In this document: positions 1-64,000 of the stretch, in pieces
How the letters are laid out: every line of letters begins with the position of its first letter
Position numbering within the stretch: the first letter of the stretch is position 1
IMG/VR virus record: IMGVR_UViG_3300042894_005140
Location: 1 to 64,000 of that record
Length of the DNA: 64,000 nt
Source: a virus
Reading direction: 5' to 3' (one strand)
Notes under the pieces: generated by a model
What the model saw: the letters and a program-made list of their open reading frames with translations, nothing else
Databases searched by the model: none
Told to the model about the DNA's origin: nothing
Position numbers and translations under genes: made by a program

Positions 1-62
1 GCAACTTTTAGATTACCCCCAGAGTTGCTAACTGTGCCAACACACGATTTGGAGAGGTTCAT
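1..62 (-). CDS. possible start of a CDS running off the left edge
   Basis: An ATG at 62 opens a frame of about 20 residues (beginning MNLSKSCVGTVSNSGG) that stays open to the window edge. Too little is visible to name it. The stretch 63-202 between it and tRNA-Met holds no gene or RNA that I can recognise. The call rests only on the open frame and on the minus-strand packing of the rest of the window. Confidence 0.3.
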   Translation of the reverse strand, partial: MNLSKSCVGTVSNSGGNLKV

Positions 63-202
63 ACTTTCGTAGAGGACTTACTCTATCTTCGTTCCCTTGT
101 ACTTCGGGCTAATATCTTTGTTCCTTATTCTAATACCCTTTTATTTCGGAACTAACCTGCTTATCTTTAAATACGAGTTTTTCAAGGGTACAGGTTATTT
201 TG

Positions 203-273
203 TTGCGGACGACAGACTCGAACTGCCAATTTAAGGTTATGAGCCTTATGTGTTACCATTACACTAATCCGCC
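203..273 (-). tRNA. tRNA-Met (anticodon CAU)
   Basis: The minus strand folds as a cloverleaf: D-stem GTGT/ACAC, anticodon stem TAAGG/CCTTA around loop CTCATAA (anticodon CAT), and T-arm GGCAG-TTCGAGT-CTGTC. The acceptor pairs except for its first position, and no CCA is encoded. A CAU anticodon could also be initiator Met or lysidine-modified Ile2; I cannot tell which. It ends a three-tRNA cluster. Confidence 0.88.
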
Positions 274-279
274 ATTTTG

Positions 280-352
280 AGCCACCTGACGGACTCGAAC
301 CGCCGACCATCTGATTACAAATCAGAAGCTCTACCAACTGAGCTAAGGGGGC
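280..352 (-). tRNA. tRNA-Thr (anticodon UGU)
   Basis: Minus-strand cloverleaf: acceptor GCCCCCT with one internal mismatch, D-stem GCTC/GAGC, anticodon stem TCTGA/TCAGA around TTTGTAA (anticodon TGT), T-arm GGCGG-TTCGAGT-CCGTC. It lies 6 nt upstream of tRNA-Met and 7 nt downstream of the small lipoprotein gene, and is probably on the same transcript. Confidence 0.92.
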
Positions 353-359
353 TTGAAGA

Positions 360-551
360 TTATTTCTTCAACTCTTGGATTTCTGTATGAAGTGAATCAG
401 CGTGAGCATTAACACTTTCAATAAGAGAATCTGTGTTCATAGAATCTGAACAAGTTGAATCAGCACAAACTGAATCTTTAGATGAAGTTGAGGTTTCATT
501 TGAGCAAGAAGCCAAAGTAACCAATGCGGCGATAAATAATACTTTTTTCAT
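360..551 (-). CDS. small predicted lipoprotein (63 aa)
   Basis: The product begins MKKVLFIAALVTLASCSN: a basic start, a hydrophobic core and a lipobox-like ASC, so Cys16 would be lipidated. The mature part is a short Ser/Thr/Asp-rich tail with two more cysteines. The ATG at 551 is chosen because longer versions of the frame run into tRNA-Leu. It sits between two tRNA genes, presumably on one transcript. Role unknown; a small envelope lipoprotein could act in superinfection exclusion, but that is a guess. Confidence 0.7.
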   Translation of the reverse strand: MKKVLFIAALVTLASCSNETSTSSKDSVCADSTCSDSMNTDSLIESVNAHADSLHTEIQELKK

Positions 552-581
552 TTTGATATAAATATATAATTTTTTAATTTG

Positions 582-667
582 TACTACTGGCCGGGATCGA
601 ACCGGCACGAACATTACTGTTCACGGGATTTTAAGTCCCGCGCGTCTACCTATTCCGCCACAGTAGC
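582..667 (-). tRNA. tRNA-Leu (anticodon UAA)
   Basis: Class II tRNA on the minus strand: acceptor GCTACTG/CAGTAGT, anticodon stem CGGGA/TCCCG around CTTAAAA (anticodon TAA), long variable arm with stem GAAC/GTTC, and T-arm GCCGG-TTCGATC-CCGGC. It is the first gene of the tRNA unit, 17 nt downstream of a promoter element. Confidence 0.93.
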
Positions 668-684
668 AATTTTTAATTATGTGA

Positions 685-716
685 TAAATATAAGAACTAA
701 TTTTTACTAAACCAAG
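685..716 (-). promoter_or_regulatory. phage promoter, tRNA unit
   Basis: Minus strand: CTTG, exactly 20 bp, then TATATTTA. This is one of 25 copies in the window of a Bacteroidota-like -33/-7 promoter. It points at tRNA-Leu, the lipoprotein gene, tRNA-Thr and tRNA-Met. Confidence 0.65.
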
Positions 717-731
717 CTTGAATACCTTCCC

Positions 732-1541
732 TTACGCGGGAACGTACTCAAGAGCCAAATCATACAATTTCTCGTTCAATTCTAAGTCCTTATTGAAGTT
801 CTTGATTTTACGAGCTTTACGTGTTTTAACACCATACTGATAATTGAACATTCCGTGAACCAATTTTTCTTGAACTACATTGTACACACTCCACAAATCA
901 GAACCGTTGTCTTCTTTACGAGTTGGAGTCAACAAATCTTTCAAATCGATTTTAATGTTATCCAATTCCTCATCTGTGAAACGAGTGGCGAGAGCCTTTT
1001 TAGCAAAATCAAGCATTTGATCTTGACCCATTTCAATTGAACGGAACTTGTTAAGTGACTCAACTGTCAAAGGCAATTTTTCAACCATTGTCTTGATAGT
1101 TTCTTGCAACTCTTCAAATGTGTAACCGTAGTGACGGATTTTCATGTTTTCAAACTCACGGCTTGAAACAACCAATCCATTTTCACAAACCATACGGAAC
1201 AAACCAGCTGTGAAAGTAAATGCATTTTTACCGTCATGTGAATTTGTTAACAAAATTTGTGGAGACACATTATCACCATCTTCTGAAGTGATTTGAATCT
1301 CGTTGTTACGGAACACAACTAAGTGTTTTTGAAAGCCCATTGTATCCGCTTTACGGGCTTTAACCTCTTTAGCATCAACTACTCCCCAACCTAGAAGAGC
1401 CATGTCGTCGATGATTTTTTCAGTTGAAATGTGAGCGTACTTGTCACTTACATTTGGCGCACCTTTTTCTGTGAAGATTGATTTGGCGCGATTTTTAATC
1501 TCTTTCTTGTCGATGAATTGTGAATTTTGAATGTCTAACAT
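732..1541 (-). CDS. DUF932 family phage/plasmid protein
   Basis: A 269-aa protein that matches the DUF932 family of phages and plasmids. It carries the family's central pattern (HDGKNAFTFTAGLFRMVCENGLV, here residues about 101-124) followed by a helical second half. Biochemical function is not established; members are usually early, highly expressed accessory proteins. The start is the ATG in the AAGGTTATG context, 33 nt downstream of its own promoter. It is a single-gene unit ending near the tRNA promoter. Confidence 0.8.
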   Translation of the reverse strand: MLDIQNSQFIDKKEIKNRAKSIFTEKGAPNVSDKYAHISTEKIIDDMALLGWGVVDAKEVKARKADTMGFQKHLVVFRNNEIQITSEDGDNVSPQILLTNSHDGKNAFTFTAGLFRMVCENGLVVSSREFENMKIRHYGYTFEELQETIKTMVEKLPLTVESLNKFRSIEMGQDQMLDFAKKALATRFTDEELDNIKIDLKDLLTPTRKEDNGSDLWSVYNVVQEKLVHGMFNYQYGVKTRKARKIKNFNKDLELNEKLYDLALEYVPA

Positions 1542-1574
1542 AACCTTAATTTTTTATCGTTTTTTATTATGACA

Positions 1575-1606
1575 TAAATATAACATACGGCTCCGGGTGA
1601 GCCAAA
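1575..1606 (-). promoter_or_regulatory. phage promoter, DUF932 gene
   Basis: TTTG-N20-TATATTTA. The spacer contains a 5-bp inverted repeat GGCTC/GAGCC (1589-1603), a candidate terminator hairpin for the upstream gene pair. Confidence 0.75.
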
Positions 1607-1635
1607 CAAGAGGTTAAGAAAGGTGAAGAGAGGTT

Positions 1636-1872
1636 TTAAATGTTACCTAAGTACAATATAAAGTCTTCTATAACCGCCTTATCGGCGTTATTAGCCACGT
1701 TCCTCATTTCCATCAACATCGTCATAGGATCTACTTTAGACTCTAATATAAGGTTTTTGACAGGTTTAAGTACGCTTTCAGCCAACATATGTTGTTCTTG
1801 AGAATCATAATCCTCAATATCGTTTAGGTATAGTTGAATATACTCGTGTAAATTACTTTCCGATAATTTCAT
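1636..1872 (-). CDS. hypothetical protein (78 aa)
   Basis: A small acidic, mostly helical protein with no motif that I recognise. Its start overlaps the 3' end of the DUF6884 gene by 20 nt, so the two are probably translationally coupled. It is the last gene of the unit that begins with the VWA gene. Confidence 0.6.
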   Translation of the reverse strand: MKLSESNLHEYIQLYLNDIEDYDSQEQHMLAESVLKPVKNLILESKVDPMTMLMEMRNVANNADKAVIEDFILYLGNI

Positions 1873-2335
1873 AAATTGTTTTCTTTATATGTTGAATAAA
1901 TTCTTTTATTTTTTGAGCTTGTGAGTTTAACCAAGACAATCGTTCTCCCATTCTCTTACCTTCCATTGGTTTTTCTATATTTTCTGCTGGAATAAAACTT
2001 TCAAGTGGCTTCATATACTCTGAACCTGTTAAGAAAACAAACTTATCAGATTGAGGATTAACTCCCATTTTACCCATTTGATCTTTAACTGTTGAACCCC
2101 ATTGATCTTTCTCATCTTTCTTCATAGTCTTAAGAGTTAAATCATAAGGTTCAATTTGTTTATCCATAGGTAATAAACCATACTTAGCAGATAAGATAAA
2201 CATTTTATCAGGTTTAAGAGCTTCACCATACACCTTTGTTTTTTGGAACATAGGAGAAGGTGAGTACATGTCTTTAGCTGGAGCTGGCTTATCCAACTTA
2301 GATTTGGTACAACTCAATAATACAATTTTAGCCAT
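1853..2335 (-). CDS. DUF6884-like protein
   Basis: 160 aa. The N-terminus reads LLSCTKSKL and the middle has FILSAKYGLL followed by a PYDLTL element, the pattern of the DUF6884 family. The family is thought to be distantly related to the YaaA and archaeosine-synthase-associated domains, which share an SC-x-K-K-like start and a SAKYG-like motif; that relationship is from memory. With a 7-deazaguanine operon elsewhere in this phage, a nucleobase-related role is conceivable but unproven. Confidence 0.65.
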   Translation of the reverse strand: MAKIVLLSCTKSKLDKPAPAKDMYSPSPMFQKTKVYGEALKPDKMFILSAKYGLLPMDKQIEPYDLTLKTMKKDEKDQWGSTVKDQMGKMGVNPQSDKFVFLTGSEYMKPLESFIPAENIEKPMEGKRMGERLSWLNSQAQKIKEFIQHIKKTIYEIIGK

Positions 2336-2349
2336 ATATTATAAATATG

Positions 2350-3075
2350 TTAGAAAGGTAATTCAATATCAATATCCTCAAAAACATACTTATCTAGAAT
2401 GTATTTAGTATAAATTGTTCCATTACTTTGTTCTGCTGTTATAGATTTATTCTTTGATCGAATACATTTAACAATTTTAAAGTAATTATCCCAATCTATG
2501 CTTTGTATGTCTTGAAAATGTTTATATTGTTTTCCTACTCTAGTATCTGTTCCATACATCATTTTAGCAGCTAAAATAATACTAGGATGAGTGATTTTAA
2601 TAGTAGTTCCAAAATAATCTAATTCAAACCAATCTTTTGCTTTAAGATAATTTTTATTAAAAAAATCTACTTTATAGTATTTTTCCTTAAAATCTTTAAG
2701 AGTATCTCCTAATGATGAATACTCTGATAATGAGTATTCTTGGTACTTACAATTATGTTCTAATATAATTAAGTCTTTTTTAAGACTTTCAATAGGAGAT
2801 TTTAGTTTAATTGTATCACCTTCTTCTTCATAATCATTGCTACTCCTAGTAATACACAAATCAAAAAAATCAAGTAATGTTAAAAATTCTTTTTCATCAA
2901 ATGGTTCTGTTAAACTAAAATCTAAATCTGGATCTCGTTTTTCAAAATCATATTCCATCATTTTAAGGATATACAAAGCCAAACTTCCACCTAACACAAA
3001 CTTATTATGTATAGTCATTAATGGGATTATTTTTTCTTCCCATTTTTCAGGTAATCTATTTAGTAAATGTTCCAT
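2350..3075 (-). CDS. nucleotidyltransferase-like protein
   Basis: 241 aa. Residues 28-33 (LGGSLA) followed by RDPDLDF at 47-53 resemble the G-G-S and D-x-D elements of the minimal nucleotidyltransferase fold seen in AbiEii-type and related enzymes. A later helical region (THPSIILAAKMMYG) also fits that group. The stop is tightly spaced to the DUF6884 gene, and the start shares one base with the VWA gene stop (TAATG). Substrate unknown. This is a fold guess from short motifs. Confidence 0.5.
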   Translation of the reverse strand: MEHLLNRLPEKWEEKIIPLMTIHNKFVLGGSLALYILKMMEYDFEKRDPDLDFSLTEPFDEKEFLTLLDFFDLCITRSSNDYEEEGDTIKLKSPIESLKKDLIILEHNCKYQEYSLSEYSSLGDTLKDFKEKYYKVDFFNKNYLKAKDWFELDYFGTTIKITHPSIILAAKMMYGTDTRVGKQYKHFQDIQSIDWDNYFKIVKCIRSKNKSITAEQSNGTIYTKYILDKYVFEDIDIELPF

Positions 3076-4256
3076 TATCTTACAATTTTTATTTTAGCAC
3101 CTGGTAAATCATTATTTATATCATGGCCTGAACTATGAACCCAAAGCATAGGCTTCATAGGTTGAGTTTTAGGAGAGCAACATTCACCATCAGTTAAATA
3201 AATCAAATTAGCATATTCATTTCTATGTTCTGATAGGTATTGCATCACTGGTTCAAAATCAGTACCACCTCTACCTTGTACTTCAATTTCTTCTCTTTGA
3301 CCTTTATATTCATAAACTCTTTGAACCTTAGCATCACATTCAATAATATCAACATAAGTACCTGATTTATATATGTGATAAATTTCATTAAAGAATTCTA
3401 CTAAATCATCATTACTAACAGAACCTGAAGTATCAATAGCAACCAATGTTCTTTTCTTTTGTTTTATTTTAAGGGCAGGACCCGTATTGAAACGTCTGTT
3501 CGGCTTACGACGAGTCTTTTTAGTATAGACCATAGTAGACATACTATTAAAACGTCTAAGGTATGACTTCCAATCAATAACAGGTTCAACAATCTCAAAT
3601 AAAGAATCAATATAATCTTTCATTTCAGATGGAACCAAACCTCTACCAGAACCTTTTTTCTCTAAAGTATCAGTTACATCTTTTAGTTGGTGGTCAATTT
3701 GTTTAGCAATAAGTTTCTTTTCAGCCTCACTTAAACCTTCAACACCATCTAAATCTAAAACAAACTCACTACCTTCACCAGCCATTTTAGCTACATCACC
3801 ATCAGGATTGTCTTGAATTTCTTGCATCAACTTACCATAATAATAATCTGTACCTTTTCTAGGTTCTAAATTAAGTGGTTTAAAAGTAGGACCATCAATT
3901 TCTAAACCATCCCAAGCCTCACCTTTCATGTCAGAGTTAATATATTGGTTGATTTCTAAATCAGCCGCCATATTATACACTTTCTTATTATCAAAACGAT
4001 CCCAATTAGTTAAATGAAAGAAACAAATATGAAGTAACTCATGTTTAAGTACTCCCAATTTAGTTTTATCATCTAATGTAGCCCAAAAATCTGGATTAAC
4101 TTTTAGTTTAGTATTAATCTTGTCTGGTGTAACACAAGCTGTTTGAATATTTTTATCTAACTCTTTATTTAAAGAGATGAGTACTAAACCATAAAATGGT
4201 TCTTTAAGCATTAGATGCTTAGAAAATTTTGCGATTTCTTCGTATGTATTATTCAT
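3075..4256 (-). CDS. DUF2201-type VWA / metallopeptidase-like protein
   Basis: 393 aa. The N-terminal half carries a zincin-type motif HELLHICFFH at 72-81 (HExxH plus a third His). The C-terminal half is a von Willebrand A domain with MIDAS sequence DTSGSVS at 275-281 and a later TDGE. This layout matches the DUF2201 family, which usually pairs with a MoxR-type AAA+ ATPase; one is encoded two genes upstream (5460-6635). Such pairs act as chaperone-like or metal-insertion machines in bacteria. Its role in a phage is unknown. Confidence 0.8.
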   Translation of the reverse strand: MNNTYEEIAKFSKHLMLKEPFYGLVLISLNKELDKNIQTACVTPDKINTKLKVNPDFWATLDDKTKLGVLKHELLHICFFHLTNWDRFDNKKVYNMAADLEINQYINSDMKGEAWDGLEIDGPTFKPLNLEPRKGTDYYYGKLMQEIQDNPDGDVAKMAGEGSEFVLDLDGVEGLSEAEKKLIAKQIDHQLKDVTDTLEKKGSGRGLVPSEMKDYIDSLFEIVEPVIDWKSYLRRFNSMSTMVYTKKTRRKPNRRFNTGPALKIKQKKRTLVAIDTSGSVSNDDLVEFFNEIYHIYKSGTYVDIIECDAKVQRVYEYKGQREEIEVQGRGGTDFEPVMQYLSEHRNEYANLIYLTDGECCSPKTQPMKPMLWVHSSGHDINNDLPGAKIKIVR

Positions 4257-4268
4257 AACCTATTTATA

Positions 4269-4300
4269 TTAATATAACAAAAAATAGCCCGAAGGCCAAA
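4269..4300 (-). promoter_or_regulatory. phage promoter, VWA unit
   Basis: TTTG-N20-TATATTAA, ending 12 nt before the ATG at 4256. The spacer holds a short GCC-CGAA-GGC stem-loop. Confidence 0.7.
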
Positions 4301-4302
4301 TC

Positions 4303-5397
4303 TTATTTTCTGTTGTGAAGTGATATTTTAAAGTTATCTATTTGTAACATACAACCTTTAAAACCAAATCCATTTTCTGCTAAATGTCTATTAATATTTT
4401 GTAAAACAAATTGTTCAATGATCTCCTTAGCTCCTTTATCATTAGCATAGTTTTTATATAAACCAGCACTAAATGGTCTATAATCTCGTTTCCAATCAAT
4501 CCCTTTATTTAAAAAATAACGGTCTAGTGTTTTATATGCTTGACTACCTGTATTACCATTTCCCCAATTCATATTACTACTATGTTTATTTAATAAAAGG
4601 GCAATTGTTAAACCATATTTATTTAAATTAACATTAGACATCATTTCAATAGCTAATCTAATATTGTCTGGTTCTTTACTACTAAACATACTATCTAAAG
4701 TATTAACATAATCATCATCTAAGTCAATACCATCTGAGTTAAGTGTTTCTAAGATGTTATCATCCCAAATAATATTACCATGTGGATTTAGAAAATAAAG
4801 TTTAATAGTATCAAATACATCTTGAATATTTTTTGTTCTGTAAGTATGTTGTTCATGATAATCTTCCCAGACTAAATTTCCTAATGCTTGTTTAAAATCA
4901 GATGGATAATCAATATAATCACTGTAGTTTATAAGTAAACTATATTTTTTTACAAAAAACTCTTCATATTGTTTTACGTAGTTAGGTCGACCACTATTAT
5001 ACTTGTTAATAGTATCTAATAAATCTTTAGTAAAAGGAACATTAACAATTTTTACTTCTTTACAATTATCAAACCATTTGTAAACATCATTAATAATTTT
5101 TTTATCAAAAATAACAGTATCTGAATTTTCAATAATAGTTGTTTTCTTGATTTTATTTTCCTCTACAAGCATTTTAATTTTATGACGAGGAGCATTAGAA
5201 CCTTTACCCACATAAATTGTTTTACCTATTTTACCATTACCCTCATTATTGAAGATAGTTTTAATGTTGGCTTTATGTTTTTCTAGTTCATCTTTAGTAT
5301 AAAAAGATTTATGATTACCATCATACCAACTGGTGTAAAAATACCCATTATTACCAGGATTACTAAATTTAGGTGAAATACATTTTTCTATTTTCAT
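4303..5397 (-). CDS. hypothetical protein between MoxR and VWA genes (364 aa)
   Basis: I do not recognise this protein. It is rich in Asn, Lys and Tyr, with no signal peptide or membrane segment. An early segment, TIYVGKGSNAPRHKIKML, weakly recalls a GIY-YIG-like 'YVGKG' element, but no catalytic set follows that I can identify. It has its own promoter and lies between the MoxR-type ATPase gene and the VWA gene, so it may be a third component or a client of that pair. Confidence 0.65.
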   Translation of the reverse strand: MKIEKCISPKFSNPGNNGYFYTSWYDGNHKSFYTKDELEKHKANIKTIFNNEGNGKIGKTIYVGKGSNAPRHKIKMLVEENKIKKTTIIENSDTVIFDKKIINDVYKWFDNCKEVKIVNVPFTKDLLDTINKYNSGRPNYVKQYEEFFVKKYSLLINYSDYIDYPSDFKQALGNLVWEDYHEQHTYRTKNIQDVFDTIKLYFLNPHGNIIWDDNILETLNSDGIDLDDDYVNTLDSMFSSKEPDNIRLAIEMMSNVNLNKYGLTIALLLNKHSSNMNWGNGNTGSQAYKTLDRYFLNKGIDWKRDYRPFSAGLYKNYANDKGAKEIIEQFVLQNINRHLAENGFGFKGCMLQIDNFKISLHNRK

Positions 5398-5411
5398 AAC
5401 TTTTATTTATT

Positions 5412-5443
5412 TAAATATAACAAAGGGGATTTGGATAGCCAAA
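5412..5443 (-). promoter_or_regulatory. phage promoter, 364-aa hypothetical
   Basis: TTTG-N20-TATATTTA, 14 nt before the ATG at 5397. Confidence 0.7.
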
Positions 5444-5459
5444 CCCCCAATGTCGGATC

Positions 5460-6635
5460 TTATTTCATAATATATTTTACTAACTCTTTATCCATAATCA
5501 TGGTTTTAAATTTACTCATATTATTATTGTAAATTGACTTAACCATATTATAACAAATATCAGTAGTAAAAATTTCTTCAGTAACTAGTTTAGAAATTCT
5601 ATTAATGGTATCTTTTTCAACTGGATTATTTTTAGAATAAAAATCCAAATAGTTTATAACCCTAGTAGATAATGTTGAGGCAATATCTGCTCTATATTTA
5701 GCATCTTTACCAACTAAACCTTTCAAAGTAGTCATAACATATTTTTCATCCTGTTTAAAGATATTCTCAGGTGAAATCATTTTGTCCAACTTGTTATTAA
5801 TAAACATAGTAAACAAACTACTAAATTCTGGTCCAACTGAACCCTCTCCAATCATTTGAATCAAAGGCAAACTATCATCAAACGATTTAAGTGAAGAAAT
5901 AGAATTAAAGAACATAGATACACTTCTACTATTAACATCTGTAGTAACTAGTTCTGGATGCATCAATAGGAAGTTAATACATCGACCATCAATATCATTC
6001 TCCTCAGCCCACTTACCCCAACAATCAATATCAAATTTCAAGTTGACACTAATAAATCGAGTCTTTTGAGCATTATCAATACTATTAACTAAATAATCTC
6101 CATTATCAGGATTGGCAGTAAGAATAATATGCCAATCTTTAGGCAATGACCAACTAACATATTGTTGACGGTCAATAAGTTCCATAATAGCTTGAATAAA
6201 CCTAACATCAGCTCTATTCCAGTCATCCAAAAGCAAAATTCCACCTTTTTCTTTATTAGCAATCCATTCAGGTGGGCAATAACTCATTCTGTTTTGACCA
6301 GTTGAATTATACCCTAGTTTAAGGTATTCATCTAATGTATGTTCATCAATCCAAGTCTTTTCATTATTGATTTCAACTTCAAATTGACGGATTGGAAAAC
6401 CTACCAAGTCACCAATTTCTTCAATTTGGGCTAAGTTCAACTTAACAAAGTTAAGATTCTGTTCTTTTGCCAATTGAATAATGGCTGATGTTTTACCAAT
6501 ACCACTCTCACCAATTACTTCTACACTAACAGGTGACTTACCTTGTTCTTGCAAATAACGATTATTTGCGATGATGTGACCTAAGAAATCCTTAAGTTCG
6601 TTTACGTTGATTGAAATAAGATCCTTTTTTTTCAT
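5460..6635 (-). CDS. MoxR-like AAA+ ATPase
   Basis: 391 aa. Walker A GESGIGKTS (42-50), Walker B ILLLDDWNRAD (133-143) and sensor 1 ILTANP (171-176) are all present. The Walker B ending in D-x-x-N-R-A is typical of the MoxR / dynein-midasin-like branch. The C-terminal half is helical. Proteins of this branch act with VWA-domain partners; the DUF2201 VWA protein at 3075-4256 is the obvious one. No own promoter was seen, so it probably follows the small gene at 6662-6832. Confidence 0.85.
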   Translation of the reverse strand: MKKKDLISINVNELKDFLGHIIANNRYLQEQGKSPVSVEVIGESGIGKTSAIIQLAKEQNLNFVKLNLAQIEEIGDLVGFPIRQFEVEINNEKTWIDEHTLDEYLKLGYNSTGQNRMSYCPPEWIANKEKGGILLLDDWNRADVRFIQAIMELIDRQQYVSWSLPKDWHIILTANPDNGDYLVNSIDNAQKTRFISVNLKFDIDCWGKWAEENDIDGRCINFLLMHPELVTTDVNSRSVSMFFNSISSLKSFDDSLPLIQMIGEGSVGPEFSSLFTMFINNKLDKMISPENIFKQDEKYVMTTLKGLVGKDAKYRADIASTLSTRVINYLDFYSKNNPVEKDTINRISKLVTEEIFTTDICYNMVKSIYNNNMSKFKTMIMDKELVKYIMK

Positions 6636-6661
6636 AACTTTTATTTATTATTTTTTATTTA

Positions 6662-6832
6662 TTATTTAACTTCTTCCTCTTTTCCGAAAAAAATACTTCC
6701 GAAAGAAAACCCAAAACAAAATAGAGCAGCCAATTCTAAAGTTTCAAGACCCAATTGTCCAAATCCCATAGCGATCAAAAATGAACTAACTCCCAAAATC
6801 GCCAATTTGTTGTTTTTGCTAATGTTTTTCAT
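6662..6832 (-). CDS. small membrane protein (56 aa)
   Basis: Begins MKNISKNNKLAILGVSS and contains two hydrophobic stretches (about 9-25 and 33-50) before a charged tail KEEEVK. It starts in the AAAGGTTATG context downstream of a promoter, directly ahead of the MoxR-like gene. Likely an inner-membrane miniprotein; function unknown. Confidence 0.65.
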   Translation of the reverse strand: MKNISKNNKLAILGVSSFLIAMGFGQLGLETLELAALFCFGFSFGSIFFGKEEEVK

Positions 6833-6859
6833 AACCTTTTATCGTTTTTTATTATGACA

Positions 6860-6891
6860 TAAATATAACATCCCATGTTGATGAGGCCAAA
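6860..6891 (-). promoter_or_regulatory. phage promoter, small membrane protein and MoxR-like gene
   Basis: TTTG-N20-TATATTTA, 27 nt before the ATG at 6832. Confidence 0.75.
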
Positions 6892-6990
6892 CCTTTCTTT
6901 TCTTTCTCCACAAATTTGGCTTGCCCTTCCCCAACCCATCTATCCGTATATACTAATATATAATATTACATTGGATAAATAAACTAGCCA

Positions 6991-7494
6991 TTAGTCTAGT
7001 CTACCAAACATAGGTCCCATTTCCCTAACCAATTGAATCGCCTCGGATAAATCAATATCAAAAAACTCACGGTCATTACGAATCCTAACATCGTTTAGCT
7101 TCAAATGAATAGCCTGTTCAAAATCATATGGACGAGAACATTTATAATCAAAAGCCAAATCCCAATCATTAACAACACCAGCACCATTTATTTTTTGCAA
7201 ACGATATTGTGGTGATGAGGTAGTAAAACCAATTTTACAATTTCCAGGATACTGTTTATTAGTCAGGATATACACATATCCGCCAAGTCCATTCTTACGT
7301 GACTCGTCAGTGTTATGAGAACCTATATAACGGAAATAAAGAATATCCTCCCACCCGTCACCTAAAGGTGAAGGTACTCTTGTATGGTGAGTGACTTTAG
7401 TTAAGCGATGACCCCCATCTCCATCCGGCTTGATATTAACAGGAACAAACTCGGGATTGTCTAAAATCTTTTCGGGTGGGAAAAAGATACTCAT
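6991..7494 (-). CDS. T5orf172 / GIY-YIG nuclease-like protein
   Basis: 167 aa from the ATG at 7494. The C-terminal half reads GYVYILTNKQYPGNCKIGFT, then an R-x-x-x-I element and later REFFDI, the order of motifs in T5orf172 (GIY-YIG superfamily) domains. The N-terminal 60 residues are unassigned. The ATG overlaps the stop of the upstream gene as TAATG, which is why I prefer it to the longer version starting 39 nt upstream. Probably a DNA-acting nuclease-like accessory protein. Confidence 0.75.
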   Translation of the reverse strand: MSIFFPPEKILDNPEFVPVNIKPDGDGGHRLTKVTHHTRVPSPLGDGWEDILYFRYIGSHNTDESRKNGLGGYVYILTNKQYPGNCKIGFTTSSPQYRLQKINGAGVVNDWDLAFDYKCSRPYDFEQAIHLKLNDVRIRNDREFFDIDLSEAIQLVREMGPMFGRLD

Positions 7495-7685
7495 TATATA
7501 GTGGGATTTATAGTTTGCATGACAGTTGTCCAATCAATCATGTTAGTGGTTAATATACCGTGTTTAACACGTATAAACGCACTGAACCGTGCCTGGTAAT
7601 CATTGCAAGGTGATGATTTAAGAGAGGACAAACAGTCGGGACAGTTCTGGATTATTTTGATTGCTTTGAGAGTGATTTCATTCAT
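7494..7685 (-). CDS. hypothetical protein (63 aa)
   Basis: Begins MNEITLKAIKIIQNC at 7685, in the AAGGTTATG context just after the stop of the upstream gene. Short and helical with a few cysteines; not recognised. Coupled to the T5orf172-like gene by a TAATG overlap. Confidence 0.55.
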   Translation of the reverse strand: MNEITLKAIKIIQNCPDCLSSLKSSPCNDYQARFSAFIRVKHGILTTNMIDWTTVMQTINPTI

Positions 7686-7689
7686 AACC

Positions 7690-7887
7690 TTACTTGCCAA
7701 ATTGTTTAAACTGTTCATAAACAAAATCAACCATAATATCTTGGTTTGTGTTTGGGTAATGGTGAACCAAATACTTTACAAAACGTAAACGTTCTTGACC
7801 TTCTTCCATTAACTCGGGGTGGTGAACTTCTACCATAGCATCACTTAACATGCTTTGAATTACTAAACTTACTCTAACTTTATCCAT
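7690..7887 (-). CDS. hypothetical protein (65 aa)
   Basis: Begins MDKVRVSLVIQSMLSD at 7887, first gene after its promoter. The frame extends further upstream, but that part would contain the promoter, so the internal ATG with AAAGGTTATG is used. Contains a VHHPE segment; no family recognised. Confidence 0.6.
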   Translation of the reverse strand: MDKVRVSLVIQSMLSDAMVEVHHPELMEEGQERLRFVKYLVHHYPNTNQDIMVDFVYEQFKQFGK

Positions 7888-7902
7888 AACCTTTATTATA
7901 CT

Positions 7903-7934
7903 TAAATATAACATCCCTCTCTTCAAGAGCCAAA
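7903..7934 (-). promoter_or_regulatory. phage promoter, 7690-6991 unit
   Basis: TTTG-N20-TATATTTA, 15 nt before the ATG at 7887. Confidence 0.75.
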
Positions 7935-8017
7935 CATTTTGTTTAACCATCTGGATATCTTTTTGAATATCCAAACAATTGTGTAGCACCAACAGAAAAT
8001 ATAAAACAACATCATCA

Positions 8018-8554
8018 TTATTTTACCTCAAAACCAAACCAAACTGAACGATATAATCCAAGCGCATTCTCATTTGTATTAGCATATAATACTCCATTTA
8101 TTACTGCTACTGCATGTCCTTGAATAATTAATACAAATCGACCTACTGGATTATTTTCGATAAATGATTTTACTGTATATCCTGTTTGTTTTTTGTACTT
8201 AGGATTAGTCAATATTTTATTACTTCCGGTAACTTTCTGCCAACATACTTTAGCTGGATTTAAACCCATAAATCCAATTTTGTAACCATTTTTTGTTTTG
8301 CCTTCAATCAATTGAATAGCTTTACCTGTGTAAGTACCTTTACAATCTTCACGGTTCATATTCTTTTTAACCCATGCGTGCGCTTGATCATATGGAATAT
8401 CTAAAGCAGCCATAAACGCTCTAACAACACAATCATTATTCTCTTTTTTAGCTAAATCACTTTGTTTTTTAGCTAATTTAATAGTATCAACAAACAAACC
8501 TTTTTTTAAAACCTCAATTTCTTTTCCGAAGTGATTTATTTTTTCTGTGATCAT
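8018..8554 (-). CDS. predicted papain/C39-like cysteine peptidase fold protein
   Basis: 178 aa. NNDCVVRA around Cys42 at the start of a helix, a GHAVAV segment around His147, and Asn153 just after it together resemble the Cys-His-Asn triad of small papain-like or C39-like peptidases often found in phages. No signal peptide. Catalysis is inferred only from the order and spacing of these residues. The gene is a single-gene unit with its own promoter. Confidence 0.6.
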   Translation of the reverse strand: MITEKINHFGKEIEVLKKGLFVDTIKLAKKQSDLAKKENNDCVVRAFMAALDIPYDQAHAWVKKNMNREDCKGTYTGKAIQLIEGKTKNGYKIGFMGLNPAKVCWQKVTGSNKILTNPKYKKQTGYTVKSFIENNPVGRFVLIIQGHAVAVINGVLYANTNENALGLYRSVWFGFEVK

Positions 8555-8572
8555 ATAACCTTTATTATGACA

Positions 8573-8604
8573 TAAATATATGTATATATTCTTGGGAGGC
8601 CAAA
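8573..8604 (-). promoter_or_regulatory. phage promoter, cysteine-peptidase-like gene
   Basis: TTTG-N20-TATATTTA, 18 nt before the ATG at 8554. Confidence 0.75.
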
Positions 8605-8880
8605 CTTCTTTTTAAGATCTCTTCTTTTGTTCCTTTGGATTTTTAAAAAAATTGCCCATATGGAAACTGTGGGGTGATGTGGGGGATATAAGTATATACT
8701 TGTCGATGGGTTAGTTTTTATTTACGATCTAAAAATCGATCTAATGCCCTTTTTCCACATATCCAACATTACGGTGATATCAACGCACGTGGTCTATATT
8801 ACGTGCACCGTACGTACGTACGCAGGCAGTACACCGTACGGCGTACCACCCTATAATAAAATAAAATAAAGGTCCTGTTT
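8605..8880. other. non-coding stretch with inverted and direct CGTACG-type repeats
   Basis: 276 bp without a gene. It holds the inverted repeat GCACGT/ACGTGC (8785-8790 and 8801-8806), two direct copies of CACCGTACG (8806-8814 and 8832-8840), and an alternating CGTACGTACGTACG run. The local GC is far above that of the surrounding DNA. It lies downstream of the small membrane protein gene at 8881. It could be a terminator or RNA, a protein-binding site or an origin element; nothing here decides between them. Confidence 0.5.
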
Positions 8881-9021
8881 TTAAAATCCCGCGGCTTTGT
8901 AAAGGGCAATCACGGTGGCGGCTAAAAACAACACAACCGATGCTAGTGCTGTTGTTCCAATCAGTGTTTGTTTAAATGCACTTGTTAGTGTATTGTTTTT
9001 AATTACTGTTTTCATCATCAT
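8881..9021 (-). CDS. small membrane protein (46 aa)
   Basis: Starts at one of three consecutive ATGs (9021-9013) and has one hydrophobic segment (ASVVLFLAATVIALYKAAGF) at the C-terminus. Single-gene unit with its own promoter and followed by the repeat-rich non-coding stretch. Function unknown. Confidence 0.55.
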   Translation of the reverse strand: MMMKTVIKNNTLTSAFKQTLIGTTALASVVLFLAATVIALYKAAGF

Positions 9022-9038
9022 ATTATTTTTATTGTACT

Positions 9039-9070
9039 TAAATATAACATCTGTGTTTGGTGAGGCCAAA
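9039..9070 (-). promoter_or_regulatory. phage promoter, 46-aa membrane protein
   Basis: TTTG-N20-TATATTTA, 17 nt before the first ATG at 9021. Confidence 0.75.
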
Positions 9071-9071
9071 A

Positions 9072-9521
9072 TTAAGCAGCTATTACTTCAACCTCATTCA
9101 TTACATAGGCTTTGTCGGCCCATGTTTTAGCATTAACAGCACTATATTGGAACTGATTATATAGGGCAGTTTTGCTTAGGTCCTGGTTAATATCACCTAC
9201 AGTCATTTCACTCAACATTGCTTCTGCAATCCATATTTTCTTACCTGAGCGAGCAAATACAGTAACCTCAAATTCATAATCATCAGCCTTCATAATGCGG
9301 GCAATAGATTGAATAGCTTTAACTTTGTAGTTGCGTAAGGCATTTATAGCGCTTGAAGTCTCAACAACGCTAGTAACCATAAACCCAGCTTGGCATTTAG
9401 TTATTACACGATATTTACCTGCATCACATATTGACTCACCCTCACCGTCCTTGTTAAAGAAACCTAATACTTTCAAATCTCTGTTTTTAACCGCGATAAC
9501 TAATTTGTTTGTGTTTTTCAT
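9072..9521 (-). CDS. hypothetical protein (149 aa)
   Basis: Mixed alpha/beta protein with no family recognised. It starts in AAAGGTTATG and its stop abuts the next promoter. Having its own promoter and a fully conserved leader suggests an early gene expressed at high level. Confidence 0.65.
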   Translation of the reverse strand: MKNTNKLVIAVKNRDLKVLGFFNKDGEGESICDAGKYRVITKCQAGFMVTSVVETSSAINALRNYKVKAIQSIARIMKADDYEFEVTVFARSGKKIWIAEAMLSEMTVGDINQDLSKTALYNQFQYSAVNAKTWADKAYVMNEVEVIAA

Positions 9522-9547
9522 AACCTTTATTTATTTTTATTATGCTA

Positions 9548-9579
9548 TAAATATAACATCACCCATCGCGAAGGCCAAG
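9548..9579 (-). promoter_or_regulatory. phage promoter, 149-aa hypothetical
   Basis: CTTG-N20-TATATTTA, 26 nt before the ATG at 9521. Confidence 0.7.
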
Positions 9580-9624
9580 CGAGAGGTGCGAGGTTTTTAA
9601 GAGAGGTATATATTTTTTTATATA

Positions 9625-9685
9625 GTGTAGGGCTTGGCCGCGCGCGGAAAAGGGGTTAACCCGCCCAACACTTTATACCCTACAC
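9625..9685. repeat. nested GC-rich palindromes
   Basis: An outer 8-bp inverted repeat GTGTAGGG/CCCTACAC (9625-9632, 9678-9685) encloses two perfect 10-bp palindromes, CCGCGCGCGG (9638-9647) and GGGTTAACCC (9653-9662). It lies just after the stop of the gene at 9744 in otherwise AT-rich DNA. It could be the terminator of that unit, a binding site or an origin element. Confidence 0.6.
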
Positions 9686-9743
9686 CACACCCGTATTCTG
9701 TCACATACAATACAAATATAATAATATTTTGATATCCGTATTA

Positions 9744-10013
9744 TTATGGTTCGTCATGTTTGCGTGCATTAGCATAGATGTTATAGCGTTCATATAGGTG
9801 TGTTAACTCGTCTATTAACTCATTCCTCTCATCCAATGTCAATTCATGCATCATCGATTGAATGTCATCTAATACACCTACTAGTTGCATTATTGCTATC
9901 TGTTCATCCGTCACGTCCCGCTTATTGTTTAACCATTCATTTAAACTATCGGCTGTTTCCTTATCCAATGCCATATCTAATTTATCCCGTAACGCATTTA
10001 TATCTAATTCCAT
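9744..10013 (-). CDS. hypothetical helical protein (89 aa)
   Basis: Acidic and predicted almost all helical (LDINALRDKLDMALDKE and on). No family recognised. Last gene of the unit that begins with the RadA-like ATPase; followed by the nested palindromes. Confidence 0.6.
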   Translation of the reverse strand: MELDINALRDKLDMALDKETADSLNEWLNNKRDVTDEQIAIMQLVGVLDDIQSMMHELTLDERNELIDELTHLYERYNIYANARKHDEP

Positions 10014-10072
10014 TATTGTATTTTCATCATTGCTTGTTTATCTGGATTATTATTATTCGTCATCGTCATCAT
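10013..10072 (-). CDS. possible 19-aa leader-like peptide
   Basis: A tiny frame (MMTMTNNNNPDKQAMMKIQ) whose stop overlaps the next ATG as TAATG. It is preceded by AGGAGG, which is rare here. AGGAGG directly abuts the first ATG and sits 9 nt from the ATG at 10063, which may be the used start. It could be real or merely a coupling element for the gene at 9744. Confidence 0.25.
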   Translation of the reverse strand: MMTMTNNNNPDKQAMMKIQ

Positions 10073-10099
10073 CCTCCTGTTTGTTTATTGTTACTCATA

Positions 10100-10375
10100 T
10101 TAACTTCCAAATGTTGGTCTGCTAATATCCATCCATACACTACACACAATAAGGTTTAGTCCAATCATGTAAACTCTAACATGATTATTCTTATTGAATA
10201 CTTCTTTAGGAGTACCTTTTCTTTTACCGACTGCTTCATATGTTTTTGCCCACACACCTAATTTTAATGTGCTTTTTAGCTGACGTAGTTCGTAGTCGGT
10301 GTAGTCTCCGTCTTCCCATCTGTGACGGAGTACAAAGTTAACTGTAAACCATTTGTTTCTAATCTTACTTATCAT
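10100..10375 (-). CDS. hypothetical protein (91 aa)
   Basis: Small basic protein beginning MISKIRNKWFTVNF. The last 25 residues are fairly hydrophobic (RVYMIGLNLIVCSVWM), a possible membrane or buried segment. Not recognised. Three nt separate it from the gene upstream. Confidence 0.55.
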   Translation of the reverse strand: MISKIRNKWFTVNFVLRHRWEDGDYTDYELRQLKSTLKLGVWAKTYEAVGKRKGTPKEVFNKNNHVRVYMIGLNLIVCSVWMDISRPTFGS

Positions 10376-10378
10376 TGT

Positions 10379-10684
10379 TTATTTTTTAAATACTTCCATT
10401 AAATCATTTAGTGACACACCACCATTACCCTCTTTTATTTTATATAATTCAGCTTGTACCTCATCATAAAAATTTATTCTATCCATAATAAAAGCAGCAT
10501 CACTCTCTACTGCCATAAATTCTAATGTTAGTATAATTCGTTTAACACTTAGTAAAGCACATTCAATACCTTCCTTGTAACGCGAATCACAACTATTACA
10601 TCCACCATACATGTAACCATTGTTTGGTAACATGAAATAATAATCATGAACAATTTCTAATGCTGCTTTTTGATGTGGACTCAT
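10379..10684 (-). CDS. hypothetical protein (101 aa)
   Basis: Contains YGGCNSCDSRYKEGIE (about 24-39), a small cysteine-containing loop followed by helices. Not recognised as a family. Its ATG overlaps the stop of the tiny membrane peptide upstream (TAATG). Confidence 0.55.
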   Translation of the reverse strand: MSPHQKAALEIVHDYYFMLPNNGYMYGGCNSCDSRYKEGIECALLSVKRIILTLEFMAVESDAAFIMDRINFYDEVQAELYKIKEGNGGVSLNDLMEVFKK

Positions 10685-10752
10685 TACTTCTTTAACTTAT
10701 CGTTTATAGCACCTAGGTAAAGTATCACTATTATTAATAAAAATATAACCAT
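10684..10752 (-). CDS. 22-aa single-pass membrane peptide
   Basis: MVIFLLIIVILYLGAINDKLKK: a single hydrophobic helix and a short basic tail. It starts 1 nt after the stop of the gene upstream and shares a TAATG overlap with the gene downstream. Those junctions at both ends are the usual ones in this genome, which supports real translation. Confidence 0.4.
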   Translation of the reverse strand: MVIFLLIIVILYLGAINDKLKK

Positions 10753-10753
10753 A

Positions 10754-11041
10754 CTATTTCAATTTAACTAATTCACTGATTAACATAGCAACATCATCTG
10801 TTGTTTGACGAGGCATAACGTCTGTATCTCCATTGGTCAATATAACCCAATTATCACCATCCCAAATCATCCAATCATCATTACTGTTCCAAGCTGCTAC
10901 TTCTGCTGTTGTTTCGCCTTGATCACTGTAATTATACTTACTGAATTGAACACTAATAGTACACCCGTTATCAAATGTCATTTGAAACCCATGGTGAAAT
11001 TCATTATTTTCTGCTTTAAATTTCATATTAATTTTCTTCAT
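10754..11041 (-). CDS. hypothetical protein (95 aa)
   Basis: Predominantly beta, beginning MKKINMKFKAENNEFHHG, with a tryptophan-rich middle. The start lies inside the 3' end of the RadA-like gene (14-nt overlap). Not recognised. Confidence 0.55.
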   Translation of the reverse strand: MKKINMKFKAENNEFHHGFQMTFDNGCTISVQFSKYNYSDQGETTAEVAAWNSNDDWMIWDGDNWVILTNGDTDVMPRQTTDDVAMLISELVKLK

Positions 11042-11843
11042 TAATTATTACATTACCATAAACAATTTTACTGTTGTTCAATTCATAGTACATTTTATTA
11101 TCAACTAAACCATTTCTGTTTTTAGTAAAGTTAATATATGTACCTGAACCATCACGTTCTGATTCGCGGCGCATCTCTCCCATTGCATCAACTAAATGTT
11201 TCAATTTGTTTGAACCTGCAAATACACCTGCTTTAGTAACTTGTTGAATCAACATAAACGAAGTGTATTTATTTGATTTGTTCTCACCTTTATTATTCTT
11301 GATACAAACATCAACCAACCATGACTCAGCCATTTTACGATCCCAATTGTTATCATCACGAACACCATCAATAATTTCAGCTGCTGAATCCATCAATACT
11401 AAATCATAACCCATATTTAAAACCTGTTCAATAACATCTTTAGTGTTGTACTCTAAATAATCTTGCATAAACAATGTTTCAATATTTCCAAATTGTGGGA
11501 AACGTTGAGTGTATTTGAACATTTGTTTCTTACCCATTTCACCTGAAATGAATAAACATTTAGCTCCTTTATTTTGAGCACCTGCTAATACATCCAACAA
11601 TACAGTTGTTTTACCTACACCCGGATCACCAATCATCATAATATTAGTTGCGGCCGGAATACCTCCTTCATGTGAAATCAAATCATCAACTTTCAAACCT
11701 GATCTCATAGTAAACATCATTTTAGGATCGATGTTTAAATCATTCAATTTAGTAACTTTACTAAAATCAATTAGTGATGGAGTGTAAGTTACATTTTTAG
11801 TGCTTGGGCGACCTTTTCTTTTTACTACGTTTACGTTTTGCAT
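11028..11843 (-). CDS. RadA/RecA-superfamily ATPase
   Basis: 271 aa. Walker A GDPGVGKTT (72-80), a FISGEM segment (about 98-103) and Walker B DLVLMDSAAE (147-156) fit the RecA/RadA/KaiC ATPase core. It lacks the zinc finger and Lon-like domain of full RadA. It starts with a basic KRKGRPSTKN tail that could contact DNA. It is distinct from the UvsX-like and DnaB-like ATPases at 57-61 kb, so a helper role in recombination or replication is likely. First gene of its unit. Confidence 0.75.
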   Translation of the reverse strand: MQNVNVVKRKGRPSTKNVTYTPSLIDFSKVTKLNDLNIDPKMMFTMRSGLKVDDLISHEGGIPAATNIMMIGDPGVGKTTVLLDVLAGAQNKGAKCLFISGEMGKKQMFKYTQRFPQFGNIETLFMQDYLEYNTKDVIEQVLNMGYDLVLMDSAAEIIDGVRDDNNWDRKMAESWLVDVCIKNNKGENKSNKYTSFMLIQQVTKAGVFAGSNKLKHLVDAMGEMRRESERDGSGTYINFTKNRNGLVDNKMYYELNNSKIVYGNVIINEEN

Positions 11844-11865
11844 AACCTTTATTTTTATTATGCTA

Positions 11866-11897
11866 TAAATATAACATCACATTTCGGCAAGGCCAAG
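11866..11897 (-). promoter_or_regulatory. phage promoter, RadA-like unit
   Basis: CTTG-N20-TATATTTA, 22 nt before the ATG at 11843. Confidence 0.75.
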
Positions 11898-11904
11898 CAA
11901 GAGG

Positions 11905-12021
11905 TTAAAAAAGGATCAAAGGGAAAGATACCATAATACCTAACCAAATAACTAGGTAAATAAATGTCTTAACCTCATGCCAGTCTATTTTTTTATATGA
12001 ATGTCTCACCCCATTCATCAT
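11905..12021 (-). CDS. possible 38-aa membrane protein
   Basis: Opens at 12021 inside the end of the gene at 11993 and ends just before the RadA promoter. It has one clear hydrophobic segment (FIYLVIWLGIMVSFPLILF). The 29-nt overlap with its neighbour is longer than usual here, so this is tentative. Confidence 0.35.
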   Translation of the reverse strand: MMNGVRHSYKKIDWHEVKTFIYLVIWLGIMVSFPLILF

Positions 12022-12190
12022 CTATAAGTTCATTTTTCTTCCAACTATCCTCATTTATGGCTTTATATTCATCAGGCGCCATACCTTTCATAAGCATGTA
12101 GGCCTCAAAGTCAATATCAAGTAATCTCCACTTATCATTCCACTCTCTAATCCACGTTTGTCTATGTTGTTCAAATTCCTGTTGTGTCAT
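11993..12190 (-). CDS. hypothetical protein (65 aa)
   Basis: Acidic, tryptophan-rich, helical protein beginning MTQQEFEQHRQTW. Not recognised. It overlaps the upstream membrane protein gene by 20 nt. Confidence 0.55.
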   Translation of the reverse strand: MTQQEFEQHRQTWIREWNDKWRLLDIDFEAYMLMKGMAPDEYKAINEDSWKKNELIDDEWGETFI

Positions 12191-12353
12191 TATTATCTTG
12201 TTTTAGGTCCCAATATATAGGCATAAAAATAATACCACTAGATAAATGAGCCATACCCATTGGAATGTTTCCTGTTACTAAAAAAGATAATCCAACACTA
12301 ATGTTACCTATAATTCCTACAAGTACAGTTATTTTAAATATTTTATTTTTCAT
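12171..12353 (-). CDS. small two-pass membrane protein (60 aa)
   Basis: Two hydrophobic segments (about 8-26 and 30-48) with an Asn/Asp-rich tail. Not recognised. Confidence 0.55.
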   Translation of the reverse strand: MKNKIFKITVLVGIIGNISVGLSFLVTGNIPMGMAHLSSGIIFMPIYWDLKQDNNDTTGI

Positions 12354-12645
12354 TATATTCCTCCCAATTACTATAAGTTAATCCCCACTGTAAGCTAAAC
12401 CATTGCATTTCTCTTTCTGCTACCTTAGCATACATCCTTAAATTCTTCATAAGGTATTTCTTACCCCACTTCTTAAATTCTTCTCCTTGCTGGACAGTCA
12501 TTGAGTATTCTTGAAACCATTTTTCTTTACCTAAGATATCATCATAAGTAACATTATGGCCGGCAATAATAAACATCTGATTGATTAGATCAACAACTGC
12601 TTTTTCTTTCTTCTCTTCTCTACTTAATCGTTTTTTAGTCTCCAT
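12343..12645 (-). CDS. hypothetical protein (100 aa)
   Basis: Charged helical N-terminus (METKKRLSREEKKEKAVVD) and a Trp/Tyr-rich C-terminus. Overlaps both neighbours by a few codons. Not recognised. Confidence 0.55.
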   Translation of the reverse strand: METKKRLSREEKKEKAVVDLINQMFIIAGHNVTYDDILGKEKWFQEYSMTVQQGEEFKKWGKKYLMKNLRMYAKVAEREMQWFSLQWGLTYSNWEEYNEK

Positions 12646-13016
12646 AATTCATAATTACTATTTCGTGTTTTGAATTTAACATAACCATCTTGGTTTTCCA
12701 AAATTTCTGTAATAGAAGTTGTTAACCAAGTAAAACTTATTCGGTGTGGATCTAATATACAAGATAAACCAATTTGGGGTTCCTTATGTAATTCACTAAA
12801 CCTACCATTGTATCCCCATTCAATCCATCCCATCTCTCTTCCATAATGTGTTAAACCATCACGTTCACGAACTAGTTTATATTTAGCGTTAGCATTAGGA
12901 TCACCAAACAGTATCTTACCTACTTCATCATCCATTTTTAGATTACCATTCTCATCTTGAGTTAGGTATATTTTGTCTTGTTTAATCTTGCTCATCGTTG
13001 TACTTATTTTTTTCAT
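12624..13016 (-). CDS. hypothetical protein (130 aa)
   Basis: Mostly beta, with a Trp-rich middle. Two starts are possible: the ATG at 13016, or MSKIKQDK at 12995, which overlaps the upstream gene less. Not recognised. Confidence 0.55.
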   Translation of the reverse strand: MKKISTTMSKIKQDKIYLTQDENGNLKMDDEVGKILFGDPNANAKYKLVRERDGLTHYGREMGWIEWGYNGRFSELHKEPQIGLSCILDPHRISFTWLTTSITEILENQDGYVKFKTRNSNYELWRLKND

Positions 13017-13194
13017 GTATAGTGAATTTGCTATTTGGACCTTCTTTTATCCTTGCTAATTTCAACTTAGCACTCATCTCTTCATAGATCTTATCAAAAC
13101 CTTCACCACTCTCTTTTGAGAGTTCGTACTGCTCTTCAGTAAGTTCTACTTCATAGATGCGTTCAGTTCTTTCTATTCTAATTAATTTAGGCAT
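12982..13194 (-). CDS. hypothetical protein (70 aa)
   Basis: Begins with a beta-like MPKLIRIERTERIYEVELT followed by a helical charged region. Not recognised. Confidence 0.5.
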   Translation of the reverse strand: MPKLIRIERTERIYEVELTEEQYELSKESGEGFDKIYEEMSAKLKLARIKEGPNSKFTIHEKNKYNDEQD

Positions 13195-13216
13195 TTTTTA
13201 ATTTGTTTAATCTTGC

Positions 13217-13483
13217 TCATAATTTTTGTATTCGTTTTCTAATCATAAATTTAAGACATCCTTTCCAAATTAGCAACCTACATATCCATTTAGGTAACCA
13301 ACCTGCCATATAAGGTTCGGTTTTAGTTAGAATGTAATAAGCTACTTCCGAGTCACCTTCTACTTTGCTGAATTCAATAGTGGCTTGTTCACCTCTTGCT
13401 CTAAAGTAGAAGTAGTGTCCTAAGAACCAACCTTCTGATTGAACGGGGCAGTTGCCTGATGGTTTGTAATTCCACTTAATCAT
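13217..13483 (-). CDS. hypothetical protein (88 aa)
   Basis: N-terminal beta-like half with GNCPVQSEGWFLGHYFYFRARG, then a basic hydrophobic tail (WICRLLIWKGCLKFMIRKR). Similar small proteins occur in large phages, but no function is known to me. Confidence 0.55.
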   Translation of the reverse strand: MIKWNYKPSGNCPVQSEGWFLGHYFYFRARGEQATIEFSKVEGDSEVAYYILTKTEPYMAGWLPKWICRLLIWKGCLKFMIRKRIQKL

Positions 13484-13484
13484 A

Positions 13485-14183
13485 TTAATCCATTTCTTTA
13501 TTATACCCTAAGTTTAATTCTTGAGCTTGTTTAGTTACAAAGTCTAATTGCTTTTCTCGATTCTCTTTTTCAGTTTCTAGTTTCTCTAACTGCTTTTCAA
13601 ATCGTTCAATACTACCCCAGATGATACTTGCATTAGGATCTAGTTCTAAGATTTCAGCTACTAACTCTTTCTGTTTACCCCTAGAATAAAAACCATGTTC
13701 AATATCTTCAGACAGGTTTTGCAGATGCTCAGGACCATGAATTGAAATACGTAAGTCATAGTCTGCCCACTTAGTCTTCCAATCTATAAAGGCAATACCC
13801 TTAGTTAGCTTACGTAGTAAGTCATGTAAAGACCAGTTACGTACTCTAACAATAGACCTATCACTACCAAATACGTGAAGGAATCGTAAGAACCATCTTG
13901 GACATAGCTTAGGCTTAGCTTCATAATCCATAGCTAGTACTAGAGGGTATAGAGCATTAAAGCAGTCACCTTCTTCATTCCATAGATGTGTTCCTAAGTA
14001 ACCGTATTTCTCAAATCCTTTAGGAAAAAAGATATAGCGGAAATCATCTAGTGTAATGTTACGGGTGAAAATCATACCCCTCTTTCTTCCTCTCCAAAAC
14101 AAGAAGAAATACTTAATGTCCTGTAAGCGCTCTTGTAGGGTAGGAGGCTTATAAAATTTACTATTTTTGTCTATCTTGCTCAT
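13485..14183 (-). CDS. hypothetical protein (232 aa)
   Basis: Arg/Trp/Phe-rich N-terminal two thirds, then a coiled-coil-like helix near the C-terminus (about 190-215, EKQLEKLETEKENREKQL). No catalytic motif identified. The start overlaps the upstream gene by 23 nt. Confidence 0.6.
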   Translation of the reverse strand: MSKIDKNSKFYKPPTLQERLQDIKYFFLFWRGRKRGMIFTRNITLDDFRYIFFPKGFEKYGYLGTHLWNEEGDCFNALYPLVLAMDYEAKPKLCPRWFLRFLHVFGSDRSIVRVRNWSLHDLLRKLTKGIAFIDWKTKWADYDLRISIHGPEHLQNLSEDIEHGFYSRGKQKELVAEILELDPNASIIWGSIERFEKQLEKLETEKENREKQLDFVTKQAQELNLGYNKEMD

Positions 14184-14475
14184 TACTTAAGTCTTCTTTT
14201 AAACGTTCTAAAAATGTTTGTTCTCCATCATCACCACTTACCAACCAATCTATCCTATGAGCATAGATTTGAGCTTTTCTAAGTAGGTCTACTCCTTCTT
14301 TAAATTTTTCAATTACTTCATCTGGATAATCATAGTAGTAAATTCTATCATCCCAAACTTCATGCCATCTATCTTCATCAGCAACTTCTTTTTTATTTCC
14401 TTCAATTATTCTCTCAATTGAATCAGCAATCTGTTCAATTTTATATTGCTCGTAATCAAAATGTCCTCCACTCAT
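14161..14475 (-). CDS. conserved phage protein, MSGGHFDY family (104 aa)
   Basis: The N-terminus MSGGHFDYEQYKIEQIADSIE is a pattern I recall as recurring widely in phage and bacterial small proteins. The rest is acidic and helical. Function unknown. Confidence 0.65.
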   Translation of the reverse strand: MSGGHFDYEQYKIEQIADSIERIIEGNKKEVADEDRWHEVWDDRIYYYDYPDEVIEKFKEGVDLLRKAQIYAHRIDWLVSGDDGEQTFLERLKEDLSNEQDRQK

Positions 14476-14480
14476 AACTT

Positions 14481-14654
14481 TTATTTACTTGATTTCATTT
14501 CAACAGCTATATCTGTCATTTGTTTTGCTTTTGGTTTACGTCCTCGCTTTGATTTAGGTTTTTCAATACCTAGATTTTCAAACCAAGGAAAAATTTGATC
14601 AAATTCTTCCATTGAGATAGTAAATGTTGTAACTATAAATTTTTCTGGATTCAT
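14481..14654 (-). CDS. small protein with AT-hook-like tail (57 aa)
   Basis: Starts at 14654 (MNPEKFIVTTFTISMEEF) and carries KSKRGRKPKAK, an AT-hook-like basic G-R-K/P element, near the C-terminus. This suggests binding to AT-rich DNA. It ends 6 nt before the next gene start and is preceded by a TAAGTTATG start context. Confidence 0.55.
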   Translation of the reverse strand: MNPEKFIVTTFTISMEEFDQIFPWFENLGIEKPKSKRGRKPKAKQMTDIAVEMKSSK

Positions 14655-14657
14655 AAC

Positions 14658-15080
14658 TTATTTTTTAACAACAATTAAATAACCCTCAGGTGTTGATTTG
14701 AATTGCTCAATAATCATCCCTTTAAATGATTTATCAAACATTCCCATATCATGACCTGAATGCATATATGGGCCACCACTGGGGTCAATCATATCAATTT
14801 TAGTAGTATCTGAATAGACTAATGGAGCATATTTTTTAGCTAATGGAGTTGATTTATATGTTTCTTTATCATACTCATGAACAGCGGTTTTAAATTCACC
14901 CATAGTCATTCGCTCGTCTGTATCAACATCATTAGAATAAGCCTCATATGCTCGATCATAAACATTAGGCCAACCACAACGCATCCATTTAAATTCACCT
15001 TCAAACAAAATATTTCCATCATCCGTTTTACTGAATGTAAAAACATCATTGTAACGATTTGTATATTTTATTTTTTTCAT
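14658..15080 (-). CDS. hypothetical protein (140 aa)
   Basis: Alpha/beta protein with a Gly/His/Met loop (PSGGPYMHSGHDMGMF, about 100-115). Not recognised. Start overlaps the upstream stop (ATGA-type). Confidence 0.55.
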   Translation of the reverse strand: MKKIKYTNRYNDVFTFSKTDDGNILFEGEFKWMRCGWPNVYDRAYEAYSNDVDTDERMTMGEFKTAVHEYDKETYKSTPLAKKYAPLVYSDTTKIDMIDPSGGPYMHSGHDMGMFDKSFKGMIIEQFKSTPEGYLIVVKK

Positions 15081-15304
15081 AGTCCAAAATTATAATCTTC
15101 CATAGCAGCATCTTGTTGGGCTTGAGAATCTTCATATCTTTGATTATCTTGGTCTACATTAGCCATATAATCATCCCATTCTGATTCTTCATTCATTTCA
15201 TCAATGATTTGTTTAGCTTCATCTTCATCAACCCAAACACCATTTAGTTCAGGAAAATAATACATGTCGTCAATTGAGTAAAAATCTTTTAATGTGTATC
15301 TCAT
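15077..15304 (-). CDS. hypothetical acidic protein (75 aa)
   Basis: Very acidic, Tyr/Asp/Gln-rich protein beginning MRYTLKDFYSIDDMYYF. First gene of a long unit of small genes (15304 down to about 11905). Its acidity could suit DNA mimicry, but that is speculation. Confidence 0.55.
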   Translation of the reverse strand: MRYTLKDFYSIDDMYYFPELNGVWVDEDEAKQIIDEMNEESEWDDYMANVDQDNQRYEDSQAQQDAAMEDYNFGL

Positions 15305-15320
15305 AACCTATTTATTTATC

Positions 15321-15352
15321 TAAATATAACAATACTATCTTAAAAGGCCAAA
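15321..15352 (-). promoter_or_regulatory. phage promoter, 15.3-11.9 kb unit
   Basis: TTTG-N20-TATATTTA, 16 nt before the ATG at 15304. Confidence 0.75.
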
Positions 15353-15775
15353 CTAATCCCACCATTCTTCAATCCTATCATTCATTATTTTAAATAATAA
15401 ACGTTTTGCTTTTTTGTGTTTGGCTATTACATTTTGAACTGCTTCAGATGACCTTACACCGGATTTACATAGCTCATCATAGTAATACTCATTTTGAAGC
15501 TTATCAATTAACCTAACACAAGTCATCATTAATTCTGCATCACGTTGAGCATTATTATGGAAACCATTTTCGGCTAAATGTTTAGCTTGTTTCTCTAATT
15601 TAAATTTTAGTACCTCAAAGATATAATGATGGTCCCAATCTCTATCTTTCCATATTACCCAAAACCATTTGTATAAATTTTGAATTCCATATTTAATGTA
15701 CTTGTGTTGGTATTTAAAATTCCATCTAAACCACCTGTATAATTTCCAATACCACTCATTATATTCTTCACTCAT
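15353..15775 (-). CDS. conserved phage hypothetical protein (140 aa)
   Basis: Strikingly Trp/Tyr/Lys-rich N-terminus (NEWYWKLYRWFRWNFKY) followed by a KDRDWDHHYIFEVLKFKLE segment and long helices. I recall similar proteins in several large phages, always without a function. Its stop abuts the promoter of the next unit. Start overlaps the Smr-like gene stop (ATGA). Confidence 0.65.
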   Translation of the reverse strand: MSEEYNEWYWKLYRWFRWNFKYQHKYIKYGIQNLYKWFWVIWKDRDWDHHYIFEVLKFKLEKQAKHLAENGFHNNAQRDAELMMTCVRLIDKLQNEYYYDELCKSGVRSSEAVQNVIAKHKKAKRLLFKIMNDRIEEWWD

Positions 15776-16002
15776 AACTTTCCATTTACTAAAATTGAAC
15801 CATCAGTCATAATTTGATAATCAAAATTATGTTTTTTTAATGCAGTAACAGCTAGTGTTTTCATTTTAGTGCTATTACCTGTAATAATTTTTCCAGCAAA
15901 TGCTTGAACTCGATAATCCCACATGATAGCCCATTCTTCAACTATCATCATAGCATCTTCATGTTTAACACCATGCAAATCTAATACTGAAACTTCTGTC
16001 AT
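15772..16002 (-). CDS. Smr-domain-like protein (76 aa)
   Basis: VLDLHGVKHEDAMMIVEE at the N-terminus and IITGNSTKMKTLA about 30 residues later match the L-D-L-H-G and T-G-x-G-S-like elements of Smr (small MutS-related) domains. The HGxG-type loop is degenerate. Stand-alone Smr domains can be nucleases or RNA-binding modules; here only the fold is proposed. Confidence 0.6.
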   Translation of the reverse strand: MTEVSVLDLHGVKHEDAMMIVEEWAIMWDYRVQAFAGKIITGNSTKMKTLAVTALKKHNFDYQIMTDGSILVNGKL

Positions 16003-16010
16003 AATTTATT

Positions 16011-16190
16011 TTATTTAGTTAGAATATTTTTATTACCTGGGGTGTGTTTAGGTTCATAAGGACAATTCAAACATTTATTACCACAACACTTGCCTAACTT
16101 AAGTAAAGTTTTAGCGGGGATTGGTAATTTGTTTTTTTTATTTAAGTTCCAATCCTCATCATCTAATCTTTCAAGTGTTGCTTTATCCAT
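16011..16190 (-). CDS. DUF5522-like cysteine protein (59 aa)
   Basis: Starts at 16190 (MDKATLERLDDEDWN). The middle reads LLKLGKCCGNKCLNCPYEP, the CC-x3-C-x2-CPY signature of the DUF5522 family common in Bacteroidota. The cysteines probably bind metal. Confidence 0.7.
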   Translation of the reverse strand: MDKATLERLDDEDWNLNKKNKLPIPAKTLLKLGKCCGNKCLNCPYEPKHTPGNKNILTK

Positions 16191-16196
16191 ATTTAA

Positions 16197-16400
16197 TTAT
16201 TTACTATTAATATATGTAACTAGCCCAACAATTGCTAAAATTACTAATATAGCCCCTAAAGGAATCCATAAAGGAGCAGTTACCCACCACCAAGACCAAG
16301 TAGCAACAACACCCCAACCACCAAGTTTAAGTGTTAAGAAAATCAAAAATAGAATTGTACCTAATCCTAAACCTTGAGAATCTTTATTATTTTTTTCCAT
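16197..16400 (-). CDS. small membrane protein (67 aa)
   Basis: Starts at 16400 (MEKNNKDSQGLGLGT). Two hydrophobic segments, the second after WSWWWVTAPLWIPLG. The longer frame would run through the -7 box, and this ATG lies only 4 nt after that box, so the mRNA may be leaderless. Not assigned. Confidence 0.65.
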   Translation of the reverse strand: MEKNNKDSQGLGLGTILFLIFLTLKLGGWGVVATWSWWWVTAPLWIPLGAILVILAIVGLVTYINSK

Positions 16401-16404
16401 GCCA

Positions 16405-16436
16405 TGAATATACAAAAGAAGTTTTACAAAACCAAA
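16405..16436 (-). promoter_or_regulatory. phage promoter, 16.4-15.4 kb unit
   Basis: TTTG-N20-TATATTCA; only 4 nt separate the -7-like box from the ATG at 16400. Confidence 0.65.
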
Positions 16437-16477
16437 TTAATTTGAAAGAGGTGCTTTAATAGTTGGTAATATAGTAA

Positions 16478-16990
16478 TCATTCTTTGTATTTCCAAATAA
16501 ATTTATGGGCTGATTTTCTTCTCCCTTTACATACTTCACATATAGCTGAACTGGGTACTCCTGTTTTAGAATAGGCTTCACCCATTGATTTATATTCTGC
16601 TATGAAATTTCCTTGTTTATCAAATTGCAAAACAGCTGTACTAGTTCCTAGATCCCAAGTTATTTTTTGTCCCTTAAGTTTATTACTAACTGTTGGTTTT
16701 TTTATTCCTTTTTGTTTATTTCCTATTAATTTCTTAGCTGATTCAGTTTGTTGGTTTGGTCCGCCACCACCCTTATTTTTATTTAATAAAGTTATATTCC
16801 AACCATTAAATAATTCAATCCACCATTGTTCCCAAAACATCCATTCATTTTCTTCTACTTCATCAATTACTTCTAGAGATACATCTTTACTAAAATTTAT
16901 TCTATGTTCTCTTAATCGTCTAATAGGTTCATTAGTTTTACCTAAATAAACAGGTATTTCGTTTTCTAATAATATATAAATTGAAATCAT
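16478..16990 (-). CDS. GIY-YIG homing endonuclease with NUMOD-like tail
   Basis: 170 aa. ISIYILLENEIPVYLGKT is the GIY-YIG core, with Arg residues of RRLREHR following and an E-x-W-W-I-E segment. Residues about 119-170 (VLQFDKQGNFIAEYKS to FIWKYKE) form a NUMOD1-like DNA-binding repeat. It is a free-standing endonuclease gene directly after thyA, a common target of homing endonucleases. Its ATG lies inside one arm of an 11-bp inverted repeat, which could restrict its translation. Confidence 0.85.
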   Translation of the reverse strand: MISIYILLENEIPVYLGKTNEPIRRLREHRINFSKDVSLEVIDEVEENEWMFWEQWWIELFNGWNITLLNKNKGGGGPNQQTESAKKLIGNKQKGIKKPTVSNKLKGQKITWDLGTSTAVLQFDKQGNFIAEYKSMGEAYSKTGVPSSAICEVCKGRRKSAHKFIWKYKE

Positions 16991-17025
16991 AATGGCACGT
17001 TTATTATAAATATTGTGCCATTATG
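16988..17025 (-). promoter_or_regulatory. 11-bp inverted repeat over endonuclease start codon
   Basis: CATAATGGCAC (16988-16998) and GTGCCATTATG (17015-17025) are perfect complements with a 16-nt loop. In the minus-strand transcript the 3' arm contains the AUG of the GIY-YIG gene, so the hairpin would sequester it on thyA read-through RNA. It may also act as the thyA terminator. Confidence 0.7.
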
Positions 17026-17034
17026 TTTCTTACA

Positions 17035-18030
17035 CTAGTTTGATAAAGGAAATTTAATTGTTGGATGCGGGTCATACCCAATTAACATAAAATCATTTAA
17101 ATCAATTTCATCAGCTTTACCGGCTAATGTGGCTCTAAAATTATGACCTGAACTCATATGTAATCTAGGCAATTCACGAGGTTCTCTATTTATTTGTTCT
17201 TTAGCTCCTTCTAAATGGTCTGAATATAAATGGCAATCACCTAAATGGCCTATAAGGTGTTCAGGAATCATATTAACTTCTCTTGCTATCATTTCAAGTA
17301 ATAAACCATAAGAAGCAATATTAAAGGGGAGGCCAAGAGCAGAATCTATACTACGCTGATTCCATAATAAACTTAAATAACGTTGTCCCTCTTTTTCCAC
17401 AGAATATAGTTGGAAACTATGGTGACAAGGAGGTAATACCATATCTTCTAATTCAGCTACATTCCAAGCTGAAACCATTAGTCGTCGTGAGTCTGGATTT
17501 GTTTTAAGTTCGTTAATTAGGTTTGCGATTTGGTCTGTGTATTCACCTGATCCATTATAATAATCTGCCCATCTTCTCCATTGCCTACCGTAGATTGGCC
17601 CTAAGTCACCCCACTCTTTAGCAAACTCATTATCGGTTTTTATAAAGTTGATGAATTCTTCTTGTGTGAATGGTTCAGTCAATGTTCTATTTTTCTTAGA
17701 ATTTTCTAATAATTTAGTTTTACCAACATATTCACCTTTATTATATCTTTTAATATACGCTTTATAACAATCTCCATCCCAAATATGACATTTATTATCA
17801 ACCAAATACTTAATATTTGTATCACCCATCAAAAACCACATCAACTCAGTTGCCATTGTTTTAAATGGCATCTTTTTAGTAGTTAGTAATGGAAAACCAT
17901 TCATCATATTGTGATGAATAGTATAACCAAAAATTGATTTAGTACCTGTTCCAGTACGATCCTTTTTATCTACTCCATACTCAAGAATATCCTTAAGTAA
18001 TCTTTGATATTGTTCGTCTAATCTATTCAT
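17035..18030 (-). CDS. thyA: thymidylate synthase
   Basis: 331 aa. Converts dUMP to dTMP with methylene-tetrahydrofolate. Visible signatures: DRTGTGTKSIFG near the start, FPLLTTKKM, GPIYGRQWR, the catalytic PCHH with Cys202, SALGLPFNIASY and a C-terminal GYDPHPTIKFPLSN. It is longer than the E. coli enzyme (264 aa) because of an insert around residues 95-140, as in many ThyA proteins. The ATG is 4 nt after the -7-like box, so a leaderless mRNA is likely. Followed by the homing endonuclease gene. Confidence 0.96.
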   Translation of the reverse strand: MNRLDEQYQRLLKDILEYGVDKKDRTGTGTKSIFGYTIHHNMMNGFPLLTTKKMPFKTMATELMWFLMGDTNIKYLVDNKCHIWDGDCYKAYIKRYNKGEYVGKTKLLENSKKNRTLTEPFTQEEFINFIKTDNEFAKEWGDLGPIYGRQWRRWADYYNGSGEYTDQIANLINELKTNPDSRRLMVSAWNVAELEDMVLPPCHHSFQLYSVEKEGQRYLSLLWNQRSIDSALGLPFNIASYGLLLEMIAREVNMIPEHLIGHLGDCHLYSDHLEGAKEQINREPRELPRLHMSSGHNFRATLAGKADEIDLNDFMLIGYDPHPTIKFPLSN

Positions 18031-18034
18031 GGCT

Positions 18035-18066
18035 TAAATATAAGGAGCCCCTTTCGGGGCTCCAAA
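18035..18066 (-). promoter_or_regulatory. phage promoter with terminator in its spacer, thyA
   Basis: TTTG-N20-TATATTTA. The 20-bp spacer is almost entirely the hairpin GGAGCCCC-GAAA-GGGGCTCC, and the -7 box doubles as the U-rich tail. Confidence 0.75.
18044..18063 (-). terminator. rho-independent terminator of the T9SS-tail gene
   Basis: Perfect 8-bp stem with GAAA tetraloop, then TTATATTT on the minus strand, 10 nt after the stop at 18073. It overlaps the thyA promoter spacer. Confidence 0.8.
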
Positions 18067-18072
18067 TCAAAT

Positions 18073-18963
18073 TTACTTTTTAATTATTTTTTTACTTGTT
18101 CCGTCACTGTAAATATAAACCACTAACTCATCCTCTTTAACGTTATAAACACGGCGGCCCATCATATCATACATTGCGACAATCTTAGGTTCAGGTTTAA
18201 TAATGGTGGTTATAGACGTTGTATTGGCGCGTTTACATACATCCAAACGTCTGAACATAAATGTATCTTGTCTTAAGCACTTATTCCACCATTCAGCATA
18301 CATCAACACACGTCCACTGTCTTTAAAGGTATAATCAGCAATTCGTGTTTGAGTATAACCTAAATAATCCGCATCCGGAAAATCATACTCTATACCAATT
18401 TGGTAATCAGTTAAATTATCCCATTCTTTCTGAGACATTGTATCCATCCAAGGTCCTTTATAAAATACCATATAGTACACCATACAAGTGTCTTTCAATG
18501 GATATCCTTTAATATAATTCATTTCAAACTTATATTTTTTACAATCATTCATATCTATAGAATATCCTAACCCAGCACCTGGAAATTGGATTAGTTCTAC
18601 TATACGATAAAGTGCTGTATCACATTTATTACATTTATTTACTACTTTTATATACAATTTGTATTTACCTCTAGTATTAAATAATACTTCCACAAATCCA
18701 TTCCTTTCATAAAGATAATACTCAAATCCTACACCAGTATCTTTTCCACCTTTAAGAACTTGAGATTTTCCTGTTTGAAAATTATAAATGGACATTTGAT
18801 AACTAACACAAGTGTCATCACCAATCCCAGCACCACTTACTTGCCACTTATAGTAGTTACGTTCATTCCATTGCTGGAGTTTCAATGTGCTCCAATCACA
18901 TTTGGCGTTCAAACCCAATACTGTCAATAAGGTAAAAACTAGAGTCATTAATTGTTTCTTCAT
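18073..18963 (-). CDS. secreted protein with T9SS-like C-terminal sorting domain
   Basis: 296 aa. Residues 1-20 (MKKQLMTLVFTLLTVLGLNA) form a signal peptide. The body is beta-rich with paired cysteines (for example CNKCD) that suggest disulphides. The last 40 residues read VAMYDMMGRRVYNV and end YSDGTSKKIIKK, the pattern of type A sorting domains recognised by the type IX secretion system. That predicts Sec export, then transport across the outer membrane or attachment to the cell surface. The target is unknown; superinfection exclusion is one option. Followed by a strong terminator. Confidence 0.75.
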   Translation of the reverse strand: MKKQLMTLVFTLLTVLGLNAKCDWSTLKLQQWNERNYYKWQVSGAGIGDDTCVSYQMSIYNFQTGKSQVLKGGKDTGVGFEYYLYERNGFVEVLFNTRGKYKLYIKVVNKCNKCDTALYRIVELIQFPGAGLGYSIDMNDCKKYKFEMNYIKGYPLKDTCMVYYMVFYKGPWMDTMSQKEWDNLTDYQIGIEYDFPDADYLGYTQTRIADYTFKDSGRVLMYAEWWNKCLRQDTFMFRRLDVCKRANTTSITTIIKPEPKIVAMYDMMGRRVYNVKEDELVVYIYSDGTSKKIIKK

Positions 18964-19047
18964 ATTTTATATTTTTTATTGTTTTATTTGTAACCGAAAC
19001 CGTAGCATTAAATACTATAATTAATAGAATACTATACGGGTTTAATC

Positions 19048-19203
19048 TCATTTTATTGTATCTTTAAAATTAGTTTCTACTTTAAATTTAGGTTTCTTTC
19101 TAGCATTCTTATAGTTTTTAACTGAATCAACTGTACTAATTCCTACTATAAACGCCACTGTTGAATATATTATATAATCAAAATATTTACTATACCAAGG
19201 CAT
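19048..19203 (-). CDS. small membrane protein (51 aa)
   Basis: Starts at 19203, 1 nt after the upstream stop, as MPWYSKYFDYIIYSTVAFIVG. One hydrophobic segment is followed by a basic tail (KNYKNARKKPKFK). Tight junctions support it. Not recognised. Confidence 0.5.
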   Translation of the reverse strand: MPWYSKYFDYIIYSTVAFIVGISTVDSVKNYKNARKKPKFKVETNFKDTIK

Positions 19204-19204
19204 A

Positions 19205-19552
19205 TTATCTACTATAAAATGTATTATAAAACCAATTACCCCAACTGCGTTTTATTTTTTGTATTTTAATATCAAACCTACGCTTAGCACAAACCACAAC
19301 ATATATTTTAGGCTTCTCATTCAATGAACGAATATATTGTTTAAGCGCCTTACCAAAATCAGCCTTAAAAATACTAAACAAAAACCAAAACAACTTCTTC
19401 TGATCATAGCTATCAAAGATCCATTTACCGCCTTTGTAATTAGCAATTTTCTTCAACTCAGAAGCCTCATGCCCTGAATACACTTCAAAATAGTTGTGAT
19501 TGGGTTTAAATACCAAATACTCTGTTTCACTCAAATTGTATGTAAAATTCAT
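19205..19552 (-). CDS. hypothetical protein (115 aa)
   Basis: Mixed alpha/beta, aromatic-rich, with a basic C-terminus (KRRFDIKIQKIKRSW). Starts in the AAGGTTATG context. Not recognised. Confidence 0.55.
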   Translation of the reverse strand: MNFTYNLSETEYLVFKPNHNYFEVYSGHEASELKKIANYKGGKWIFDSYDQKKLFWFLFSIFKADFGKALKQYIRSLNEKPKIYVVVCAKRRFDIKIQKIKRSWGNWFYNTFYSR

Positions 19553-19577
19553 AACCTTATTATTTTTATTAATATAA

Positions 19578-20267
19578 TTAAATTTTCTTAAATTTACAAG
19601 CTAAAATAACAGCTTCTGCCATCTTTTTATGACCCGAGGCCGTCATGTGGCATAAAAAATCCCCACAGTCGGTCCTCGAAATACAATGTGTTTTTACTAC
19701 TTGCGCCCCCACAATCGAATCCATTAACAATTGTTGAAACCTAGCGTAGCGTTGCGGATACCCTTTGTATATATCTCGTCCCGCTACATTAATACATGTT
19801 ACTGGATCAAACCCTGTAACTACTATTGGTGTTACTCCAAACCGTAAACACCTGTTTACAATCACCTGGATATTCTTAACTGACTTAATAGGCGGTCTGT
19901 TACCAGCCATGTCATTTGCCCCACCGTAAATAAAGCAGTAATCAAAATACTCAGTTATTGACCTACTAGCTACCTCAACCATCCATCCAGTTTGTTTACC
20001 TCCAACGGCTGTGTTTAAGTAACTCATACCTGTTTTTTTACATACTTGGTGCTGCCATCCATAATCGGCGGCCGTATGTGAATCACCTATAAATAGTGCT
20101 TTCTTTCCTCGCACACTGTATACTATTGGTGTTGTATCCTTATATACAATTACTGTTGTATCTATTTTGGTTGGTTGTGTTGGTTTGGACCAAGCCATAA
20201 CCGTGATGATAAAGCCGGCTACCAATAATAGTATTAATAATAGGGCTACTTGTGTTGTTCGTTTCAT
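19578..20267 (-). CDS. membrane-anchored SGNH/GDSL-type hydrolase
   Basis: 229 aa. An N-terminal membrane anchor or signal (about 7-25) is followed by the SGNH fold: block I FIGDSHT (59-65, Ser63), block III YGGAND (114-119) and a C-terminal D-x-x-x-H (Asp203, His207). Such enzymes are esterases or deacetylases. Its location outside the inner membrane suggests action on cell-wall or surface acyl groups. It lies near other envelope-directed genes (T9SS-tail protein, lytic transglycosylase). Confidence 0.8.
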   Translation of the reverse strand: MKRTTQVALLLILLLVAGFIITVMAWSKPTQPTKIDTTVIVYKDTTPIVYSVRGKKALFIGDSHTAADYGWQHQVCKKTGMSYLNTAVGGKQTGWMVEVASRSITEYFDYCFIYGGANDMAGNRPPIKSVKNIQVIVNRCLRFGVTPIVVTGFDPVTCINVAGRDIYKGYPQRYARFQQLLMDSIVGAQVVKTHCISRTDCGDFLCHMTASGHKKMAEAVILACKFKKI

Positions 20268-20294
20268 AACTTTATTTTAAATTGTATATACGTA

Positions 20295-20483
20295 TTAAGA
20301 GTTGTGGGATGGTTGAGCAAGCTTAATTTTTTTAAGTTCACTATATGCTTTTTGAACTAATCTATGCTCACACCTTATCTCTCCATTTTGTTTTAATTCT
20401 TTTACTTTGTCATGCAACTCATAAAGGAATCCTTTAGCATGAGCCTTGTGATATAATTCTTCAATTAGTTCATTATTAGTCAT
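20295..20483 (-). CDS. hypothetical protein (62 aa)
   Basis: Short helical charged protein beginning MTNNELIEELYHKAHAKGF. Not recognised. Confidence 0.5.
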   Translation of the reverse strand: MTNNELIEELYHKAHAKGFLYELHDKVKELKQNGEIRCEHRLVQKAYSELKKIKLAQPSHNS

Positions 20484-20497
20484 AGATATAAATATAC

Positions 20498-20812
20498 TTA
20501 TTTCTTATCTAAGTAATGACGTTCATGTGGTCTTAATTGAACTTCACGCTTCATAGTATGAATATATTGAGTACCAAACTCCTTTGGTTTTTTACATCTA
20601 ATATTAGTATTCCAATAATATAGAGGAGCATTATACTCTTCATAACTTGGCTCACCTTTACTATATCTTACAAAACGTCTTGGGCCATTAAAACTTCTAA
20701 ACTCTCTACAAGTAACTCTATACCATTTACCATTTTGTAGTTGGACTTGACTTTCAACAACAGTATTAAAGTCATACCTTAGTGTTTCTGTTTGGCCTCT
20801 TTTTTCACTCAT
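20498..20812 (-). CDS. hypothetical protein (104 aa)
   Basis: Arg- and Tyr-rich, mostly beta, ending in a basic tail (QLRPHERHYLDKK). No family recognised. Confidence 0.55.
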   Translation of the reverse strand: MSEKRGQTETLRYDFNTVVESQVQLQNGKWYRVTCREFRSFNGPRRFVRYSKGEPSYEEYNAPLYYWNTNIRCKKPKEFGTQYIHTMKREVQLRPHERHYLDKK

Positions 20813-20813
20813 A

Positions 20814-21038
20814 TTAATCTAACAAACCGTTATTTTCTATAGTGTACCATACTCTTTCTTTCCATACTTCCAACTTAACACCTTCAATCCGGTCAGCATC
20901 TTTATAACCTAACATAGTATAATCAGCTAGTTTCCAAACCAATTCCATTAGTTTAGTGTCTGCTAGTTCCATATCACCTGTTTGAAGAATGTTTAGGCAA
21001 TTTTTCCACATTGGGGTAATTATATTTGTTTTTCTCAT
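20814..21038 (-). CDS. hypothetical protein (74 aa)
   Basis: Starts at 21038 (MRKTNIITPMWKNCLN) in the AAAAGTTATG context. The longer frame would overlap the tiny membrane peptide upstream. Helical; not recognised. Confidence 0.55.
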   Translation of the reverse strand: MRKTNIITPMWKNCLNILQTGDMELADTKLMELVWKLADYTMLGYKDADRIEGVKLEVWKERVWYTIENNGLLD

Positions 21039-21043
21039 AACTT

Positions 21044-21109
21044 TTATTTCTTTAATACATGAATTGTCCATCCGGTCCAAGCTGCTGCTATTATTATTGT
21101 AACTACCAT
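21044..21109 (-). CDS. 21-aa single-pass membrane peptide
   Basis: MVVTIIIAAAWTGWTIHVLKK: one hydrophobic helix with a basic end, started by TAAAGTTATG and ending 5 nt before the next start. Same design as the peptide at 10684-10752. Confidence 0.4.
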   Translation of the reverse strand: MVVTIIIAAAWTGWTIHVLKK

Positions 21110-21120
21110 AACTTTATTTA

Positions 21121-21393
21121 TTAAATATAATCTTGAATATCATACATGTGCGTATCTTGATAAATTTCTACCATATCAAACTCGTTAGCTCTTTCATTTA
21201 AACTAGCAACTGTTTCAAAATAATCTTCTTTAGTTTTAACAGGAAAATCAACTTGGTTTCCATTATCTAAACGCTTAACACATATACGAACCATATCGTA
21301 TGATTCAATATAACCTGTCATTTCAGCTCTTCTAAGTTCAACATCATTATCAAATGTAAACTTGTAATTAGGATTGATTTTTATTTTTTCCAT
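21121..21393 (-). CDS. hypothetical protein (90 aa)
   Basis: Beta-rich N-terminus (MEKIKINPNYKFTFDNDVEL), acidic C-terminus. First gene of a unit that runs down to the T9SS-tail gene. Not recognised. Confidence 0.55.
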   Translation of the reverse strand: MEKIKINPNYKFTFDNDVELRRAEMTGYIESYDMVRICVKRLDNGNQVDFPVKTKEDYFETVASLNERANEFDMVEIYQDTHMYDIQDYI

Positions 21394-21415
21394 AACCTTT
21401 ATTTCTTTTATAATA

Positions 21416-21447
21416 TAAATATAACAAATTAATCTCCGAAAGCCAAA
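21416..21447 (-). promoter_or_regulatory. phage promoter, 21.4-18.1 kb unit
   Basis: TTTG-N20-TATATTTA, 22 nt before the ATG at 21393. Its upstream half lies inside the 3' end of the small basic gene at 21429. Confidence 0.75.
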
Positions 21448-21575
21448 CCCCTCTTTTCCTTTTTACGGTCGTAAACCTTTTTACTTGATTTAACCCTTGT
21501 AATCATGTTACGACGAATAATTTGTTTAACCTGTCCTTTACTTAAACCGTTAAATTTATCTTCCTGTTTCATCAT
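21429..21575 (-). CDS. small basic protein (48 aa)
   Basis: Starts with two ATGs (21575), MMKQEDKFNGLSKGQVKQ, then IIRRNMITRVKSSKKVYDRKKEKR: strongly basic, probably nucleic-acid or ribosome binding. The ATG is 4 nt after its -7-like box. Too short to classify. Confidence 0.6.
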   Translation of the reverse strand: MMKQEDKFNGLSKGQVKQIIRRNMITRVKSSKKVYDRKKEKRGLAFGD

Positions 21576-21579
21576 ATTG

Positions 21580-21611
21580 TAAATATAACAAAGGGATCTA
21601 GCAAAGCCAAA
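21580..21611 (-). promoter_or_regulatory. phage promoter, small basic protein
   Basis: TTTG-N20-TATATTTA; 4 nt to the ATG at 21575. Confidence 0.7.
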
Positions 21612-21640
21612 CCCCTTTTTTTATTATAATTTGTTTTTTA

Positions 21641-22120
21641 TTATTTAATAATACCTGCTCTATGTAACCACTGACGGTTAATATATTCTTTAAGTTCAGT
21701 ATCATCTTCTTCAGTTTTTACTTCTGAAGTTGGTTCTGTGTTTCTAATTTGGTCTAATAAAGTGCCTACAAAGTATTGTCTACCTTTATTCATATCAAGA
21801 GTAACCCATTTATCTTCTAACCAAACATAAACAACCTCCGCACCTTTTCCCTTAGCATAATAATATAATTCACTAAATAAATCTTCTGGTTCATCATCTG
21901 TGATTTGTACTGCACCACCTTTATCATAGCGTTCTACCTCTCCAGTTTCAGAATCAATAAATCTAATATCATTACCGTTCATTACTAAATCCTCAGCTTC
22001 AGAATCTGAATTGAAGTATTCTGGGAGTACTTTATTTAAGTCAGAGTCTGATGCATAATGGATATAAATTGAAAATATTGAATTTGAATCTGCTAAATAA
22101 GCTATTTGTCCTCTTGTCAT
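21641..22120 (-). CDS. hypothetical acidic protein (159 aa)
   Basis: Alpha/beta protein with an acidic middle and a C-terminal helix. The first residues (MTRGQIAYLADSNSIFSIYIHY) look like a folded beta-hairpin region. Not recognised. Confidence 0.6.
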   Translation of the reverse strand: MTRGQIAYLADSNSIFSIYIHYASDSDLNKVLPEYFNSDSEAEDLVMNGNDIRFIDSETGEVERYDKGGAVQITDDEPEDLFSELYYYAKGKGAEVVYVWLEDKWVTLDMNKGRQYFVGTLLDQIRNTEPTSEVKTEEDDTELKEYINRQWLHRAGIIK

Positions 22121-22146
22121 AATTTTATTATAAATATGCTAAATTT

Positions 22147-22371
22147 TTAAAGTTTGTATTTAGATTGCCATTTTTGAATAAATATTTCACCTAAACCTAC
22201 CTCAAGCCAAATAGCTGCTTCTGGTATACCTGGCAGTTTACATTTAGGGTCAATTACTTCATCAACATTTTTGTTTTTGAATATTTTCATTTTGGTTTGA
22301 GCATTTGACCTATTAGAGGTTTTAAATACTACAATAACTGGATCGTCTACATATGATTTACTTCTAGCCAT
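22147..22371 (-). CDS. hypothetical protein (74 aa)
   Basis: Beta-type protein, basic N-terminus, one cysteine. Shares one base with the stop of the upstream gene. Not recognised. Confidence 0.55.
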   Translation of the reverse strand: MARSKSYVDDPVIVVFKTSNRSNAQTKMKIFKNKNVDEVIDPKCKLPGIPEAAIWLEVGLGEIFIQKWQSKYKL

Positions 22372-22589
22372 TATCTATACATTATAATAAAATCTCCAAA
22401 GTGATGGTCCATAACTTGAATCAACCATTCATAGTCTGCACTTGTCATCTCGCTATGAATTATATCCCAATCTTTATTTAATTTATGAGATAAGTCCTTA
22501 GCAATAGATAATAATACAAAAGCATTACCATCAGGACCTAATAAATCAATTTCAATTTTATCTTTTTTAGGACGTCTACTTGTTATCAT
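22371..22589 (-). CDS. hypothetical protein (72 aa)
   Basis: Begins MITSRRPKKDKIEIDLLGPDGNAFVLLSIA: basic tail, beta strands, then helices. I recall similar short proteins in large phages (a 'DLLGPDGNAF' start). Function unknown. Confidence 0.6.
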   Translation of the reverse strand: MITSRRPKKDKIEIDLLGPDGNAFVLLSIAKDLSHKLNKDWDIIHSEMTSADYEWLIQVMDHHFGDFIIMYR

Positions 22590-23059
22590 TTGCTTAATTG
22601 TTTTCTAACTTCTTGAACATGTTTACAACCTTTACTTCTATCTTTACATCTAAAAAAACCACTACAGTTACAAGTTAATTTATCACCTTGTTTAGTAACC
22701 TTATAAAATAAACCTTTTTCACTTGATGATTCAAATTTCCAAGTTTCTTTATTAACTGGTGCTTCTACTTTAACTGGTTTAATCCATTCAATATCCTCTA
22801 ATGTAGTTTCAGAATGAACTTCTTGCCAAGTAGGAACAATAAATTTCTTACCTGATACAGGTGAAACAAATAATGTTGGAGGTAATTGTGGATGCTCATA
22901 AGTGTATTTAAATACATAAACACCATTACTAATAATACTCTTAGATGGTTTGAAACCATAAGATGTAGTTTTAGAATATTTAAGGAACTTATTAGTATAA
23001 GTAATTTCTTGACCTAAAATATTTACTTTATGTGTTTCAATTATTCTATGTAATGCCAT
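22586..23059 (-). CDS. SWIM-like zinc finger protein (157 aa)
   Basis: The C-terminal 40 residues read LTCNCSGFFRCKDRSKGCKH, a C-x-C ... C-x-H set as in SWIM zinc fingers, which bind DNA or proteins. The N-terminal part is beta-rich and unassigned. First gene of its unit, with AAAGGTTATG and a promoter upstream. Confidence 0.7.
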   Translation of the reverse strand: MALHRIIETHKVNILGQEITYTNKFLKYSKTTSYGFKPSKSIISNGVYVFKYTYEHPQLPPTLFVSPVSGKKFIVPTWQEVHSETTLEDIEWIKPVKVEAPVNKETWKFESSSEKGLFYKVTKQGDKLTCNCSGFFRCKDRSKGCKHVQEVRKQLSK

Positions 23060-23081
23060 AACCTTTATTTTTATTATGACA

Positions 23082-23113
23082 TAAATATAACAAATGTGTT
23101 TTACGAGGCCAAA
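23082..23113 (-). promoter_or_regulatory. phage promoter, SWIM-like unit
   Basis: TTTG-N20-TATATTTA, 22 nt before the ATG at 23059. Confidence 0.75.
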
Positions 23114-23295
23114 CCCTTCTTTTTTTCCTTAGTAAGGATTTCTTTCTTATAATATTCAACCACCATTTGATAGTCTAAAGTAAGAGCAATACATAAACTT
23201 TCTAATGCCTCCCAATCATTAATAGCTATTTGAACCATTAAATCATCTGGGAGGCTTTGAAAGAATTCTATTGTTCCACTATTATTAGTCTTCAT
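23101..23295 (-). CDS. hypothetical protein (64 aa)
   Basis: Acidic helical body and a Lys-rich tail (KKEILTKEKKKG). Last gene of the lytic-transglycosylase unit; its end overlaps the next promoter. Not recognised. Confidence 0.5.
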   Translation of the reverse strand: MKTNNSGTIEFFQSLPDDLMVQIAINDWEALESLCIALTLDYQMVVEYYKKEILTKEKKKGLAS

Positions 23296-23407
23296 TAAGG
23301 ATTTCTTTCAACCATTCAGGTTGTTTTTTGATTTTACCTTTACGTTTAAGTTCTTCTAACCAAATTTTCAGAACCGCTAATCTTTGTACATTACTTGTTT
23401 TACTCAT
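23285..23407 (-). CDS. small basic protein (40 aa)
   Basis: MSKTSNVQRLAVLKIWLEEL then a Lys-rich segment (KRKGKIKKQPEW). Overlaps both neighbours by about 10 nt in the style usual here. Not recognised. Confidence 0.5.
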   Translation of the reverse strand: MSKTSNVQRLAVLKIWLEELKRKGKIKKQPEWLKEILNED

Positions 23408-23537
23408 TACTTTTTGCTTTATTTAAAACTTCGTTATTTTCTTTTATACGTTTATTGAATTTTTTACCATGCGCTCTACTTTTTTTATATCGCTTAGATA
23501 AAGTATGAGGTACATATTTTTTATTTATAGTACTCAT
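23400..23537 (-). CDS. small very basic protein (45 aa)
   Basis: MSTINKKYVPHTLSKRYKKS and further Lys/Arg/Asn. Probably nucleic-acid binding. Stop overlaps the next start region; 3 nt follow the gene upstream. Not recognised. Confidence 0.5.
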   Translation of the reverse strand: MSTINKKYVPHTLSKRYKKSRAHGKKFNKRIKENNEVLNKAKSNE

Positions 23538-23540
23538 AAT

Positions 23541-23696
23541 TTATCCTTGTCCTACATTTACTTTAACATAGTTTTTAGAGCCTTTATTTTTAGACATTTT
23601 AGTCTTTGCATGGATACCTTTTCTAGATTTTTTAGGTTTTTCTTTGTAAAGCGATGAAGCGCTTATTGATGTTTTTTTAGATTTTGCTGCTGCCAT
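23541..23696 (-). CDS. conserved small basic protein (51 aa)
   Basis: MAAAKSKKTSISASSLYKEK, ending KGSKNYVKVNVGQG. The tail KGIHAKTKMSKNKGSKNY resembles small basic proteins that I recall from other Bacteroidota phages. Function unknown; charge suggests DNA or RNA binding. Confidence 0.6.
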   Translation of the reverse strand: MAAAKSKKTSISASSLYKEKPKKSRKGIHAKTKMSKNKGSKNYVKVNVGQG

Positions 23697-23720
23697 GCTG
23701 ATAAATACATGGCTTTGTTT

Positions 23721-24248
23721 TTAAAGTCTTTCCCATTTATTCTTATAGTCCTTATTAGTAGTAGCATAAACAGCATAGTCATTTCTAATTGGTTGACCAC
23801 TATTATAAGCACCACAAGCCAATGTCCAGTCATGGTGGATTGAGTACCAGTTGCGAAGCATTTTCATACTAATCATAACATTTAAATCAATATTAGTTTT
23901 TAATTCTTTTTCACTAATACGACGCCTAACATAAGGTCTAGCCCAACGTGTAATAATCTGCATTGGCCCTACTGCTCCAGCATATGATTTTTGATATGGA
24001 TTGTAATTAAAATGAAATGGGCCTTGATAACGTGTTTCTAAATAAGCAACATTATAAGCAATATGTTTAGGAATATTAAAACTATCACTCCAGTGTTCAA
24101 TTGACTCATACATCTGGAGTGAAATAGTTCCATTAGCTAAATCTAAACGTTCTTCAAAATAATCTAGACGTCGGTTAACATTATAATACATTAACCCAAT
24201 AATACCTAGAATAATAATCAAATACCAACTTTTTAATTTAGCAAACAT
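23721..24248 (-). CDS. membrane-anchored lytic transglycosylase (SLT type)
   Basis: 175 aa. An N-terminal membrane helix (about 8-22) is followed by an SLT-like lysozyme-fold domain: YLETRY with the catalytic Glu71, GAVGPMQI (91-98) and CGAYNSG (about 146-152). It would cleave glycan strands of peptidoglycan with formation of anhydro-MurNAc. The anchor places it on the periplasmic face. Probably the endolysin or part of the lysis set, together with the membrane protein just upstream. Confidence 0.85.
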   Translation of the reverse strand: MFAKLKSWYLIIILGIIGLMYYNVNRRLDYFEERLDLANGTISLQMYESIEHWSDSFNIPKHIAYNVAYLETRYQGPFHFNYNPYQKSYAGAVGPMQIITRWARPYVRRRISEKELKTNIDLNVMISMKMLRNWYSIHHDWTLACGAYNSGQPIRNDYAVYATTNKDYKNKWERL

Positions 24249-24256
24249 ATTTTATT

Positions 24257-24574
24257 TTATTTAGTTACAACAGGACTAGCAATCTTAGAAGCATACATTT
24301 TAAAAATGATTCGACCTACTGAATCACTATAAATACTATAACTTCCTGTTTTACGATCCATCATAATCAATTTGTCTTCTGAATCAATAGCAATTCGAAC
24401 TTCTTTATTTAAAATAGTTTCATTAACCGATTTGGGTTTCATTTTCAATTCATTGAAATAGTAACCTAGACCAAAACCAGCAATCAAAGTTGATGCTACA
24501 ATAGTAATGTTCATAAAGCGAGCAAATGCTGCTTTAAATTTTTCCTTGAACTCTTCTGTGATTAATTTTTTCAT
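24257..24574 (-). CDS. single-pass membrane protein next to the transglycosylase (105 aa)
   Basis: A cytoplasmic basic start, one membrane segment (about 22-42, ITIVASTLIAGFGLGYYF) and a soluble C-terminal domain. It is the first gene of the transglycosylase unit, so a lysis role (holin- or spanin-like) is possible. The single membrane segment and lack of a lipobox do not decide it. Confidence 0.6.
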   Translation of the reverse strand: MKKLITEEFKEKFKAAFARFMNITIVASTLIAGFGLGYYFNELKMKPKSVNETILNKEVRIAIDSEDKLIMMDRKTGSYSIYSDSVGRIIFKMYASKIASPVVTK

Positions 24575-24591
24575 AACATTTATTTTTGTTG

Positions 24592-24623
24592 TAAATATAA
24601 TATTAGCTTATTATTAAGCCAAA
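24592..24623 (-). promoter_or_regulatory. phage promoter, lysis-like unit
   Basis: TTTG-N20-TATATTTA, 17 nt before the ATG at 24574. The spacer holds a small hairpin GCTTA-ATAA-TAAGC (24606-24619). Confidence 0.75.
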
Positions 24624-24629
24624 TTTAAG

Positions 24630-24962
24630 TTAACTTTTTTTAGGCCTACCTCGTTTGACAACAGGTGGATTTTTTAATTTACTAACAGCATTAACAATAC
24701 GTTGACAATCTTCATATTGTTCTTCTCTAATATAGTAAGGTAAATTTTCTTCTAATGTCTCAATAAAGTGTTTTCGCTCAACAGTAATGTCATAAATTTC
24801 TCCCTCCTCTAAACAGTTTATAGATAAAACATGAACATGCTTCTTTTTTGAGTCCATATTATTTAATATACCATCTACAATAGCTTTAGCTATTCTAAAA
24901 TCTTTATTATCAACAAGTTCTTGGAACTCATCTGAATTGTTAACTGTTATCTCTTTCATCAT
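24630..24962 (-). CDS. hypothetical protein with basic GRPKK tail (110 aa)
   Basis: Starts at one of two ATGs (24962). Acidic helical body, ending VVKRGRPKKS, an AT-hook-like tail. It is the last gene of the very long unit from the promoter at 40132. Not otherwise recognised. Confidence 0.6.
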   Translation of the reverse strand: MMKEITVNNSDEFQELVDNKDFRIAKAIVDGILNNMDSKKKHVHVLSINCLEEGEIYDITVERKHFIETLEENLPYYIREEQYEDCQRIVNAVSKLKNPPVVKRGRPKKS

Positions 24963-24964
24963 AA

Positions 24965-25153
24965 TCAAAATAAGTTAAAGAAATCTGTTTTTATATTCTT
25001 CTCTTTTAATTTACTAAATTTTTCTTGTTCCTCCAAGCTTTTAGTAGCTAATTTTTCTAAATGTTTTTGTTTTTGGACATCAAAATCATTAACAAGGGAA
25101 TCATGTTTTTTATGTTTGCCTTTTTTTAGTAATGGTACTCGTTTCTTTTTCAT
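24965..25153 (-). CDS. small Lys-rich protein (62 aa)
   Basis: MKKKRVPLLKKGKHKKHD followed by a charged helix. Probably nucleic-acid binding or a coiled coil. Overlaps the upstream stop (ATGA). Confidence 0.5.
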   Translation of the reverse strand: MKKKRVPLLKKGKHKKHDSLVNDFDVQKQKHLEKLATKSLEEQEKFSKLKEKNIKTDFFNLF

Positions 25154-25794
25154 AGGCGGGAGATAAATTCACTACCATCATCTAAAGGTTTAGGGTCATA
25201 TAGTCCTAATTCTCTAAGGCGTTGTTGAGTATAATCATCTACTTCCCAATCAACTTTAGATTCATTTTTAACTAAATGATCTTCTAGACCCTCCAGTTGT
25301 TTGTCGCTAAATATGTCTCCAATTTGGAGGAAATAACAGTTATAACAAAGCATTTCTAGGTTATCAAGACGATAATGTTGTTTGTTACCATCTTTAAAAT
25401 TTAAAATTAAAGGCATTTTATAATCTAGTAAACGATGCTCATGAAAACCACATGAGTAACATTCTTCCTTCATATAACCCTCTTGTAATAATCTATATTT
25501 AATTTTATTAGGGTTGAATGAGGATGGATCTAATCTACCTTCAATAATGTCTAATAAAGCAAAATCACGTCTTGGTTTACCATTACTTAAAAATTTAGGA
25601 ATGCCTTTACCTGATTGGTTTTTATGTTGTTCAAATAAATTAGCATAACCAGGTTGTGTTGCCTCATATCTCCTAGCCCACATTTTGTAATGTATGTAAG
25701 AACAATTCAAATAGCGAGCTGCTGCTTTATTTGATTTGGTTTTAGCCATAGCAGCTAAAATCATTTCCTTACCAAGTGGTCTTGCTTTTGGCAT
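25150..25794 (-). CDS. HTH plus HNH-like zinc protein (214 aa)
   Basis: Residues about 10-45 (ILAAMAKTKSNKAAARYLN) form a helix-turn-helix-like start. The middle has CYSCGFHE, then LNFKDGNKQHYRLDNLEMLCYNC, the order of an HNH/zinc-ribbon fold with two C-x2-C pairs and H-x-N-like residues. It could be an HNH nuclease or a DNA-binding regulator. Similar proteins are conserved in Bacteroidota phages. Confidence 0.65.
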   Translation of the reverse strand: MPKARPLGKEMILAAMAKTKSNKAAARYLNCSYIHYKMWARRYEATQPGYANLFEQHKNQSGKGIPKFLSNGKPRRDFALLDIIEGRLDPSSFNPNKIKYRLLQEGYMKEECYSCGFHEHRLLDYKMPLILNFKDGNKQHYRLDNLEMLCYNCYFLQIGDIFSDKQLEGLEDHLVKNESKVDWEVDDYTQQRLRELGLYDPKPLDDGSEFISRL

Positions 25795-26090
25795 TACTCT
25801 TCGTTTGGTTTTACTTCTCTAAATCCTGGAGGGATTTCTGTTTGAGTTTCATCAATAGGTTCAAATAATTTATTTCCAGTTTTACGAAGTTTATTTTCAG
25901 CTTCAACATAGGCTTTATAATCTTCATGTTCCAAATGAATAGTTTCAATCCAAGTATGATCACCTTCACCTTTCATTATTGTGACAACACCTTTTTTCTG
26001 AACACCTGAACAGCTAACACAGGTTTTAGCTGTTGGTAGGGCTTTTAATCTTCCTTCTGGAATTATGTCTCCACATTTAATACAATTCAT
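25794..26090 (-). CDS. DksA/TraR-type zinc finger protein (98 aa)
   Basis: MNCIKCGDIIPEGRLKALPTAKTCVSCS: C-x2-C, I-P-x-x-R-L-x-A-x-P and a second C-x2-C are the signature of the DksA/TraR zinc finger. It lacks the long N-terminal coiled coil of DksA, so it is a TraR-size variant. It may bind RNA polymerase and shift host transcription. Confidence 0.75.
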   Translation of the reverse strand: MNCIKCGDIIPEGRLKALPTAKTCVSCSGVQKKGVVTIMKGEGDHTWIETIHLEHEDYKAYVEAENKLRKTGNKLFEPIDETQTEIPPGFREVKPNEE

Positions 26091-26093
26091 AAC

Positions 26094-26477
26094 TTATTTA
26101 TTTTTTTCTATATTATCTACTCGTTTTAAAAATTCCCAAAGTTGTTCTGTTGTCTCAACAATTACATTTTCTTCAGTTTCATTATCATGGTCATTTAATT
26201 TAATGGCTACCACATTGCCTTCCTCATCATAACGGTTATATACCCACCATAATACAATGTCTGTTTTCCATTCACCGTATTTAATGAATAATAAATTTTC
26301 AATCATTATATAAAATGGTTCTTCATATGAGGTAATATTTAAGGCGTGTTCCTCTAAGGTTGAACTGCGCTCAAAACATTCATCTAATAAAGAAATAATG
26401 TCAATGAAAATTTCTTTTTCACTTAACTCTTTTTTCTTTTTTGATTTAATATTTACGTTTTTACCAAAGTTTTTCAT
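26094..26477 (-). CDS. hypothetical acidic protein (127 aa)
   Basis: Basic first 20 residues, then an acidic alpha/beta body with LWWVYNRYDEEGNVVAI. Not recognised. Coupled by ATGA overlap to the small gene upstream. Confidence 0.55.
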   Translation of the reverse strand: MKNFGKNVNIKSKKKKELSEKEIFIDIISLLDECFERSSTLEEHALNITSYEEPFYIMIENLLFIKYGEWKTDIVLWWVYNRYDEEGNVVAIKLNDHDNETEENVIVETTEQLWEFLKRVDNIEKNK

Positions 26478-26632
26478 AATATAGTTGTTACACCAAATAT
26501 TTTTAAAAATTCTTTTAATGGGAGTTGTTTACGCTCAGCAAACAATTTAGCAGCTTGTAATCTAGATGTTGTAACTACACGACCAATTGTTTCTTTATTT
26601 TTATCGTTTCTGTTATAAAATTTAAATATCAT
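26474..26632 (-). CDS. small protein (52 aa), possible HTH
   Basis: Starts at 26632 as MIFKFYNRNDKNKETIG. Residues 22-50 (TSRLQAAKLFAERKQLPLKEFLKIFGV) look helical and could be a small DNA-binding turn. Both ends overlap neighbours by 4 nt, which supports translation. Confidence 0.5.
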   Translation of the reverse strand: MIFKFYNRNDKNKETIGRVVTTSRLQAAKLFAERKQLPLKEFLKIFGVTTIL

Positions 26633-27534
26633 AATCTAATATACTTATGTTGTTGTTCTTCTAAACTATTAATAGTTATTTTTAAATTTCCAATTTGGAA
26701 TGTTCCTGTATCATTTGTTTCTTTTACAATATCATTTAATTGTTGAATATAATTATAATCCTGTTGTGTTATAGTCTTACCATCAATTTCTACAATTACA
26801 TCTTCACCATCATTAAACCATAAGCCTAATGATTGTTTTATATTAGTATCCATATCACCATGGATGATTAATTTTTTATTATAAACTACATTGTATGTTG
26901 ATTTTCTAAACCCCCACTTTTTAACAAAGTTAAAATTAGATTCTTGTTCTATAGATTGATAGTCACCTACACGAGATGTTTTACTAACAAAATGATAAAC
27001 ATGAGCTGAACTAACTTTATGTTCAAAACCAGCTAGTTTATATCTTAAATGCAAATCATCATCTTCACAAAACATTTTAAAAGTATTACCATCAATACCA
27101 ATATAATCCTCTTTCATACAACCAAAGAATAATTGTGAACCACCATCAACTAAACTTTCCTCTATATTAAAATCTAAGAATTTTTGATTATTAAATGTTT
27201 TTAAATCATTACCACAATCCAAAATAATTTTACCAGCATATATGTCGGGATAAATAGGAGGTTCAATTCTTGTGTAAGTTGTTATTCTTCCTTTTTGAAT
27301 ATGTTTATCCATAGTTTCAAGAAAACCAGGCTTAATAACCATATCATTATGAAGTAAAATAATTTTTTCACCTTTTGCTTTAGCAACAGCATTATTATAA
27401 TTTAAACCTAAAGTAATACTGTTGTTTTCTTCAATAACTACATCAACATCAGGATAAATTTCTTTAATATTATTTAAAATATTAATAGTGTATTCTGTGT
27501 TGGTTTTATTTGTTGGGATGATTAATGATATCAT
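26629..27534 (-). CDS. family 2 glycosyltransferase
   Basis: 301 aa. GT-A fold start MISLIIPTNKTN, LLHNDMVI as the D-x-D-like site (about 81-88) and CEDDDLHLRYKLAGF later are typical of GT2 enzymes that use nucleotide sugars. The last 80 residues are an unassigned extension. Part of a cluster of sugar genes (26.6-34.3 kb). Confidence 0.85.
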   Translation of the reverse strand: MISLIIPTNKTNTEYTINILNNIKEIYPDVDVVIEENNSITLGLNYNNAVAKAKGEKIILLHNDMVIKPGFLETMDKHIQKGRITTYTRIEPPIYPDIYAGKIILDCGNDLKTFNNQKFLDFNIEESLVDGGSQLFFGCMKEDYIGIDGNTFKMFCEDDDLHLRYKLAGFEHKVSSAHVYHFVSKTSRVGDYQSIEQESNFNFVKKWGFRKSTYNVVYNKKLIIHGDMDTNIKQSLGLWFNDGEDVIVEIDGKTITQQDYNYIQQLNDIVKETNDTGTFQIGNLKITINSLEEQQHKYIRL

Positions 27535-27535
27535 A

Positions 27536-28192
27536 TTAATATGTTTTATAAAAATCGTCTACTGATATAATATTTAGTAATTCTTCTCTATATGAGTCAA
27601 AATAGTTCCATTCTAAACATTTTTCTAAAGAAGCTTTATTGTAAAGTTCTTGTGGTTTTTGTTTAACTATACCCACTCCCCAATCTGTGTCTACTACTTT
27701 TATTTCTAAATTAGGTTCAGTACATCTAAGTTTAACTACTGATTTCCAAACATCTCCATTCCATAAGCCTGAAATTCGAGGAATAACCTGGTTTGTAAAT
27801 TCAGGTGGATTACAATCATGTAATATAATAAATCCATTAGGCATTAAATGATTTAAGGAATTTTTTATATCTTTATCTACTTGATTTGAATGATGAAGAC
27901 CATCTATAAAAATAATATCATACTTAATATCATGTCCCTTAATAAAATCAAAAAACTCATCAGAAGTAATAGGATAGTTAATTTCAGGAACATTCATACC
28001 TCCAACCTCTGATCCTGGTGAAGGATCAACTCCGTCTTTATGTATGGCCTTAATTTTTCTTATACAAAGCCCATCATTTACTCCTATTTCTAAATAGTTT
28101 AGAAAATTATAGTTTTTTATTAAATGGTTAATTAAATCCCATCTTTTAACTCCGTTAGGGTCAGCATAGATATCATTTGAATATTTTTTCAT
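27536..28192 (-). CDS. class I SAM methyltransferase (Methyltransf_24-like)
   Basis: 218 aa from the ATG at 28192 (MKKYSNDIYADPNGVKRW), which follows the upstream stop by 1 nt. YLEIGVNDGLC is motif I, VDPSPG follows, YDIIFIDGLHH is the acidic motif and ILHDCNPP the post-motif. Similar enzymes methylate sugars in surface-polysaccharide clusters; with glycosyltransferases on both sides that is the likeliest role. Confidence 0.75.
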   Translation of the reverse strand: MKKYSNDIYADPNGVKRWDLINHLIKNYNFLNYLEIGVNDGLCIRKIKAIHKDGVDPSPGSEVGGMNVPEINYPITSDEFFDFIKGHDIKYDIIFIDGLHHSNQVDKDIKNSLNHLMPNGFIILHDCNPPEFTNQVIPRISGLWNGDVWKSVVKLRCTEPNLEIKVVDTDWGVGIVKQKPQELYNKASLEKCLEWNYFDSYREELLNIISVDDFYKTY

Positions 28193-28193
28193 A

Positions 28194-29150
28194 TTATTGT
28201 GCTTTACTAAATGCTGCGTAGACATTTTTTGGTATTATATTTTTTTCTTTTAATTGCTCAACTCCTTTATTAATATATTGAGGTAAATTAGCTTCAAATA
28301 TTGATCTTTGTTCTTTTGCTCCTATTTTTATACTTAAAAAATCTTTATAATAAGAAGTAAAATCTCTATCTCTTAAATCTCCCATACTGTAATCTAATAT
28401 AGTTTCTCCTCTTAAAACATATTGCTGGAAGTCAACATTATTTAGCTTAGTAAAATCAGATAACAACATTGAATAATAATCCCATGGGCCATATCCTGTC
28501 CAATCATCATGAATAGGACATAAGTTTTCATAAAACTCTTTATTATATATGTCAAACCATATAGCCCATTTACTTTTATCTACAGTTTCTAAAAACCTTT
28601 CATCTTCTGGATGGTTTATGTCTTTCATAAGATGAAAAATATCAAAGTCACCCCATTTATCATAAGGAACATCCATGTATTTTTTATTAGTTATACTATC
28701 CCATGTGCTGTCCCACATCTTATGTATTTCAGGAGTAACAACAAAATATTTATTTTTTACTAAACGAACGGATTCAATTAAGTAAGATAACAAATACTCA
28801 CTAAAATATATATCAGGGCAAATAGAAATATAGTAATCAAATTCTTTACCATAAGCTATTTTTTGCATATCTAATAAACCATAGTTTTCATCTCCATCAT
28901 AAATGATAGAGTTATGTTTATAGTCTTTTAGTAAAATAGCTAAATCATTATATTTTTTAATAAAAAATTCTTTTGGTAATTGACTATTGTCCCAATCAAT
29001 GATATGGTTAGATAAATTTAAATGAGTATCAATAGTAATTTCTATATCTTTATTCAAATAATAAAATGATTTTTTTAGTTGGGTATATGACAGTAATGCA
29101 AAATCAATTTGCCAAGGCATAATTAAATAAAATAGTTTTATCTTAATCAT
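28194..29150 (-). CDS. predicted glycosyltransferase-like protein
   Basis: 318 aa. DYYISICPDIYF in the middle could be a D-x-D-like site of a GT-A fold, and the acidic/aromatic C-terminal half is typical of such enzymes. No family signature is decisive. Its place between a methyltransferase and an epimerase-like gene supports a sugar role. Confidence 0.5.
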   Translation of the reverse strand: MIKIKLFYLIMPWQIDFALLSYTQLKKSFYYLNKDIEITIDTHLNLSNHIIDWDNSQLPKEFFIKKYNDLAILLKDYKHNSIIYDGDENYGLLDMQKIAYGKEFDYYISICPDIYFSEYLLSYLIESVRLVKNKYFVVTPEIHKMWDSTWDSITNKKYMDVPYDKWGDFDIFHLMKDINHPEDERFLETVDKSKWAIWFDIYNKEFYENLCPIHDDWTGYGPWDYYSMLLSDFTKLNNVDFQQYVLRGETILDYSMGDLRDRDFTSYYKDFLSIKIGAKEQRSIFEANLPQYINKGVEQLKEKNIIPKNVYAAFSKAQ

Positions 29151-29650
29151 AATTTACCGGTTTTAATTTCAGTTACTATTTGCTCAATAGTCAATTTTCT
29201 TCCTAAAATATTCATCTCATTTTTAGTAAAAGGTTTAATTAAATTTACCCAATATAAGAATTCATCTAAACTTAAAACATATCGAGTAGTGTTTTGTACA
29301 TTAGGTTCTATTCCTTTACTTAGCTGAGATTTAAATACATTTAGTATAGTGTTTGGAGTTTTTACCCATTCACAAACTTCAATCCTCACTATAGTATAAT
29401 ATTTAAAATTATTTCTAATATATTCTTCTATCTCTATTTTATGGTCAGTGTATCTATCTTTTTTATAATAGACTCCTAAATTTGAAAAATAAACTATATG
29501 TTTATCTTTTGAAATTGTTTTAAGAAGATTAAATTCTCTTTCATATTCATTTTCATCCACACATGTACTATTACTTACCCCGGATGCGAAAAATACTAAG
29601 TCATTATTGTCTTTAAGGACATTAGCTATACTCCCATTACCTATTATCAT
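29147..29650 (-). CDS. short NAD(P)-binding epimerase/SDR-like protein
   Basis: 167 aa. MIIGNGSIANVL gives a shortened nucleotide-binding start, VYFSNLGVYYKKDRYTDHK carries a Ser then a Y-x-x-x-K-like set, and VRIEVCEW resembles the motif after it. It is much shorter than typical sugar epimerases (about 300 aa), so it may have lost the substrate domain or act as a reductase. Confidence 0.6.
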   Translation of the reverse strand: MIIGNGSIANVLKDNNDLVFFASGVSNSTCVDENEYEREFNLLKTISKDKHIVYFSNLGVYYKKDRYTDHKIEIEEYIRNNFKYYTIVRIEVCEWVKTPNTILNVFKSQLSKGIEPNVQNTTRYVLSLDEFLYWVNLIKPFTKNEMNILGRKLTIEQIVTEIKTGKL

Positions 29651-30459
29651 ATTAACTTATTATGTTTAAAAATTTGAGTTATTGTGTTAACTATGTTTTG
29701 TTCGTAATCTACGTAATCTAAAGCTAATTTCCAATTTTTTTCAATTATTTCTTTTCTATTTTCATAATAACTTTCATTTAGTTGATTAGTTATATAAACT
29801 AAATCATCAACATTATTAAAAGTTATAATACCATCCATATCAAAATAATCACCTATGTTTGAGCAACCCCAATATAAAGGAATAGTTTTAAGCAAAAAAC
29901 AATCTAATATTTTTTCAGTAAAATATCCTCTGTAAGAAGTATTTTCAATCACTACTCCAAATTGTGAATTACCAAATATAAATTCTTTACCTAAACGAGC
30001 ATCATCAATATTATTTCTGTCTCCATAGGTCTCATAAAACTTAGTAGGAATGCTAAATTCATTTTTTCTAGCGGTAGCTTCATGTCTTAAAGAATGACCA
30101 TATGTTTTAAGTAACTTACCTTGTAAATGAGCCAATTGGAATGTTTTATCATGATTTTTATTATATTGATCGGGTTTAAGCCAAGTATGTCCAAAAGGTT
30201 GAAAAATAGCATTATCACAATTGTTTAATACTTTATCATTTTGAGTTAAAATAATAGTGAATATATCTTTATTTTTAATAACCCAATCATGTAATCCAAA
30301 GTATTCATTTGGTTCCTGGAATGCAATTATATTAATTGGAGATAATTCTTCTTGAGATTGAGGAGCAGTATCAATAAATAAAGAAAAATCTAAATAAGAT
30401 AAATGTTTAAGTTTATCTTCAAAAATCTGTTTATCAAAGTGTGCTACTTTTAATTTCAT
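29647..30459 (-). CDS. GT10-type (alpha-1,3-fucosyltransferase-like) enzyme
   Basis: 270 aa. The segment about 174-200, FGVVIENTSYRGYFTEKILDC, followed by TIPLYWGCSNI, is the hallmark of GT10 fucosyltransferases (E-N ... Y-x-T-E-K ... P-x-Y-x-G). It would transfer a deoxysugar from GDP. The acceptor could be a phage structural glycan, host surface sugar or modified DNA; nothing here decides. Confidence 0.8.
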   Translation of the reverse strand: MKLKVAHFDKQIFEDKLKHLSYLDFSLFIDTAPQSQEELSPINIIAFQEPNEYFGLHDWVIKNKDIFTIILTQNDKVLNNCDNAIFQPFGHTWLKPDQYNKNHDKTFQLAHLQGKLLKTYGHSLRHEATARKNEFSIPTKFYETYGDRNNIDDARLGKEFIFGNSQFGVVIENTSYRGYFTEKILDCFLLKTIPLYWGCSNIGDYFDMDGIITFNNVDDLVYITNQLNESYYENRKEIIEKNWKLALDYVDYEQNIVNTITQIFKHNKLI

Positions 30460-31064
30460 AACGTATTATAAAACTGGTTTTGTTTTTCTTGTTTTTCAAT
30501 AGTTTTTGGATGAATTAAAGCTAACTCATCAACTGCAGGCAGTACAGTGAAACGTTTATGACCTTCAATCACTTCATGAACCGCATTCCTCCATTTAATT
30601 TCAGGAACATTTCTATAAATTCGTGTTTGATAATCAGGCCAATTTACTCTTTCATTTTCATATTTCCAACCCCATTTTTGTATATGTTCTGATGTAATAC
30701 CACTTACTGTATTAATTCTAGGAACATAATACAAATCAACTTCTGGATTGGCTTTAAGAATTTGAGGAAGTAATTCTAACATTTCAAGAGCTATTAATTC
30801 ATCAGCGTCAATCTGAAAGATAAATTCTCCTAAACAGTGTTTTGTTAATTCATTTTTATATGAAGCAAAATCTTTATTTAAAGGATAAAACCAATGTTTT
30901 ATTCCTCTATCAAGAATAACACTTACTACTTCTTTAGTATGATTATCCTGATCAATTTGGACTACGATTTCATACTCAGGTGATAGAGCACGTTCTTGAA
31001 GATAATCAAGTAACGTCTCTAACTCCTGATGTTCGTTACATACAGTGATTGCTAGGCTAATCAT
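30456..31064 (-). CDS. family 2 glycosyltransferase (short)
   Basis: 202 aa. MISLAITVCNEHQELETLL and FQIDADELI (about 85-93) are the GT2 start and D-x-D motif, as in WaaE-like lipopolysaccharide glucosyltransferases. Overlaps neighbours by 4 nt on both sides. Confidence 0.8.
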   Translation of the reverse strand: MISLAITVCNEHQELETLLDYLQERALSPEYEIVVQIDQDNHTKEVVSVILDRGIKHWFYPLNKDFASYKNELTKHCLGEFIFQIDADELIALEMLELLPQILKANPEVDLYYVPRINTVSGITSEHIQKWGWKYENERVNWPDYQTRIYRNVPEIKWRNAVHEVIEGHKRFTVLPAVDELALIHPKTIEKQEKQNQFYNTL

Positions 31065-31516
31065 TCTGGTATAACTCCAATGTATGAGAGGGCATCCATA
31101 AATTCCTTTTCACTAAAGTTTTTTATAGTGTCCATATCCATTCTGAATTTATAATGTTCACCTGGTTTTTTAGGATTAGGGTATTTATGTTTTTCTTCTT
31201 CTTTAACTGGTACTGATTTTACTGCTGACCAATGCCAGTTAAAAGCAGAGGCTCCGTTAGCAAAAATCATTCCTTTTTCATGTAAGTTGATAGCTGATGG
31301 CATCCATACTTTACCTTTTTCATCTTTATGGAATAAATCTTTATAAAGTTCAGGTAGTATTTCTTTTTGTTGAGTTAAAAACTCTCCATCTTCAACCATT
31401 AATGAATTTGTTTGGAAACCACAACCATAACAAAAATAGGTTTTAATGTCTTGGTTTACTTCATCTACGTAACATGCGTCTGAGCCGCAGCGGTCACAAA
31501 TTATTAAATTATCCAT
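31061..31516 (-). CDS. zinc-ribbon conserved phage protein (151 aa)
   Basis: IICDRCGSDACYVD and TYFCYGCGFQT give a C-x2-C / C-x2-C ribbon in the first 40 residues. The rest includes FNWHWSAVKSVPVKEEEKHKY, a pattern that I recall from hypothetical proteins of large phages. It lies inside the sugar cluster, but a sugar role is not evident. Confidence 0.6.
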   Translation of the reverse strand: MDNLIICDRCGSDACYVDEVNQDIKTYFCYGCGFQTNSLMVEDGEFLTQQKEILPELYKDLFHKDEKGKVWMPSAINLHEKGMIFANGASAFNWHWSAVKSVPVKEEEKHKYPNPKKPGEHYKFRMDMDTIKNFSEKEFMDALSYIGVIPE

Positions 31517-32816
31517 TTATCTTTTTTAATTTAGGTATTTCAATTTTTTTAAGTTGAGGTAATGCTAGTTTAACTTCTTTAGGAAACTCAGGAATATATT
31601 TAATAAGTAATTCATCTACTTTTTCCTTCATAGCATCCCAACTAAAATTATTTTTATTTTTACTAGCTAAGCGTTTAGCATTCTCAGTATAGTTTTTATA
31701 ATTTTCAAAAACATCTTTTAAATAAAAACCAGTTTGACCAGGGTCTACAGTGAACCATTTTGATTCAGGTAACAGGAACTGATTTTTAGTGCTTGGATGA
31801 ACATTAGTTAATTGACCTCCTAATAAACAAGTTAATTTAGAATCTAAGAAATCAATTTGGCCTGACCATCCAGAACAAATGATAGGTTTTTTAGTTAAAC
31901 TAAATTCAAGCAATGGACGACCAAAACCTTCTCCTTTAGTTAAATTAACCATTGCTTTTACTTTTGGATGGTTATAAAGTTCATTCATTTCTTCATCTGA
32001 GAATTCACCATGTAAAAGATATATGTTAGGTAAGTTTTTAGAGTTTACTGTTTTCTTAATTTTCTTAATTTTCTTAAGAATTTCCTCTCTATCATAATAA
32101 GATGAACTTACTTGAGATGTTTTTAAAATTAAAGCAGGTTTATTCATTTTATTTTTAAACGTTTCAAAAAACGCTTTAACTAACAAACCAACATTCTTTC
32201 TATCCTCACCCATATCGCCTTCCATCCAATGTCCTACAAACAAATAAGCAAATTTTTCTTTAATACCCATCAATGAAGTATATAATTCACTTTGAGGTAT
32301 TTTATCTAATATTTTATAAACATTAGTGTTAGCTCCTTCAAACAATACTTCAATAGGCTTTTCTATTTTAATAGTAGATTCTAAAACATTTGTTTGTTTA
32401 TTTCTTTTTTCAAATACACAGTCTTCAAATACTTTTTTAGAGTGATTAGATGAAGTAAGAGTTAAATCCATTCTATTAATACCTTCAACCCAATCCCCAG
32501 GACAAATATCACTTTCAATACCTGCTGTAACTCCAATATTAAACTTTCCTATAGGTTGAAATTCATTTGGAACAGTAATCTGCATCCAAATATCAGGTTG
32601 TTGATGGTTTGTTGGATTAGTAATCATATGATTTAGTAAAAACTCCCATTCTAGATTAGATTTACAGAATCCAAAAGGTGTATTTCCCCATCGTTGAGAT
32701 AAAAGTTTTACTTCATATTTATTAGTTTCTATAATAGATTTAACTAAATCTCTGCTTCGTGCTCCATACCCAGAGAAAGTATCAAATGGACAACTAATTA
32801 CAAATAACGGTTTCAT
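31509..32816 (-). CDS. GT4-like glycosyltransferase
   Basis: 435 aa from the ATG at 32816 (MKPLFVISCPFDTFSGYG), which lies just after the upstream stop; longer versions would overlap that gene by over 100 nt. GT-B fold: glycine-rich start, LFVGHWMEGDMGEDRKN in the middle and the late NLTKGEGFGRPLLEFSLT, equivalent to the E-G-x-G-x-x-x-x-E motif of GT4 enzymes. Confidence 0.8.
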   Translation of the reverse strand: MKPLFVISCPFDTFSGYGARSRDLVKSIIETNKYEVKLLSQRWGNTPFGFCKSNLEWEFLLNHMITNPTNHQQPDIWMQITVPNEFQPIGKFNIGVTAGIESDICPGDWVEGINRMDLTLTSSNHSKKVFEDCVFEKRNKQTNVLESTIKIEKPIEVLFEGANTNVYKILDKIPQSELYTSLMGIKEKFAYLFVGHWMEGDMGEDRKNVGLLVKAFFETFKNKMNKPALILKTSQVSSSYYDREEILKKIKKIKKTVNSKNLPNIYLLHGEFSDEEMNELYNHPKVKAMVNLTKGEGFGRPLLEFSLTKKPIICSGWSGQIDFLDSKLTCLLGGQLTNVHPSTKNQFLLPESKWFTVDPGQTGFYLKDVFENYKNYTENAKRLASKNKNNFSWDAMKEKVDELLIKYIPEFPKEVKLALPQLKKIEIPKLKKING

Positions 32817-32820
32817 TTTT

Positions 32821-34254
32821 TTAATATAATAATTTATGATTAATAATTCTATCTTTAGCTTCAGTAGCATTAATAAGTTCAAATCTTTCTCTTGGTTGCC
32901 AAGTAGAAAATAACTCATCAAATGCTTCAATTACTCTTTTACCTTGAGTTTCTCCAGTAAATCCAGCTTCATTTATAGCCCATTCTCTACCTTTTAAACC
33001 TTGAACTTTACGTTCTTCAGGAGTTAATTTATACACATTCATGATTTGTTCAGCAGCGTCTTCAGGACGGCAAGTGTCATCCCAAATGTAAGGAGTTGGA
33101 GGTGAACCTACAAGTGTACGTGATGAAGGAAATACTGGATAGGCCCATTCTTTATGTTTTTTATAAGTACCTTTATGATTTGAAGGAATTTCTGGTGAAG
33201 GTGTAAACCATTCTCCATTTTCATCTTCAAATCCCATTTGATCTTGCATACCCCCAGTCACGTTTGCAATGATTGGGTTACCTGATAGAATTGCTTCTGT
33301 TAAACTTAATCCCCATCCTTCATTAGATGTTAATAAAATTTGACAATCTGTACTATTATATAACATATTCATATGGGTTGGATCAAATCTAGCATCAGTA
33401 AAAATGACATTATATTGATCTCCATTCAATATCAACTCAATAACAGCTTCTAAATCAGTACCATGATCACTTATTCGTTCAGTATGAAGTACCAACACAC
33501 ATTTTTTAGCTTGTTCAATAGGCAACTGATCAATAAAATACCTATAAGCTAACATTGTATCTGGAATTTGTTTGCGACGAATGTTTCTTGAATTAAAGAA
33601 TAAAGCAAAATCATATTCTTTACCTTTAAATAAATTTTTCTTAAATTCTACTAATTTAGAATCCTTTTTATCTAATGGTTTAAAGACTTCATGATTCAGT
33701 CCATGAGGAACATATTTAATAATTTTTTTATCTGCTTTATCACCTAAAACAAGCTTATTAATATTTACTGTTTGTTTTGAAATACCCATCAGCAAATCAC
33801 AAGCTTCATAATACGGTAAGTTATATAATGGTGCTGGGTAGTCATCCCAAATGTTTAGGTAAGTAATTGGAATTGACTTACGAATTTCATTTTCCATAGC
33901 AAACAACCAAACAAAGTAACGAGGATCAGTAATCAACATAATAGCATCTGGCTGTTCAATTTTAATCAATTGTCTTAAAATGTCTGAATTGCCATATTCA
34001 TTTACAGGATACATTACTACGGATGAATCAGTTAGTCCGGTAATGTCATTTGTTGATTGAGATAGATCTAAACGTTGACCTGCTTCTGGATGTGTAATGG
34101 CACCTCCTAAATTAACCCAATTAAAATGTTGAGCAGTGTGGATTACAATTTCTTTGGCTACTGTTGCTACACCAGAAGTAACTCTAATGTCATCACAGAT
34201 AAGCATAATTTTCTTCCTCTTATCAGGAGGTAAGTAAGCAAAACTTGAATTCAT
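32821..34254 (-). CDS. GT4-type glycosyltransferase
   Basis: 477 aa. KIMLICDDIRVTSGVATVAKE at the start, FFNSRNIRRKQI in the middle and TSNEGWGLSLTEAILSGNPII late give a GT-B enzyme with the GT4 E-G-x-x-L-x-x-x-E signature. First gene of the sugar run, 8 nt after the RHH gene stop. Confidence 0.85.
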   Translation of the reverse strand: MNSSFAYLPPDKRKKIMLICDDIRVTSGVATVAKEIVIHTAQHFNWVNLGGAITHPEAGQRLDLSQSTNDITGLTDSSVVMYPVNEYGNSDILRQLIKIEQPDAIMLITDPRYFVWLFAMENEIRKSIPITYLNIWDDYPAPLYNLPYYEACDLLMGISKQTVNINKLVLGDKADKKIIKYVPHGLNHEVFKPLDKKDSKLVEFKKNLFKGKEYDFALFFNSRNIRRKQIPDTMLAYRYFIDQLPIEQAKKCVLVLHTERISDHGTDLEAVIELILNGDQYNVIFTDARFDPTHMNMLYNSTDCQILLTSNEGWGLSLTEAILSGNPIIANVTGGMQDQMGFEDENGEWFTPSPEIPSNHKGTYKKHKEWAYPVFPSSRTLVGSPPTPYIWDDTCRPEDAAEQIMNVYKLTPEERKVQGLKGREWAINEAGFTGETQGKRVIEAFDELFSTWQPRERFELINATEAKDRIINHKLLY

Positions 34255-34261
34255 GTATTTT

Positions 34262-34456
34262 TTAGTTTTTAATTTCTAGGTTGTTGTGTGAATGAACTTT
34301 TTTTCTAAAATCTTCATCTGTAAGATACAAATGAATAGTGCGGTCAGCAAGTTTTTGTAAAGAAAATTTGTACTTAACACATGCAATCTTGAAATCCTCA
34401 AATAACTCACTCTGTACTTTCACAGAGGTTAATGTCATATCCTTTTTATTTGTCAT
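34262..34456 (-). CDS. ribbon-helix-helix-like DNA-binding protein (64 aa)
   Basis: TLTSVKVQSELFEDFKIACVKY: one beta strand then two helices is the ribbon-helix-helix layout. Likely a small repressor or RNA-binding regulator. It sits between the nuclease gene and the sugar cluster. Confidence 0.65.
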   Translation of the reverse strand: MTNKKDMTLTSVKVQSELFEDFKIACVKYKFSLQKLADRTIHLYLTDEDFRKKVHSHNNLEIKN

Positions 34457-34499
34457 AGCTTTTATTTAATTTTTATATATATAAATATATGAAGATTTT

Positions 34500-35453
34500 T
34501 TAAGATATACTAGCGGTACAAAGTTCTTTTTTATTTTTAAAAGGACAATACATGCAGTTCCATTTTGATGGGTTTGGTTCAAATACTTTATCTTTATATG
34601 AACCATCATGGTTAAATACTTCTTCTATAAATGAATTAATAGTGTTAGTTGCTTTACCCATTTTAATTTTACCACTAGCAGGAGTGTATTCTTGAATCCT
34701 AGATATTGGAAATGGTGATTCTTCCCATATTTTTCTTTTAACAATAAAAAATTCTATTTCAATATTGTCTTCAGGTACTCCAAATTGTTTACTATAAAAC
34801 TTTTTATAAAGGACTAATTGGAGTTGTTTAGTTTCATCTTTTTTAGTTTTATCATCCCAACCGCTTCTAGATGTTTTAATATCTATAATTTTAAAAGTAT
34901 TAGTTGGTTCATGATACAAAACAACATCCAAGTAGCCTTTATATAAGATAGTTCTAAATTCAGAATGAGGATTAAGTAATAGAGGTACTTCACAGCCCAC
35001 TAAAAACCATCCTTGTTTACCAAAATACCCACTTCGTTTTTTCTTTACAAAATTTAAAATAGCTAAACCATCTTCATAAAACTCTCTCATTTCAACAGGA
35101 TCACTAAAATGAACATTTTTATTAGATTTATAATCTTTTAAATATGTTTCTCTAAAGCGTTCCTCAAAATATTCTTCTAAATTAATTCGGTCCGCTTCAG
35201 CACCACTAATATTGTATATAGTTGTTATATAGTGTTGTATAACCTCATGTAGTGCAGTTCCGAATGTCATATGAATAGACTGTTCAGATGTATAATAACC
35301 GTCTCTATATTGTAAAGACCATTTACGAGGACAAGACAAAAACATAGACATTTGACTATAGGAAATTGCTTTTTCAGTAGCATAATTAATTTCCTTTAGA
35401 GTATGTTGTTTGATTTGTTTTACAATTGCAGGTATTTTTTTCTTTTTACTCAA
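34500..35453 (-). CDS. Cas4/RecB-like PD-(D/E)XK nuclease
   Basis: 317 aa. Conserved SCPRKWSLQYRD and FGTALHE near the start, then the catalytic set YKGYLDVVL and FKIIDIKTSR, and C-terminal cysteines (NCMYCPFK) with Cys41 that could ligate an iron-sulphur cluster. This is the PDDEXK_1/Cas4-like nuclease plan. Its neighbours are replication genes, so a role in DNA end processing or host DNA breakdown is likely. No Cas gene or CRISPR array is present. Confidence 0.85.
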   Translation of the reverse strand: MSKKKKIPAIVKQIKQHTLKEINYATEKAISYSQMSMFLSCPRKWSLQYRDGYYTSEQSIHMTFGTALHEVIQHYITTIYNISGAEADRINLEEYFEERFRETYLKDYKSNKNVHFSDPVEMREFYEDGLAILNFVKKKRSGYFGKQGWFLVGCEVPLLLNPHSEFRTILYKGYLDVVLYHEPTNTFKIIDIKTSRSGWDDKTKKDETKQLQLVLYKKFYSKQFGVPEDNIEIEFFIVKRKIWEESPFPISRIQEYTPASGKIKMGKATNTINSFIEEVFNHDGSYKDKVFEPNPSKWNCMYCPFKNKKELCTASIS

Positions 35454-35456
35454 AAC

Positions 35457-35711
35457 TTATTTTTTACCTTTAAGCATCTGGATTGTTTTCTCTAGATATA
35501 GAGCTAAATCCATTGCTTCTTCTTTAGCATGTTGTAGATAGTCTAATACAGATAAATCTGTTCTATCTAAAGTATTGTTATACTTGTTTTTACCCATCTC
35601 AGCCCTTTTAATATGCTCATCAATAACTGAGTCTACAATTGAGTCTGTTTCAATTATGGTTCTTGTTTTTGGATGTTCTCCTCTAAAACCTAAATCACTG
35701 TTTTTTGTCAT
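35457..35711 (-). CDS. MazG-like nucleotide pyrophosphohydrolase fragment-type protein (84 aa)
   Basis: The C-terminal half, LDRTDLSVLDYLQHAKEEAMDLALYLEKTI, matches a small phage family related to MazG/dUTPase-like all-alpha pyrophosphohydrolases (E-E-x-x-D pattern). Likely hydrolyses nucleoside triphosphates. Confidence 0.6.
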   Translation of the reverse strand: MTKNSDLGFRGEHPKTRTIIETDSIVDSVIDEHIKRAEMGKNKYNNTLDRTDLSVLDYLQHAKEEAMDLALYLEKTIQMLKGKK

Positions 35712-36127
35712 TGGATTTCTTTTAATAACTTTTTAATTTCTTTTTCATCAATTCCTGATTTTTCAAGAATGTATTCTACTCCTTCTTTTTTAAGAATGTA
35801 TAAATAATCCTCAGCCTCACCTAATGATATAGTGTAAAAATTAGCTACATGTTGTAGTAGTGAGTTGCTAGGCTTCTTTTTTGAAGTTTTGATGTATTTG
35901 AGGAAGACATTCTTTTTAGGTAACATAGAACAATAGTATTTATAAGTTTTTTCTTTATCAGGGTAGGGTATTCTTTGGCCAAAATTTGCAACCTCAGTGT
36001 ATCCTTCATACATACTTACAAATCTATGAACCATATAAGAGTTAAATGACTCTTGCTGGTCTTCCGTAAAAGAAGACCAGGACGTTTTATTAGTGGTGAT
36101 TTCTTTTAACCAATCAAATATCGTCAC
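35708..36127 (-). CDS. clamp-loader small subunit, T4 gp62-like
   Basis: 139 aa. MTIFDWLKEITTNKTSWSSF, YMVHRFVSM and the MLPKKNVFLKYIK segment match gp62-type subunits of T4-like phages. With the gp44-like ATPase (36540-37475) it would load the sliding clamp. Separated from that gene by two small genes. Confidence 0.75.
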   Translation of the reverse strand: MTIFDWLKEITTNKTSWSSFTEDQQESFNSYMVHRFVSMYEGYTEVANFGQRIPYPDKEKTYKYYCSMLPKKNVFLKYIKTSKKKPSNSLLQHVANFYTISLGEAEDYLYILKKEGVEYILEKSGIDEKEIKKLLKEIQ

Positions 36128-36356
36128 CGCCGTATTCTTTTCTTAATTCCTTAGGCAATGCTTCAAGTAAAATTTCTCCACTTTCTACATCATAAAATAC
36201 AGGAATAGGAATAAGAGCATCTTCATCAGCGCCTACTACAAAACGAGATACTTTTCGAAGGATAACTCCTTGACTCCAAATTTTACCACCTGATGGTGTT
36301 TCCATTGATGTTGTCTTAGACAAATCAAAATTAAGGTTCATTTGATTATTTTTCAT
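36114..36356 (-). CDS. hypothetical protein (80 aa)
   Basis: MKNNQMNLNFDLSKTTSMET, then a beta-rich segment with VVGADEDALIPIPVFYDVESGEIL. Conserved-looking but not recognised; inserted among clamp-loader genes. Confidence 0.55.
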   Translation of the reverse strand: MKNNQMNLNFDLSKTTSMETPSGGKIWSQGVILRKVSRFVVGADEDALIPIPVFYDVESGEILLEALPKELRKEYGGDDI

Positions 36357-36543
36357 TTTCTTTATGTTTTTTCCATTCTAAATAAAATCCTACAGCAACT
36401 AAGGTATTCATTCCAAATGATGCTATAATTTCTTTAATATCATCATACACATTCATAGTTAGGTGAACATGACCTACCATCCAAAAAGGAACAGATAAGT
36501 TACTTGCTACCCAAAGTATAAAAAAGTGGATGAATTTTTTCAT
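36346..36543 (-). CDS. small membrane protein (65 aa)
   Basis: Hydrophobic N-terminus (FIHFFILWVASNLSVPFWMVG) and a second hydrophobic segment near the C-terminus before KKHKENEK. Not recognised. Confidence 0.5.
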   Translation of the reverse strand: MKKFIHFFILWVASNLSVPFWMVGHVHLTMNVYDDIKEIIASFGMNTLVAVGFYLEWKKHKENEK

Positions 36544-37475
36544 ATTACTCTTTTACTTAAAATTAATGATAAAATTCTAGATATCAAAGCCATAATGTTT
36601 ATTTCTTTATCAATTCTAAAATTAGCATGGTATTGATATTCTTCAATATGAATAATAACTTCACCCATACTTGTAGGAGCATATTTATCTACATTATCAA
36701 ATAAAAATCTAAATAATTCTTCAAAATCATTAACACTAGAATCAGCTATAATCTGTCTAATGTTATTAAATGACTTTGTTGTTGGTTTGCATAATTCCAT
36801 GAGTACTTGATTTTTGTAGTTACTAGACACTAATATATTTTTATCAATGACTACCTCATCACCTGTTACACCCATTTGAAGTGTATTAAGCATTTTACGT
36901 AGATCAGGATAAAATTGATTAATAACTAGTTTTAAGTCCTCAGCTCCCATCCCAACATTCTCTTTTTTAAGAATGTCTATAATATGATAAGCAATATCTT
37001 GTTTTGATGGAGGTACAATTTTAAGTACCTGGCAGCGTGATTGAAGAGGATCAATAATACGCTCAACATAATTACAAGTTAAGATAAATCTTGTAGTACG
37101 GGCAAATGTTTCAATAATGTTTCTTAATGATGCTTGTGCTTGGATTGTAAGAAAATCTGCTTCATCCAAGATAACAACTTTAAGAGGTTTAAACGAGGCC
37201 ACAGATGAGAAGCCCTGGACCTTATCCCTAATAGTATCAATACCACGCTCATCGGAAGCGTTAATATAGAGATAATCGCAATTGAGATTATTAACAATAA
37301 GTTTAGCAAGAGTAGTTTTACCGGTACCAGCAGGGCCGTAGAAAATAAAATTTTGAATATCATTCTGTTCTAGATACTTTGAAATAGTACCTTTAATTTG
37401 TTCATTTCCTACATATGTAGAAAGATTTTGAGAACGATATTTCTCAACCCAAAGTGTATGTTGCTTAGAACTCAT
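36540..37475 (-). CDS. clamp-loader ATPase, T4 gp44 / RFC-like
   Basis: 311 aa from the ATG at 37475 (MSSKQHTLWVEKYRS), inside the end of the upstream gene; the W-x-E-K-Y-R start is typical of RFC proteins. Walker A YGPAGTGKTT (46-55), VVILDEADF Walker B and QSRC (arginine-finger motif). It opens the sliding clamp at 40368 and works with the gp62-like subunit. Confidence 0.9.
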   Translation of the reverse strand: MSSKQHTLWVEKYRSQNLSTYVGNEQIKGTISKYLEQNDIQNFIFYGPAGTGKTTLAKLIVNNLNCDYLYINASDERGIDTIRDKVQGFSSVASFKPLKVVILDEADFLTIQAQASLRNIIETFARTTRFILTCNYVERIIDPLQSRCQVLKIVPPSKQDIAYHIIDILKKENVGMGAEDLKLVINQFYPDLRKMLNTLQMGVTGDEVVIDKNILVSSNYKNQVLMELCKPTTKSFNNIRQIIADSSVNDFEELFRFLFDNVDKYAPTSMGEVIIHIEEYQYHANFRIDKEINIMALISRILSLILSKRVI

Positions 37476-37731
37476 AGTCTCCGTATATTGAATATTTTTT
37501 AGGTTCTGGTTCTTTAATTTCAACCTCATCACTTACAATAGCATATAATTTTCCTGCTGTTAGATCTAATCTAAATGCTTTAGGTTTAACTACAGCTACT
37601 TGATACCAAGCCTCTAGAGCATCTGTAATAGACTTTTGAACCTCATTAACATTACTCATCTTCCAATTGTCACCTGGAGGGACACGAGAACCAATCTCGA
37701 TTAGTTTTTCTTGTATTTCTATTTTGCTCAT
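37465..37731 (-). CDS. hypothetical protein (88 aa)
   Basis: MSKIEIQEKLIEIGSRVPPGDNW, helix then beta strands. Overlaps the clamp-loader start by 11 nt and the upstream gene by 4 nt. Not recognised. Confidence 0.55.
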   Translation of the reverse strand: MSKIEIQEKLIEIGSRVPPGDNWKMSNVNEVQKSITDALEAWYQVAVVKPKAFRLDLTAGKLYAIVSDEVEIKEPEPKKYSIYGDYEF

Positions 37732-37916
37732 AACTTAATTTGATCTTGAAAATATGGAATTAAACTCTCAATAGGATAATTTATGTAGGTATGGTTTGCT
37801 GTTGCCATACCCACATAAATCCTATCAGTACCTGGAATAAAATATAATGTTTTGATAGTTAATAATTGACCATCAATAGTAATAAGTTTTCCAATTAATG
37901 ATACTGCATCTTGCAT
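37728..37916 (-). CDS. hypothetical protein (62 aa)
   Basis: Beta-barrel-like pattern (SLIGKLITIDGQLLTIKTLYF) with a hydrophobic core; no family recognised. Located just after groEL. Confidence 0.5.
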   Translation of the reverse strand: MQDAVSLIGKLITIDGQLLTIKTLYFIPGTDRIYVGMATANHTYINYPIESLIPYFQDQIKL

Positions 37917-37926
37917 AATTGTTAAT

Positions 37927-39540
37927 TTACATCATTCCCATCATGTTGCCAAACCCTTCATCACCTTTCTTTTCTTCTGGTTTGTCAACAATAACAGCTT
38001 CTGTTAATAAGATAGTACCAGCCACTGAAGCAGCGTTTTCGAGTGCTGTACGAGTTACTTTAGCTGGATCAATTACTCCAATTTCTCTCATGTCATGAAA
38101 ATCTTCATCAAACAAATTGAATCCGTACCAATAATCACCTCCTGTTGCTCCTGATAATGCGTTGTAAATGTCTTCTAATTCATAACCAGCATTAGATAAA
38201 ATTTTCTTAAATGGTTCAGCACAAACATTATAAACAATTCTACCACCAATACTATTAAGATCACTAATACCATTTCGAGCATGTAACAAAGCCATTCCAC
38301 CACCAGGTACAATACCTTCTTCTAAAGCAGCTTTAGTTGCTTGAAGAGCATCATCTACTCGATCTTTCTTTTCTTTCATTTCCGCTTCAGTAAACCCACC
38401 AACATGAACAACTGCTACACCACCAATAAACTTAGCCAAACGTTCTTGCAACTTTTCTTTTTCATATGGTGAAATTGCTTTTTCAATTTGATTGTGAAGT
38501 TCTTCAATACGGTCTGTGATTTTGTCTGACTCACCTTTACCATCTACAATAGTAGTTTCATCTTTACCTACAGTCACAACACGAGCTTGACCAAACCAAT
38601 CCCAACTAAACTTATCCAACTTCATACCTTTTTCAGTACTGAATACTTGTCCACCAGTCAAGATAGCAATGTCTTCAAGAATTAGTTTACGACGGTCTCC
38701 AAAATCAGGAGCCTTAACAGCTACAACTTTCAAAATACCTCTTGCTTTGTTTACAATCAAAGTAGCAAGCGCTTCACCATCTACATCTTCAGCAATAATA
38801 ACTAAAGGTTTATTTTGGTTAGATACAGCTTCTAAAATAGGCAACAACTCTTTTACTTGAGTAAATTTCTTGTCTGCGATCAAAATCAAAGCATCTTGTA
38901 AAGTAGTAGTCATTGAATTGTTATCAGTTACAAAGTAAGGTGATTTGTAACCTCTATCAAACTGCATACCTTCTACTGTTTCAAGATATGTTTCACCGTT
39001 TTTAGATTCTTCAATGAATACAACACCTTCACGACCTACTTTTTGCATCGCTGTAGCAATTAATTCACCTACTTCTGGATCGTTGTTTGCTGAAATTGTA
39101 GCGATTTGTTTAAGTTGTTCCTCATTTGAAATATCTTCTTTAATTTCATGACGGAGATGTTCAATTACTTCTTTTACTGCTTTATCAATACTACGTTTAA
39201 TCTCAACAGCATTTTCACCATGGTTAAGATATTTAAGACCTTGTTTAGCCATTTCACGAGCCAACAAAGTAGATGTTGTAGTACCATCACCAGCATTATC
39301 AGCAGTTTTAATAGCTGCTTGTTTAACTAATTGTACTCCCAATTCTTCAATTGGATCTTCTAATGTGATTGATTTAGCTACTGTGACACCATCTTTAGTG
39401 CTTTGAGGAATACCTCCATTAGCAATAACTACGTTACGTCCATTAGGACCTAAAGTGGCTGTAACAGCATCAGCTAGTTTATCAATACCACTAATCATTT
39501 TTTCCCTTGCTTCGGGACCGAATTCTATAACTTTGCTCAT
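37927..39540 (-). CDS. groEL: GroEL-type chaperonin
   Basis: 537 aa, close to the usual 540-550. [11 protein letters not shown] at the ATP site, [23 protein letters not shown], a [14 protein letters not shown] apical-domain segment and a Met/Gly-rich tail (GNMMGMM) make the call secure. It would fold phage or host proteins with the GroES gene lying directly upstream. The equatorial, intermediate and apical domains all appear present, so it is probably functional. Confidence 0.97.
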
Positions 39541-39541
39541 A

Positions 39542-39832
39542 TTAATCTTTATTTACTTTAGCTAAAACTTGATTTTCAGGACCCAGCCAATATTCTTGAC
39601 CTTCATATTCCATTTTACTAAAACCCATTGTAGGCAATACAACTGTATCTCCTACACTCAGCATAGTAGGAATAAAAGTTCCTGTAGCTGAATAGTAACC
39701 TTTTCCAACTGCTACTACTTCTCCTAGTTTGTTTTTCTCATTCCCCAAGTCAGGGACAATAATGCCTCCATATGACGTCTCTTCAGACTCAACAGGCTTA
39801 ACGATAACTGAATTATAAATTGCTTCTAACAT
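39542..39832 (-). CDS. groES: GroES-type co-chaperonin
   Basis: 96 aa, the usual length. NSVIVKPVESEETSYGGIIVP contains the mobile loop (G-G-I-I-V/L), and LGEVVAVGKGYY follows. One nt separates its stop from the groEL ATG region, so both are co-expressed. Phages more often carry only one of the pair. Confidence 0.93.
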   Translation of the reverse strand: MLEAIYNSVIVKPVESEETSYGGIIVPDLGNEKNKLGEVVAVGKGYYSATGTFIPTMLSVGDTVVLPTMGFSKMEYEGQEYWLGPENQVLAKVNKD

Positions 39833-39833
39833 A

Positions 39834-40127
39834 TCAAAAATTAAACTTTTGTGTAAATGAATTAATTACATCACTATATTCACCAATGTACTCTTGTAAT
39901 GAGTCATATGATTTACTATTTACTTTATCCTTAGCGATTGATCTTAAAGCGCTTCCTAAATTACTATAATGACCTACAATTTTATTATAGTCTTTACCTG
40001 AATCACTATATCTAGTGTCTGGTGTGACTTTAATATTAACAGTCATACAGTTGTCATCCATAGAAATGAAATAAGGTTCCATAACAGGATCATTAATAAA
40101 ACGGGTATATTCTTTTTCAGTACTCAT
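39834..40127 (-). CDS. hypothetical protein (97 aa)
   Basis: Alpha/beta protein (MSTEKEYTRFINDPVMEPYF), first gene of the unit containing GroES/GroEL. The ATG is 4 nt after the -7-like box. Not recognised. Confidence 0.6.
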   Translation of the reverse strand: MSTEKEYTRFINDPVMEPYFISMDDNCMTVNIKVTPDTRYSDSGKDYNKIVGHYSNLGSALRSIAKDKVNSKSYDSLQEYIGEYSDVINSFTQKFNF

Positions 40128-40131
40128 AACA

Positions 40132-40163
40132 TTAATATAACATTCTTTTTTTATTGTTCCAAA
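40132..40163 (-). promoter_or_regulatory. phage promoter, chaperonin and glycosyltransferase unit
   Basis: TTTG-N20-TATATTAA; 4 nt to the ATG at 40127. No further copy was seen until 24592, so the unit may span about 15 kb. Confidence 0.7.
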
Positions 40164-40366
40164 CTTTCTTCAATAAGTGGTTGTTCATCTTCAATCACTT
40201 CAGCCTCTTCTATTAAACGAACAAACCAAAACATTCCATCTTTTCTAAATACATTAGTTGTATTTGTATAACCTTTAAATAAATTTGTATCAATTCCTGT
40301 GTGTTCAGGAATTACTCTAATGATGTGATACAAGTCATCTTTGATAGTAATTAATGGTATACCCAT
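40151..40366 (-). CDS. hypothetical protein (71 aa)
   Basis: Starts at 40366 (MGIPLITIKDDLYH), 1 nt after the sliding-clamp stop. Beta-rich with a Glu-rich C-terminal tail. Possibly a clamp-associated peptide, judged only from its location. Confidence 0.55.
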   Translation of the reverse strand: MGIPLITIKDDLYHIIRVIPEHTGIDTNLFKGYTNTTNVFRKDGMFWFVRLIEEAEVIEDEQPLIEESLEQ

Positions 40367-40367
40367 A

Positions 40368-41108
40368 TTATAGTTCTTTAGCAATTACATAATACTCACT
40401 TTTGATACTTCCATTGTCAAATGCTAGTCTCATAATTCCATCTAAATTAATTTCCATAGTACAATTAGCAACATCTTTATTACAGTACATGATTTCTTTA
40501 ATTAAATTAGAATTATAATGAGCTTTAAATTCATTAGGTAAATTATTAGTAGTAATATCTGGTAAGTAAAAAGATACCTTATTTGAGTATTCAATGTTAC
40601 CTCCAAACATCATTTCCAATTGTAAATCACCATCAGCGTTTATAAACGGCTTAAATACAACTGTATCAGTGTCTGCGAGTGCTGATTTTGCTTTGATTAT
40701 AGCGTTTATACTTTCATTATCTAACGTGGCTTCAATATTGTATACACCATCACCAACATACTCTCCAGCCTTAGGAATAATCATATTATCAGCTAAAGCA
40801 TAATTAAGAGTAAATTGATTATCAGCTACAATAAGTTTAGTAATTAACTTATGTTGTCTTATATAACTTAAATCTAAATAACCATTTGTAATAGATAATA
40901 ATTTAAGTAATTGAGATGTATTACTGATTGAAATTGTTGCATCTTCTAATTCAAAATCATCACATGTTACTGTTCCGATCATTGAATTGTCAGGGGAATT
41001 GAATTTAATAATTAATTTACTATCTTGAATGTCCCACTTAACTTTTTCATTCATTCCATTCAAGTAATACTTGGAAATAATTGAAACTAAATCTAATTTA
41101 TTAATCAT
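40368..41108 (-). CDS. sliding clamp, T4 gp45-like
   Basis: 246 aa, the length of gp45-type clamps. The duplicated alpha/beta arrangement, an N-terminal half with VTCDDFELEDATISISN and a C-terminal tail SIKSEYYVIAKEL fit. It would encircle DNA and bind the polymerase encoded 20 nt upstream. Confidence 0.75.
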   Translation of the reverse strand: MINKLDLVSIISKYYLNGMNEKVKWDIQDSKLIIKFNSPDNSMIGTVTCDDFELEDATISISNTSQLLKLLSITNGYLDLSYIRQHKLITKLIVADNQFTLNYALADNMIIPKAGEYVGDGVYNIEATLDNESINAIIKAKSALADTDTVVFKPFINADGDLQLEMMFGGNIEYSNKVSFYLPDITTNNLPNEFKAHYNSNLIKEIMYCNKDVANCTMEINLDGIMRLAFDNGSIKSEYYVIAKEL

Positions 41109-41128
41109 AACTTATTTATTATATATAT

Positions 41129-43723
41129 TTAAAATTTAAAGAATTTATTAATGTTACGGTTAAGCACTACAGCACCCCATCCTAAATCTGAATATAATGA
41201 CTCTAATTTGTTCTTCAAAACTGAATCGAATAAGCCATCTCGGTCAATATATTTTTCTATAAACTCCATTAGTTCTGGAGGGTCATTATATCCATTAAAT
41301 CCGACCACATCAATTCTATAGGGATTATCTTTTAAGTAAGCAATAAACATTTTATCACCTATTTGAAATGTAGGATATTTTTTATCTAGATTTTTAAATC
41401 TTAGAATATCATTATAGTAAATAGCAGCTTTAGTATTAATAGGACACTTTGAACCTAATTTAGAAAATACCTCACCAGCACGAGGTGGTGCTGCTAAATA
41501 TTCACTCATTTTCTTTAAGCCTGTAGGTTTAAGAATTTTTCTCCAATCAATGGTTCTTAATTCAGTTCTAAAATCTAAGATTTGTTTATCAATATCAGTT
41601 TTAGGTTTACCAAACATAATTTCATTAATAATGTTTTCCCCAAACTTTCTAAATAGGGGTGGAAAATTAGATTTCATCAAATCTAATCCTTTAACATCCA
41701 ATTCATCTACCGGTACACCTTCTTTATTAACAATATGTTGGGCGTATCTCCTCTTACCTGCAAAATAACCTCTATCAAGTACAACTTCTTGCTTTAGTTC
41801 AAAGTAATGAGTAGCGTCCTTTCCTAAGTTAAAAGCTGTTTTAGCAAAGTTACCAATAAATTCATTAGCCATTTTTTGTAACTCACTAGCTATAACTAAT
41901 ATTTTATTGATAACATCTTCCCTATTATTAAAATCAATATCAGGATGTCTAGCTATTAATAAGTCCTTACATTGAATAAACAATGAGTCTGTATCACTAG
42001 TAACAATATAATCTTTATGAATTTCATTACCTAATTCTTTATTTAAGTATTCATTCATGTTCCTAATACTTTCTTGTAATAGTCTTTGGCCTGATAAAGT
42101 AATAGCTTTACTAATAAATTTATTTCCATCTGTGTATCTCCAACCATTTTGAGCAAACACACCATAAACATCATTTAATTTAATTTTATAAGCATGTTGA
42201 CGTCGGTCATAAAAAGCACCCATAACCGGATCATTATCTACCTTATATGCTTTTTTCATTAACTTCTTATATTCTTGTCGTTTAGCAAACCAGTCAGCTA
42301 AGATTTCACAAACCACACTTGATTTATCTTTTCTAAACAACACACCAGGAGCAGATACAATTAAATTATTTTTTTCAATAACATCAATAATTTCACTCAC
42401 TGTTATTTCAGAACGAACTAAAGTTCTATTCTTTTTAACTTTTTCAATATAGATAATTTTATCAGGACTCATAGATTTAAGTTCCTGGAGTGACCATTGA
42501 TTATCGTATTTGTCTTTATTTACAATCCTACCTACTAGTGTTTCAATACCCATATTAAGAGAGCGGATAATAGAAGGATATAGTGAGGTAAAGTCCAAGT
42601 CAATAACCCACTCATATAAACCAGGTGTAGGATCTTTTAAATAACCACCAGCATATTCTTCTTCTAATGTTCTTAAAGCTGGATTGTAAGTAGTTGGTTT
42701 ATTAGGTGAGATAATTCCTTTACGTTTTAAGTAAGTCAAAATAGCTCCCTCATTCAACATAGTTGAATAATAAATAGCCTCATACTCAGTATGACATAAA
42801 TGACCAATTGTAACTGTTAACTCAATAAACTTCATTCTGTTTTCAAGTTCAACAATAATCTCTACATCTCGTAAGTTATAATCAATAAATGTGTGAGGAT
42901 CTTCTTTAAATAGTTTATCAAGTGAACCTTGATATTCTATTTTTTCTAACTTAGCATATTTTTTACCTATGTCTCCTAAACGATAAGATGGTTCTTGTTT
43001 CATAATATACTTTTTAAATAAAAGCATATAATCAAGATGATTAATACCTCCTAAATTAACTGGTTGGTCTGCAAATTGAGGGGTGAATTTAATTTTATTG
43101 ATAGGAGATAAAGTAGCAGCTATTGTTTCACCTAATACTTTCTTGATACGATAATATAAATAAGGAATATCAAAGAAACCACTATTCCAACCTGTAATAA
43201 TAGTAGGATCAAGTTCATACCATTTATCTAAAAATCCATGTAGTAATTCTTTTTCAGTAGAGTAAGGTATAACTTCTTTATTTTCTTCTTTAACATCCTT
43301 AAGTGTTTTATCTTTATCTAAAATCATACAATAGTATTTTTTAGAATTATGATCATATAAAGCAACAGCTGTTATTTCACCTTTAGGATCTTTAATATTT
43401 TCTTCAGTTAATGCTCCAGCAACAACACACTCAATATCTAAATAAATAATGTTATGAGATTTAGGAGTGTCATCTGTTTCATAATAGTGGTCTACTAAAA
43501 AACGAGTTAATTTATCAACATCTTTTTCATAGTACTTAGGATCTTTCCAATCATCCATCTTTTTGACTGGTGTTACTTTAGTACCTTCCAATGTTTCAAA
43601 TTCACCATCAGGGTCTGCTTGATATAAGGTAGGCCAGTATTTAACTGTTTTAAATCCATCCCATCTATCATCTCGCAAATAATATTGTTTTTCGTCTTTA
43701 TCGAAATATAGAGCTTGATACAT
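41129..43723 (-). CDS. family B DNA polymerase, T4 gp43-like
   Basis: 864 aa. The exonuclease domain has YLDIECV (94-100, Exo I), GWNSGFFDIPYL (178-189, Exo II) and YNLRDVEII (282-290, Exo III). The polymerase domain has DLDFTSLYPS (375-384, motif A), KIKLNDVYG (513-521, motif B) and TSDTDS (575-580, motif C). All expected catalytic aspartates are visible, so it should be an active proof-reading replicase. The ATG is 4 nt after the -7-like box. Confidence 0.97.
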   Translation of the reverse strand: MYQALYFDKDEKQYYLRDDRWDGFKTVKYWPTLYQADPDGEFETLEGTKVTPVKKMDDWKDPKYYEKDVDKLTRFLVDHYYETDDTPKSHNIIYLDIECVVAGALTEENIKDPKGEITAVALYDHNSKKYYCMILDKDKTLKDVKEENKEVIPYSTEKELLHGFLDKWYELDPTIITGWNSGFFDIPYLYYRIKKVLGETIAATLSPINKIKFTPQFADQPVNLGGINHLDYMLLFKKYIMKQEPSYRLGDIGKKYAKLEKIEYQGSLDKLFKEDPHTFIDYNLRDVEIIVELENRMKFIELTVTIGHLCHTEYEAIYYSTMLNEGAILTYLKRKGIISPNKPTTYNPALRTLEEEYAGGYLKDPTPGLYEWVIDLDFTSLYPSIIRSLNMGIETLVGRIVNKDKYDNQWSLQELKSMSPDKIIYIEKVKKNRTLVRSEITVSEIIDVIEKNNLIVSAPGVLFRKDKSSVVCEILADWFAKRQEYKKLMKKAYKVDNDPVMGAFYDRRQHAYKIKLNDVYGVFAQNGWRYTDGNKFISKAITLSGQRLLQESIRNMNEYLNKELGNEIHKDYIVTSDTDSLFIQCKDLLIARHPDIDFNNREDVINKILVIASELQKMANEFIGNFAKTAFNLGKDATHYFELKQEVVLDRGYFAGKRRYAQHIVNKEGVPVDELDVKGLDLMKSNFPPLFRKFGENIINEIMFGKPKTDIDKQILDFRTELRTIDWRKILKPTGLKKMSEYLAAPPRAGEVFSKLGSKCPINTKAAIYYNDILRFKNLDKKYPTFQIGDKMFIAYLKDNPYRIDVVGFNGYNDPPELMEFIEKYIDRDGLFDSVLKNKLESLYSDLGWGAVVLNRNINKFFKF

Positions 43724-43727
43724 ACTA

Positions 43728-43759
43728 TTAATATAACAAGAAAGGCTTGGTTGCCCAAG
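43728..43759 (-). promoter_or_regulatory. phage promoter with terminator in its spacer, DNA polymerase unit
   Basis: CTTG-N20-TATATTAA; 4 nt to the ATG at 43723. A hairpin fills most of the spacer. Confidence 0.7.
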
Positions 43760-43762
43760 CCT
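43743..43762 (-). terminator. terminator hairpin after the dUTPase/DCD gene
   Basis: Minus strand AGGCTTGG-GCAA-CCAAGCCT, an 8-bp perfect stem with 4-nt loop, followed by TTCTTGTTATATT. It lies 21 nt after the stop at 43784 and overlaps the polymerase promoter. Confidence 0.75.
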
Positions 43763-43783
43763 ATCTTTTCAAAAGTGTTTTAA

Positions 43784-44281
43784 TTATTTTTTATAAGCAG
43801 TATTTAATCCTTGCCATTGGCCATCATACTGTTCACCTACTTCTTCTACTCTCCAAAAGGCAATTTGAGCAATTCTAGCATCTTTTTCAATAATGATTGA
43901 ATTATTAACAATCATTGTAGTGTTCATAACCTCGCAATGGAAACCTGGATCCCACCAAGGTGATTCAATTTCTGTTCCTGTACGATATAAAGATGAACGG
44001 TGAGTAATCTTAGCAGCACAATCATCAGGCACTTTAATACCTTCATTAAATGTTACTGAGTAAACACCTTTTGATAGCCTCCAACAATCCCTGCCATCAA
44101 TTTTAATCAATGGTTGTTCATGATAAAAAGCAGGATCAATATGTGTTTTGTCTTTATAGACTACTGAACCAGCTGTAATCCATTCAATTTTTTGAACAGA
44201 TAAGTCAATACCGATTTGAGCTCGTTTTGAAAACTCAGATTCGATAACATAATTTGAAATTTGATTTGAATTTAATAACAT
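43784..44281 (-). CDS. dUTPase / dCTP-deaminase family protein
   Basis: 165 aa. HRSSLYRTGTEIES and a late ARIAQIAFWRVEE fit the trimeric dUTPase/DCD fold. The S-S-L-x-R-x-G motif and a DPGF segment are shared by both enzymes. I cannot say whether it is a deaminase, a dUTPase or both. It would keep dUTP low and feed ThyA with dUMP. Confidence 0.75.
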   Translation of the reverse strand: MLLNSNQISNYVIESEFSKRAQIGIDLSVQKIEWITAGSVVYKDKTHIDPAFYHEQPLIKIDGRDCWRLSKGVYSVTFNEGIKVPDDCAAKITHRSSLYRTGTEIESPWWDPGFHCEVMNTTMIVNNSIIIEKDARIAQIAFWRVEEVGEQYDGQWQGLNTAYKK

Positions 44282-44454
44282 TATTTTTTTAATTTACTTA
44301 ATATTTTGTCCCAAAACAAGTCTAACTTGTCTTTTCTTGCTTTACAACCACAATCATTATAGCCCATTTTTTTAGCTATAAATAAAGCAATTCGGTGGCC
44401 TTGTCCAAATGTAATTACACGAATTGCTATTTCAACAAACCCACCTAGCTTCAT
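44281..44454 (-). CDS. small conserved phage protein (57 aa)
   Basis: MKLGGFVEIAIRVITFGQGH, then KKMGYNDCGCKARKDKLDLFW. The D-C-G-C-x-x-R-K-D-x-L-D element recurs in small phage proteins that I remember from Bacteroidota phages. Coupled by TAATG overlaps on both sides. Confidence 0.55.
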   Translation of the reverse strand: MKLGGFVEIAIRVITFGQGHRIALFIAKKMGYNDCGCKARKDKLDLFWDKILSKLKK

Positions 44455-44717
44455 TAGATTTGATGTCCTCCGTTATTGATTTTAATACTATCGTCTTCTC
44501 CGTAGGTTTGTTCATATAATTCTGTTGCTACTTCTGCTAAAACATCACCATTTCTATACTTACCCATAACATTTAGTACAAACATTACCATTTCCTTTTT
44601 GTGCATTTCTTTGGCTTGTTCTTTAACATTTTCTTTTGATTCTTCACTGTAAAATTCTGTTGTTTCAAATTGTTTAATTAGCCACTCCACTGCCGTTTGT
44701 TGTTTATTGTTTGTCAT
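44454..44717 (-). CDS. small paralogue, QTAVEWL family (87 aa)
   Basis: MTNNKQQTAVEWLIKQFETTE, then a Glu/Lys-rich helix with a KEMHKKEM segment. This design (Q-T-A-V-E-W-L start, E-Q-A-K-E-M-x-K-E) recurs in Bacteroidota phages. Translation may start from a Shine-Dalgarno site, AGGGAGGTGAGCAATG. Function unknown. Confidence 0.65.
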   Translation of the reverse strand: MTNNKQQTAVEWLIKQFETTEFYSEESKENVKEQAKEMHKKEMVMFVLNVMGKYRNGDVLAEVATELYEQTYGEDDSIKINNGGHQI

Positions 44718-44720
44718 TGC

Positions 44721-44942
44721 TCACCTCCCTTGTATTCTTATTTTATCACGCATCCATCTAATCCCTGCTTTAAAATTTAATCTTTCTAAAGGATTGTCTA
44801 ACCATTCAATTTCTTTATCTATCTCCTCATCACTTGGTAGTTGGATGGGAATTTGAGATAAAAGTATTTTATCCTCTGAATTATAAGTAAACCTTGCTAA
44901 ATCTAACATTTTTTTTACTTGTTCTTCTGTGTATAGTTTCAT
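44721..44942 (-). CDS. small paralogue, LPSDEE/WMRDKI family (73 aa)
   Basis: MKLYTEEQVKKMLDLA, then IQLPSDEEIDKEIEW and GIRWMRDKI. Same plan as the next gene upstream. Its last codons and stop (C-A-A G-G-G A-G-G T-G-A) supply the Shine-Dalgarno site of the gene downstream. Confidence 0.65.
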   Translation of the reverse strand: MKLYTEEQVKKMLDLARFTYNSEDKILLSQIPIQLPSDEEIDKEIEWLDNPLERLNFKAGIRWMRDKIRIQGR

Positions 44943-45172
44943 TGCTCACCTCCTTGTATTTTATTACGCATCCAAGTTGCACCACCTAAGTAAGATACAT
45001 CGTAAGGATCAAATTCATCAAACTCCATACCATCCAACTCCATCATTTTTTTAATCTCCTCATCACTTGGTAGTTCGATGCATGGCACTAAATTATTTGC
45101 AAGGTCGGATAGTTCCATAATACCTTCATCTAAAAGGTATCTTGTTAATTGCTTTTCTGTGTATAGTTTCAT
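44939..45172 (-). CDS. small paralogue, LPSDEE/WMRNKI family (77 aa)
   Basis: MKLYTEKQLTRYLLDEG, then IELPSDEEIKKMMEL and GATWMRNKI, ending GGEQ. It shares its N-terminus and C-terminal W-M-R element with the 73-aa gene at 44721, so the pair probably arose by duplication. The GGA-GGT-GAG-CA codons act as a Shine-Dalgarno site for the next ATG. Confidence 0.65.
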   Translation of the reverse strand: MKLYTEKQLTRYLLDEGIMELSDLANNLVPCIELPSDEEIKKMMELDGMEFDEFDPYDVSYLGGATWMRNKIQGGEQ

Positions 45173-45495
45173 TGTTCACCTCCTCCGTAGGTTTCGTAGT
45201 AGTATTGTTCACCAGTTAGTGGTAGTGTACTTTCAGGATAATCAATTCCATGAACTGTTCCTTTGTTGTATGCAGTTTCAATTCTTTCTTTCTCCATTTC
45301 TTTGGCTTTTTCAAGTAATTTAATATACTGAATCTCAAATTCTTTCAGTGATATTTCCTCATTGTTTAATTTTGTAAGTAAATCCACATAAGATTTTGCT
45401 AACCAATCTACTGCCAGTTTATTGTTTGTCATATTTTCTGTGTTTGTGTAAAGATGAATTATGTTTTTAAGTTTACTTATTTTATTGTTTGTCAT
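45169..45495 (-). CDS. small paralogue, MTNNK family (108 aa)
   Basis: Starts MTNNKISKLKN at 45495, preceded by AAGGAGGT with good spacing; a second MTNNKLAVDWLAK occurs at 45432, without such a site. Contains KAKEMEKERIETAY and ends YGGGEQ. The internal repeat of MTNNK suggests a fused duplication. Confidence 0.6.
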   Translation of the reverse strand: MTNNKISKLKNIIHLYTNTENMTNNKLAVDWLAKSYVDLLTKLNNEEISLKEFEIQYIKLLEKAKEMEKERIETAYNKGTVHGIDYPESTLPLTGEQYYYETYGGGEQ

Positions 45496-45713
45496 TTGTT
45501 ACCTCCTTCGTAGGTTAATTCAATTACCTTAAACTCAAGTATACCGACATTGTTATTGCTATTGACAAAATGTTCAATTTCACCCAATGTTGTATTCTGA
45601 TTACATAACATTGATGGATTTATAACCTTCCAATCATCTGGGCCAATTTGAATACTTGTCTTAAAAGTTGCTACAAATTGTTTTACTGCCGTTTGTTGTT
45701 TATTGTTTTCCAT
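45492..45713 (-). CDS. small paralogue, QTAV family (73 aa)
   Basis: MENNKQQTAVKQFVATFKTS, ending YEGGNK, whose GGA-GGT codons serve the next start. Only the first 12 residues match the other paralogues; the remainder differs, which suggests recombination of modules. Confidence 0.6.
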   Translation of the reverse strand: MENNKQQTAVKQFVATFKTSIQIGPDDWKVINPSMLCNQNTTLGEIEHFVNSNNNVGILEFKVIELTYEGGNK

Positions 45714-46134
45714 TTACTATTTCAATTAATTTTTTAAGACAAGCAAGTTCTGCTTCTTCGTATGGTTGATATTTCATCTCCCATTGTTTAGGGTCTGTAT
45801 TATAATGACCAATAACAGAAATATCCCACCAGGTAGTTTTATTAATTAGTCCTCCAATATAATTGATTTGACATCTAAGATTGTGGTTCTCTCTAAACCA
45901 TCTAAATGCTTGTGAGAATGTTGGTGCTCCGAACCATTTTAACCTATCATGTTTTTGAAAAGGTATATAATCTCCTGATGCATCTCTTATATTGTTAAAG
46001 TAAAATGATTCAGCATTTTTTCCATCATAAAAAGCTAAACAAGGTTCATCAAATCCAAGTTGCTTTAACTCTAAAGCAAGTTCGTAGGGTACAAATTCTT
46101 TGTTCATCTCCGTTTGTTGTTTATTGTTTGTCAT
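45700..46134 (-). CDS. MTNNKQQT-type protein with a distinct domain (144 aa)
   Basis: Starts MTNNKQQTEMNKEFV like the other genes here, then a longer unique part with FDEPCLAFYDGKN, AFRWFRENHNL and KTTWWDISVIG, plus a C-terminal YEEAELACLKKLIEI. First gene of the unit with a promoter and AAAAGTTATG. Similar proteins are frequent in phages of Bacteroidota. Function unknown. Confidence 0.65.
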   Translation of the reverse strand: MTNNKQQTEMNKEFVPYELALELKQLGFDEPCLAFYDGKNAESFYFNNIRDASGDYIPFQKHDRLKWFGAPTFSQAFRWFRENHNLRCQINYIGGLINKTTWWDISVIGHYNTDPKQWEMKYQPYEEAELACLKKLIEIVNGKQ

Positions 46135-46153
46135 AACTTTTATTTCTATACCG

Positions 46154-46185
46154 TAAATATACGAACATTATTTCAAAAAGCCAAA
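46154..46185 (-). promoter_or_regulatory. phage promoter, paralogue tandem
   Basis: TTTG-N20-TATATTTA, 19 nt before the ATG at 46134. Confidence 0.7.
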
Positions 46186-46192
46186 TCTGTTT

Positions 46193-46810
46193 TTAAATTT
46201 CTTTATATTTCCAAATAAAACCACCTGATGATTTTTGTCTTCCTTTACATGTTCCTATTATACCCATTTCTGATTTATAACCTAGATAATCTCTAGCTTC
46301 ATTTATGCTATCCCATTCTTTAATAGGAATACCAGATAAATCACATTGGATAACTGATTTTTTATGGGGGTTAGCATTTTTCATTCTTTGGATTGTATTG
46401 AGGGATGTTGATCTTTTTTTAGCTATACCTATTTTATCTATGTTTACTTCTGTATAGGTAGGATTAGTTTTAGTTATTAAATGACATAAGTATATTAAAT
46501 CATTATCATCAATATCTGATTTTATGTGATTAATAGCTTTATGGACCCATCTAATATTATCTTTTTCATATCCTTTGGAACTATCAATTCTATCTAAAGA
46601 GGCTGTGTTTAAATGGTAATTATAAGATATTGTAGCGTTTACAATATTAATATCTACCTTTGTTAAAGCACATTTTTTGTTTTGTTTTAAAAATAAATCC
46701 CATAAGTAATCTATATCTAAATCAAAACTTAAACCTCTTTTGATAGCGTTTGATTGTATTTTTTTAAAAAAAGTAATACAAATTTTTTCTGATGATTTTT
46801 TTCTAGCCAT
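46193..46810 (-). CDS. HNH homing endonuclease with NUMOD-like tail
   Basis: 205 aa. A central C-A-L-T-K-V-D-I-N ... LDRIDSSKGYEKDNIRWVHKAIN segment is an HNH endonuclease core of the kind found in phage homing genes. The C-terminal 45 residues (IPIKEWDSINEARDYLGYKS to FIWKYKEI) resemble the tail of the GIY-YIG enzyme at 16478, a NUMOD-type DNA-binding module. It lies directly after folE, and a 9-bp inverted repeat lies in between. Confidence 0.8.
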   Translation of the reverse strand: MARKKSSEKICITFFKKIQSNAIKRGLSFDLDIDYLWDLFLKQNKKCALTKVDINIVNATISYNYHLNTASLDRIDSSKGYEKDNIRWVHKAINHIKSDIDDNDLIYLCHLITKTNPTYTEVNIDKIGIAKKRSTSLNTIQRMKNANPHKKSVIQCDLSGIPIKEWDSINEARDYLGYKSEMGIIGTCKGRQKSSGGFIWKYKEI

Positions 46811-46817
46811 GTTTATG

Positions 46818-46847
46818 TTCTATGTGTCTATACATATGCACATAGAA
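46818..46847 (-). repeat. 9-bp inverted repeat between folE and the HNH gene
   Basis: TTCTATGTG (46818-46826) and CACATAGAA (46839-46847), perfect, 12-nt loop. It is placed like the inverted repeat between thyA and the GIY-YIG gene, though here the hairpin ends 7 nt before the ATG at 46810. Confidence 0.65.
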
Positions 46848-46855
46848 ACTAAAAA

Positions 46856-47530
46856 TTAACCCATTTTAATCATCTCTAAAACTTCCATTTTAGCTGTTTT
46901 AGTATGATCAGCAAAAACTCCACTTACTTCACTTGTCATCATAGAAGCACCCTGATGTTTTACACCGCGACATGAGACGCAATTGTGTGTTGCTTTAACC
47001 ATAACCATTACCCCAACATTTCCTTCACAAATTTTGTCAATAGCATTATGAATAGCCATAGTAAGTTGTTCTTGAATAGCACCTCTACGTCCAAAATGAT
47101 CAACAATGCGGTTTAATTTACTTAAACCCACCACATTACCTTCAGGACCGGGGATGTAAGCAATGTGAACTACTCCCATAATTGTTTGGTGGTGGTGCGA
47201 ACATTGACTAATTAAAGGAATATCTTTTTCTAATACAATTCCTTGATACCCATCACTTGGAAATGAGGTAATGTCACTCATAGCATCGTAACGACCTTTC
47301 CACAAATCAAATACATAAGCTTTAGCTACACGGCGAGGTGTATCAGCACTGTTAGGATCATTTCTCCAATCACATTGTAAAGCATCTAAAAATTTACCAT
47401 AAGCTTCTGCTGCCTCATCTACCATTGACCACTTTTCTTTCTCAGTAAATGGGAAACCAGGAGCAATACCATTAGCATAACCTTGTTTTACACACTCTAG
47501 ATCGAGTGTAAATGTTTTATTTTTTTCCAT
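46856..47530 (-). CDS. folE: GTP cyclohydrolase I
   Basis: 224 aa, the E. coli length. It opens GTP to dihydroneopterin triphosphate, the first step to 7-deazaguanines. SQCSHHHQTIMG carries the zinc Cys and catalytic His; NCVSCRGVKHQGASM holds the second zinc Cys; the C-terminal SEVSGVFAD is typical. Here it is most likely the entry enzyme of the DNA-modification operon, with QueD, QueE, a QueC-like protein and DpdA. Confidence 0.95.
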   Translation of the reverse strand: MEKNKTFTLDLECVKQGYANGIAPGFPFTEKEKWSMVDEAAEAYGKFLDALQCDWRNDPNSADTPRRVAKAYVFDLWKGRYDAMSDITSFPSDGYQGIVLEKDIPLISQCSHHHQTIMGVVHIAYIPGPEGNVVGLSKLNRIVDHFGRRGAIQEQLTMAIHNAIDKICEGNVGVMVMVKATHNCVSCRGVKHQGASMMTSEVSGVFADHTKTAKMEVLEMIKMG

Positions 47531-47548
47531 AACTTATATTGTAATATA

Positions 47549-48052
47549 TTAATCTTCAGGTAAGTGGCCAAGTATATGTGGTAAGTTTCTTTTAGTTCCA
47601 TCAACTGAATCTAAACCATATCCTACTAGCCAGTACTCATTTTCTAAATTAAAACCATACATTAGATCAGGATTGTTAACTGTGTGTCTTTTAAACAAAG
47701 TTATTGGAGTTATTGATTTTGGATTTGATAAATTTAAATGAGTTATTAAAGCATTCATTGTATTACCTGAATCGTAGATATCATCTACAATATAAACATC
47801 TCTTCCTTCAATATTAGTTTCAATTGATTTAGAAATTTGGATTGTGTTTTGTGTTATACCCTCATAAGATTTAGCACGTATAAAGTCTATATGACAATCA
47901 CCTACACGCTTCACTAAATCTGTAAAGAACATAAACGCCCCATTTAAAACACAAATAAAAACGGGAGGATAATCATGTTGTTTTTTTGTAATATTGTAGG
48001 CCAACTCACCTACTTTGTTTTTAATTTCTTGTTCTGTAAATAAAGTTATCAT
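47549..48052 (-). CDS. hypoxanthine/guanine phosphoribosyltransferase
   Basis: 167 aa. The PRPP-binding motif VYIVDDIYDSGNTM and an early VLNGAFMFFTDLV, with FIRAKSYEG, match HPRT enzymes. It would convert guanine or hypoxanthine plus PRPP to the nucleotide. In this operon it could recycle guanine freed by DpdA into GMP and so to GTP for FolE; that is inference. Confidence 0.9.
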   Translation of the reverse strand: MITLFTEQEIKNKVGELAYNITKKQHDYPPVFICVLNGAFMFFTDLVKRVGDCHIDFIRAKSYEGITQNTIQISKSIETNIEGRDVYIVDDIYDSGNTMNALITHLNLSNPKSITPITLFKRHTVNNPDLMYGFNLENEYWLVGYGLDSVDGTKRNLPHILGHLPED

Positions 48053-48288
48053 TTTACTAATTTTTTCAATACATCTTTTACTTCATCAGCACCTTCAAAT
48101 AAGTGCTTACCATTTTTATCTTCAATAACTAAAGTAGGTACCCATTCAATATTAAAAGATTCAGTGATTAAATCTTCTTCATAAGTATTAACCATTTTAA
48201 TGTTAGTATGTTTACTAAACTCAGTCATTATAGGTTTTAATTCGGCACATTTGCCGCATTCATCATTATAGAAAAATGTTATGTTCAT
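48049..48288 (-). CDS. thioredoxin-like protein (CGKC)
   Basis: 79 aa. FYNDECGKCAEL gives a C-x-x-C active site and VPTLVIE the cis-Pro region. A short thioredoxin/glutaredoxin fold. It could serve the class II ribonucleotide reductase or another enzyme. Confidence 0.8.
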   Translation of the reverse strand: MNITFFYNDECGKCAELKPIMTEFSKHTNIKMVNTYEEDLITESFNIEWVPTLVIEDKNGKHLFEGADEVKDVLKKLVK

Positions 48289-48299
48289 TATTATAAATA

Positions 48300-48701
48300 T
48301 TATAATTTTGATTCGGGGAGTTTAAATACACGTTTTACTTGTTCTGAAATAGGTATTGGGGCTCCTTCTTCATCTACTCTAACAAATGTCATATTTGTAG
48401 CTAGTAAAATAACCTCATCACCCCTAAATACATTATATCCTCTTGCCTCAATATTAAAAGTAGCTGATGTGTTTCCTACTTTAAACATTTCAGCATATAT
48501 TTTAACAAGTTGTTTTTCTTTAGCAGGTTTTAAAAATACACACTTATCCATAGCAACAGTAATCATGTTTTGACTTCTACATTTTTCCATTGCATAAGCA
48601 GCAACCGCGGCATCTATCCAGCTAAGCAATTTGCCGCCAAATAGATTACCGTGGAAACCTAAATCTGATTTTTTAACTGGGTGTGTTGATAGTAAATCCA
48701 T
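48300..48701 (-). CDS. acyl-CoA thioesterase-like hotdog protein
   Basis: 133 aa. GNLFGGKLLSWIDAAVAAYA is the hotdog helix of YciA/BACH-type acyl-CoA thioesterases, and VFLKPAKEKQLVKIYAE follows. Its role in this operon is unclear; it may alter host lipid metabolism or have been recruited to another thioester. Shares one base with the QueE stop-start junction. Confidence 0.8.
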   Translation of the reverse strand: MDLLSTHPVKKSDLGFHGNLFGGKLLSWIDAAVAAYAMEKCRSQNMITVAMDKCVFLKPAKEKQLVKIYAEMFKVGNTSATFNIEARGYNVFRGDEVILLATNMTFVRVDEEGAPIPISEQVKRVFKLPESKL

Positions 48702-49492
48702 TATACAGCCCTGCGAGTATCATATGAGATTATGTGGTCACGACCAGTCCAATTATATCCCATTTCAAATGCTTTTTCTAAGCTAATAGGATATTGTTTA
48801 ATCAATTCCTCTCTATTATCACCAGCGGGCATTAACCAAGTTTTGTTTTTAGGAATATTCATTTCAACCCTAAATGCTTCAATTTCTTGAATGTTTTCTT
48901 TAGTACCATCATAAACTGGTTTGTAATGATAGTCTGTATGGTAATCTAAAGTTTTACGAATTGCCTCTTTATTCAAACGAAGTTTGTTGTGTTGGTCAAT
49001 CATTTTCTGATCCACGAGCTTACCCATTGGAGTGGTAACGTCAAGAGCAGGAACAGAATTACTAAACTTTGGAGATAAAGATACCAACCCAAACGGGTAA
49101 TCAGTTTCAATAAAATGACTACCTTCTGTTTCAATGGTTATACATATACCACGCTCATGAGCAAAGTGAGTTAATTCATTACAAAGGTCAGGTTGCATAG
49201 TAGGTGAGCCACCAGTTAACATCATTTCTGTAATTTCAGGATTCTCATCATAAATTTTAATAATGTCATTAAATGTATAAATACCTTTTTCAGGGTGGAT
49301 ACTTGTATACCAACTATCACACCATCCACCTGCACCAAACCAACATCTGTGAGTACAACCTGTAGTTCTAATAGCTACTGTTGGTCTACCTTGTCTTGAA
49401 CCTTCACTCTGAATGCAAGTGTAAACCTCAAGTACAGGTAATTTTTTATTATAGTCAAGAATACGACCTGGTTTTTTAATTTCTTTTTCCAT
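48701..49492 (-). CDS. queE: 7-carboxy-7-deazaguanine synthase (QueE-like radical SAM)
   Basis: 263 aa. GSRQGRPTVAIRTTGCTH, then cysteines at 46, 50 and 58 give a C-x3-C-x7-C pattern in place of the usual C-x3-C-x2-C. TGGSPTMQPDL and IETEGS are further QueE motifs. It converts 6-carboxytetrahydropterin to 7-carboxy-7-deazaguanine (CDG). It lies next to QueD (2 nt). The insertion in the cluster motif is unusual, though I think other phage QueE proteins carry it. Confidence 0.88.
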   Translation of the reverse strand: MEKEIKKPGRILDYNKKLPVLEVYTCIQSEGSRQGRPTVAIRTTGCTHRCWFGAGGWCDSWYTSIHPEKGIYTFNDIIKIYDENPEITEMMLTGGSPTMQPDLCNELTHFAHERGICITIETEGSHFIETDYPFGLVSLSPKFSNSVPALDVTTPMGKLVDQKMIDQHNKLRLNKEAIRKTLDYHTDYHYKPVYDGTKENIQEIEAFRVEMNIPKNKTWLMPAGDNREELIKQYPISLEKAFEMGYNWTGRDHIISYDTRRAV

Positions 49493-49494
49493 TA

Positions 49495-49959
49495 TTATCC
49501 TTTATAAAATGCTGTGTTTTTTTCATGTTCCCTAAATTCAACTTGAACTATTTTTACACGCTTATTTGTTTCTTTTTGAATAAATGTGTTTAGCTTGTAA
49601 TAAAAATATTGAGCAAAACATTCTGCTCCTGTATTAGGTATTACTCGTAATTGGATTATACCTTCGGCATCCATGTTACGAAAATGAGAAAGATATGGAT
49701 CATCTTCTGCAATGATTGTAGTATGATCAAGCATATAATCCATCCATGCTTTAGGATTCATACCGTCGATAGTACCTTGGGAACGCTTCATACCTCCAAA
49801 GTCCCATACCCAGTTGCGGTGGTCAAGATCGCCTTCAAACCATACTTTTAAACTTACTCCGTAACCATGTAGGAAACGACAATGAGTATCTATAGCTTTC
49901 CATTGACGGAATACAGTTGAGTAACCGTCAAATACTTTTGTTGATCTAAAACTACCCAT
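49495..49959 (-). CDS. queD: 6-carboxytetrahydropterin synthase (QueD-like)
   Basis: 154 aa. HCRFLHGYGVSLKVWFEG, WVWDFGGMK, LDHTTII and a late VEFREHEKN mark the 6-pyruvoyltetrahydropterin-synthase fold and place it in a phage branch. Cys27 is kept, but in E. coli QueD the zinc histidines of AAH and HGH would align with Val16 and Tyr33. It converts dihydroneopterin triphosphate to 6-carboxytetrahydropterin. Overlaps the thioredoxin gene by 8 nt. Confidence 0.85.
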   Translation of the reverse strand: MGSFRSTKVFDGYSTVFRQWKAIDTHCRFLHGYGVSLKVWFEGDLDHRNWVWDFGGMKRSQGTIDGMNPKAWMDYMLDHTTIIAEDDPYLSHFRNMDAEGIIQLRVIPNTGAECFAQYFYYKLNTFIQKETNKRVKIVQVEFREHEKNTAFYKG

Positions 49960-50197
49960 TAATAAATTCCATTATTTGTTCAAAACTTTTAACTCCTACA
50001 AACCGACGTAATTCTTGTCCATTTTGAGCTAGTACTACTGTAGGAACACTCATTACATTAGCTGAACGTGCTCTATCTGCTTCATAATCAATGTTAATTT
50101 TTTCAACATTAATTTGTTGTCCTACTTTATCCATAATAGGACCTAAGGTTCGACATGGTTCACACCATGGTGCGGTAAAATAAAATATCTGTTTCAT
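49952..50197 (-). CDS. thioredoxin (CEPC)
   Basis: 81 aa. FYFTAPWCEPCRTLGP is the active site and VPTVVLAQNG has the cis-Pro. A compact thioredoxin, likely an electron donor, for example to ribonucleotide reductase. Confidence 0.85.
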   Translation of the reverse strand: MKQIFYFTAPWCEPCRTLGPIMDKVGQQINVEKINIDYEADRARSANVMSVPTVVLAQNGQELRRFVGVKSFEQIMEFING

Positions 50198-50406
50198 ACT
50201 AATTCTTCTATAATTCCAATAATTTCACTAAGGATTAAGATAAAAACTCCTAATCCAATACTATACAACAATGCTCCATACCCAGTCAACCTAACAGCTG
50301 ATTTAAGAAAGCTAACAATCTGATGTTTTTTAGGATCAGGATGTTTTTGTTTTTCATTTAAAATTCTATAATGAATTTCATCATTAATAATACTTTCATT
50401 TTTCAT
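50194..50406 (-). CDS. small membrane protein (70 aa)
   Basis: Basic N-terminal half and one hydrophobic segment near the C-terminus (YGALLYSIGLGVFILILSEIIGII). Not recognised; within the 7-deazaguanine operon. Confidence 0.55.
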   Translation of the reverse strand: MKNESIINDEIHYRILNEKQKHPDPKKHQIVSFLKSAVRLTGYGALLYSIGLGVFILILSEIIGIIEELV

Positions 50407-50618
50407 ATAATTTCTTCTTCTTTAACTAATTCAGCTCCAAAATTTTCCTCTAGGAGACGAGAGGTATTTTCTTTAAATAATGGTTTGGCTTGAGACCAAT
50501 CATAAGACCATTGAATAGATCCTTTGATTAGTCCCGTAAATACCTCACCATGCTTATTAACCACAACATACATTTGTGGGTACGGTCCTGATTTTCTATA
50601 CTGTCTTTTCGTAATCAT
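50403..50618 (-). CDS. hypothetical protein (71 aa)
   Basis: Small basic/aromatic N-terminus (MITKRQYRKSGPYPQMYVV) and an acidic end. Overlaps the end of the QueC-like gene by 23 nt. Not recognised. Confidence 0.5.
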   Translation of the reverse strand: MITKRQYRKSGPYPQMYVVVNKHGEVFTGLIKGSIQWSYDWSQAKPLFKENTSRLLEENFGAELVKEEEII

Positions 50619-51483
50619 CTAATACTGAAGATACGTACTCTTTTACATATTCCCAAGTTACTGGTCCAAATTCATCAGCATAGTTTACAGGATCTTTTTT
50701 ACCTAACTTAAGAAATGCTTCTACACGTTCAACTGATGATGCTGATTTATAATCTGAAAACCATTCTGGTGATGGGTTTCCATAATTATCAAACACTAAA
50801 TGAATCATTGGTTTGTAACTTGTGTTTGTACGGCTATAAACCTCATCAAAATCAATGCCTAGTTGTTCACAACATAATTCACCATCTTTTAAAATAGAAA
50901 ATTTATTTCCTTCCATATACGGAACATAATAATTTACTAAATGTGAATCCCAGTTACCTGTTTTAAACGCTACTTCATCTGCTTTTCTCCATTCATCTGT
51001 ACAATCAGGATAAACTGAATGGTCACCACTATGTACGCCTAAAGCAATAACACATTCTGTGTTTTTAGAATTAGCAATAGATAAAGCTACAGCTTGAGTA
51101 ATAGATGAAAAGATTTTATTACGATTAGGAACTACAGTTGCCTTCATATTTTCTTCAGCATAGTGACCTTCAGGTACTTCATCTCCTCCGGTTACAAGTG
51201 CTGAATTAAGTAATTGGGACAAACCATCTAATTTAATTACTTGATAATTAATTTTTGGAAAATGATGCATGATAACTTCTGTTGTATCATTTTTGTACTT
51301 AGTTTCATCAGCTTTACTATTTAAATAGTTAACTAAATCTTGAGCACGTTCAAGTTCAACTGAGTGTTTTTGCCCATAATCAAAGGATAGTGCTGTAACT
51401 TCATAACCATTGGCGAGTAGATGAAGCAGCAAGGTAGAGCTATCCATTCCTCCACTTAGTGATAATACTGCTTGTTTTGTCAT
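50596..51483 (-). CDS. QueC-like ATP-PPi enzyme lacking the zinc cysteines (candidate DpdL-like)
   Basis: 295 aa. The PP-loop SGGMDSS (10-16) and FDYGQKH place it in the QueC family, which normally turns CDG into preQ0 at the expense of ATP. Canonical QueC binds zinc through four cysteines (a Y-S-C-Y element and C-G-x-C-x-x-C-x-x-R). Aligned here they are Ser222, Asp244, Ser247 and Ser250: all four are gone, while V-E-R after the last is kept. I recall that DpdL, proposed to decarboxylate CDG to 7-deazaguanine in some phages, is a QueC relative; this gene may be such an enzyme instead of a preQ0 synthase. Confidence 0.8.
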   Translation of the reverse strand: MTKQAVLSLSGGMDSSTLLLHLLANGYEVTALSFDYGQKHSVELERAQDLVNYLNSKADETKYKNDTTEVIMHHFPKINYQVIKLDGLSQLLNSALVTGGDEVPEGHYAEENMKATVVPNRNKIFSSITQAVALSIANSKNTECVIALGVHSGDHSVYPDCTDEWRKADEVAFKTGNWDSHLVNYYVPYMEGNKFSILKDGELCCEQLGIDFDEVYSRTNTSYKPMIHLVFDNYGNPSPEWFSDYKSASSVERVEAFLKLGKKDPVNYADEFGPVTWEYVKEYVSSVLDDYEKTV

Positions 51484-51617
51484 AGTTTTGTTTTATTTGC
51501 TAATCTACGTAACTGTTCTAAATTAGACAAGCTTAGGCGAAAACGATTTTCCCAAATAGCATCTAGTACTTTTTTAATTTCAGCTTCATAAGCTGGATTA
51601 ATATCTATTTTTTTCAT
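51480..51617 (-). CDS. small protein (45 aa)
   Basis: Starts at 51617 as MKKIDINPAYEAEIKKVLDA; helical and basic. It overlaps the QueC-like start by 4 nt (ATGA) and the upstream stop likewise. Both ATGA overlaps support real translation. Not recognised. Confidence 0.55.
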   Translation of the reverse strand: MKKIDINPAYEAEIKKVLDAIWENRFRLSLSNLEQLRRLANKTKL

Positions 51618-51802
51618 TTGTTAAAATATTCGTTTAAAAATGATTTAGGGTACATTACAATTTTACCTTTATAAACAGGATTTGATACTTGTTTAATAGT
51701 TGTAACAATTTTTTTAGCAGTTGCAGCTGCAAAAACATCTTTACCTAGTTCTTGACCTGCTGCCTTGCCTAAGTAATCATAAAGTGATAACATTTCTTCC
51801 AT
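51614..51802 (-). CDS. hypothetical protein (62 aa)
   Basis: MEEMLSLYDYLGKAAGQELGK, a helix, then basic strands. This start resembles small phage proteins of unknown function (a L-Y-D-Y-L-G-x-A-A-G element). Function unknown. Confidence 0.55.
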   Translation of the reverse strand: MEEMLSLYDYLGKAAGQELGKDVFAAATAKKIVTTIKQVSNPVYKGKIVMYPKSFLNEYFNK

Positions 51803-51805
51803 AAC

Positions 51806-52291
51806 TTATTTTTTTAAATATATTTTTTCTTTAGTGCCTGCTGTTTGGTCATACCATTGTTCTTTATTCATGTCATACCATCTATAAGGTAATTCTGGGT
51901 TATCATTCCAACCATGAGCTCCATAGTAAACAGCGTCTTTTCTTAACAAATTTGCTCTGTGAGACTTATGAAATTCTTCATCTCCAAACCAAACAGGCAT
52001 AACAATCTCTTCAGTAATAACCTCTTTTTTCATAGTATTATTTTTACCTCGAGCAACCCAAACGTCTATAGAGTCGTTTAAATATTGTTTTAACGCAGGT
52101 ATGTTATTTCTGAACATTTGGCTTATAGGGTGGTTAACTCGGCTTTTAGAATATGCTTTACCAGTCAGTGTTGGTCTACCTTCTAGACCAGCAATTAACT
52201 GATAAGTTTCTACTCGTTGTTTACCTAAACGTTTATCATCTAGAGATTCAAGTGATGTTTTAAAGTCGGGGTATGGGAGAAATACTTGCAT
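51806..52291 (-). CDS. Pyr_excise / pyrimidine-dimer-glycosylase-like protein
   Basis: 161 aa. MQVFLPYPDFKTSLESLDDKRLGKQRVETYQLI is the start of a phage family often annotated as pyrimidine dimer DNA glycosylase; NHPISQMF and WVARGKNNTM are further family elements. Directly next to DpdA, sharing one base. A base-excision enzyme beside a base-exchange enzyme is suggestive, but the annotation of this family is itself by homology. Confidence 0.65.
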   Translation of the reverse strand: MQVFLPYPDFKTSLESLDDKRLGKQRVETYQLIAGLEGRPTLTGKAYSKSRVNHPISQMFRNNIPALKQYLNDSIDVWVARGKNNTMKKEVITEEIVMPVWFGDEEFHKSHRANLLRKDAVYYGAHGWNDNPELPYRWYDMNKEQWYDQTAGTKEKIYLKK

Positions 52292-53067
52292 TATTTTAAT
52301 AGTTTTCTAAACATTCTTAAATTCCAATCAAGTAAGTTATAATCAATATCTGTAGTGTAAAAATTATGGTTCATATCTGATTTTGGTTTTTCAGTTAAAC
52401 CATTTCTACCATATTGAATACCATCTAAAGTAGCCATAATTGGGTTTGATGTATCAATAGTTTCAATAAAAGGCATATCTTTATACCAACTGAATTCTTG
52501 TGGTACTTGACAGCCTAATAGATGTACTCTATCATTATCTACAATCAAACCCATATGATACATTCTACTTATTACCTCAATTCTACCTAATGCTTTAGCT
52601 AGATTTTCATTAGGATGATTAGAGTGATTTAAATAATATTCAGCACCATATGAAAATGCTATCTTTTTATAACCTAAATCTTTATATGTTTGATAACATA
52701 AAACAGCATCTAAAAAGTTTTGAGCTTGAACAACTGCTACTTTAGTAACTTCTTTAGGTAATTTAATTTGAGTCCATTTTCTAGCATTAACAATAGAAGC
52801 ATTTGTATCTTGCCAAACATCAGGAACAATAAACTCATTAGGACGTAACTTATCTACCCAATATAATAGACCTGAATCATGGTATGCTGTTCCTAATTCA
52901 TGGAGTGAATTATCTAAGATAATATAACGACCTTGTTGTTTTGCTTTCATAAAGAAATCAACATAGTCTTTATCTTTATCTAAAAGATGAACTAAACAAT
53001 AATCATAGTCATTAAAATCAAGACTATCTTCTAACAAACATAAGGGAACTTCATGACTTATTTTCAT
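52291..53067 (-). CDS. dpdA: DpdA-like DNA guanine transglycosylase
   Basis: 258 aa. TIM-barrel pattern of the TGT superfamily: YIILDNSLHELG (48-59), FIVPDVWQDT (79-88), an IAFSYGAEYY segment, HLLGCQVPQEF and ETIDTSNPI. This set matches phage DpdA proteins, which exchange guanine in DNA for a 7-deazaguanine. Asp52, Asp83 and the Asp of IDTSNP are catalytic candidates. With FolE, QueD, QueE and the QueC-like gene in the same unit it defines a DNA-modification pathway. Confidence 0.88.
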   Translation of the reverse strand: MKISHEVPLCLLEDSLDFNDYDYCLVHLLDKDKDYVDFFMKAKQQGRYIILDNSLHELGTAYHDSGLLYWVDKLRPNEFIVPDVWQDTNASIVNARKWTQIKLPKEVTKVAVVQAQNFLDAVLCYQTYKDLGYKKIAFSYGAEYYLNHSNHPNENLAKALGRIEVISRMYHMGLIVDNDRVHLLGCQVPQEFSWYKDMPFIETIDTSNPIMATLDGIQYGRNGLTEKPKSDMNHNFYTTDIDYNLLDWNLRMFRKLLK

Positions 53068-53552
53068 ATATTTACTTTTTTAGGTCTACCTCGTCTTTTA
53101 GGAGCTACTCTCCTAACATTGTATTTTGTACTAGCATAAAGATAATAATCCTTTACAGATGAGCCAAACAATTTAATCTCTTCTTCTACTAAAAGTTTAT
53201 CAATTTCAAAATGATCATAAATAGCATCTATAAAATTCTCTAATTTAGAATCATCATCATTATAATGGTCTGTCATTAAACGCTCATATTTACTTAACAA
53301 CAAACCGCCTCGTTTAGCTCTATCAAATGGTTCTAAACCAGCATTGTCATTATCATATTTTTCCCAAAGTGCTGATTGTGCCATCCAAAAATAAGGAGAT
53401 GGATCAAAGTCACCATTGTTTATTCTTTTTTCAATATGAGCAGACTTAGGTAGTGGTTTTGGAACATCATAATTTCTCCACCATCTAAATGGACTGTAAT
53501 TAAGTTTTTTAAGTTGTGATAAGTGTTTTTGAATAACTTCTCTAGAATGCAT
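53064..53552 (-). CDS. hypothetical protein with basic AT-hook-like tail (162 aa)
   Basis: Aromatic, charged N-terminus (HLSQLKKLNYSPFRWWRNYD), then helices, ending RVAPKRRGRPKKVNI, an AT-hook-like tail. Coupled by ATGA overlap to dpdA. It could recruit DpdA to DNA; inference from position and tail only. Confidence 0.55.
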   Translation of the reverse strand: MHSREVIQKHLSQLKKLNYSPFRWWRNYDVPKPLPKSAHIEKRINNGDFDPSPYFWMAQSALWEKYDNDNAGLEPFDRAKRGGLLLSKYERLMTDHYNDDDSKLENFIDAIYDHFEIDKLLVEEEIKLFGSSVKDYYLYASTKYNVRRVAPKRRGRPKKVNI

Positions 53553-53553
53553 A

Positions 53554-53781
53554 TTAGAAACCTATTTCTTTTTGTAAATCATATATTTCTTTTTCTACCT
53601 CAGAATATACATTAAGATTTAAATAAGTATCATTCCAATTATGATAAAATAAATATTCTTTAGCTGCTTTAGGCATAAATTCTTTAACCAATTGAGCTTC
53701 TTCAGCGGTTAAAACCTCTTTGTTGTAGAAAAGCTCCTGAGCGGCTTGGAAATCAATATGTTTTAGAGTTTTATAAATCAT
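53554..53781 (-). CDS. hypothetical protein (75 aa)
   Basis: Helical, with FQAAQELFYNKEVLTAEEAQLVKEF. First gene of the 7-deazaguanine unit, after promoter and AAAGGTTATG. Not recognised. Confidence 0.55.
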   Translation of the reverse strand: MIYKTLKHIDFQAAQELFYNKEVLTAEEAQLVKEFMPKAAKEYLFYHNWNDTYLNLNVYSEVEKEIYDLQKEIGF

Positions 53782-53803
53782 AACCTTTATTTTTATTATG
53801 CTA

Positions 53804-53835
53804 TAAATATAACATCAAAATCTAACAAGGCCAAA
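53804..53835 (-). promoter_or_regulatory. phage promoter, 7-deazaguanine operon
   Basis: TTTG-N20-TATATTTA, 22 nt before the ATG at 53781. It is the only copy seen upstream of the 17 genes from 53781 to 46193. Confidence 0.75.
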
Positions 53836-53842
53836 CAAGAGA

Positions 53843-55072
53843 TTAAAAATAAGTTATAGTATTATCATCTTTTTTAGACTGGAATTGTTTTGTTAGTAAG
53901 TCTTTTAGATTACTTACTTCATTTAAAACTTTTTCTTTTTTCCAGTTTTCAGCTGTAGTAAAACTATTAGTTACATCTTCTAGTTTATTAATAGCTTCCA
54001 TATACTGATTAAGTTGTTGAGTGTCTTTTATGTTTAGGTTAGCTGCTTTAGCTTCTTCCTCATCTATAATCCCATCATCATTAGTATCTGCTTTATCAAA
54101 TACTTCTTTAAGTTCTTCTTCCTCAACAATACCATCTCCATCTAAATCTAATTTATTTTTATAATATTCTTTATCTTTTTCTTTATAGATTTCATATTGT
54201 TTTTCTTCTTCCTCTAAAATATCATTTTCACCTAACTCAGCTTCTAACCATTCTTTATCTTCATCTGTTAGTTTGTTTATAGGTGTCTTACGTAATTGAG
54301 CAAATGCAAAGTTAGCGGCTATAACAAGAGCAATAGCTAATGGATCAAATACAAATATAATAACTAATATATACCAGTTAATGATTCGGTCCATAGTAAC
54401 ACCAGTAAGAGCACTTAAATATTTTAAAGGACCTAACTCACTAGTCGCTGTAGCATTAGTTTTAACTTCTAATATTTTAGACTCAATTGAAAAAATAGAG
54501 TCATTTATTATATCTAATTTAGAAGATAATTTATCATCTGATTTAGAGGCATTCTCAATTTGTTTAATAGAAGCATTGTTAGATCTTACTACTAAATTAC
54601 CTTTACGATCTGTAAATTGGGTTGTTGATCCTTTAGATAAGCTACCTTTTAATTCAGATAAGGATTGTTTTTCTTGTAAAATACCTGCTCTAGTATTTTC
54701 ATATAATTTCTTTTTAGTTTCTAAAGATGCTACTCTAGAATCAACAATACTAGTTTGGTCAGCTGTTTTTTGGTAAGCTGAAGATAAATAACCATAGATA
54801 CCCGCTGATGTAATTAATATTAAAATAACAGCTGCTATAGTTAAATAAATTCTTAGTATTTTATTTAATTTATTCCAGTATTGATATAATAAAGAGGCAA
54901 TTACTAATTTAGATATCTCTAAAGAAGAGGCCATAATCATCACAGCAGTACTAGCCCCAGCAAATAACATGCTGAGACCAGTAATACTATAAACGGCTGC
55001 GGACGCACTTACTGATAGTGCTGAAAGAGCAATTATGAATGGGAATACTCTTTCTTTGATTTTTTCAAACAT
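53843..55072 (-). CDS. membrane protein with paired EF-hand motifs
   Basis: 409 aa. Hydrophobic segments near residues 9-30, 33-62, 75-95 and about 235-265; a charged coiled-coil-like stretch lies between the third and fourth. The C-terminal soluble part carries two EF-hand loops, DLDGDGIVEEEE and DTNDDGIIDEEE, which bind calcium in typical proteins. Envelope or signalling role possible. Follows a terminator-like hairpin and a Lys-rich small gene. Confidence 0.75.
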   Translation of the reverse strand: MFEKIKERVFPFIIALSALSVSASAAVYSITGLSMLFAGASTAVMIMASSLEISKLVIASLLYQYWNKLNKILRIYLTIAAVILILITSAGIYGYLSSAYQKTADQTSIVDSRVASLETKKKLYENTRAGILQEKQSLSELKGSLSKGSTTQFTDRKGNLVVRSNNASIKQIENASKSDDKLSSKLDIINDSIFSIESKILEVKTNATATSELGPLKYLSALTGVTMDRIINWYILVIIFVFDPLAIALVIAANFAFAQLRKTPINKLTDEDKEWLEAELGENDILEEEEKQYEIYKEKDKEYYKNKLDLDGDGIVEEEELKEVFDKADTNDDGIIDEEEAKAANLNIKDTQQLNQYMEAINKLEDVTNSFTTAENWKKEKVLNEVSNLKDLLTKQFQSKKDDNTITYF

Positions 55073-55090
55073 AATCTTAAAAATTAAGCT

Positions 55091-55114
55091 GGTGAGAGCT
55101 TATTCGCTCTCACC
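55091..55114 (-). terminator. hairpin after the 59-aa Lys-rich gene
   Basis: GGTGAGAGC / GCTCTCACC, a 9-bp stem with a 6-nt loop that contains the TAA stop of the gene at 55100. On the minus strand it is followed by AGCTTAATTTTT. Translation termination would sit within the hairpin. Confidence 0.65.
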
Positions 55115-55279
55115 TTTGCTTTTTTTCTTTTTGTAGTACTTACGTTTTGGTTTTGGGGCAGGAGATTCTTGAGCGGCTACCATTTCTTTCACTGTAGGTT
55201 TAACTTCCGCAGGAGCAGGAGTTTCAACTACTTTACTTTTACCAAAAATTAAGTTTCTAAGTTTTTGTATAAGATTCAT
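55100..55279 (-). CDS. small Pro/Lys-rich protein (59 aa)
   Basis: MNLIQKLRNLIFGKSKVVET, a Pro/Ala/Glu middle, then PKRKYYKKKKSKGESE. The amphipathic basic start and the charged tail suggest membrane or nucleic-acid contact. The stop codon lies in the hairpin loop. Follows the ribonucleotide reductase gene. Confidence 0.55.
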   Translation of the reverse strand: MNLIQKLRNLIFGKSKVVETPAPAEVKPTVKEMVAAQESPAPKPKRKYYKKKKSKGESE

Positions 55280-55291
55280 AATTATAAATAT

Positions 55292-57148
55292 TTACACTAT
55301 TTCACAAGCACCTCCAGCACAAGCTGCTTGATCCATCAATGCTGTGTTATCAGTCATCTCAATTACTTTGGATAAATCTACTTGATGTAATGATTTTACT
55401 GCCTCATTAAATTGTTCCTCAGTAATTGTTTCATAAGGAGCTTGCTTATAAGTACCTAAATCTTCAGGTAAGAATGAAAGTGCGGTAAAGTATTCTTTGT
55501 TTTCATAAAGCCATTCTCCAACAGTACCCCATTCATCTTGTTTAATAGTTACTGTAGCTGATACGTTGTGCATATTAGCACCTTTTCTATGACCTGGTTT
55601 GATCCAATTTTTATTAATTGTTTTAATGCGTTCTAACATATCCATAGCTGATTCTTTACGTGTGATTGAACCTTCTGGAGCACGTTGAGGAACAGAAACA
55701 ATTGATTGTAATGTTGGTTTAAAGAAATCATCTTCCAACATTTCAGGATGGTACATACTTAAGTAAGCATAAAGTGCTTCATTTTTACCTAAACGAATAC
55801 GGCGAATATAATAATCATCATGCCAAGCGTGAATGCCTGAACTTGTACCTAGTACTAATGAAGTGGTACCTGAAGGTTTAACTGTAGTGACACGAGCTGC
55901 TTTATTAATACCTAATACTTTAGCTAAACGTTCATTTTCATCACATGCTACCTTAGCTGCTTCTTTCATATTTAATTTAAATACAGCCCCTGAAGCAATA
56001 CCTGTCATTCCAATACCTAACAATGCTTCTTTTTCAGTTGTTTTTCTCCAAACATCTCTCAAATAATGAAAGTCAGTATATGAGGCTTGTAGTGTACCAA
56101 TAAATGCTGCTGCTTTAGCTCTTGAGTTATATTCTTCTTGTGTTTCAATATCTGAAGCATTAATTTCGCACAAGTTACAGAATTGATTAGCTTTCAAGTT
56201 AATTTCAGCGCATGGGTTAGTACCAGCATCTTTATCATTTGTAAATAAGAAACCTGGTTCACCACTGTTAGATGCTTCAATTTTACCCCACAAGTTCATA
56301 AATGTTTCTTTATCAATCATGTTACGAAGTAATACTGCTGAGTTATTAGCACGGCCACGTTGTGGATTATTTTCCCACCAGTTACCAAACTTACAAGTTA
56401 ACATATTCTCATCATGTAGGTTAAATAAAGCAATTAAAGCAGCCCTACGAATACCTCCGGATAACACAGCATCAGCTAAGTGACAAATAATGTCATGACA
56501 TTCTACTGTTGTTAATTTTTCACCATCTTGTTTACGGTCTAAAATAGCTTGCATATGAATTAAAGCAATTTTCAATGGTTCAGGACCTGGTGCTTTACCA
56601 CCTACTGTAATCAATGAAGCACCTTTAGCTCTAATGTCTCTAAAGTCAAATAGAGGAGCAGTTGATGTGTAACCAAAATAAGCTTTAGTCAACATACGAA
56701 CAGCATCAGCCCATCCTTCAATAGAATCACCTACTAGATAACGCTTTGATTTCAAAGGTTTTCTAATTTCAGGTAATTGTTCTACATGGTGGGTTTGAAC
56801 TGAGTATCCAACTCCACAACCTGAAAGTAACAAAAACATAATTTCAGAAAATGCTCTGTAATCATCAATTGGTAAATATGAACAGTTAAAAATACGAGCG
56901 TTGTTTATTTCAATAGGCTTACCAGCAAATTGCATTGAACGCATAGATGGTAGTACTTTTTTGTCATAAACAAACTTGTAAGCGGCTTCAATTTCTTCAG
57001 CCAATTCAGGAAATTTCTTCAAGTGCATTTCCTTGTTTCGAGTTACTAGCTCGTCCCATGTCTCTCTCCTGTTTTTGTCAGGTACGAATTTCGCGTATTT
57101 GAGGTGGGTAGTGATTTCAGACAAAATTTGTGATTCTGTAGTTAACAT
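55292..57148 (-). CDS. nrdJ: class II (adenosylcobalamin-dependent) ribonucleotide reductase
   Basis: 618 aa. LPSMRSMQFAG, NCSYLPIDD, LLSGCGVGYS, GTNPCAEINL (active-site Cys motif) and PSGTTSLVLG are RNR core elements. The tail CAGGACEIV carries the redox C-x3-C. No NrdB partner was seen, and the layout resembles monomeric class II enzymes. It would supply dNTPs without oxygen, using B12, with a thioredoxin as reductant; two are encoded in the window. Confidence 0.88.
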   Translation of the reverse strand: MLTTESQILSEITTHLKYAKFVPDKNRRETWDELVTRNKEMHLKKFPELAEEIEAAYKFVYDKKVLPSMRSMQFAGKPIEINNARIFNCSYLPIDDYRAFSEIMFLLLSGCGVGYSVQTHHVEQLPEIRKPLKSKRYLVGDSIEGWADAVRMLTKAYFGYTSTAPLFDFRDIRAKGASLITVGGKAPGPEPLKIALIHMQAILDRKQDGEKLTTVECHDIICHLADAVLSGGIRRAALIALFNLHDENMLTCKFGNWWENNPQRGRANNSAVLLRNMIDKETFMNLWGKIEASNSGEPGFLFTNDKDAGTNPCAEINLKANQFCNLCEINASDIETQEEYNSRAKAAAFIGTLQASYTDFHYLRDVWRKTTEKEALLGIGMTGIASGAVFKLNMKEAAKVACDENERLAKVLGINKAARVTTVKPSGTTSLVLGTSSGIHAWHDDYYIRRIRLGKNEALYAYLSMYHPEMLEDDFFKPTLQSIVSVPQRAPEGSITRKESAMDMLERIKTINKNWIKPGHRKGANMHNVSATVTIKQDEWGTVGEWLYENKEYFTALSFLPEDLGTYKQAPYETITEEQFNEAVKSLHQVDLSKVIEMTDNTALMDQAACAGGACEIV

Positions 57149-57166
57149 TGTTTTTTTAATAATTTT

Positions 57167-58528
57167 TTAGTTAGATAGTTCGAAAAATCTTTGTTTAATA
57201 AGTGCCTTGTCTGATGAATCTATACCTCCAAAAGTATTAGATTTTTGTGGTGAAGATGATTCTTCGTCTTCTTCTAAATAGGATGATACCTCAAAATGCC
57301 CTGTTGAGGTATCTACTTTGACAGAATAGGTCATACCGTCCATTCCGTATCGATTTTTCATAATGTGAAATCTTCCTGTCCCATTTACTTTATCTTGACG
57401 TTTCCTTGATAAGGATATAGCAACATCAGTAACCATCATTTTATCATAGCTACCTGCTGCTTTATCACCCTCAATAATATCATCTTTTGCACCAGCGCGG
57501 TTTACTTGAGATACACTCCAAATAGGTAGATTTAATTCTCTAGCAAGACCCTTAGTACTAATATAAATATCATCTATTTCATCCTTACGCTCACGATTAT
57601 TTTTCTTTGAACGAAGAAGATCTACATAGTCAATAATAATTAGGTCTGGTTTAAAATCTAGATCAATACATTTTTTAATATGTGATTCAATAGTTGATAT
57701 AGATGCTTTGCCGGTTGGATATTCTTTAATAATCAATTGACCTTCCAACTGATTGACTACATCTTCAATTTTAGTTTTATATTTTGTAATATCTTGAACT
57801 GATATGTTAGTGAAGAAAGCGTCATATCTTCGTCCTACATAATCAGCTCCTAATTCTAAAGTATAATGTAAAACATTATAACCTAACTTAACAGCATAAC
57901 CACCTAAAGCAACTAGTGACCAAGATTTACCACCACCTGGACTACCAAATATTAATCCGAAGTCACCATTACCTAAGCCACCTTGAAGTAGTTCATTAAA
58001 TGATTCCCAAGGTGTAGGAACAATTTTTCTATGGTCTTCTCTATATCTTGATTCAACATCTTTATTATATTCATGACCCATATTTTTGTCTCCACCTGCT
58101 TTAAGTGCATTGTCAATCATTGATCTAATTGAATCATAATCTCCAGCATTAAGAAAATCTACACTTGTTAACAATGCTTTTTTAAGCTGTTGGTTTTTAC
58201 AAAAATTAGAAAATTCTTCCTCAACATACTTAAGATCTTCATCTGATGCTTTATATGCTTCTCTTAATTGTTCTTTAATAGATACTTGTAAAACTTCATT
58301 ATCAATTTTTTTAAGTTCTACTTTAAGAACATCCATACTTGGAGTAGTATGATATTTTTGATAATATTTTAGGATTTCTTTAATAATCCAACGGTGTGCT
58401 GTGTTGTCAAAGTATTCTTCACTTAACACATCTTGAATGTTCAATAGAAATTCTTTATGTGTTAAAAGTGAAGACAGTACTTTAACCTGGAATCCTATTC
58501 CGTATTGTGAAAGATTTTGTAATGTCAT
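57167..58528 (-). CDS. replicative DNA helicase, DnaB/gp41-like
   Basis: 453 aa. N-terminal helical domain (1-110), then a RecA core: Walker A FGSPGGGKSWS (194-204), DLIIIDYVDLLRS Walker B and WSVSQVNR. A Ser-rich C-terminal tail follows. It would unwind DNA for the family B polymerase. The gene lies between the RNR and exonuclease genes on one unit. Confidence 0.9.
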   Translation of the reverse strand: MTLQNLSQYGIGFQVKVLSSLLTHKEFLLNIQDVLSEEYFDNTAHRWIIKEILKYYQKYHTTPSMDVLKVELKKIDNEVLQVSIKEQLREAYKASDEDLKYVEEEFSNFCKNQQLKKALLTSVDFLNAGDYDSIRSMIDNALKAGGDKNMGHEYNKDVESRYREDHRKIVPTPWESFNELLQGGLGNGDFGLIFGSPGGGKSWSLVALGGYAVKLGYNVLHYTLELGADYVGRRYDAFFTNISVQDITKYKTKIEDVVNQLEGQLIIKEYPTGKASISTIESHIKKCIDLDFKPDLIIIDYVDLLRSKKNNRERKDEIDDIYISTKGLARELNLPIWSVSQVNRAGAKDDIIEGDKAAGSYDKMMVTDVAISLSRKRQDKVNGTGRFHIMKNRYGMDGMTYSVKVDTSTGHFEVSSYLEEDEESSSPQKSNTFGGIDSSDKALIKQRFFELSN

Positions 58529-58533
58529 ATAAC

Positions 58534-59571
58534 TTATTTTTTAAAACTGTTTATTACTTTAAATGTATTGGTAATTGTTAATTCAGGATCTTTCATTAGT
58601 TTATTTAATCCATCTTCATTATAAAGTAACATAAATGCTTTGGTATTCAAAGCTGGAGGTAATTCTTCTGAGAATTCTTCTAGGTATTGTTTTTCTACTT
58701 CATCAACTAGTGGTTTTCCTAAATCCATAATTTTATAATTATTTCTTAATCGATCCTCATCTTGAAGTACTCGAGCGTAAATAACATGCTCTTTTAATTT
58801 TGATTCGGCAATGCCCATTAAGTCATCAAAAGACAGAGGGCGTTCAAGTAATTCAGGAAACTTTTTAGTAACACCTTTTTTACCTAAACCTTTAATACCC
58901 TCTACTTTATCTGAATTATCACCTAACAGTGTTTTGTATAAAATAAAATTTTCAGCTAATACACCATAATTGCTCTTAATCATTTCTTTGGTATAAAATT
59001 CTTTTTCAGCTGGTCTATATACTGTTATTTTATTGTTTACTAATTGAATAAAATCTTGGTCATTAGATACAATGAATACCTTAGAACCATGTTTAGTAGA
59101 CAATATATCACTTAAATAGGCGATAATATCATCAGCTTCTACCTTATTCATACTAACTGTTTTAACAGGTAAGCATTTTAAATAATGAATTAACCTAACA
59201 GTTTGGTTAACCTTAGAATCATGTTCCTCTTCTAGTGAATCAAAAACGTCCCAGTTAGTGATTCGAACTAAGTTCCTACCTGATTTGTACTCAGGTAATA
59301 GATTCTTTCTGTTTATAGAAGAACCAGCTCCATCAAATACAACATATACAGAAGTTGGTTGTAATTGATTTACTAAGTAATTTAATGAGCGTAAAAAACC
59401 TCCTAGGCCACCAACATGCGCTCCATCTTGGTTAACCATCTTCATCATAGCAAAATTTCTAAAAAACAAATTCAACCCATCAATAAGCAATACTCGCTCA
59501 TGAGGGTTTGTTAGTACTTCATCTTCTTTGGTTACTTTGCCTAGAAGGTTTATCAAGTCGCTCTTTTTCAT
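58534..59571 (-). CDS. 5'-3' exonuclease / RNase H-like (FEN family)
   Basis: 345 aa from the ATG at 59571; longer versions run into the -7 box. VLLIDGLNLFFRNF, VYVVFDGAGSS, KVEADDIIAYL, FIVSNDQDFIQL and GDNSDKVEGIKGLGKKGV are the metal-binding and helix-hairpin-helix elements of the flap endonuclease family, as in T4 RNase H. It would remove Okazaki primers. Confidence 0.9.
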   Translation of the reverse strand: MKKSDLINLLGKVTKEDEVLTNPHERVLLIDGLNLFFRNFAMMKMVNQDGAHVGGLGGFLRSLNYLVNQLQPTSVYVVFDGAGSSINRKNLLPEYKSGRNLVRITNWDVFDSLEEEHDSKVNQTVRLIHYLKCLPVKTVSMNKVEADDIIAYLSDILSTKHGSKVFIVSNDQDFIQLVNNKITVYRPAEKEFYTKEMIKSNYGVLAENFILYKTLLGDNSDKVEGIKGLGKKGVTKKFPELLERPLSFDDLMGIAESKLKEHVIYARVLQDEDRLRNNYKIMDLGKPLVDEVEKQYLEEFSEELPPALNTKAFMLLYNEDGLNKLMKDPELTITNTFKVINSFKK

Positions 59572-59577
59572 GTTATT

Positions 59578-59609
59578 TAAATATAACAAATTTTCTTAAA
59601 TAGGCCAAA
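59578..59609 (-). promoter_or_regulatory. phage promoter, exonuclease-helicase-RNR unit
   Basis: TTTG-N20-TATATTTA, 6 nt before the ATG at 59571. Confidence 0.7.
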
Positions 59610-59610
59610 C

Positions 59611-60705
59611 TTATTCCCCATCCATTAAGTCTAGAGGAATATCTCTGGTTGATTCATTCCAATCTGATGAATCTTCGATTACTTCAAACTTTCCATCTCC
59701 TAGAATGTCTTTCCATTCCATAGAATGTGCTTTCTTGTAAGTATCAATTTCTTTTTTATCGTCCTGAATAAAACCATGAATAGTAGCGATTACAACACTT
59801 TTTGTTTGTAATCCTGTAACGTGGTTCTTATCACATGACACTTTAGTTCTTACAGCAAATTCTACTTCTTTACCGTCTTTAGTTGCTTTAATTTTACTTG
59901 TACCACTATTAGTAATGTTACCAAAAGTTAATACAATAGAAGCATCCAAAAACATAGTCTCACCATTTTTCATCTTCATTTTAGGTTGTGCCATAATATT
60001 TTCAGCTGGTGCAACCCAGATCTTATTAATAGCTACCATTGAATTAGTGAATGGTGCGTTTTCTTTTCTAGATAAAGGGAAACGTTGATTAATAAAGTTA
60101 CCAAATTGTTGAGACATAGCTCCTGCGTTCCACATAGGATTGTTTTTATTTGCTTCAACACTCATTTTACAAGGTATTGAACCAATTGAATCCCAGAAGA
60201 AACACAAGTCATAAGGCAAATTACCTTTTTTCTGTTCATCCAACAAATCAGCAATAAATTCAGCTACGTCTTCAATAGTACCTAACGATGATCTATCTTT
60301 ATAAATAAAGAATCCATCATGGTCAACTACTTCTCCTGTAGTTTCATCAACTACATCATTAAGTTGGAAACCCATTGTACGAGCGTGTTCCCAGGACCAT
60401 TTCATTTCAGTAATAATAAAAACAGGTAAGATACCCATTTTTTGAGCGCTAATTGCTAACTCAAGTAATGCTGTAGTCTTACCTGTATTACTGTGTCCTC
60501 TTAATAATGTGATGTGACCTACTGGAGCACCAGCTACAGAAATTGAATCTTGTAGTGCTTTTGAGAATGGGATCCATTTTTGTTCTTTAAACTTAACAGT
60601 TCCATTCAATAATTTCTTCTCCTTGAATTTCTCAAGGTTGAAGTTTGATTTAATCTCTGTAGAGATTGCTTCCGTTAGCGATTCGCTTTTTTTAGGTCTT
60701 GGCAT
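59611..60705 (-). CDS. RecA-like recombinase, UvsX-type
   Basis: 364 aa. Walker A LRGHSNTGKTT (68-78), FFWDSIGSIP Walker B, and an R/K-rich later segment fit the phage UvsX branch of RecA. The N-terminus is basic and the C-terminus acidic. Presumed to drive strand invasion and recombination-dependent replication, with the SSB gene directly upstream. Confidence 0.85.
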   Translation of the reverse strand: MPRPKKSESLTEAISTEIKSNFNLEKFKEKKLLNGTVKFKEQKWIPFSKALQDSISVAGAPVGHITLLRGHSNTGKTTALLELAISAQKMGILPVFIITEMKWSWEHARTMGFQLNDVVDETTGEVVDHDGFFIYKDRSSLGTIEDVAEFIADLLDEQKKGNLPYDLCFFWDSIGSIPCKMSVEANKNNPMWNAGAMSQQFGNFINQRFPLSRKENAPFTNSMVAINKIWVAPAENIMAQPKMKMKNGETMFLDASIVLTFGNITNSGTSKIKATKDGKEVEFAVRTKVSCDKNHVTGLQTKSVVIATIHGFIQDDKKEIDTYKKAHSMEWKDILGDGKFEVIEDSSDWNESTRDIPLDLMDGE

Positions 60706-60723
60706 AAAATAACTTTAATTTAA

Positions 60724-61563
60724 TTAGAACGGCAAATCATTACTTTCATCTTCGTCTTCAAACAAAGAATCAAATTGATCAGCTTTGTTGGCTTTAGGAG
60801 CCATAGGTGTTTTTAAAGCATAAGCTTTAACTGGAGCTACTTCTACTACTGCTTCTTCTTCATCCTCATCTACATCTCCAGAAGCATCTTCAGGTGACAA
60901 CCAATTTTGCAATACTTCTTTTAAAGCATCAAATTCCATTTTTCTTTGAATTTCTAACAATACGGGTTGTTCTTTAAGGAATGTCTGGATTAATGAAGCA
61001 TCAGAACTTAATGCAGTTGTTTTAGGTTTAATACGAATTGATGATTTAAGACCTTGACGACCACCAATGTCACCTTTAACTACATCAACGGTAAAGTCTC
61101 TACCATCATTGATGTCTGTGTAGTCTCCATAATCTTCATCTTCAGCAATACCTAAAAGTTGCATGTAAATTTCTTTACCAAATTCCCAAAGGCGTACTCC
61201 TTTTTCTTCCTCACCACGTACAATTACAGGAGCAAAAACTCTCATTTTTGGGTCTAATTTCTTAGCCAATACCCAGTTTTCACGATCATTGGTTTTACGA
61301 AGTTGAGCAGCAAATTCTACAATCGGGTCTTTTTCATCCCAGTTAGTTAAGGCGTAGATAGGAAATTTTGAAAATCCATAGTGAACAAAAACCTCTTGAA
61401 ATGGGTTTTTAGGATTCAATTTAGAAGGAACAATACGAATTTGGTACTTTCCTTCTTCTTTTGGTTTCCAGTAAACTTTTGAGTAATCAATTTTTTCTTT
61501 CTTGCCTGTGTTGTTCGTCGACTGTAATGAATTTAGTCGTTGTTTGATTGATGCAATATCCAT
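60724..61563 (-). CDS. single-stranded DNA-binding protein, gp32-like
   Basis: 279 aa. Basic N-terminus (DIASIKQRLNSLQS), an OB-fold-like core with KYQIRIVPSK and NWVLAKKLDPKMRVFAPVIVRG, and a long acidic tail ending DESNDLPF. This is the layout of T4-like phage SSBs. No cysteine is present, so the zinc site of T4 gp32 is absent. Confidence 0.8.
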   Translation of the reverse strand: MDIASIKQRLNSLQSTNNTGKKEKIDYSKVYWKPKEEGKYQIRIVPSKLNPKNPFQEVFVHYGFSKFPIYALTNWDEKDPIVEFAAQLRKTNDRENWVLAKKLDPKMRVFAPVIVRGEEEKGVRLWEFGKEIYMQLLGIAEDEDYGDYTDINDGRDFTVDVVKGDIGGRQGLKSSIRIKPKTTALSSDASLIQTFLKEQPVLLEIQRKMEFDALKEVLQNWLSPEDASGDVDEDEEEAVVEVAPVKAYALKTPMAPKANKADQFDSLFEDEDESNDLPF

Positions 61564-61589
61564 GATTTTTATTTATTAGTTTAATATCG

Positions 61590-61621
61590 GAAATATATGA
61601 ACGAGGTATTGTATAACCAAG
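61590..61621 (-). promoter_or_regulatory. phage promoter (divergent copy), SSB and UvsX unit
   Basis: CTTG-N20-TATATTTC, 26 nt before the ATG at 61563. Weaker match than the others. Confidence 0.5.
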
Positions 61622-61628
61622 TTAAGGT

Positions 61629-61649
61629 GGGCCCTCTTTTGAAGGGCCC
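61629..61649. terminator. GC-rich hairpin between SSB promoter and the 92-aa gene
   Basis: GGGCCCT / AGGGCCC with a 7-nt loop. On the plus strand it is followed by TATTTTATTTTT; on the minus strand by no U run. Probably ends the minus-strand 61668 gene, but could also stop antisense transcription. Confidence 0.55.
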
Positions 61650-61667
61650 GTATTTTATTTTTATTTA

Positions 61668-61946
61668 TTAATCTTCATCCTCTTCATCATTGTGTAGGAA
61701 TGCTTCAATAGCATCTCCTAATAATCCACCTTCTGTACCTAAATAATCGTCTATAATATCATCATCCGTAATATTTGCTTGATATAAATCTTTCATTACT
61801 TTAGCTACAGCATCATAAAACATGTCTCTAGCTTCCTGAGATACAGCACTATCCGGATCTTTAGCTTCTTTAGTTAAGCGAGATTGAGTGGTAATTTTAT
61901 TTTCTACTAACCACTGTTTAGCGTTAAAATTGTCTGCTTTTTTCAT
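61668..61946 (-). CDS. hypothetical acidic protein (92 aa)
   Basis: Starts at 61946 (MKKADNFNAKQWLVENK); the longer frame uses TTG in the -7 box. Helical, ending in a very acidic LHNDEEDED tail. Single-gene unit with its own promoter, before the SSB. Not recognised. Confidence 0.6.
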   Translation of the reverse strand: MKKADNFNAKQWLVENKITTQSRLTKEAKDPDSAVSQEARDMFYDAVAKVMKDLYQANITDDDIIDDYLGTEGGLLGDAIEAFLHNDEEDED

Positions 61947-61962
61947 GTTTATCAATATGTTA

Positions 61963-61994
61963 TAAATATAACAAAGAAATCCTAAATTGCCAAA
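61963..61994 (-). promoter_or_regulatory. phage promoter, 92-aa acidic protein
   Basis: TTTG-N20-TATATTTA, 16 nt before the ATG at 61946. Confidence 0.75.
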
Positions 61995-62002
61995 CCGGTT
62001 TT

Positions 62003-62461
62003 TTACAATTCAACAATCTTATAAACTTTTGTATTCAATTGTTTCAACTCATTATGGTTGGTTAACAAAATACAGTTTTTATAGTGCTGCCAGTTTACAC
62101 GGTAAGATGGGTCAACCACTCCTCCGTTTAACTTTTTTATCAAATCATTCAACGCATTAATAGTATAAAGCGTATTGGTTTCTTTTTTTCTATGTACTAA
62201 AATAGTATTCAATGGAATACCTTCTACATTACCCTGCTCTACATTATAAGTAATAACATATTCATCTGTACTTTTAACATACAAAACAAACATCTTATTA
62301 TACATAATAGAATAAGCTCTTGTCAGATCATTAATTAAATCATCTAAGCTTTCTAAAGTAGTAAATGTACAAAATAACTTATTATTCACGTCGCGTATGG
62401 TGGTTAAATCAAAATCGTATCCACTATACATATGTTTATCCTCTTGTAAAATCATAGTCAT
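62003..62461 (-). CDS. hypothetical protein (152 aa)
   Basis: Alpha/beta protein, Asn/Leu-rich. The start may be 62461 (overlapping the polymerase gene by 26 nt) or MYSGYDFDL at 62431 just after its stop. Not recognised. Its stop abuts the promoter of the next unit. Confidence 0.6.
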   Translation of the reverse strand: MTMILQEDKHMYSGYDFDLTTIRDVNNKLFCTFTTLESLDDLINDLTRAYSIMYNKMFVLYVKSTDEYVITYNVEQGNVEGIPLNTILVHRKKETNTLYTINALNDLIKKLNGGVVDPSYRVNWQHYKNCILLTNHNELKQLNTKVYKIVEL

Positions 62462-63725
62462 AACCTTTTTTAGTTTTTGTAATTAATTTATATTTTTCAA
62501 ATACTTTATTTATCTCAAGTTCAATACCTTCTTCCTTATCTCCTAGTTCAAACAAAAAACTATCATAAGTATATAACACTATCTTAGTTTTCTTACCCCT
62601 TAATAACTTATGTATATCCATTAATATCCTAGTATTAATAGCTGTTTCTATGTTTTGCAACATATAGTTAAAAAGTTTTTGTGGATTCATATTTTCCAGC
62701 TTATCCTTTTCAAAGCAATAACCTGAAATTGGTACAGTAACTTGACCGGAGTTATTAAACGCCTCCCAATTTATTGCTACAAATTCTTTTACTTTCTTAA
62801 AAAATTCCAGATGCTCATACTCTTTAAATACACCACCATAGAGTTGTTTAAAAGTGATTTCTTTTGCTTCTTGATAACTGGTTTGGTAGAGGTCTGCAAA
62901 CGCCTGGTGGACATCTGAAACGCCAAAATCATAGGTAAGTAAGCGACCGACAATAGTAGGATGATATGCGCTAATATCGAACTCAACAAATCCATGACTC
63001 GATATGTAGCTTCTCCTTGAGCCATCTTCTTTATTTATTGCTGCGAAATTAACACCATTAAAAGAGTTACTTGGTCTACGGGTTGTTGTAGCCAAATTGT
63101 AACTTGTGTAGATCCTATCATCTTGGATAGAATAAAATTCTTGATTGAGTTCATAGTGTTTATCAAATTCATATTTATCTATTTTTAATCCGTTTTTTTC
63201 AATACCAAAGAATGCTAATACTACCTTGCTGTTATAAAAATCAAACCAATCGGGTAGTTCCTTAGGTAAAACACTACGAACGTGACTATAAATATGTTCA
63301 CACTTCTCATAGTGCTTAGTTACCGGTATTAGTTTATTGGTTTCTTTATATGTAGGATATTTGGAGTAAAAGTAATTATATACTTTAGGTGGATCTTGTA
63401 TATACGGAGGAGTGAGTTGGGATAGGTCGCACAAGCATTTTAATGGAAAATAATATAATGCCTGTTTTTTATCTTGTACCCATACTCGTTCTATTTTTTG
63501 TAGTATAGCGTTTATTAACGTTTTATTAAGCGAGGCTGTTTCGCTATGCGAAACACATAACATATAGCCTTTAGTGTCGTTAAACGGCCTAATATAAACT
63601 AATGATATATTATTTAAGGCAGGATGAACATTATCATGGTAAGGAATAATTTCAACAAAAGCTTCCTTAATTACTTTTTGTTGTAATACCTCTAAATCTT
63701 TATCTGTCTCAATTAGCCAAAACAT
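62436..63725 (-). CDS. reduced family A DNA polymerase-like protein
   Basis: 429 aa. SYNLATTTRRPSNSF (208-222) resembles the T-G-R-x-S-S-x-x-P-N stretch of Pol I. FVEFDISAYHP (246-255, Asp250) is motif A, EAKEITFKQLYGG (286-298) resembles motif B, and YTYDSF (385-390, Asp388) stands where H-D-E is usual in motif C. No 3'-5' exonuclease motifs were seen; residues 1-190 are unassigned. It is a second polymerase beside the family B enzyme; role unknown (repair, primer handling or lesion bypass). Confidence 0.7.
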   Translation of the reverse strand: MFWLIETDKDLEVLQQKVIKEAFVEIIPYHDNVHPALNNISLVYIRPFNDTKGYMLCVSHSETASLNKTLINAILQKIERVWVQDKKQALYYFPLKCLCDLSQLTPPYIQDPPKVYNYFYSKYPTYKETNKLIPVTKHYEKCEHIYSHVRSVLPKELPDWFDFYNSKVVLAFFGIEKNGLKIDKYEFDKHYELNQEFYSIQDDRIYTSYNLATTTRRPSNSFNGVNFAAINKEDGSRRSYISSHGFVEFDISAYHPTIVGRLLTYDFGVSDVHQAFADLYQTSYQEAKEITFKQLYGGVFKEYEHLEFFKKVKEFVAINWEAFNNSGQVTVPISGYCFEKDKLENMNPQKLFNYMLQNIETAINTRILMDIHKLLRGKKTKIVLYTYDSFLFELGDKEEGIELEINKVFEKYKLITKTKKGYDYDFTRG

Positions 63726-63739
63726 AACCTTTATTGATA

Positions 63740-63771
63740 TTAATATAACATCAATATATTATACAACCAAA
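63740..63771 (-). promoter_or_regulatory. phage promoter, family A polymerase-like unit
   Basis: TTTG-N20-TATATTAA, 14 nt before the ATG at 63725. Confidence 0.7.
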
Positions 63772-64000
63772 TTATTGGTAGTATTTTGTCCAATCAAATT
63801 TTAAGTATTGATCTAAGGCAGGTAATTTTAAAGTAGTGGAAGTTAATAAAGTATTATCTCTATTTACTTTAGCTGCTTGTTCTTTAGTTCCTGTTAGTTG
63901 CCAATCTAAATAGAAAGGAATGTATAAAGTAAATTGTATTCTAGGATCTTTAGCTACTAATTGATCAAATATATTTTGATTTATTTCAATATATTTATTT
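63772..64000 (-). CDS. partial CDS running off the right edge
   Basis: The stop is at 63772 and the frame is open to the window edge, giving at least 75 C-terminal residues (with FTLYIPFYLDWQLTGTKEQAAK, ending LKFDWTKYYQ). No family recognised from this fragment. Confidence 0.6.
   Translation of the reverse strand, partial: NKYIEINQNIFDQLVAKDPRIQFTLYIPFYLDWQLTGTKEQAAKVNRDNTLLTSTTLKLPALDQYLKFDWTKYYQ

Follow-up and report, generated by a model that had tools for sequence, protein, structure and literature searches.

A phage MoxR-VWA pair with a fast-evolving, BRCT-like third component: a candidate adaptor-directed remodelling system

Analysis of a 64,000-nucleotide stretch of viral DNA (positions 1 to 64,000 of IMG/VR record IMGVR_UViG_3300042894_005140; hereafter the window) revealed a MoxR-type AAA+ ATPase and a VWA metallopeptidase encoded together with an orphan protein of 364 residues, which we call mid364, and whose family accompanies the pair in related phages. 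We tentatively propose, as a reading with somewhat less than an even chance of being correct, that these proteins form a phage ternary MoxR-VWA-mid364 remodelling machine, in which mid364 would be the adaptor, and which would function in the early or replicative phase and probably act on DNA complexes.

The cassette consists of six adjoining minus-strand genes on a 98.6-kb phage record. In the 5' to 3' direction these are MoxR (391 aa, positions 5460-6635, with Walker A residues 42-49 at 6489-6512), mid364 (364 aa, 4303-5397), the VWA protein (393 aa, 3075-4256), a nucleotidyltransferase-like (NTase) protein (241 aa, 2350-3075), a DUF6884 (YaaA/DpdC-related) protein (160 aa, 1853-2335) and a 78-aa protein (1636-1872), whose gene overlaps that for DUF6884 by 20 bases. 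The contiguity of the first five, observed in the first-pass annotation, was thus confirmed. The cluster of the 78-aa protein (c4) is present in 59 of the 112 loci of a table from which 20 loci that duplicated a contig of the set or belonged to the window itself had first been removed by hand. A further small minus-strand ORF of 56 aa (6662-6832), hydrophobic by eye, precedes MoxR, and its start codon accounts for position 6832, the boundary originally drawn for the region.

The identification of the pair as a MoxR-like ATPase and a DUF2201-type VWA/HExxH protein was upheld by profile searches. MoxR reached Pfam models only below the cut-off (AAA_5, E 0.0024) and matched PHROG 1297 'ATPase' with E 2.4e-36, while a profile of 24 relatives matched the Midasin AAA domains (E 2.7e-32). 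Residues G42, G45, I46, G47, K48 and R193 are invariant in all 24 sequences, and this intact Walker A, conserved arginine and relationship to MoxR/Midasin place the protein, as judged from its sequence, among the MoxR AAA+ ATPases. The VWA protein matched both DUF2201_N (PF13203, E 8.6e-19) and DUF2201 (PF09967, E 2.5e-18) above the cut-offs. Its predicted N-terminal HExxH domain (motif at 4029-4043) and C-terminal VWA domain with a MIDAS motif (DxSGS, 3420-3434) identify it as a member of the DUF2201 VWA metallopeptidases: H72, H76, D275, S277, S279, T332 and D356 are invariant in 32 of 32 sequences, and E73 and G278 are kept in at least 90% of them. A VWA profile retrieved nothing from the PDB sequences at E 0.01. 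One consequence concerns annotation, as PHROG 1314, labelled 'HNH endonuclease', corresponds here to the metallopeptidase-VWA protein. In phylogenetic trees the closest outside relatives are Bacteroidota MoxR (support 0.998; 34-36% identity) and DUF2201 proteins (support 0.943; 31-32% identity).

The 364-aa protein had been noted as unknown, and searches agreed. As a single sequence its best matches were iREC in Pfam (E 0.73) and one of E 0.033 in PHROGs, neither significant; NCBIfam and PADLOC gave nothing significant, and a family profile found nothing among PDB sequences at E 1. Used as a direct homology query, the window's protein had zero matches in 50,697 phage records, as did two relatives, and its peptide pattern had none in viral_contigs; the family was recovered only via the neighbouring genes. 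Of 72 clustered sequences 59 make up the main alignment (A1), and nine of the remainder form a second paralogue group (A2). The iREC match was rejected as isolated, as were Spa1_C and T4_CASP, each hit by one of the 59 members. The AlphaFold2 model of mid364 is confident (pLDDT 90.5 for the whole protein and 92.6 for the N-terminal part alone) and shows a BRCT-like domain, interrupted by a hypervariable insert, that leads into a HEAT-like helical domain. VIA-align placed a BRCT title on 42 of 50 rows for the N-terminal part, the best with Z 6.5 over 73 residues at 2.9 A, a score that the program itself rates as middling; a single protein, BRCA1, accounts for many of these rows. Seven further rows are LigA, RFC or NHEJ chains, aligned at positions that we take to be BRCT domains. 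A comparison with Bacteroidota BRCT sequences by hhalign gave a plausible register over profile columns 55-101 (E 0.002) with a probability of only 14%, which was 6.4% with the whole mid364 family and below 1% with A3, A4 and A5. Foldseek against the PDB yielded no match at E 0.001 for either the whole protein or its N-terminal part; its top rows, unrelated enzymes with lone BRCT entries lower down, were set aside. The Pfam BRCT model PF00533 had no match in the record, though 12 of 14 controls matched. Given the middling Z, the BRCA1-heavy rows and the absence of Foldseek and Pfam BRCT matches, BRCT-likeness is a call on the modelled fold, and we describe the core as BRCT-like rather than filing it in the BRCT family.

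The first-pass annotation had named a search for the same gene order in other phages as the check on the module, and random association as its refutation. In IMG/VR loci found by MoxR or VWA queries, of which mid364 was not part, the mid364 family lies within two genes in 68 of 69, a set that leans to close relatives (the best 80 of 189 were kept) and leaves out three annotated phages and loci with less than 1.6 kb either side of the pair. Counted by MoxR clusters at 90% identity, the linkage is 28 of 29. The association of MoxR, VWA and mid364 is therefore not random. The notion of five genes as one unit did not survive: NTase is present in 18 and DUF6884 in 38 of the 69 loci, and a plain five-gene module was rejected because both are optional. 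Three basic gene orders occur among these loci, and variable accessory genes lie beside the pair. In many T4-like relatives terminase and portal follow the cassette at a distance of a few genes; in a second lineage the trio lies between Sak4/primase and exonuclease/DNA polymerase genes. The family is found in T4-like phages and, by a cautious assignment, in crAss-related phages, and its profile matched none of 395 Bacteroidota genomes.

The components evolve at strikingly different rates. The median dN/dS of mid364 is 0.40 against 0.07 for MoxR, about six times higher, and it is the higher in 70 of 70 pairs; these come from 104 MoxR pairs, of which 96 passed for MoxR, 74 for mid364 and 70 for both, the pairs not being independent and all medians lying below 1. 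NTase likewise evolves fast, and VWA and DUF6884, like MoxR, slowly. Within mid364 the variation is greatest in an insert (residues 124-205; 4783-5028, minus strand) predicted to separate the BRCT-like core from its last strand and helix. Its length ranges from 56 to 99 across the family, and its mean pairwise identity is 15%, against 31% for the BRCT core and 36% for the HEAT-like segment 223-275. This helical platform is the best conserved part, and no active-site-like pattern was seen in A1. A helix hairpin (residues 222-262; 4612-4734, minus strand) is common to mid364 and to small proteins encoded beside the pair and might be a docking element: 34 of 35 hairpin matches, in 15 records totalling 1.62 Mb, lie within 2.5 kb of a MoxR-VWA pair. 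Local tandem duplication alone could hold the hairpin close to the pair.

As to the optional accessories, the supposition of a nucleotidyltransferase-like protein gained weight from a Pol-beta-type pattern, GGS...DxD...D, of which all 17 aligned members have G30, D50, D52 and D137, and at least 90% have S31; with GG[S/T] and three acidic residues the gene has the marks of a putative Pol-beta-type enzyme. No Pfam model exceeded its cut-off for this family, its profile found nothing in PDB sequences at E 10, and weak AbiEii matches appeared in two of the 17 members (best E 0.017). Rrn7_cyclin_C, matched by four of the 17 below the cut-off (best E 0.0005), was rejected because it covers only residues 165-214 in the window's protein. 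The DUF6884 assignment was upheld (Pfam, E 2.6e-39).

Evidence on timing comes from a promoter-like element, TTGGY-N15-TGTTATATT, and covers three records, that of the window and those of two close relatives. Minus-strand copies lie upstream of the 56-aa ORF and MoxR (6862-6890) and, at distances of 16 and 14 bases respectively, upstream of mid364 (5414-5442) and of VWA (4271-4299), the latter two each overlapping a hairpin and recurring in the same place in the relatives (L002 and L110). Of 20 loci scanned, 14 lack the element altogether, and only in these two does a copy precede one of the trio genes. The 16 such elements of the window's record all lie outside the tail region, an outcome with a probability of about 0.0009 under random placement. 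Four are at cassette or DUF932 genes and others at a RecA/RadA-like gene and an exonuclease gene, so that the cassette has the element in common with other genes of the non-structural part. This distribution, together with the replication-block setting of the second lineage, argues for early or replicative activity.

Under the preferred scheme MoxR would form a ring, and the VWA protein would load clients onto it or couple them to it, its HExxH domain perhaps cutting or holding the client. The BRCT-like core and HEAT-like platform of mid364 would act as the scaffold of a dedicated adaptor, whose hairpin would dock on the MoxR-VWA machine and whose hypervariable insert would grip the target. 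The small hairpin-bearing proteins beside the pair may be further plug-in adaptors, or antagonists. Such a machine would work early or during replication rather than in tail assembly, and would most likely separate or trim DNA-bound complexes. The fuller picture of an adaptor-programmed AAA+ system, with a slow MoxR-VWA engine, an obligatory BRCT-like adaptor and swappable hairpin proteins directed at early host or DNA-bound targets, we hold to be rather doubtful as a whole.

The original suggestion that the 364-aa protein is the target of the pair stands in so far as the two are tied together; an adaptor would fit better than a substrate, in view of the conserved platform, the hypervariable insert and the small relatives. 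Bacterial MoxR-VWA pairs often serve one neighbouring client, and in 56 of 69 loci the pair has one adjacent mid364 gene, which would agree with mid364 being a dedicated client, a DNA-associated protein that the pair activates or loads. We consider this quite improbable, since other small proteins encoded next to the pair carry the hairpin as well, twelve loci have two mid364 paralogues, and conservation is centred on the helical platform rather than on anything resembling an active site. A host-directed role, close to the conflict or counter-defence system suggested at first, in which the machine would use mid364 and the small hairpin-bearing proteins to capture and take apart proteins of host defence or host replication, would explain the fast divergence of the adaptor, and draws on the rapid change of mid364 and NTase beside slow MoxR, VWA and DUF6884, on the variable genes adjoining the pair, on promoter-like elements common to non-structural genes and on a match of DUF6884 to the PADLOC candidate PDC-M57A (E 3.1e-47). 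DUF6884 alone among seven proteins scanned against PADLOC gave matches; MoxR, VWA, mid364 and NTase had none at E 0.01 in models that cover defence and not anti-defence; moreover, dN/dS values below 1 do not indicate positive selection. Counter-defence or host take-over is on this evidence fairly unlikely.

A chaperone with peptidase activity that folds or trims structural proteins, with mid364 as structural client or scaffold, also appears unlikely. Virion assembly has been proposed for the identical domain combination in group 2.2 jumbo phages (in the part of that report available to us; PMC7824862) and inferred for p618 and p892 of Acidianus two-tailed virus with their partner p387 (likewise from part of the account; PMC4124505), and terminase and portal lie near the cassette in many T4-like relatives. 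Against it are the element of the non-structural part and its absence from the tail region, and the trio's place in the replication block of the second lineage; nor would a virion client be expected to drive fast change in a single subunit. Least probable is metallocofactor insertion, with a CobS/CobT-like chelatase or metal-inserting pair supplying a metalloenzyme of the phage, for instance a B12-type ribonucleotide reductase. MoxR does match PHROG 249 'porphyrin biosynthesis' (E 1.3e-6), and the reductase at 55292-57148 matches a class II insertion domain (E 2.3e-5, narrowly short of Pfam's threshold), but PHROG 1297 is far better for MoxR, the nearest outside relatives in the trees are the Bacteroidota proteins, and no B12 gene was recognised beside the cassette.

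To our knowledge, the choice of clients by MoxR-VWA pairs is poorly understood. Natural variants of a slow engine with one fast-diverging linked subunit number in the dozens here (29 to 45 MoxR clusters), so that client choice becomes testable by a single-gene swap, and an orphan family gains a functional hypothesis. A limited literature search found no account of a third protein beside a MoxR-VWA pair and no paper treating BRCT together with MoxR.

Several known systems resemble the cassette in part. The modelled core of mid364 resembles BRCT domains (BRCA1, MCPH1, LigA, PARP, RFC) in fold, but its last helix is displaced by the insert of about 80 residues and it has no Pfam BRCT match. Ternary systems of MoxR, vWA and a third component (VMAP, iSTAND, FtsH or beta-propeller) have been described (in the part of the source available; PMC7159879) and are alike in this composition. 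Unlike VMAP, the window's third protein is phage-borne, of other architecture and without VMAP-C: PF20028 matched none of 59 mid364 members (Pfam, E 0.01), a scan of the record being uninformative alone as 14 controls likewise had no match. Pfam gave no match to iSTAND, FtsH or beta-propeller domains, and the fold lists for mid364 show BRCT and helical repeats, results that argue against none of these three. Further, the vWA proteins of VMAP systems have variable C-terminal effectors, whereas the VWA domain here ends the 393-aa protein (DUF2201 match, residues 272-382) and the peptidase is N-terminal. The cellular Bacteroidota MoxR-DUF2201 pair (L142; MoxR also in L136 and VWA in L139) is the nearest outside relative in the trees; unlike the window, L142 has no mid364 match in the roughly 1 kb downstream and 243 bases upstream of the pair that it covers, these cellular neighbours being short loci only. 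Viral MoxR and VWA proteins with a further partner are also seen in p618, p892 and p387, the last of which also enhances ATPase activity and for which a role in tail development was concluded (as far as the available part of the paper goes; PMC4124505), but that virus is archaeal. Among phages, Achromobacter phage JWAlpha has similar MoxR and VWA genes near each other, whose annotations liken them to N4 gp24 and gp25, and the complete records of MTATph1, S-TIM5 and phiKT1024 contain no match to the mid364 profile. Closest in domain content is the previously described MoxR-vWA(metallopeptidase) pair of the group 2.2 jumbo phages, in which MoxR is likewise encoded together with a VWA protein bearing an N-terminal metallopeptidase (same partial source; PMC7824862); the present pair differs in that it occupies a separate branch of the trees and that a third, orphan family is its nearly obligatory companion.

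Six genes read from the minus strand make up the cassette, in a virus record of 98,594 bases of which the window forms the first 64,000. These encode a MoxR ATPase (6635-5460; PHROG 1297, with Midasin AAA domains matched by a 24-member profile), a 364-aa protein, mid364 (5397-4303), a VWA protein (4256-3075), a nucleotidyltransferase (NTase)-like protein (3075-2350), a DUF6884 protein (2335-1853) and a 78-aa protein (1872-1636), whose gene overlaps that of DUF6884 by 20 bases. The VWA and DUF6884 proteins score over the Pfam cut-offs; in the Pfam scan the MoxR protein of the window lies under every cut-off. Genes for tail sheath, tail tube and baseplate hub proteins lie elsewhere in the record, and its relatives possess T4-like terminase and portal genes. 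By eye, a run of genes at 26629-34254 encodes glycosyltransferase-like and related enzymes, and the ribonucleotide reductase at 55292-57148 matches the insertion domain of B12-dependent class II enzymes slightly below the Pfam cut-off.

The third family, mid364, is a nearly obligatory companion of the MoxR-VWA pair. Loci were gathered using MoxR or VWA queries (one of these searches being limited to the best 80 of 189 relatives), so mid364 was not selected for. Of the 69 loci that carry a complete pair with no less than 1.6 kb on each flank, 68 have a mid364 match by an iterated profile no more than two genes away from it; the sole exception, the 11.4-kb contig L022, had no mid364 match anywhere. 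Four gene orders were observed: VWA-MoxR-mid (28 loci), MoxR-mid-VWA (22), VWA-MoxR-mid-mid (12) and mid-VWA-MoxR (6). Many loci are near copies, forming 45, 36 and 29 clusters at 98, 95 and 90% MoxR identity, and at every level a single cluster lacks mid364. DUF6884 is at most two genes away from the trio of MoxR, VWA and mid364 in 38 of the 69 loci, and the NTase in 18. The mid364 profile had no match in 395 whole genomes from the phylum of a Saprospiraceae MAG. It matched the present record and two relatives, and none of the six annotated phages MTATph1, S-TIM5, phiKT1024, immuto, Mel-JY01 and phi14:2.

Judged by motif conservation, the MoxR-VWA pair looks intact. Across 32 phage and cellular VWA sequences there is no variation at H72, H76, D275, S277, S279, T332 or D356, with E73 and G278 each kept in at least 90%; the Walker A residues G42, G45, I46, G47 and K48, along with R193, are invariant in 24 MoxR sequences. 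FastTree analysis grouped the VWA proteins of T4-like and second-lineage phages (15 of 15, support 0.992) beside cellular Bacteroidota proteins (0.943, in a clade that a further cellular sequence, L144, also joins). The phage MoxR proteins likewise adjoin cellular Bacteroidota proteins (0.998), with a support of just 0.674 for the phage clade itself and no separate clade of the second lineage within it; the sampled N4-like, jumbo, Thermus and cyanophage sequences branch away in these trees. The label 'HNH endonuclease' of PHROG 1314, which recurs in many of the phage records listed for it, is at odds with the Pfam domains and motifs of the VWA protein.

The trio is carried by two phage groups. 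In the T4-like group it is often followed by DUF6884, the 78-aa family and a thymidylate-kinase-like gene, with terminase and portal genes downstream. In the second lineage (loci L068-L081 and L128), which often has two mid364 paralogues, Sak4 and primase genes border it at one end, and exonuclease and DNA polymerase genes at the other end. We cautiously label these phages crAss-related because the top-ranked record for their DNA polymerase is phi14:2 of the Crassvirales (35%), a phi14:2 protein of no annotated function has matches in 3 of 6 second-lineage records versus none of 4 T4-like ones, and the BFVD matches include one 'CrAss-like virus' protein. In T4-like loci, unrelated proteins start with an amphipathic tag such as MKxxxLKxLIKEEIxKIL (for example L059:10907-11854, L066:2289-3131, L066:4940-6490, L084:11015-11287). 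It occurs within the first 24 residues of 72 of 1387 proteins of at least 80 aa, versus 15 of 12205 interior 24-residue windows, in counts that include near-copy loci and spread over 18 gene clusters; the second lineage has 0 of 284. The tag is reminiscent of the T4 capsid-targeting sequence, and could mark packaged or processed proteins.

The AlphaFold2 model of mid364 (59 sequences) has a mean pLDDT of 90.5, and residues 1-226 modelled alone reach 92.6. Of the 50 VIA-align entries listed for this N-terminal model, 42 are titled BRCT; another seven come from LigA, RFC or NHEJ chains, at positions that we take to be BRCT, and the last is a DdmD-DdmE entry. BRCA1 is the top match (Z 6.5, 73 residues, 2.9 A), followed by MCPH1 (5.8), Sir4 (5.1), PARP (5.0), LigA in 9a6z (4.9) and RFC (4.6). 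BRCA1 supplies many of the rows, and about a dozen distinct proteins appear among them. The tool warns that Z below 8 may mean a common arrangement; the weight of the predicted fold lies in nearly the entire list sharing one fold and one register. The whole-protein model returned BRCT rows mixed with armadillo or HEAT rows, its C-terminal part resembling such repeats at Z of about 6, a very common arrangement. The strand and helix that close the BRCT-like part (206-222) come after an insert (residues 124-205). In a profile comparison with 30 Bacteroidota BRCT sequences, assigned to LigA by their frames of 666-786 aa, mid364 aligned over profile columns 55-101 (E 0.002) with a probability of just 14% (6.4% for the whole family); its second paralogue gave 0.4% in a similar register, and the NTase, VWA and MoxR alignments less than 1% over 6 to 25 columns. 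The Pfam BRCT model had no match in the record. Given the middling Z, the low profile probability and the absent Pfam match, we regard mid364 as BRCT-like and not a member of the BRCT family.

The mid364 family diverges far faster than MoxR. Where MoxR pairs are 75-80% identical, mean identity is 66% for VWA, 62% for DUF6884, 45% for the NTase and 32% for mid364. Median dN/dS is 0.071 for MoxR (96 pairs), 0.114 for VWA (78), 0.094 for DUF6884 (51), 0.354 for the NTase (24) and 0.396 for mid364 (74), from non-independent pairs with dS admitted up to 2, near saturation; mid364 exceeded MoxR in all 70 paired comparisons (median ratio 5.9). Within mid364, mean pairwise identity is 15% in both the insert and the N-terminal extension, 31% in the BRCT core and 36% in the HEAT-like segment 223-275. 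Such a profile would fit a fixed platform bearing a variable gripping part, and relaxed constraint would give the same pattern.

Residues 222-262 of mid364 make up a helix hairpin with a consensus close to IDxExxxxLxxMLxSxDxxNxxLAxEIIxNAD; a profile also detects it in short ORFs, most of them 76-186 aa long. A 20-row hairpin profile, searched at E <=0.05 against 15 whole cassette-bearing records (1,618,419 bases), gave 35 matches, of which 34 lie within 2.5 kb of a MoxR-VWA pair and 17 are on ORFs shorter than 300 aa; because these same loci supplied the profile, what is informative is the position of the matches within the whole records. The far match is one of six hairpin ORFs below 300 aa in the record containing locus L112, and in the present record mid364 is the sole match. 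Neither five phages without a mid364 profile match nor 198 cellular genomes yielded any. At L112:7678-10769 five small hairpin ORFs adjoin VWA, mostly between it and MoxR. The copies could have originated by tandem duplication; that the hairpin stayed conserved as the remainder diverged suggests a shared role in docking.

A 29-base element, TTGGY-N15-TGTTATATT, occurs in 16 mismatch-free copies in the record, all on the coding strand; when two mismatches or fewer are allowed, 26 copies occur in the window versus 3.97 expected. The VWA and mid364 genes each start 14-16 bases after a copy, and others stand upstream of a small ORF and MoxR and before DUF932, a RecA/RadA-like gene, an exonuclease gene, several small genes without annotated function and a 429-aa gene that we take for a primase by resemblance and that has no Pfam or PHROG hit. 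None of the 16 lies past 63.8 kb, in the tail-gene region (chance about 0.0009 under random placement). This distribution argues that the cassette is co-expressed with non-structural genes in this phage. With spacers of 13-17 the element is kept before all three trio genes in locus L002 and, in L110, before mid364 and VWA; these are the sole two of 20 scanned loci where it precedes a trio gene, and it is absent altogether from 14. It is reminiscent of the Bacteroidota promoter type; scanning the region for generic sigma-70 promoters gave no excess over shuffles. Putative promoter elements at 5414-5448 and 4271-4299 overlap a terminator-like hairpin, as if the upstream gene's terminator were fused to the downstream gene's promoter; the region has 3 such overlaps versus 3.0 in shuffles, hence no enrichment.

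In PADLOC, DUF6884 matches PDC-M57A (E 3.1e-47) and has a weak match to DpdC (E 3.1e-5), so it may serve a pathway of 7-deazaguanine DNA modification instead of the MoxR machine. Genes at 46856-53067 probably encode such modification: GTP cyclohydrolase I (46856-47530), a radical-SAM protein taken for QueE, below cut-off (48701-49492), a PTPS protein of QueD type (49495-49959), QueC (50596-51483) and a 258-aa protein (52291-53067), TGT/DpdA-like by eye with no Pfam hit.

We propose that mid364 would act as an adaptor, its conserved platform docking on the machine and its insert selecting the client. That the client would be DNA-associated, as the BRCT-like fold, the second lineage's replication neighborhood and the promoter-like elements might indicate, is the weakest step. 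A counter-defence role is a live alternative, as is one in virion assembly, which has been proposed for the MoxR-vWA pair with metallopeptidase known from jumbo phages (PMC7824862).

The literature describes MoxR proteins as chaperone-like AAA+ ATPases and VWA domains as gripping peptides via MIDAS (PMC7159879, PMC4124505, PMC7824862). Searches of open-access literature showed no account of mid364 as a family, of its BRCT-like fold or of the hairpin that it shares with small proteins. In the MoxR-VWA system of an archaeal virus, a further partner boosts the ATPase, according to the same sources (PMC7159879, PMC4124505, PMC7824862), and mid364 would be an equivalent third subunit, a putative counterpart of that ATPase-enhancing partner.
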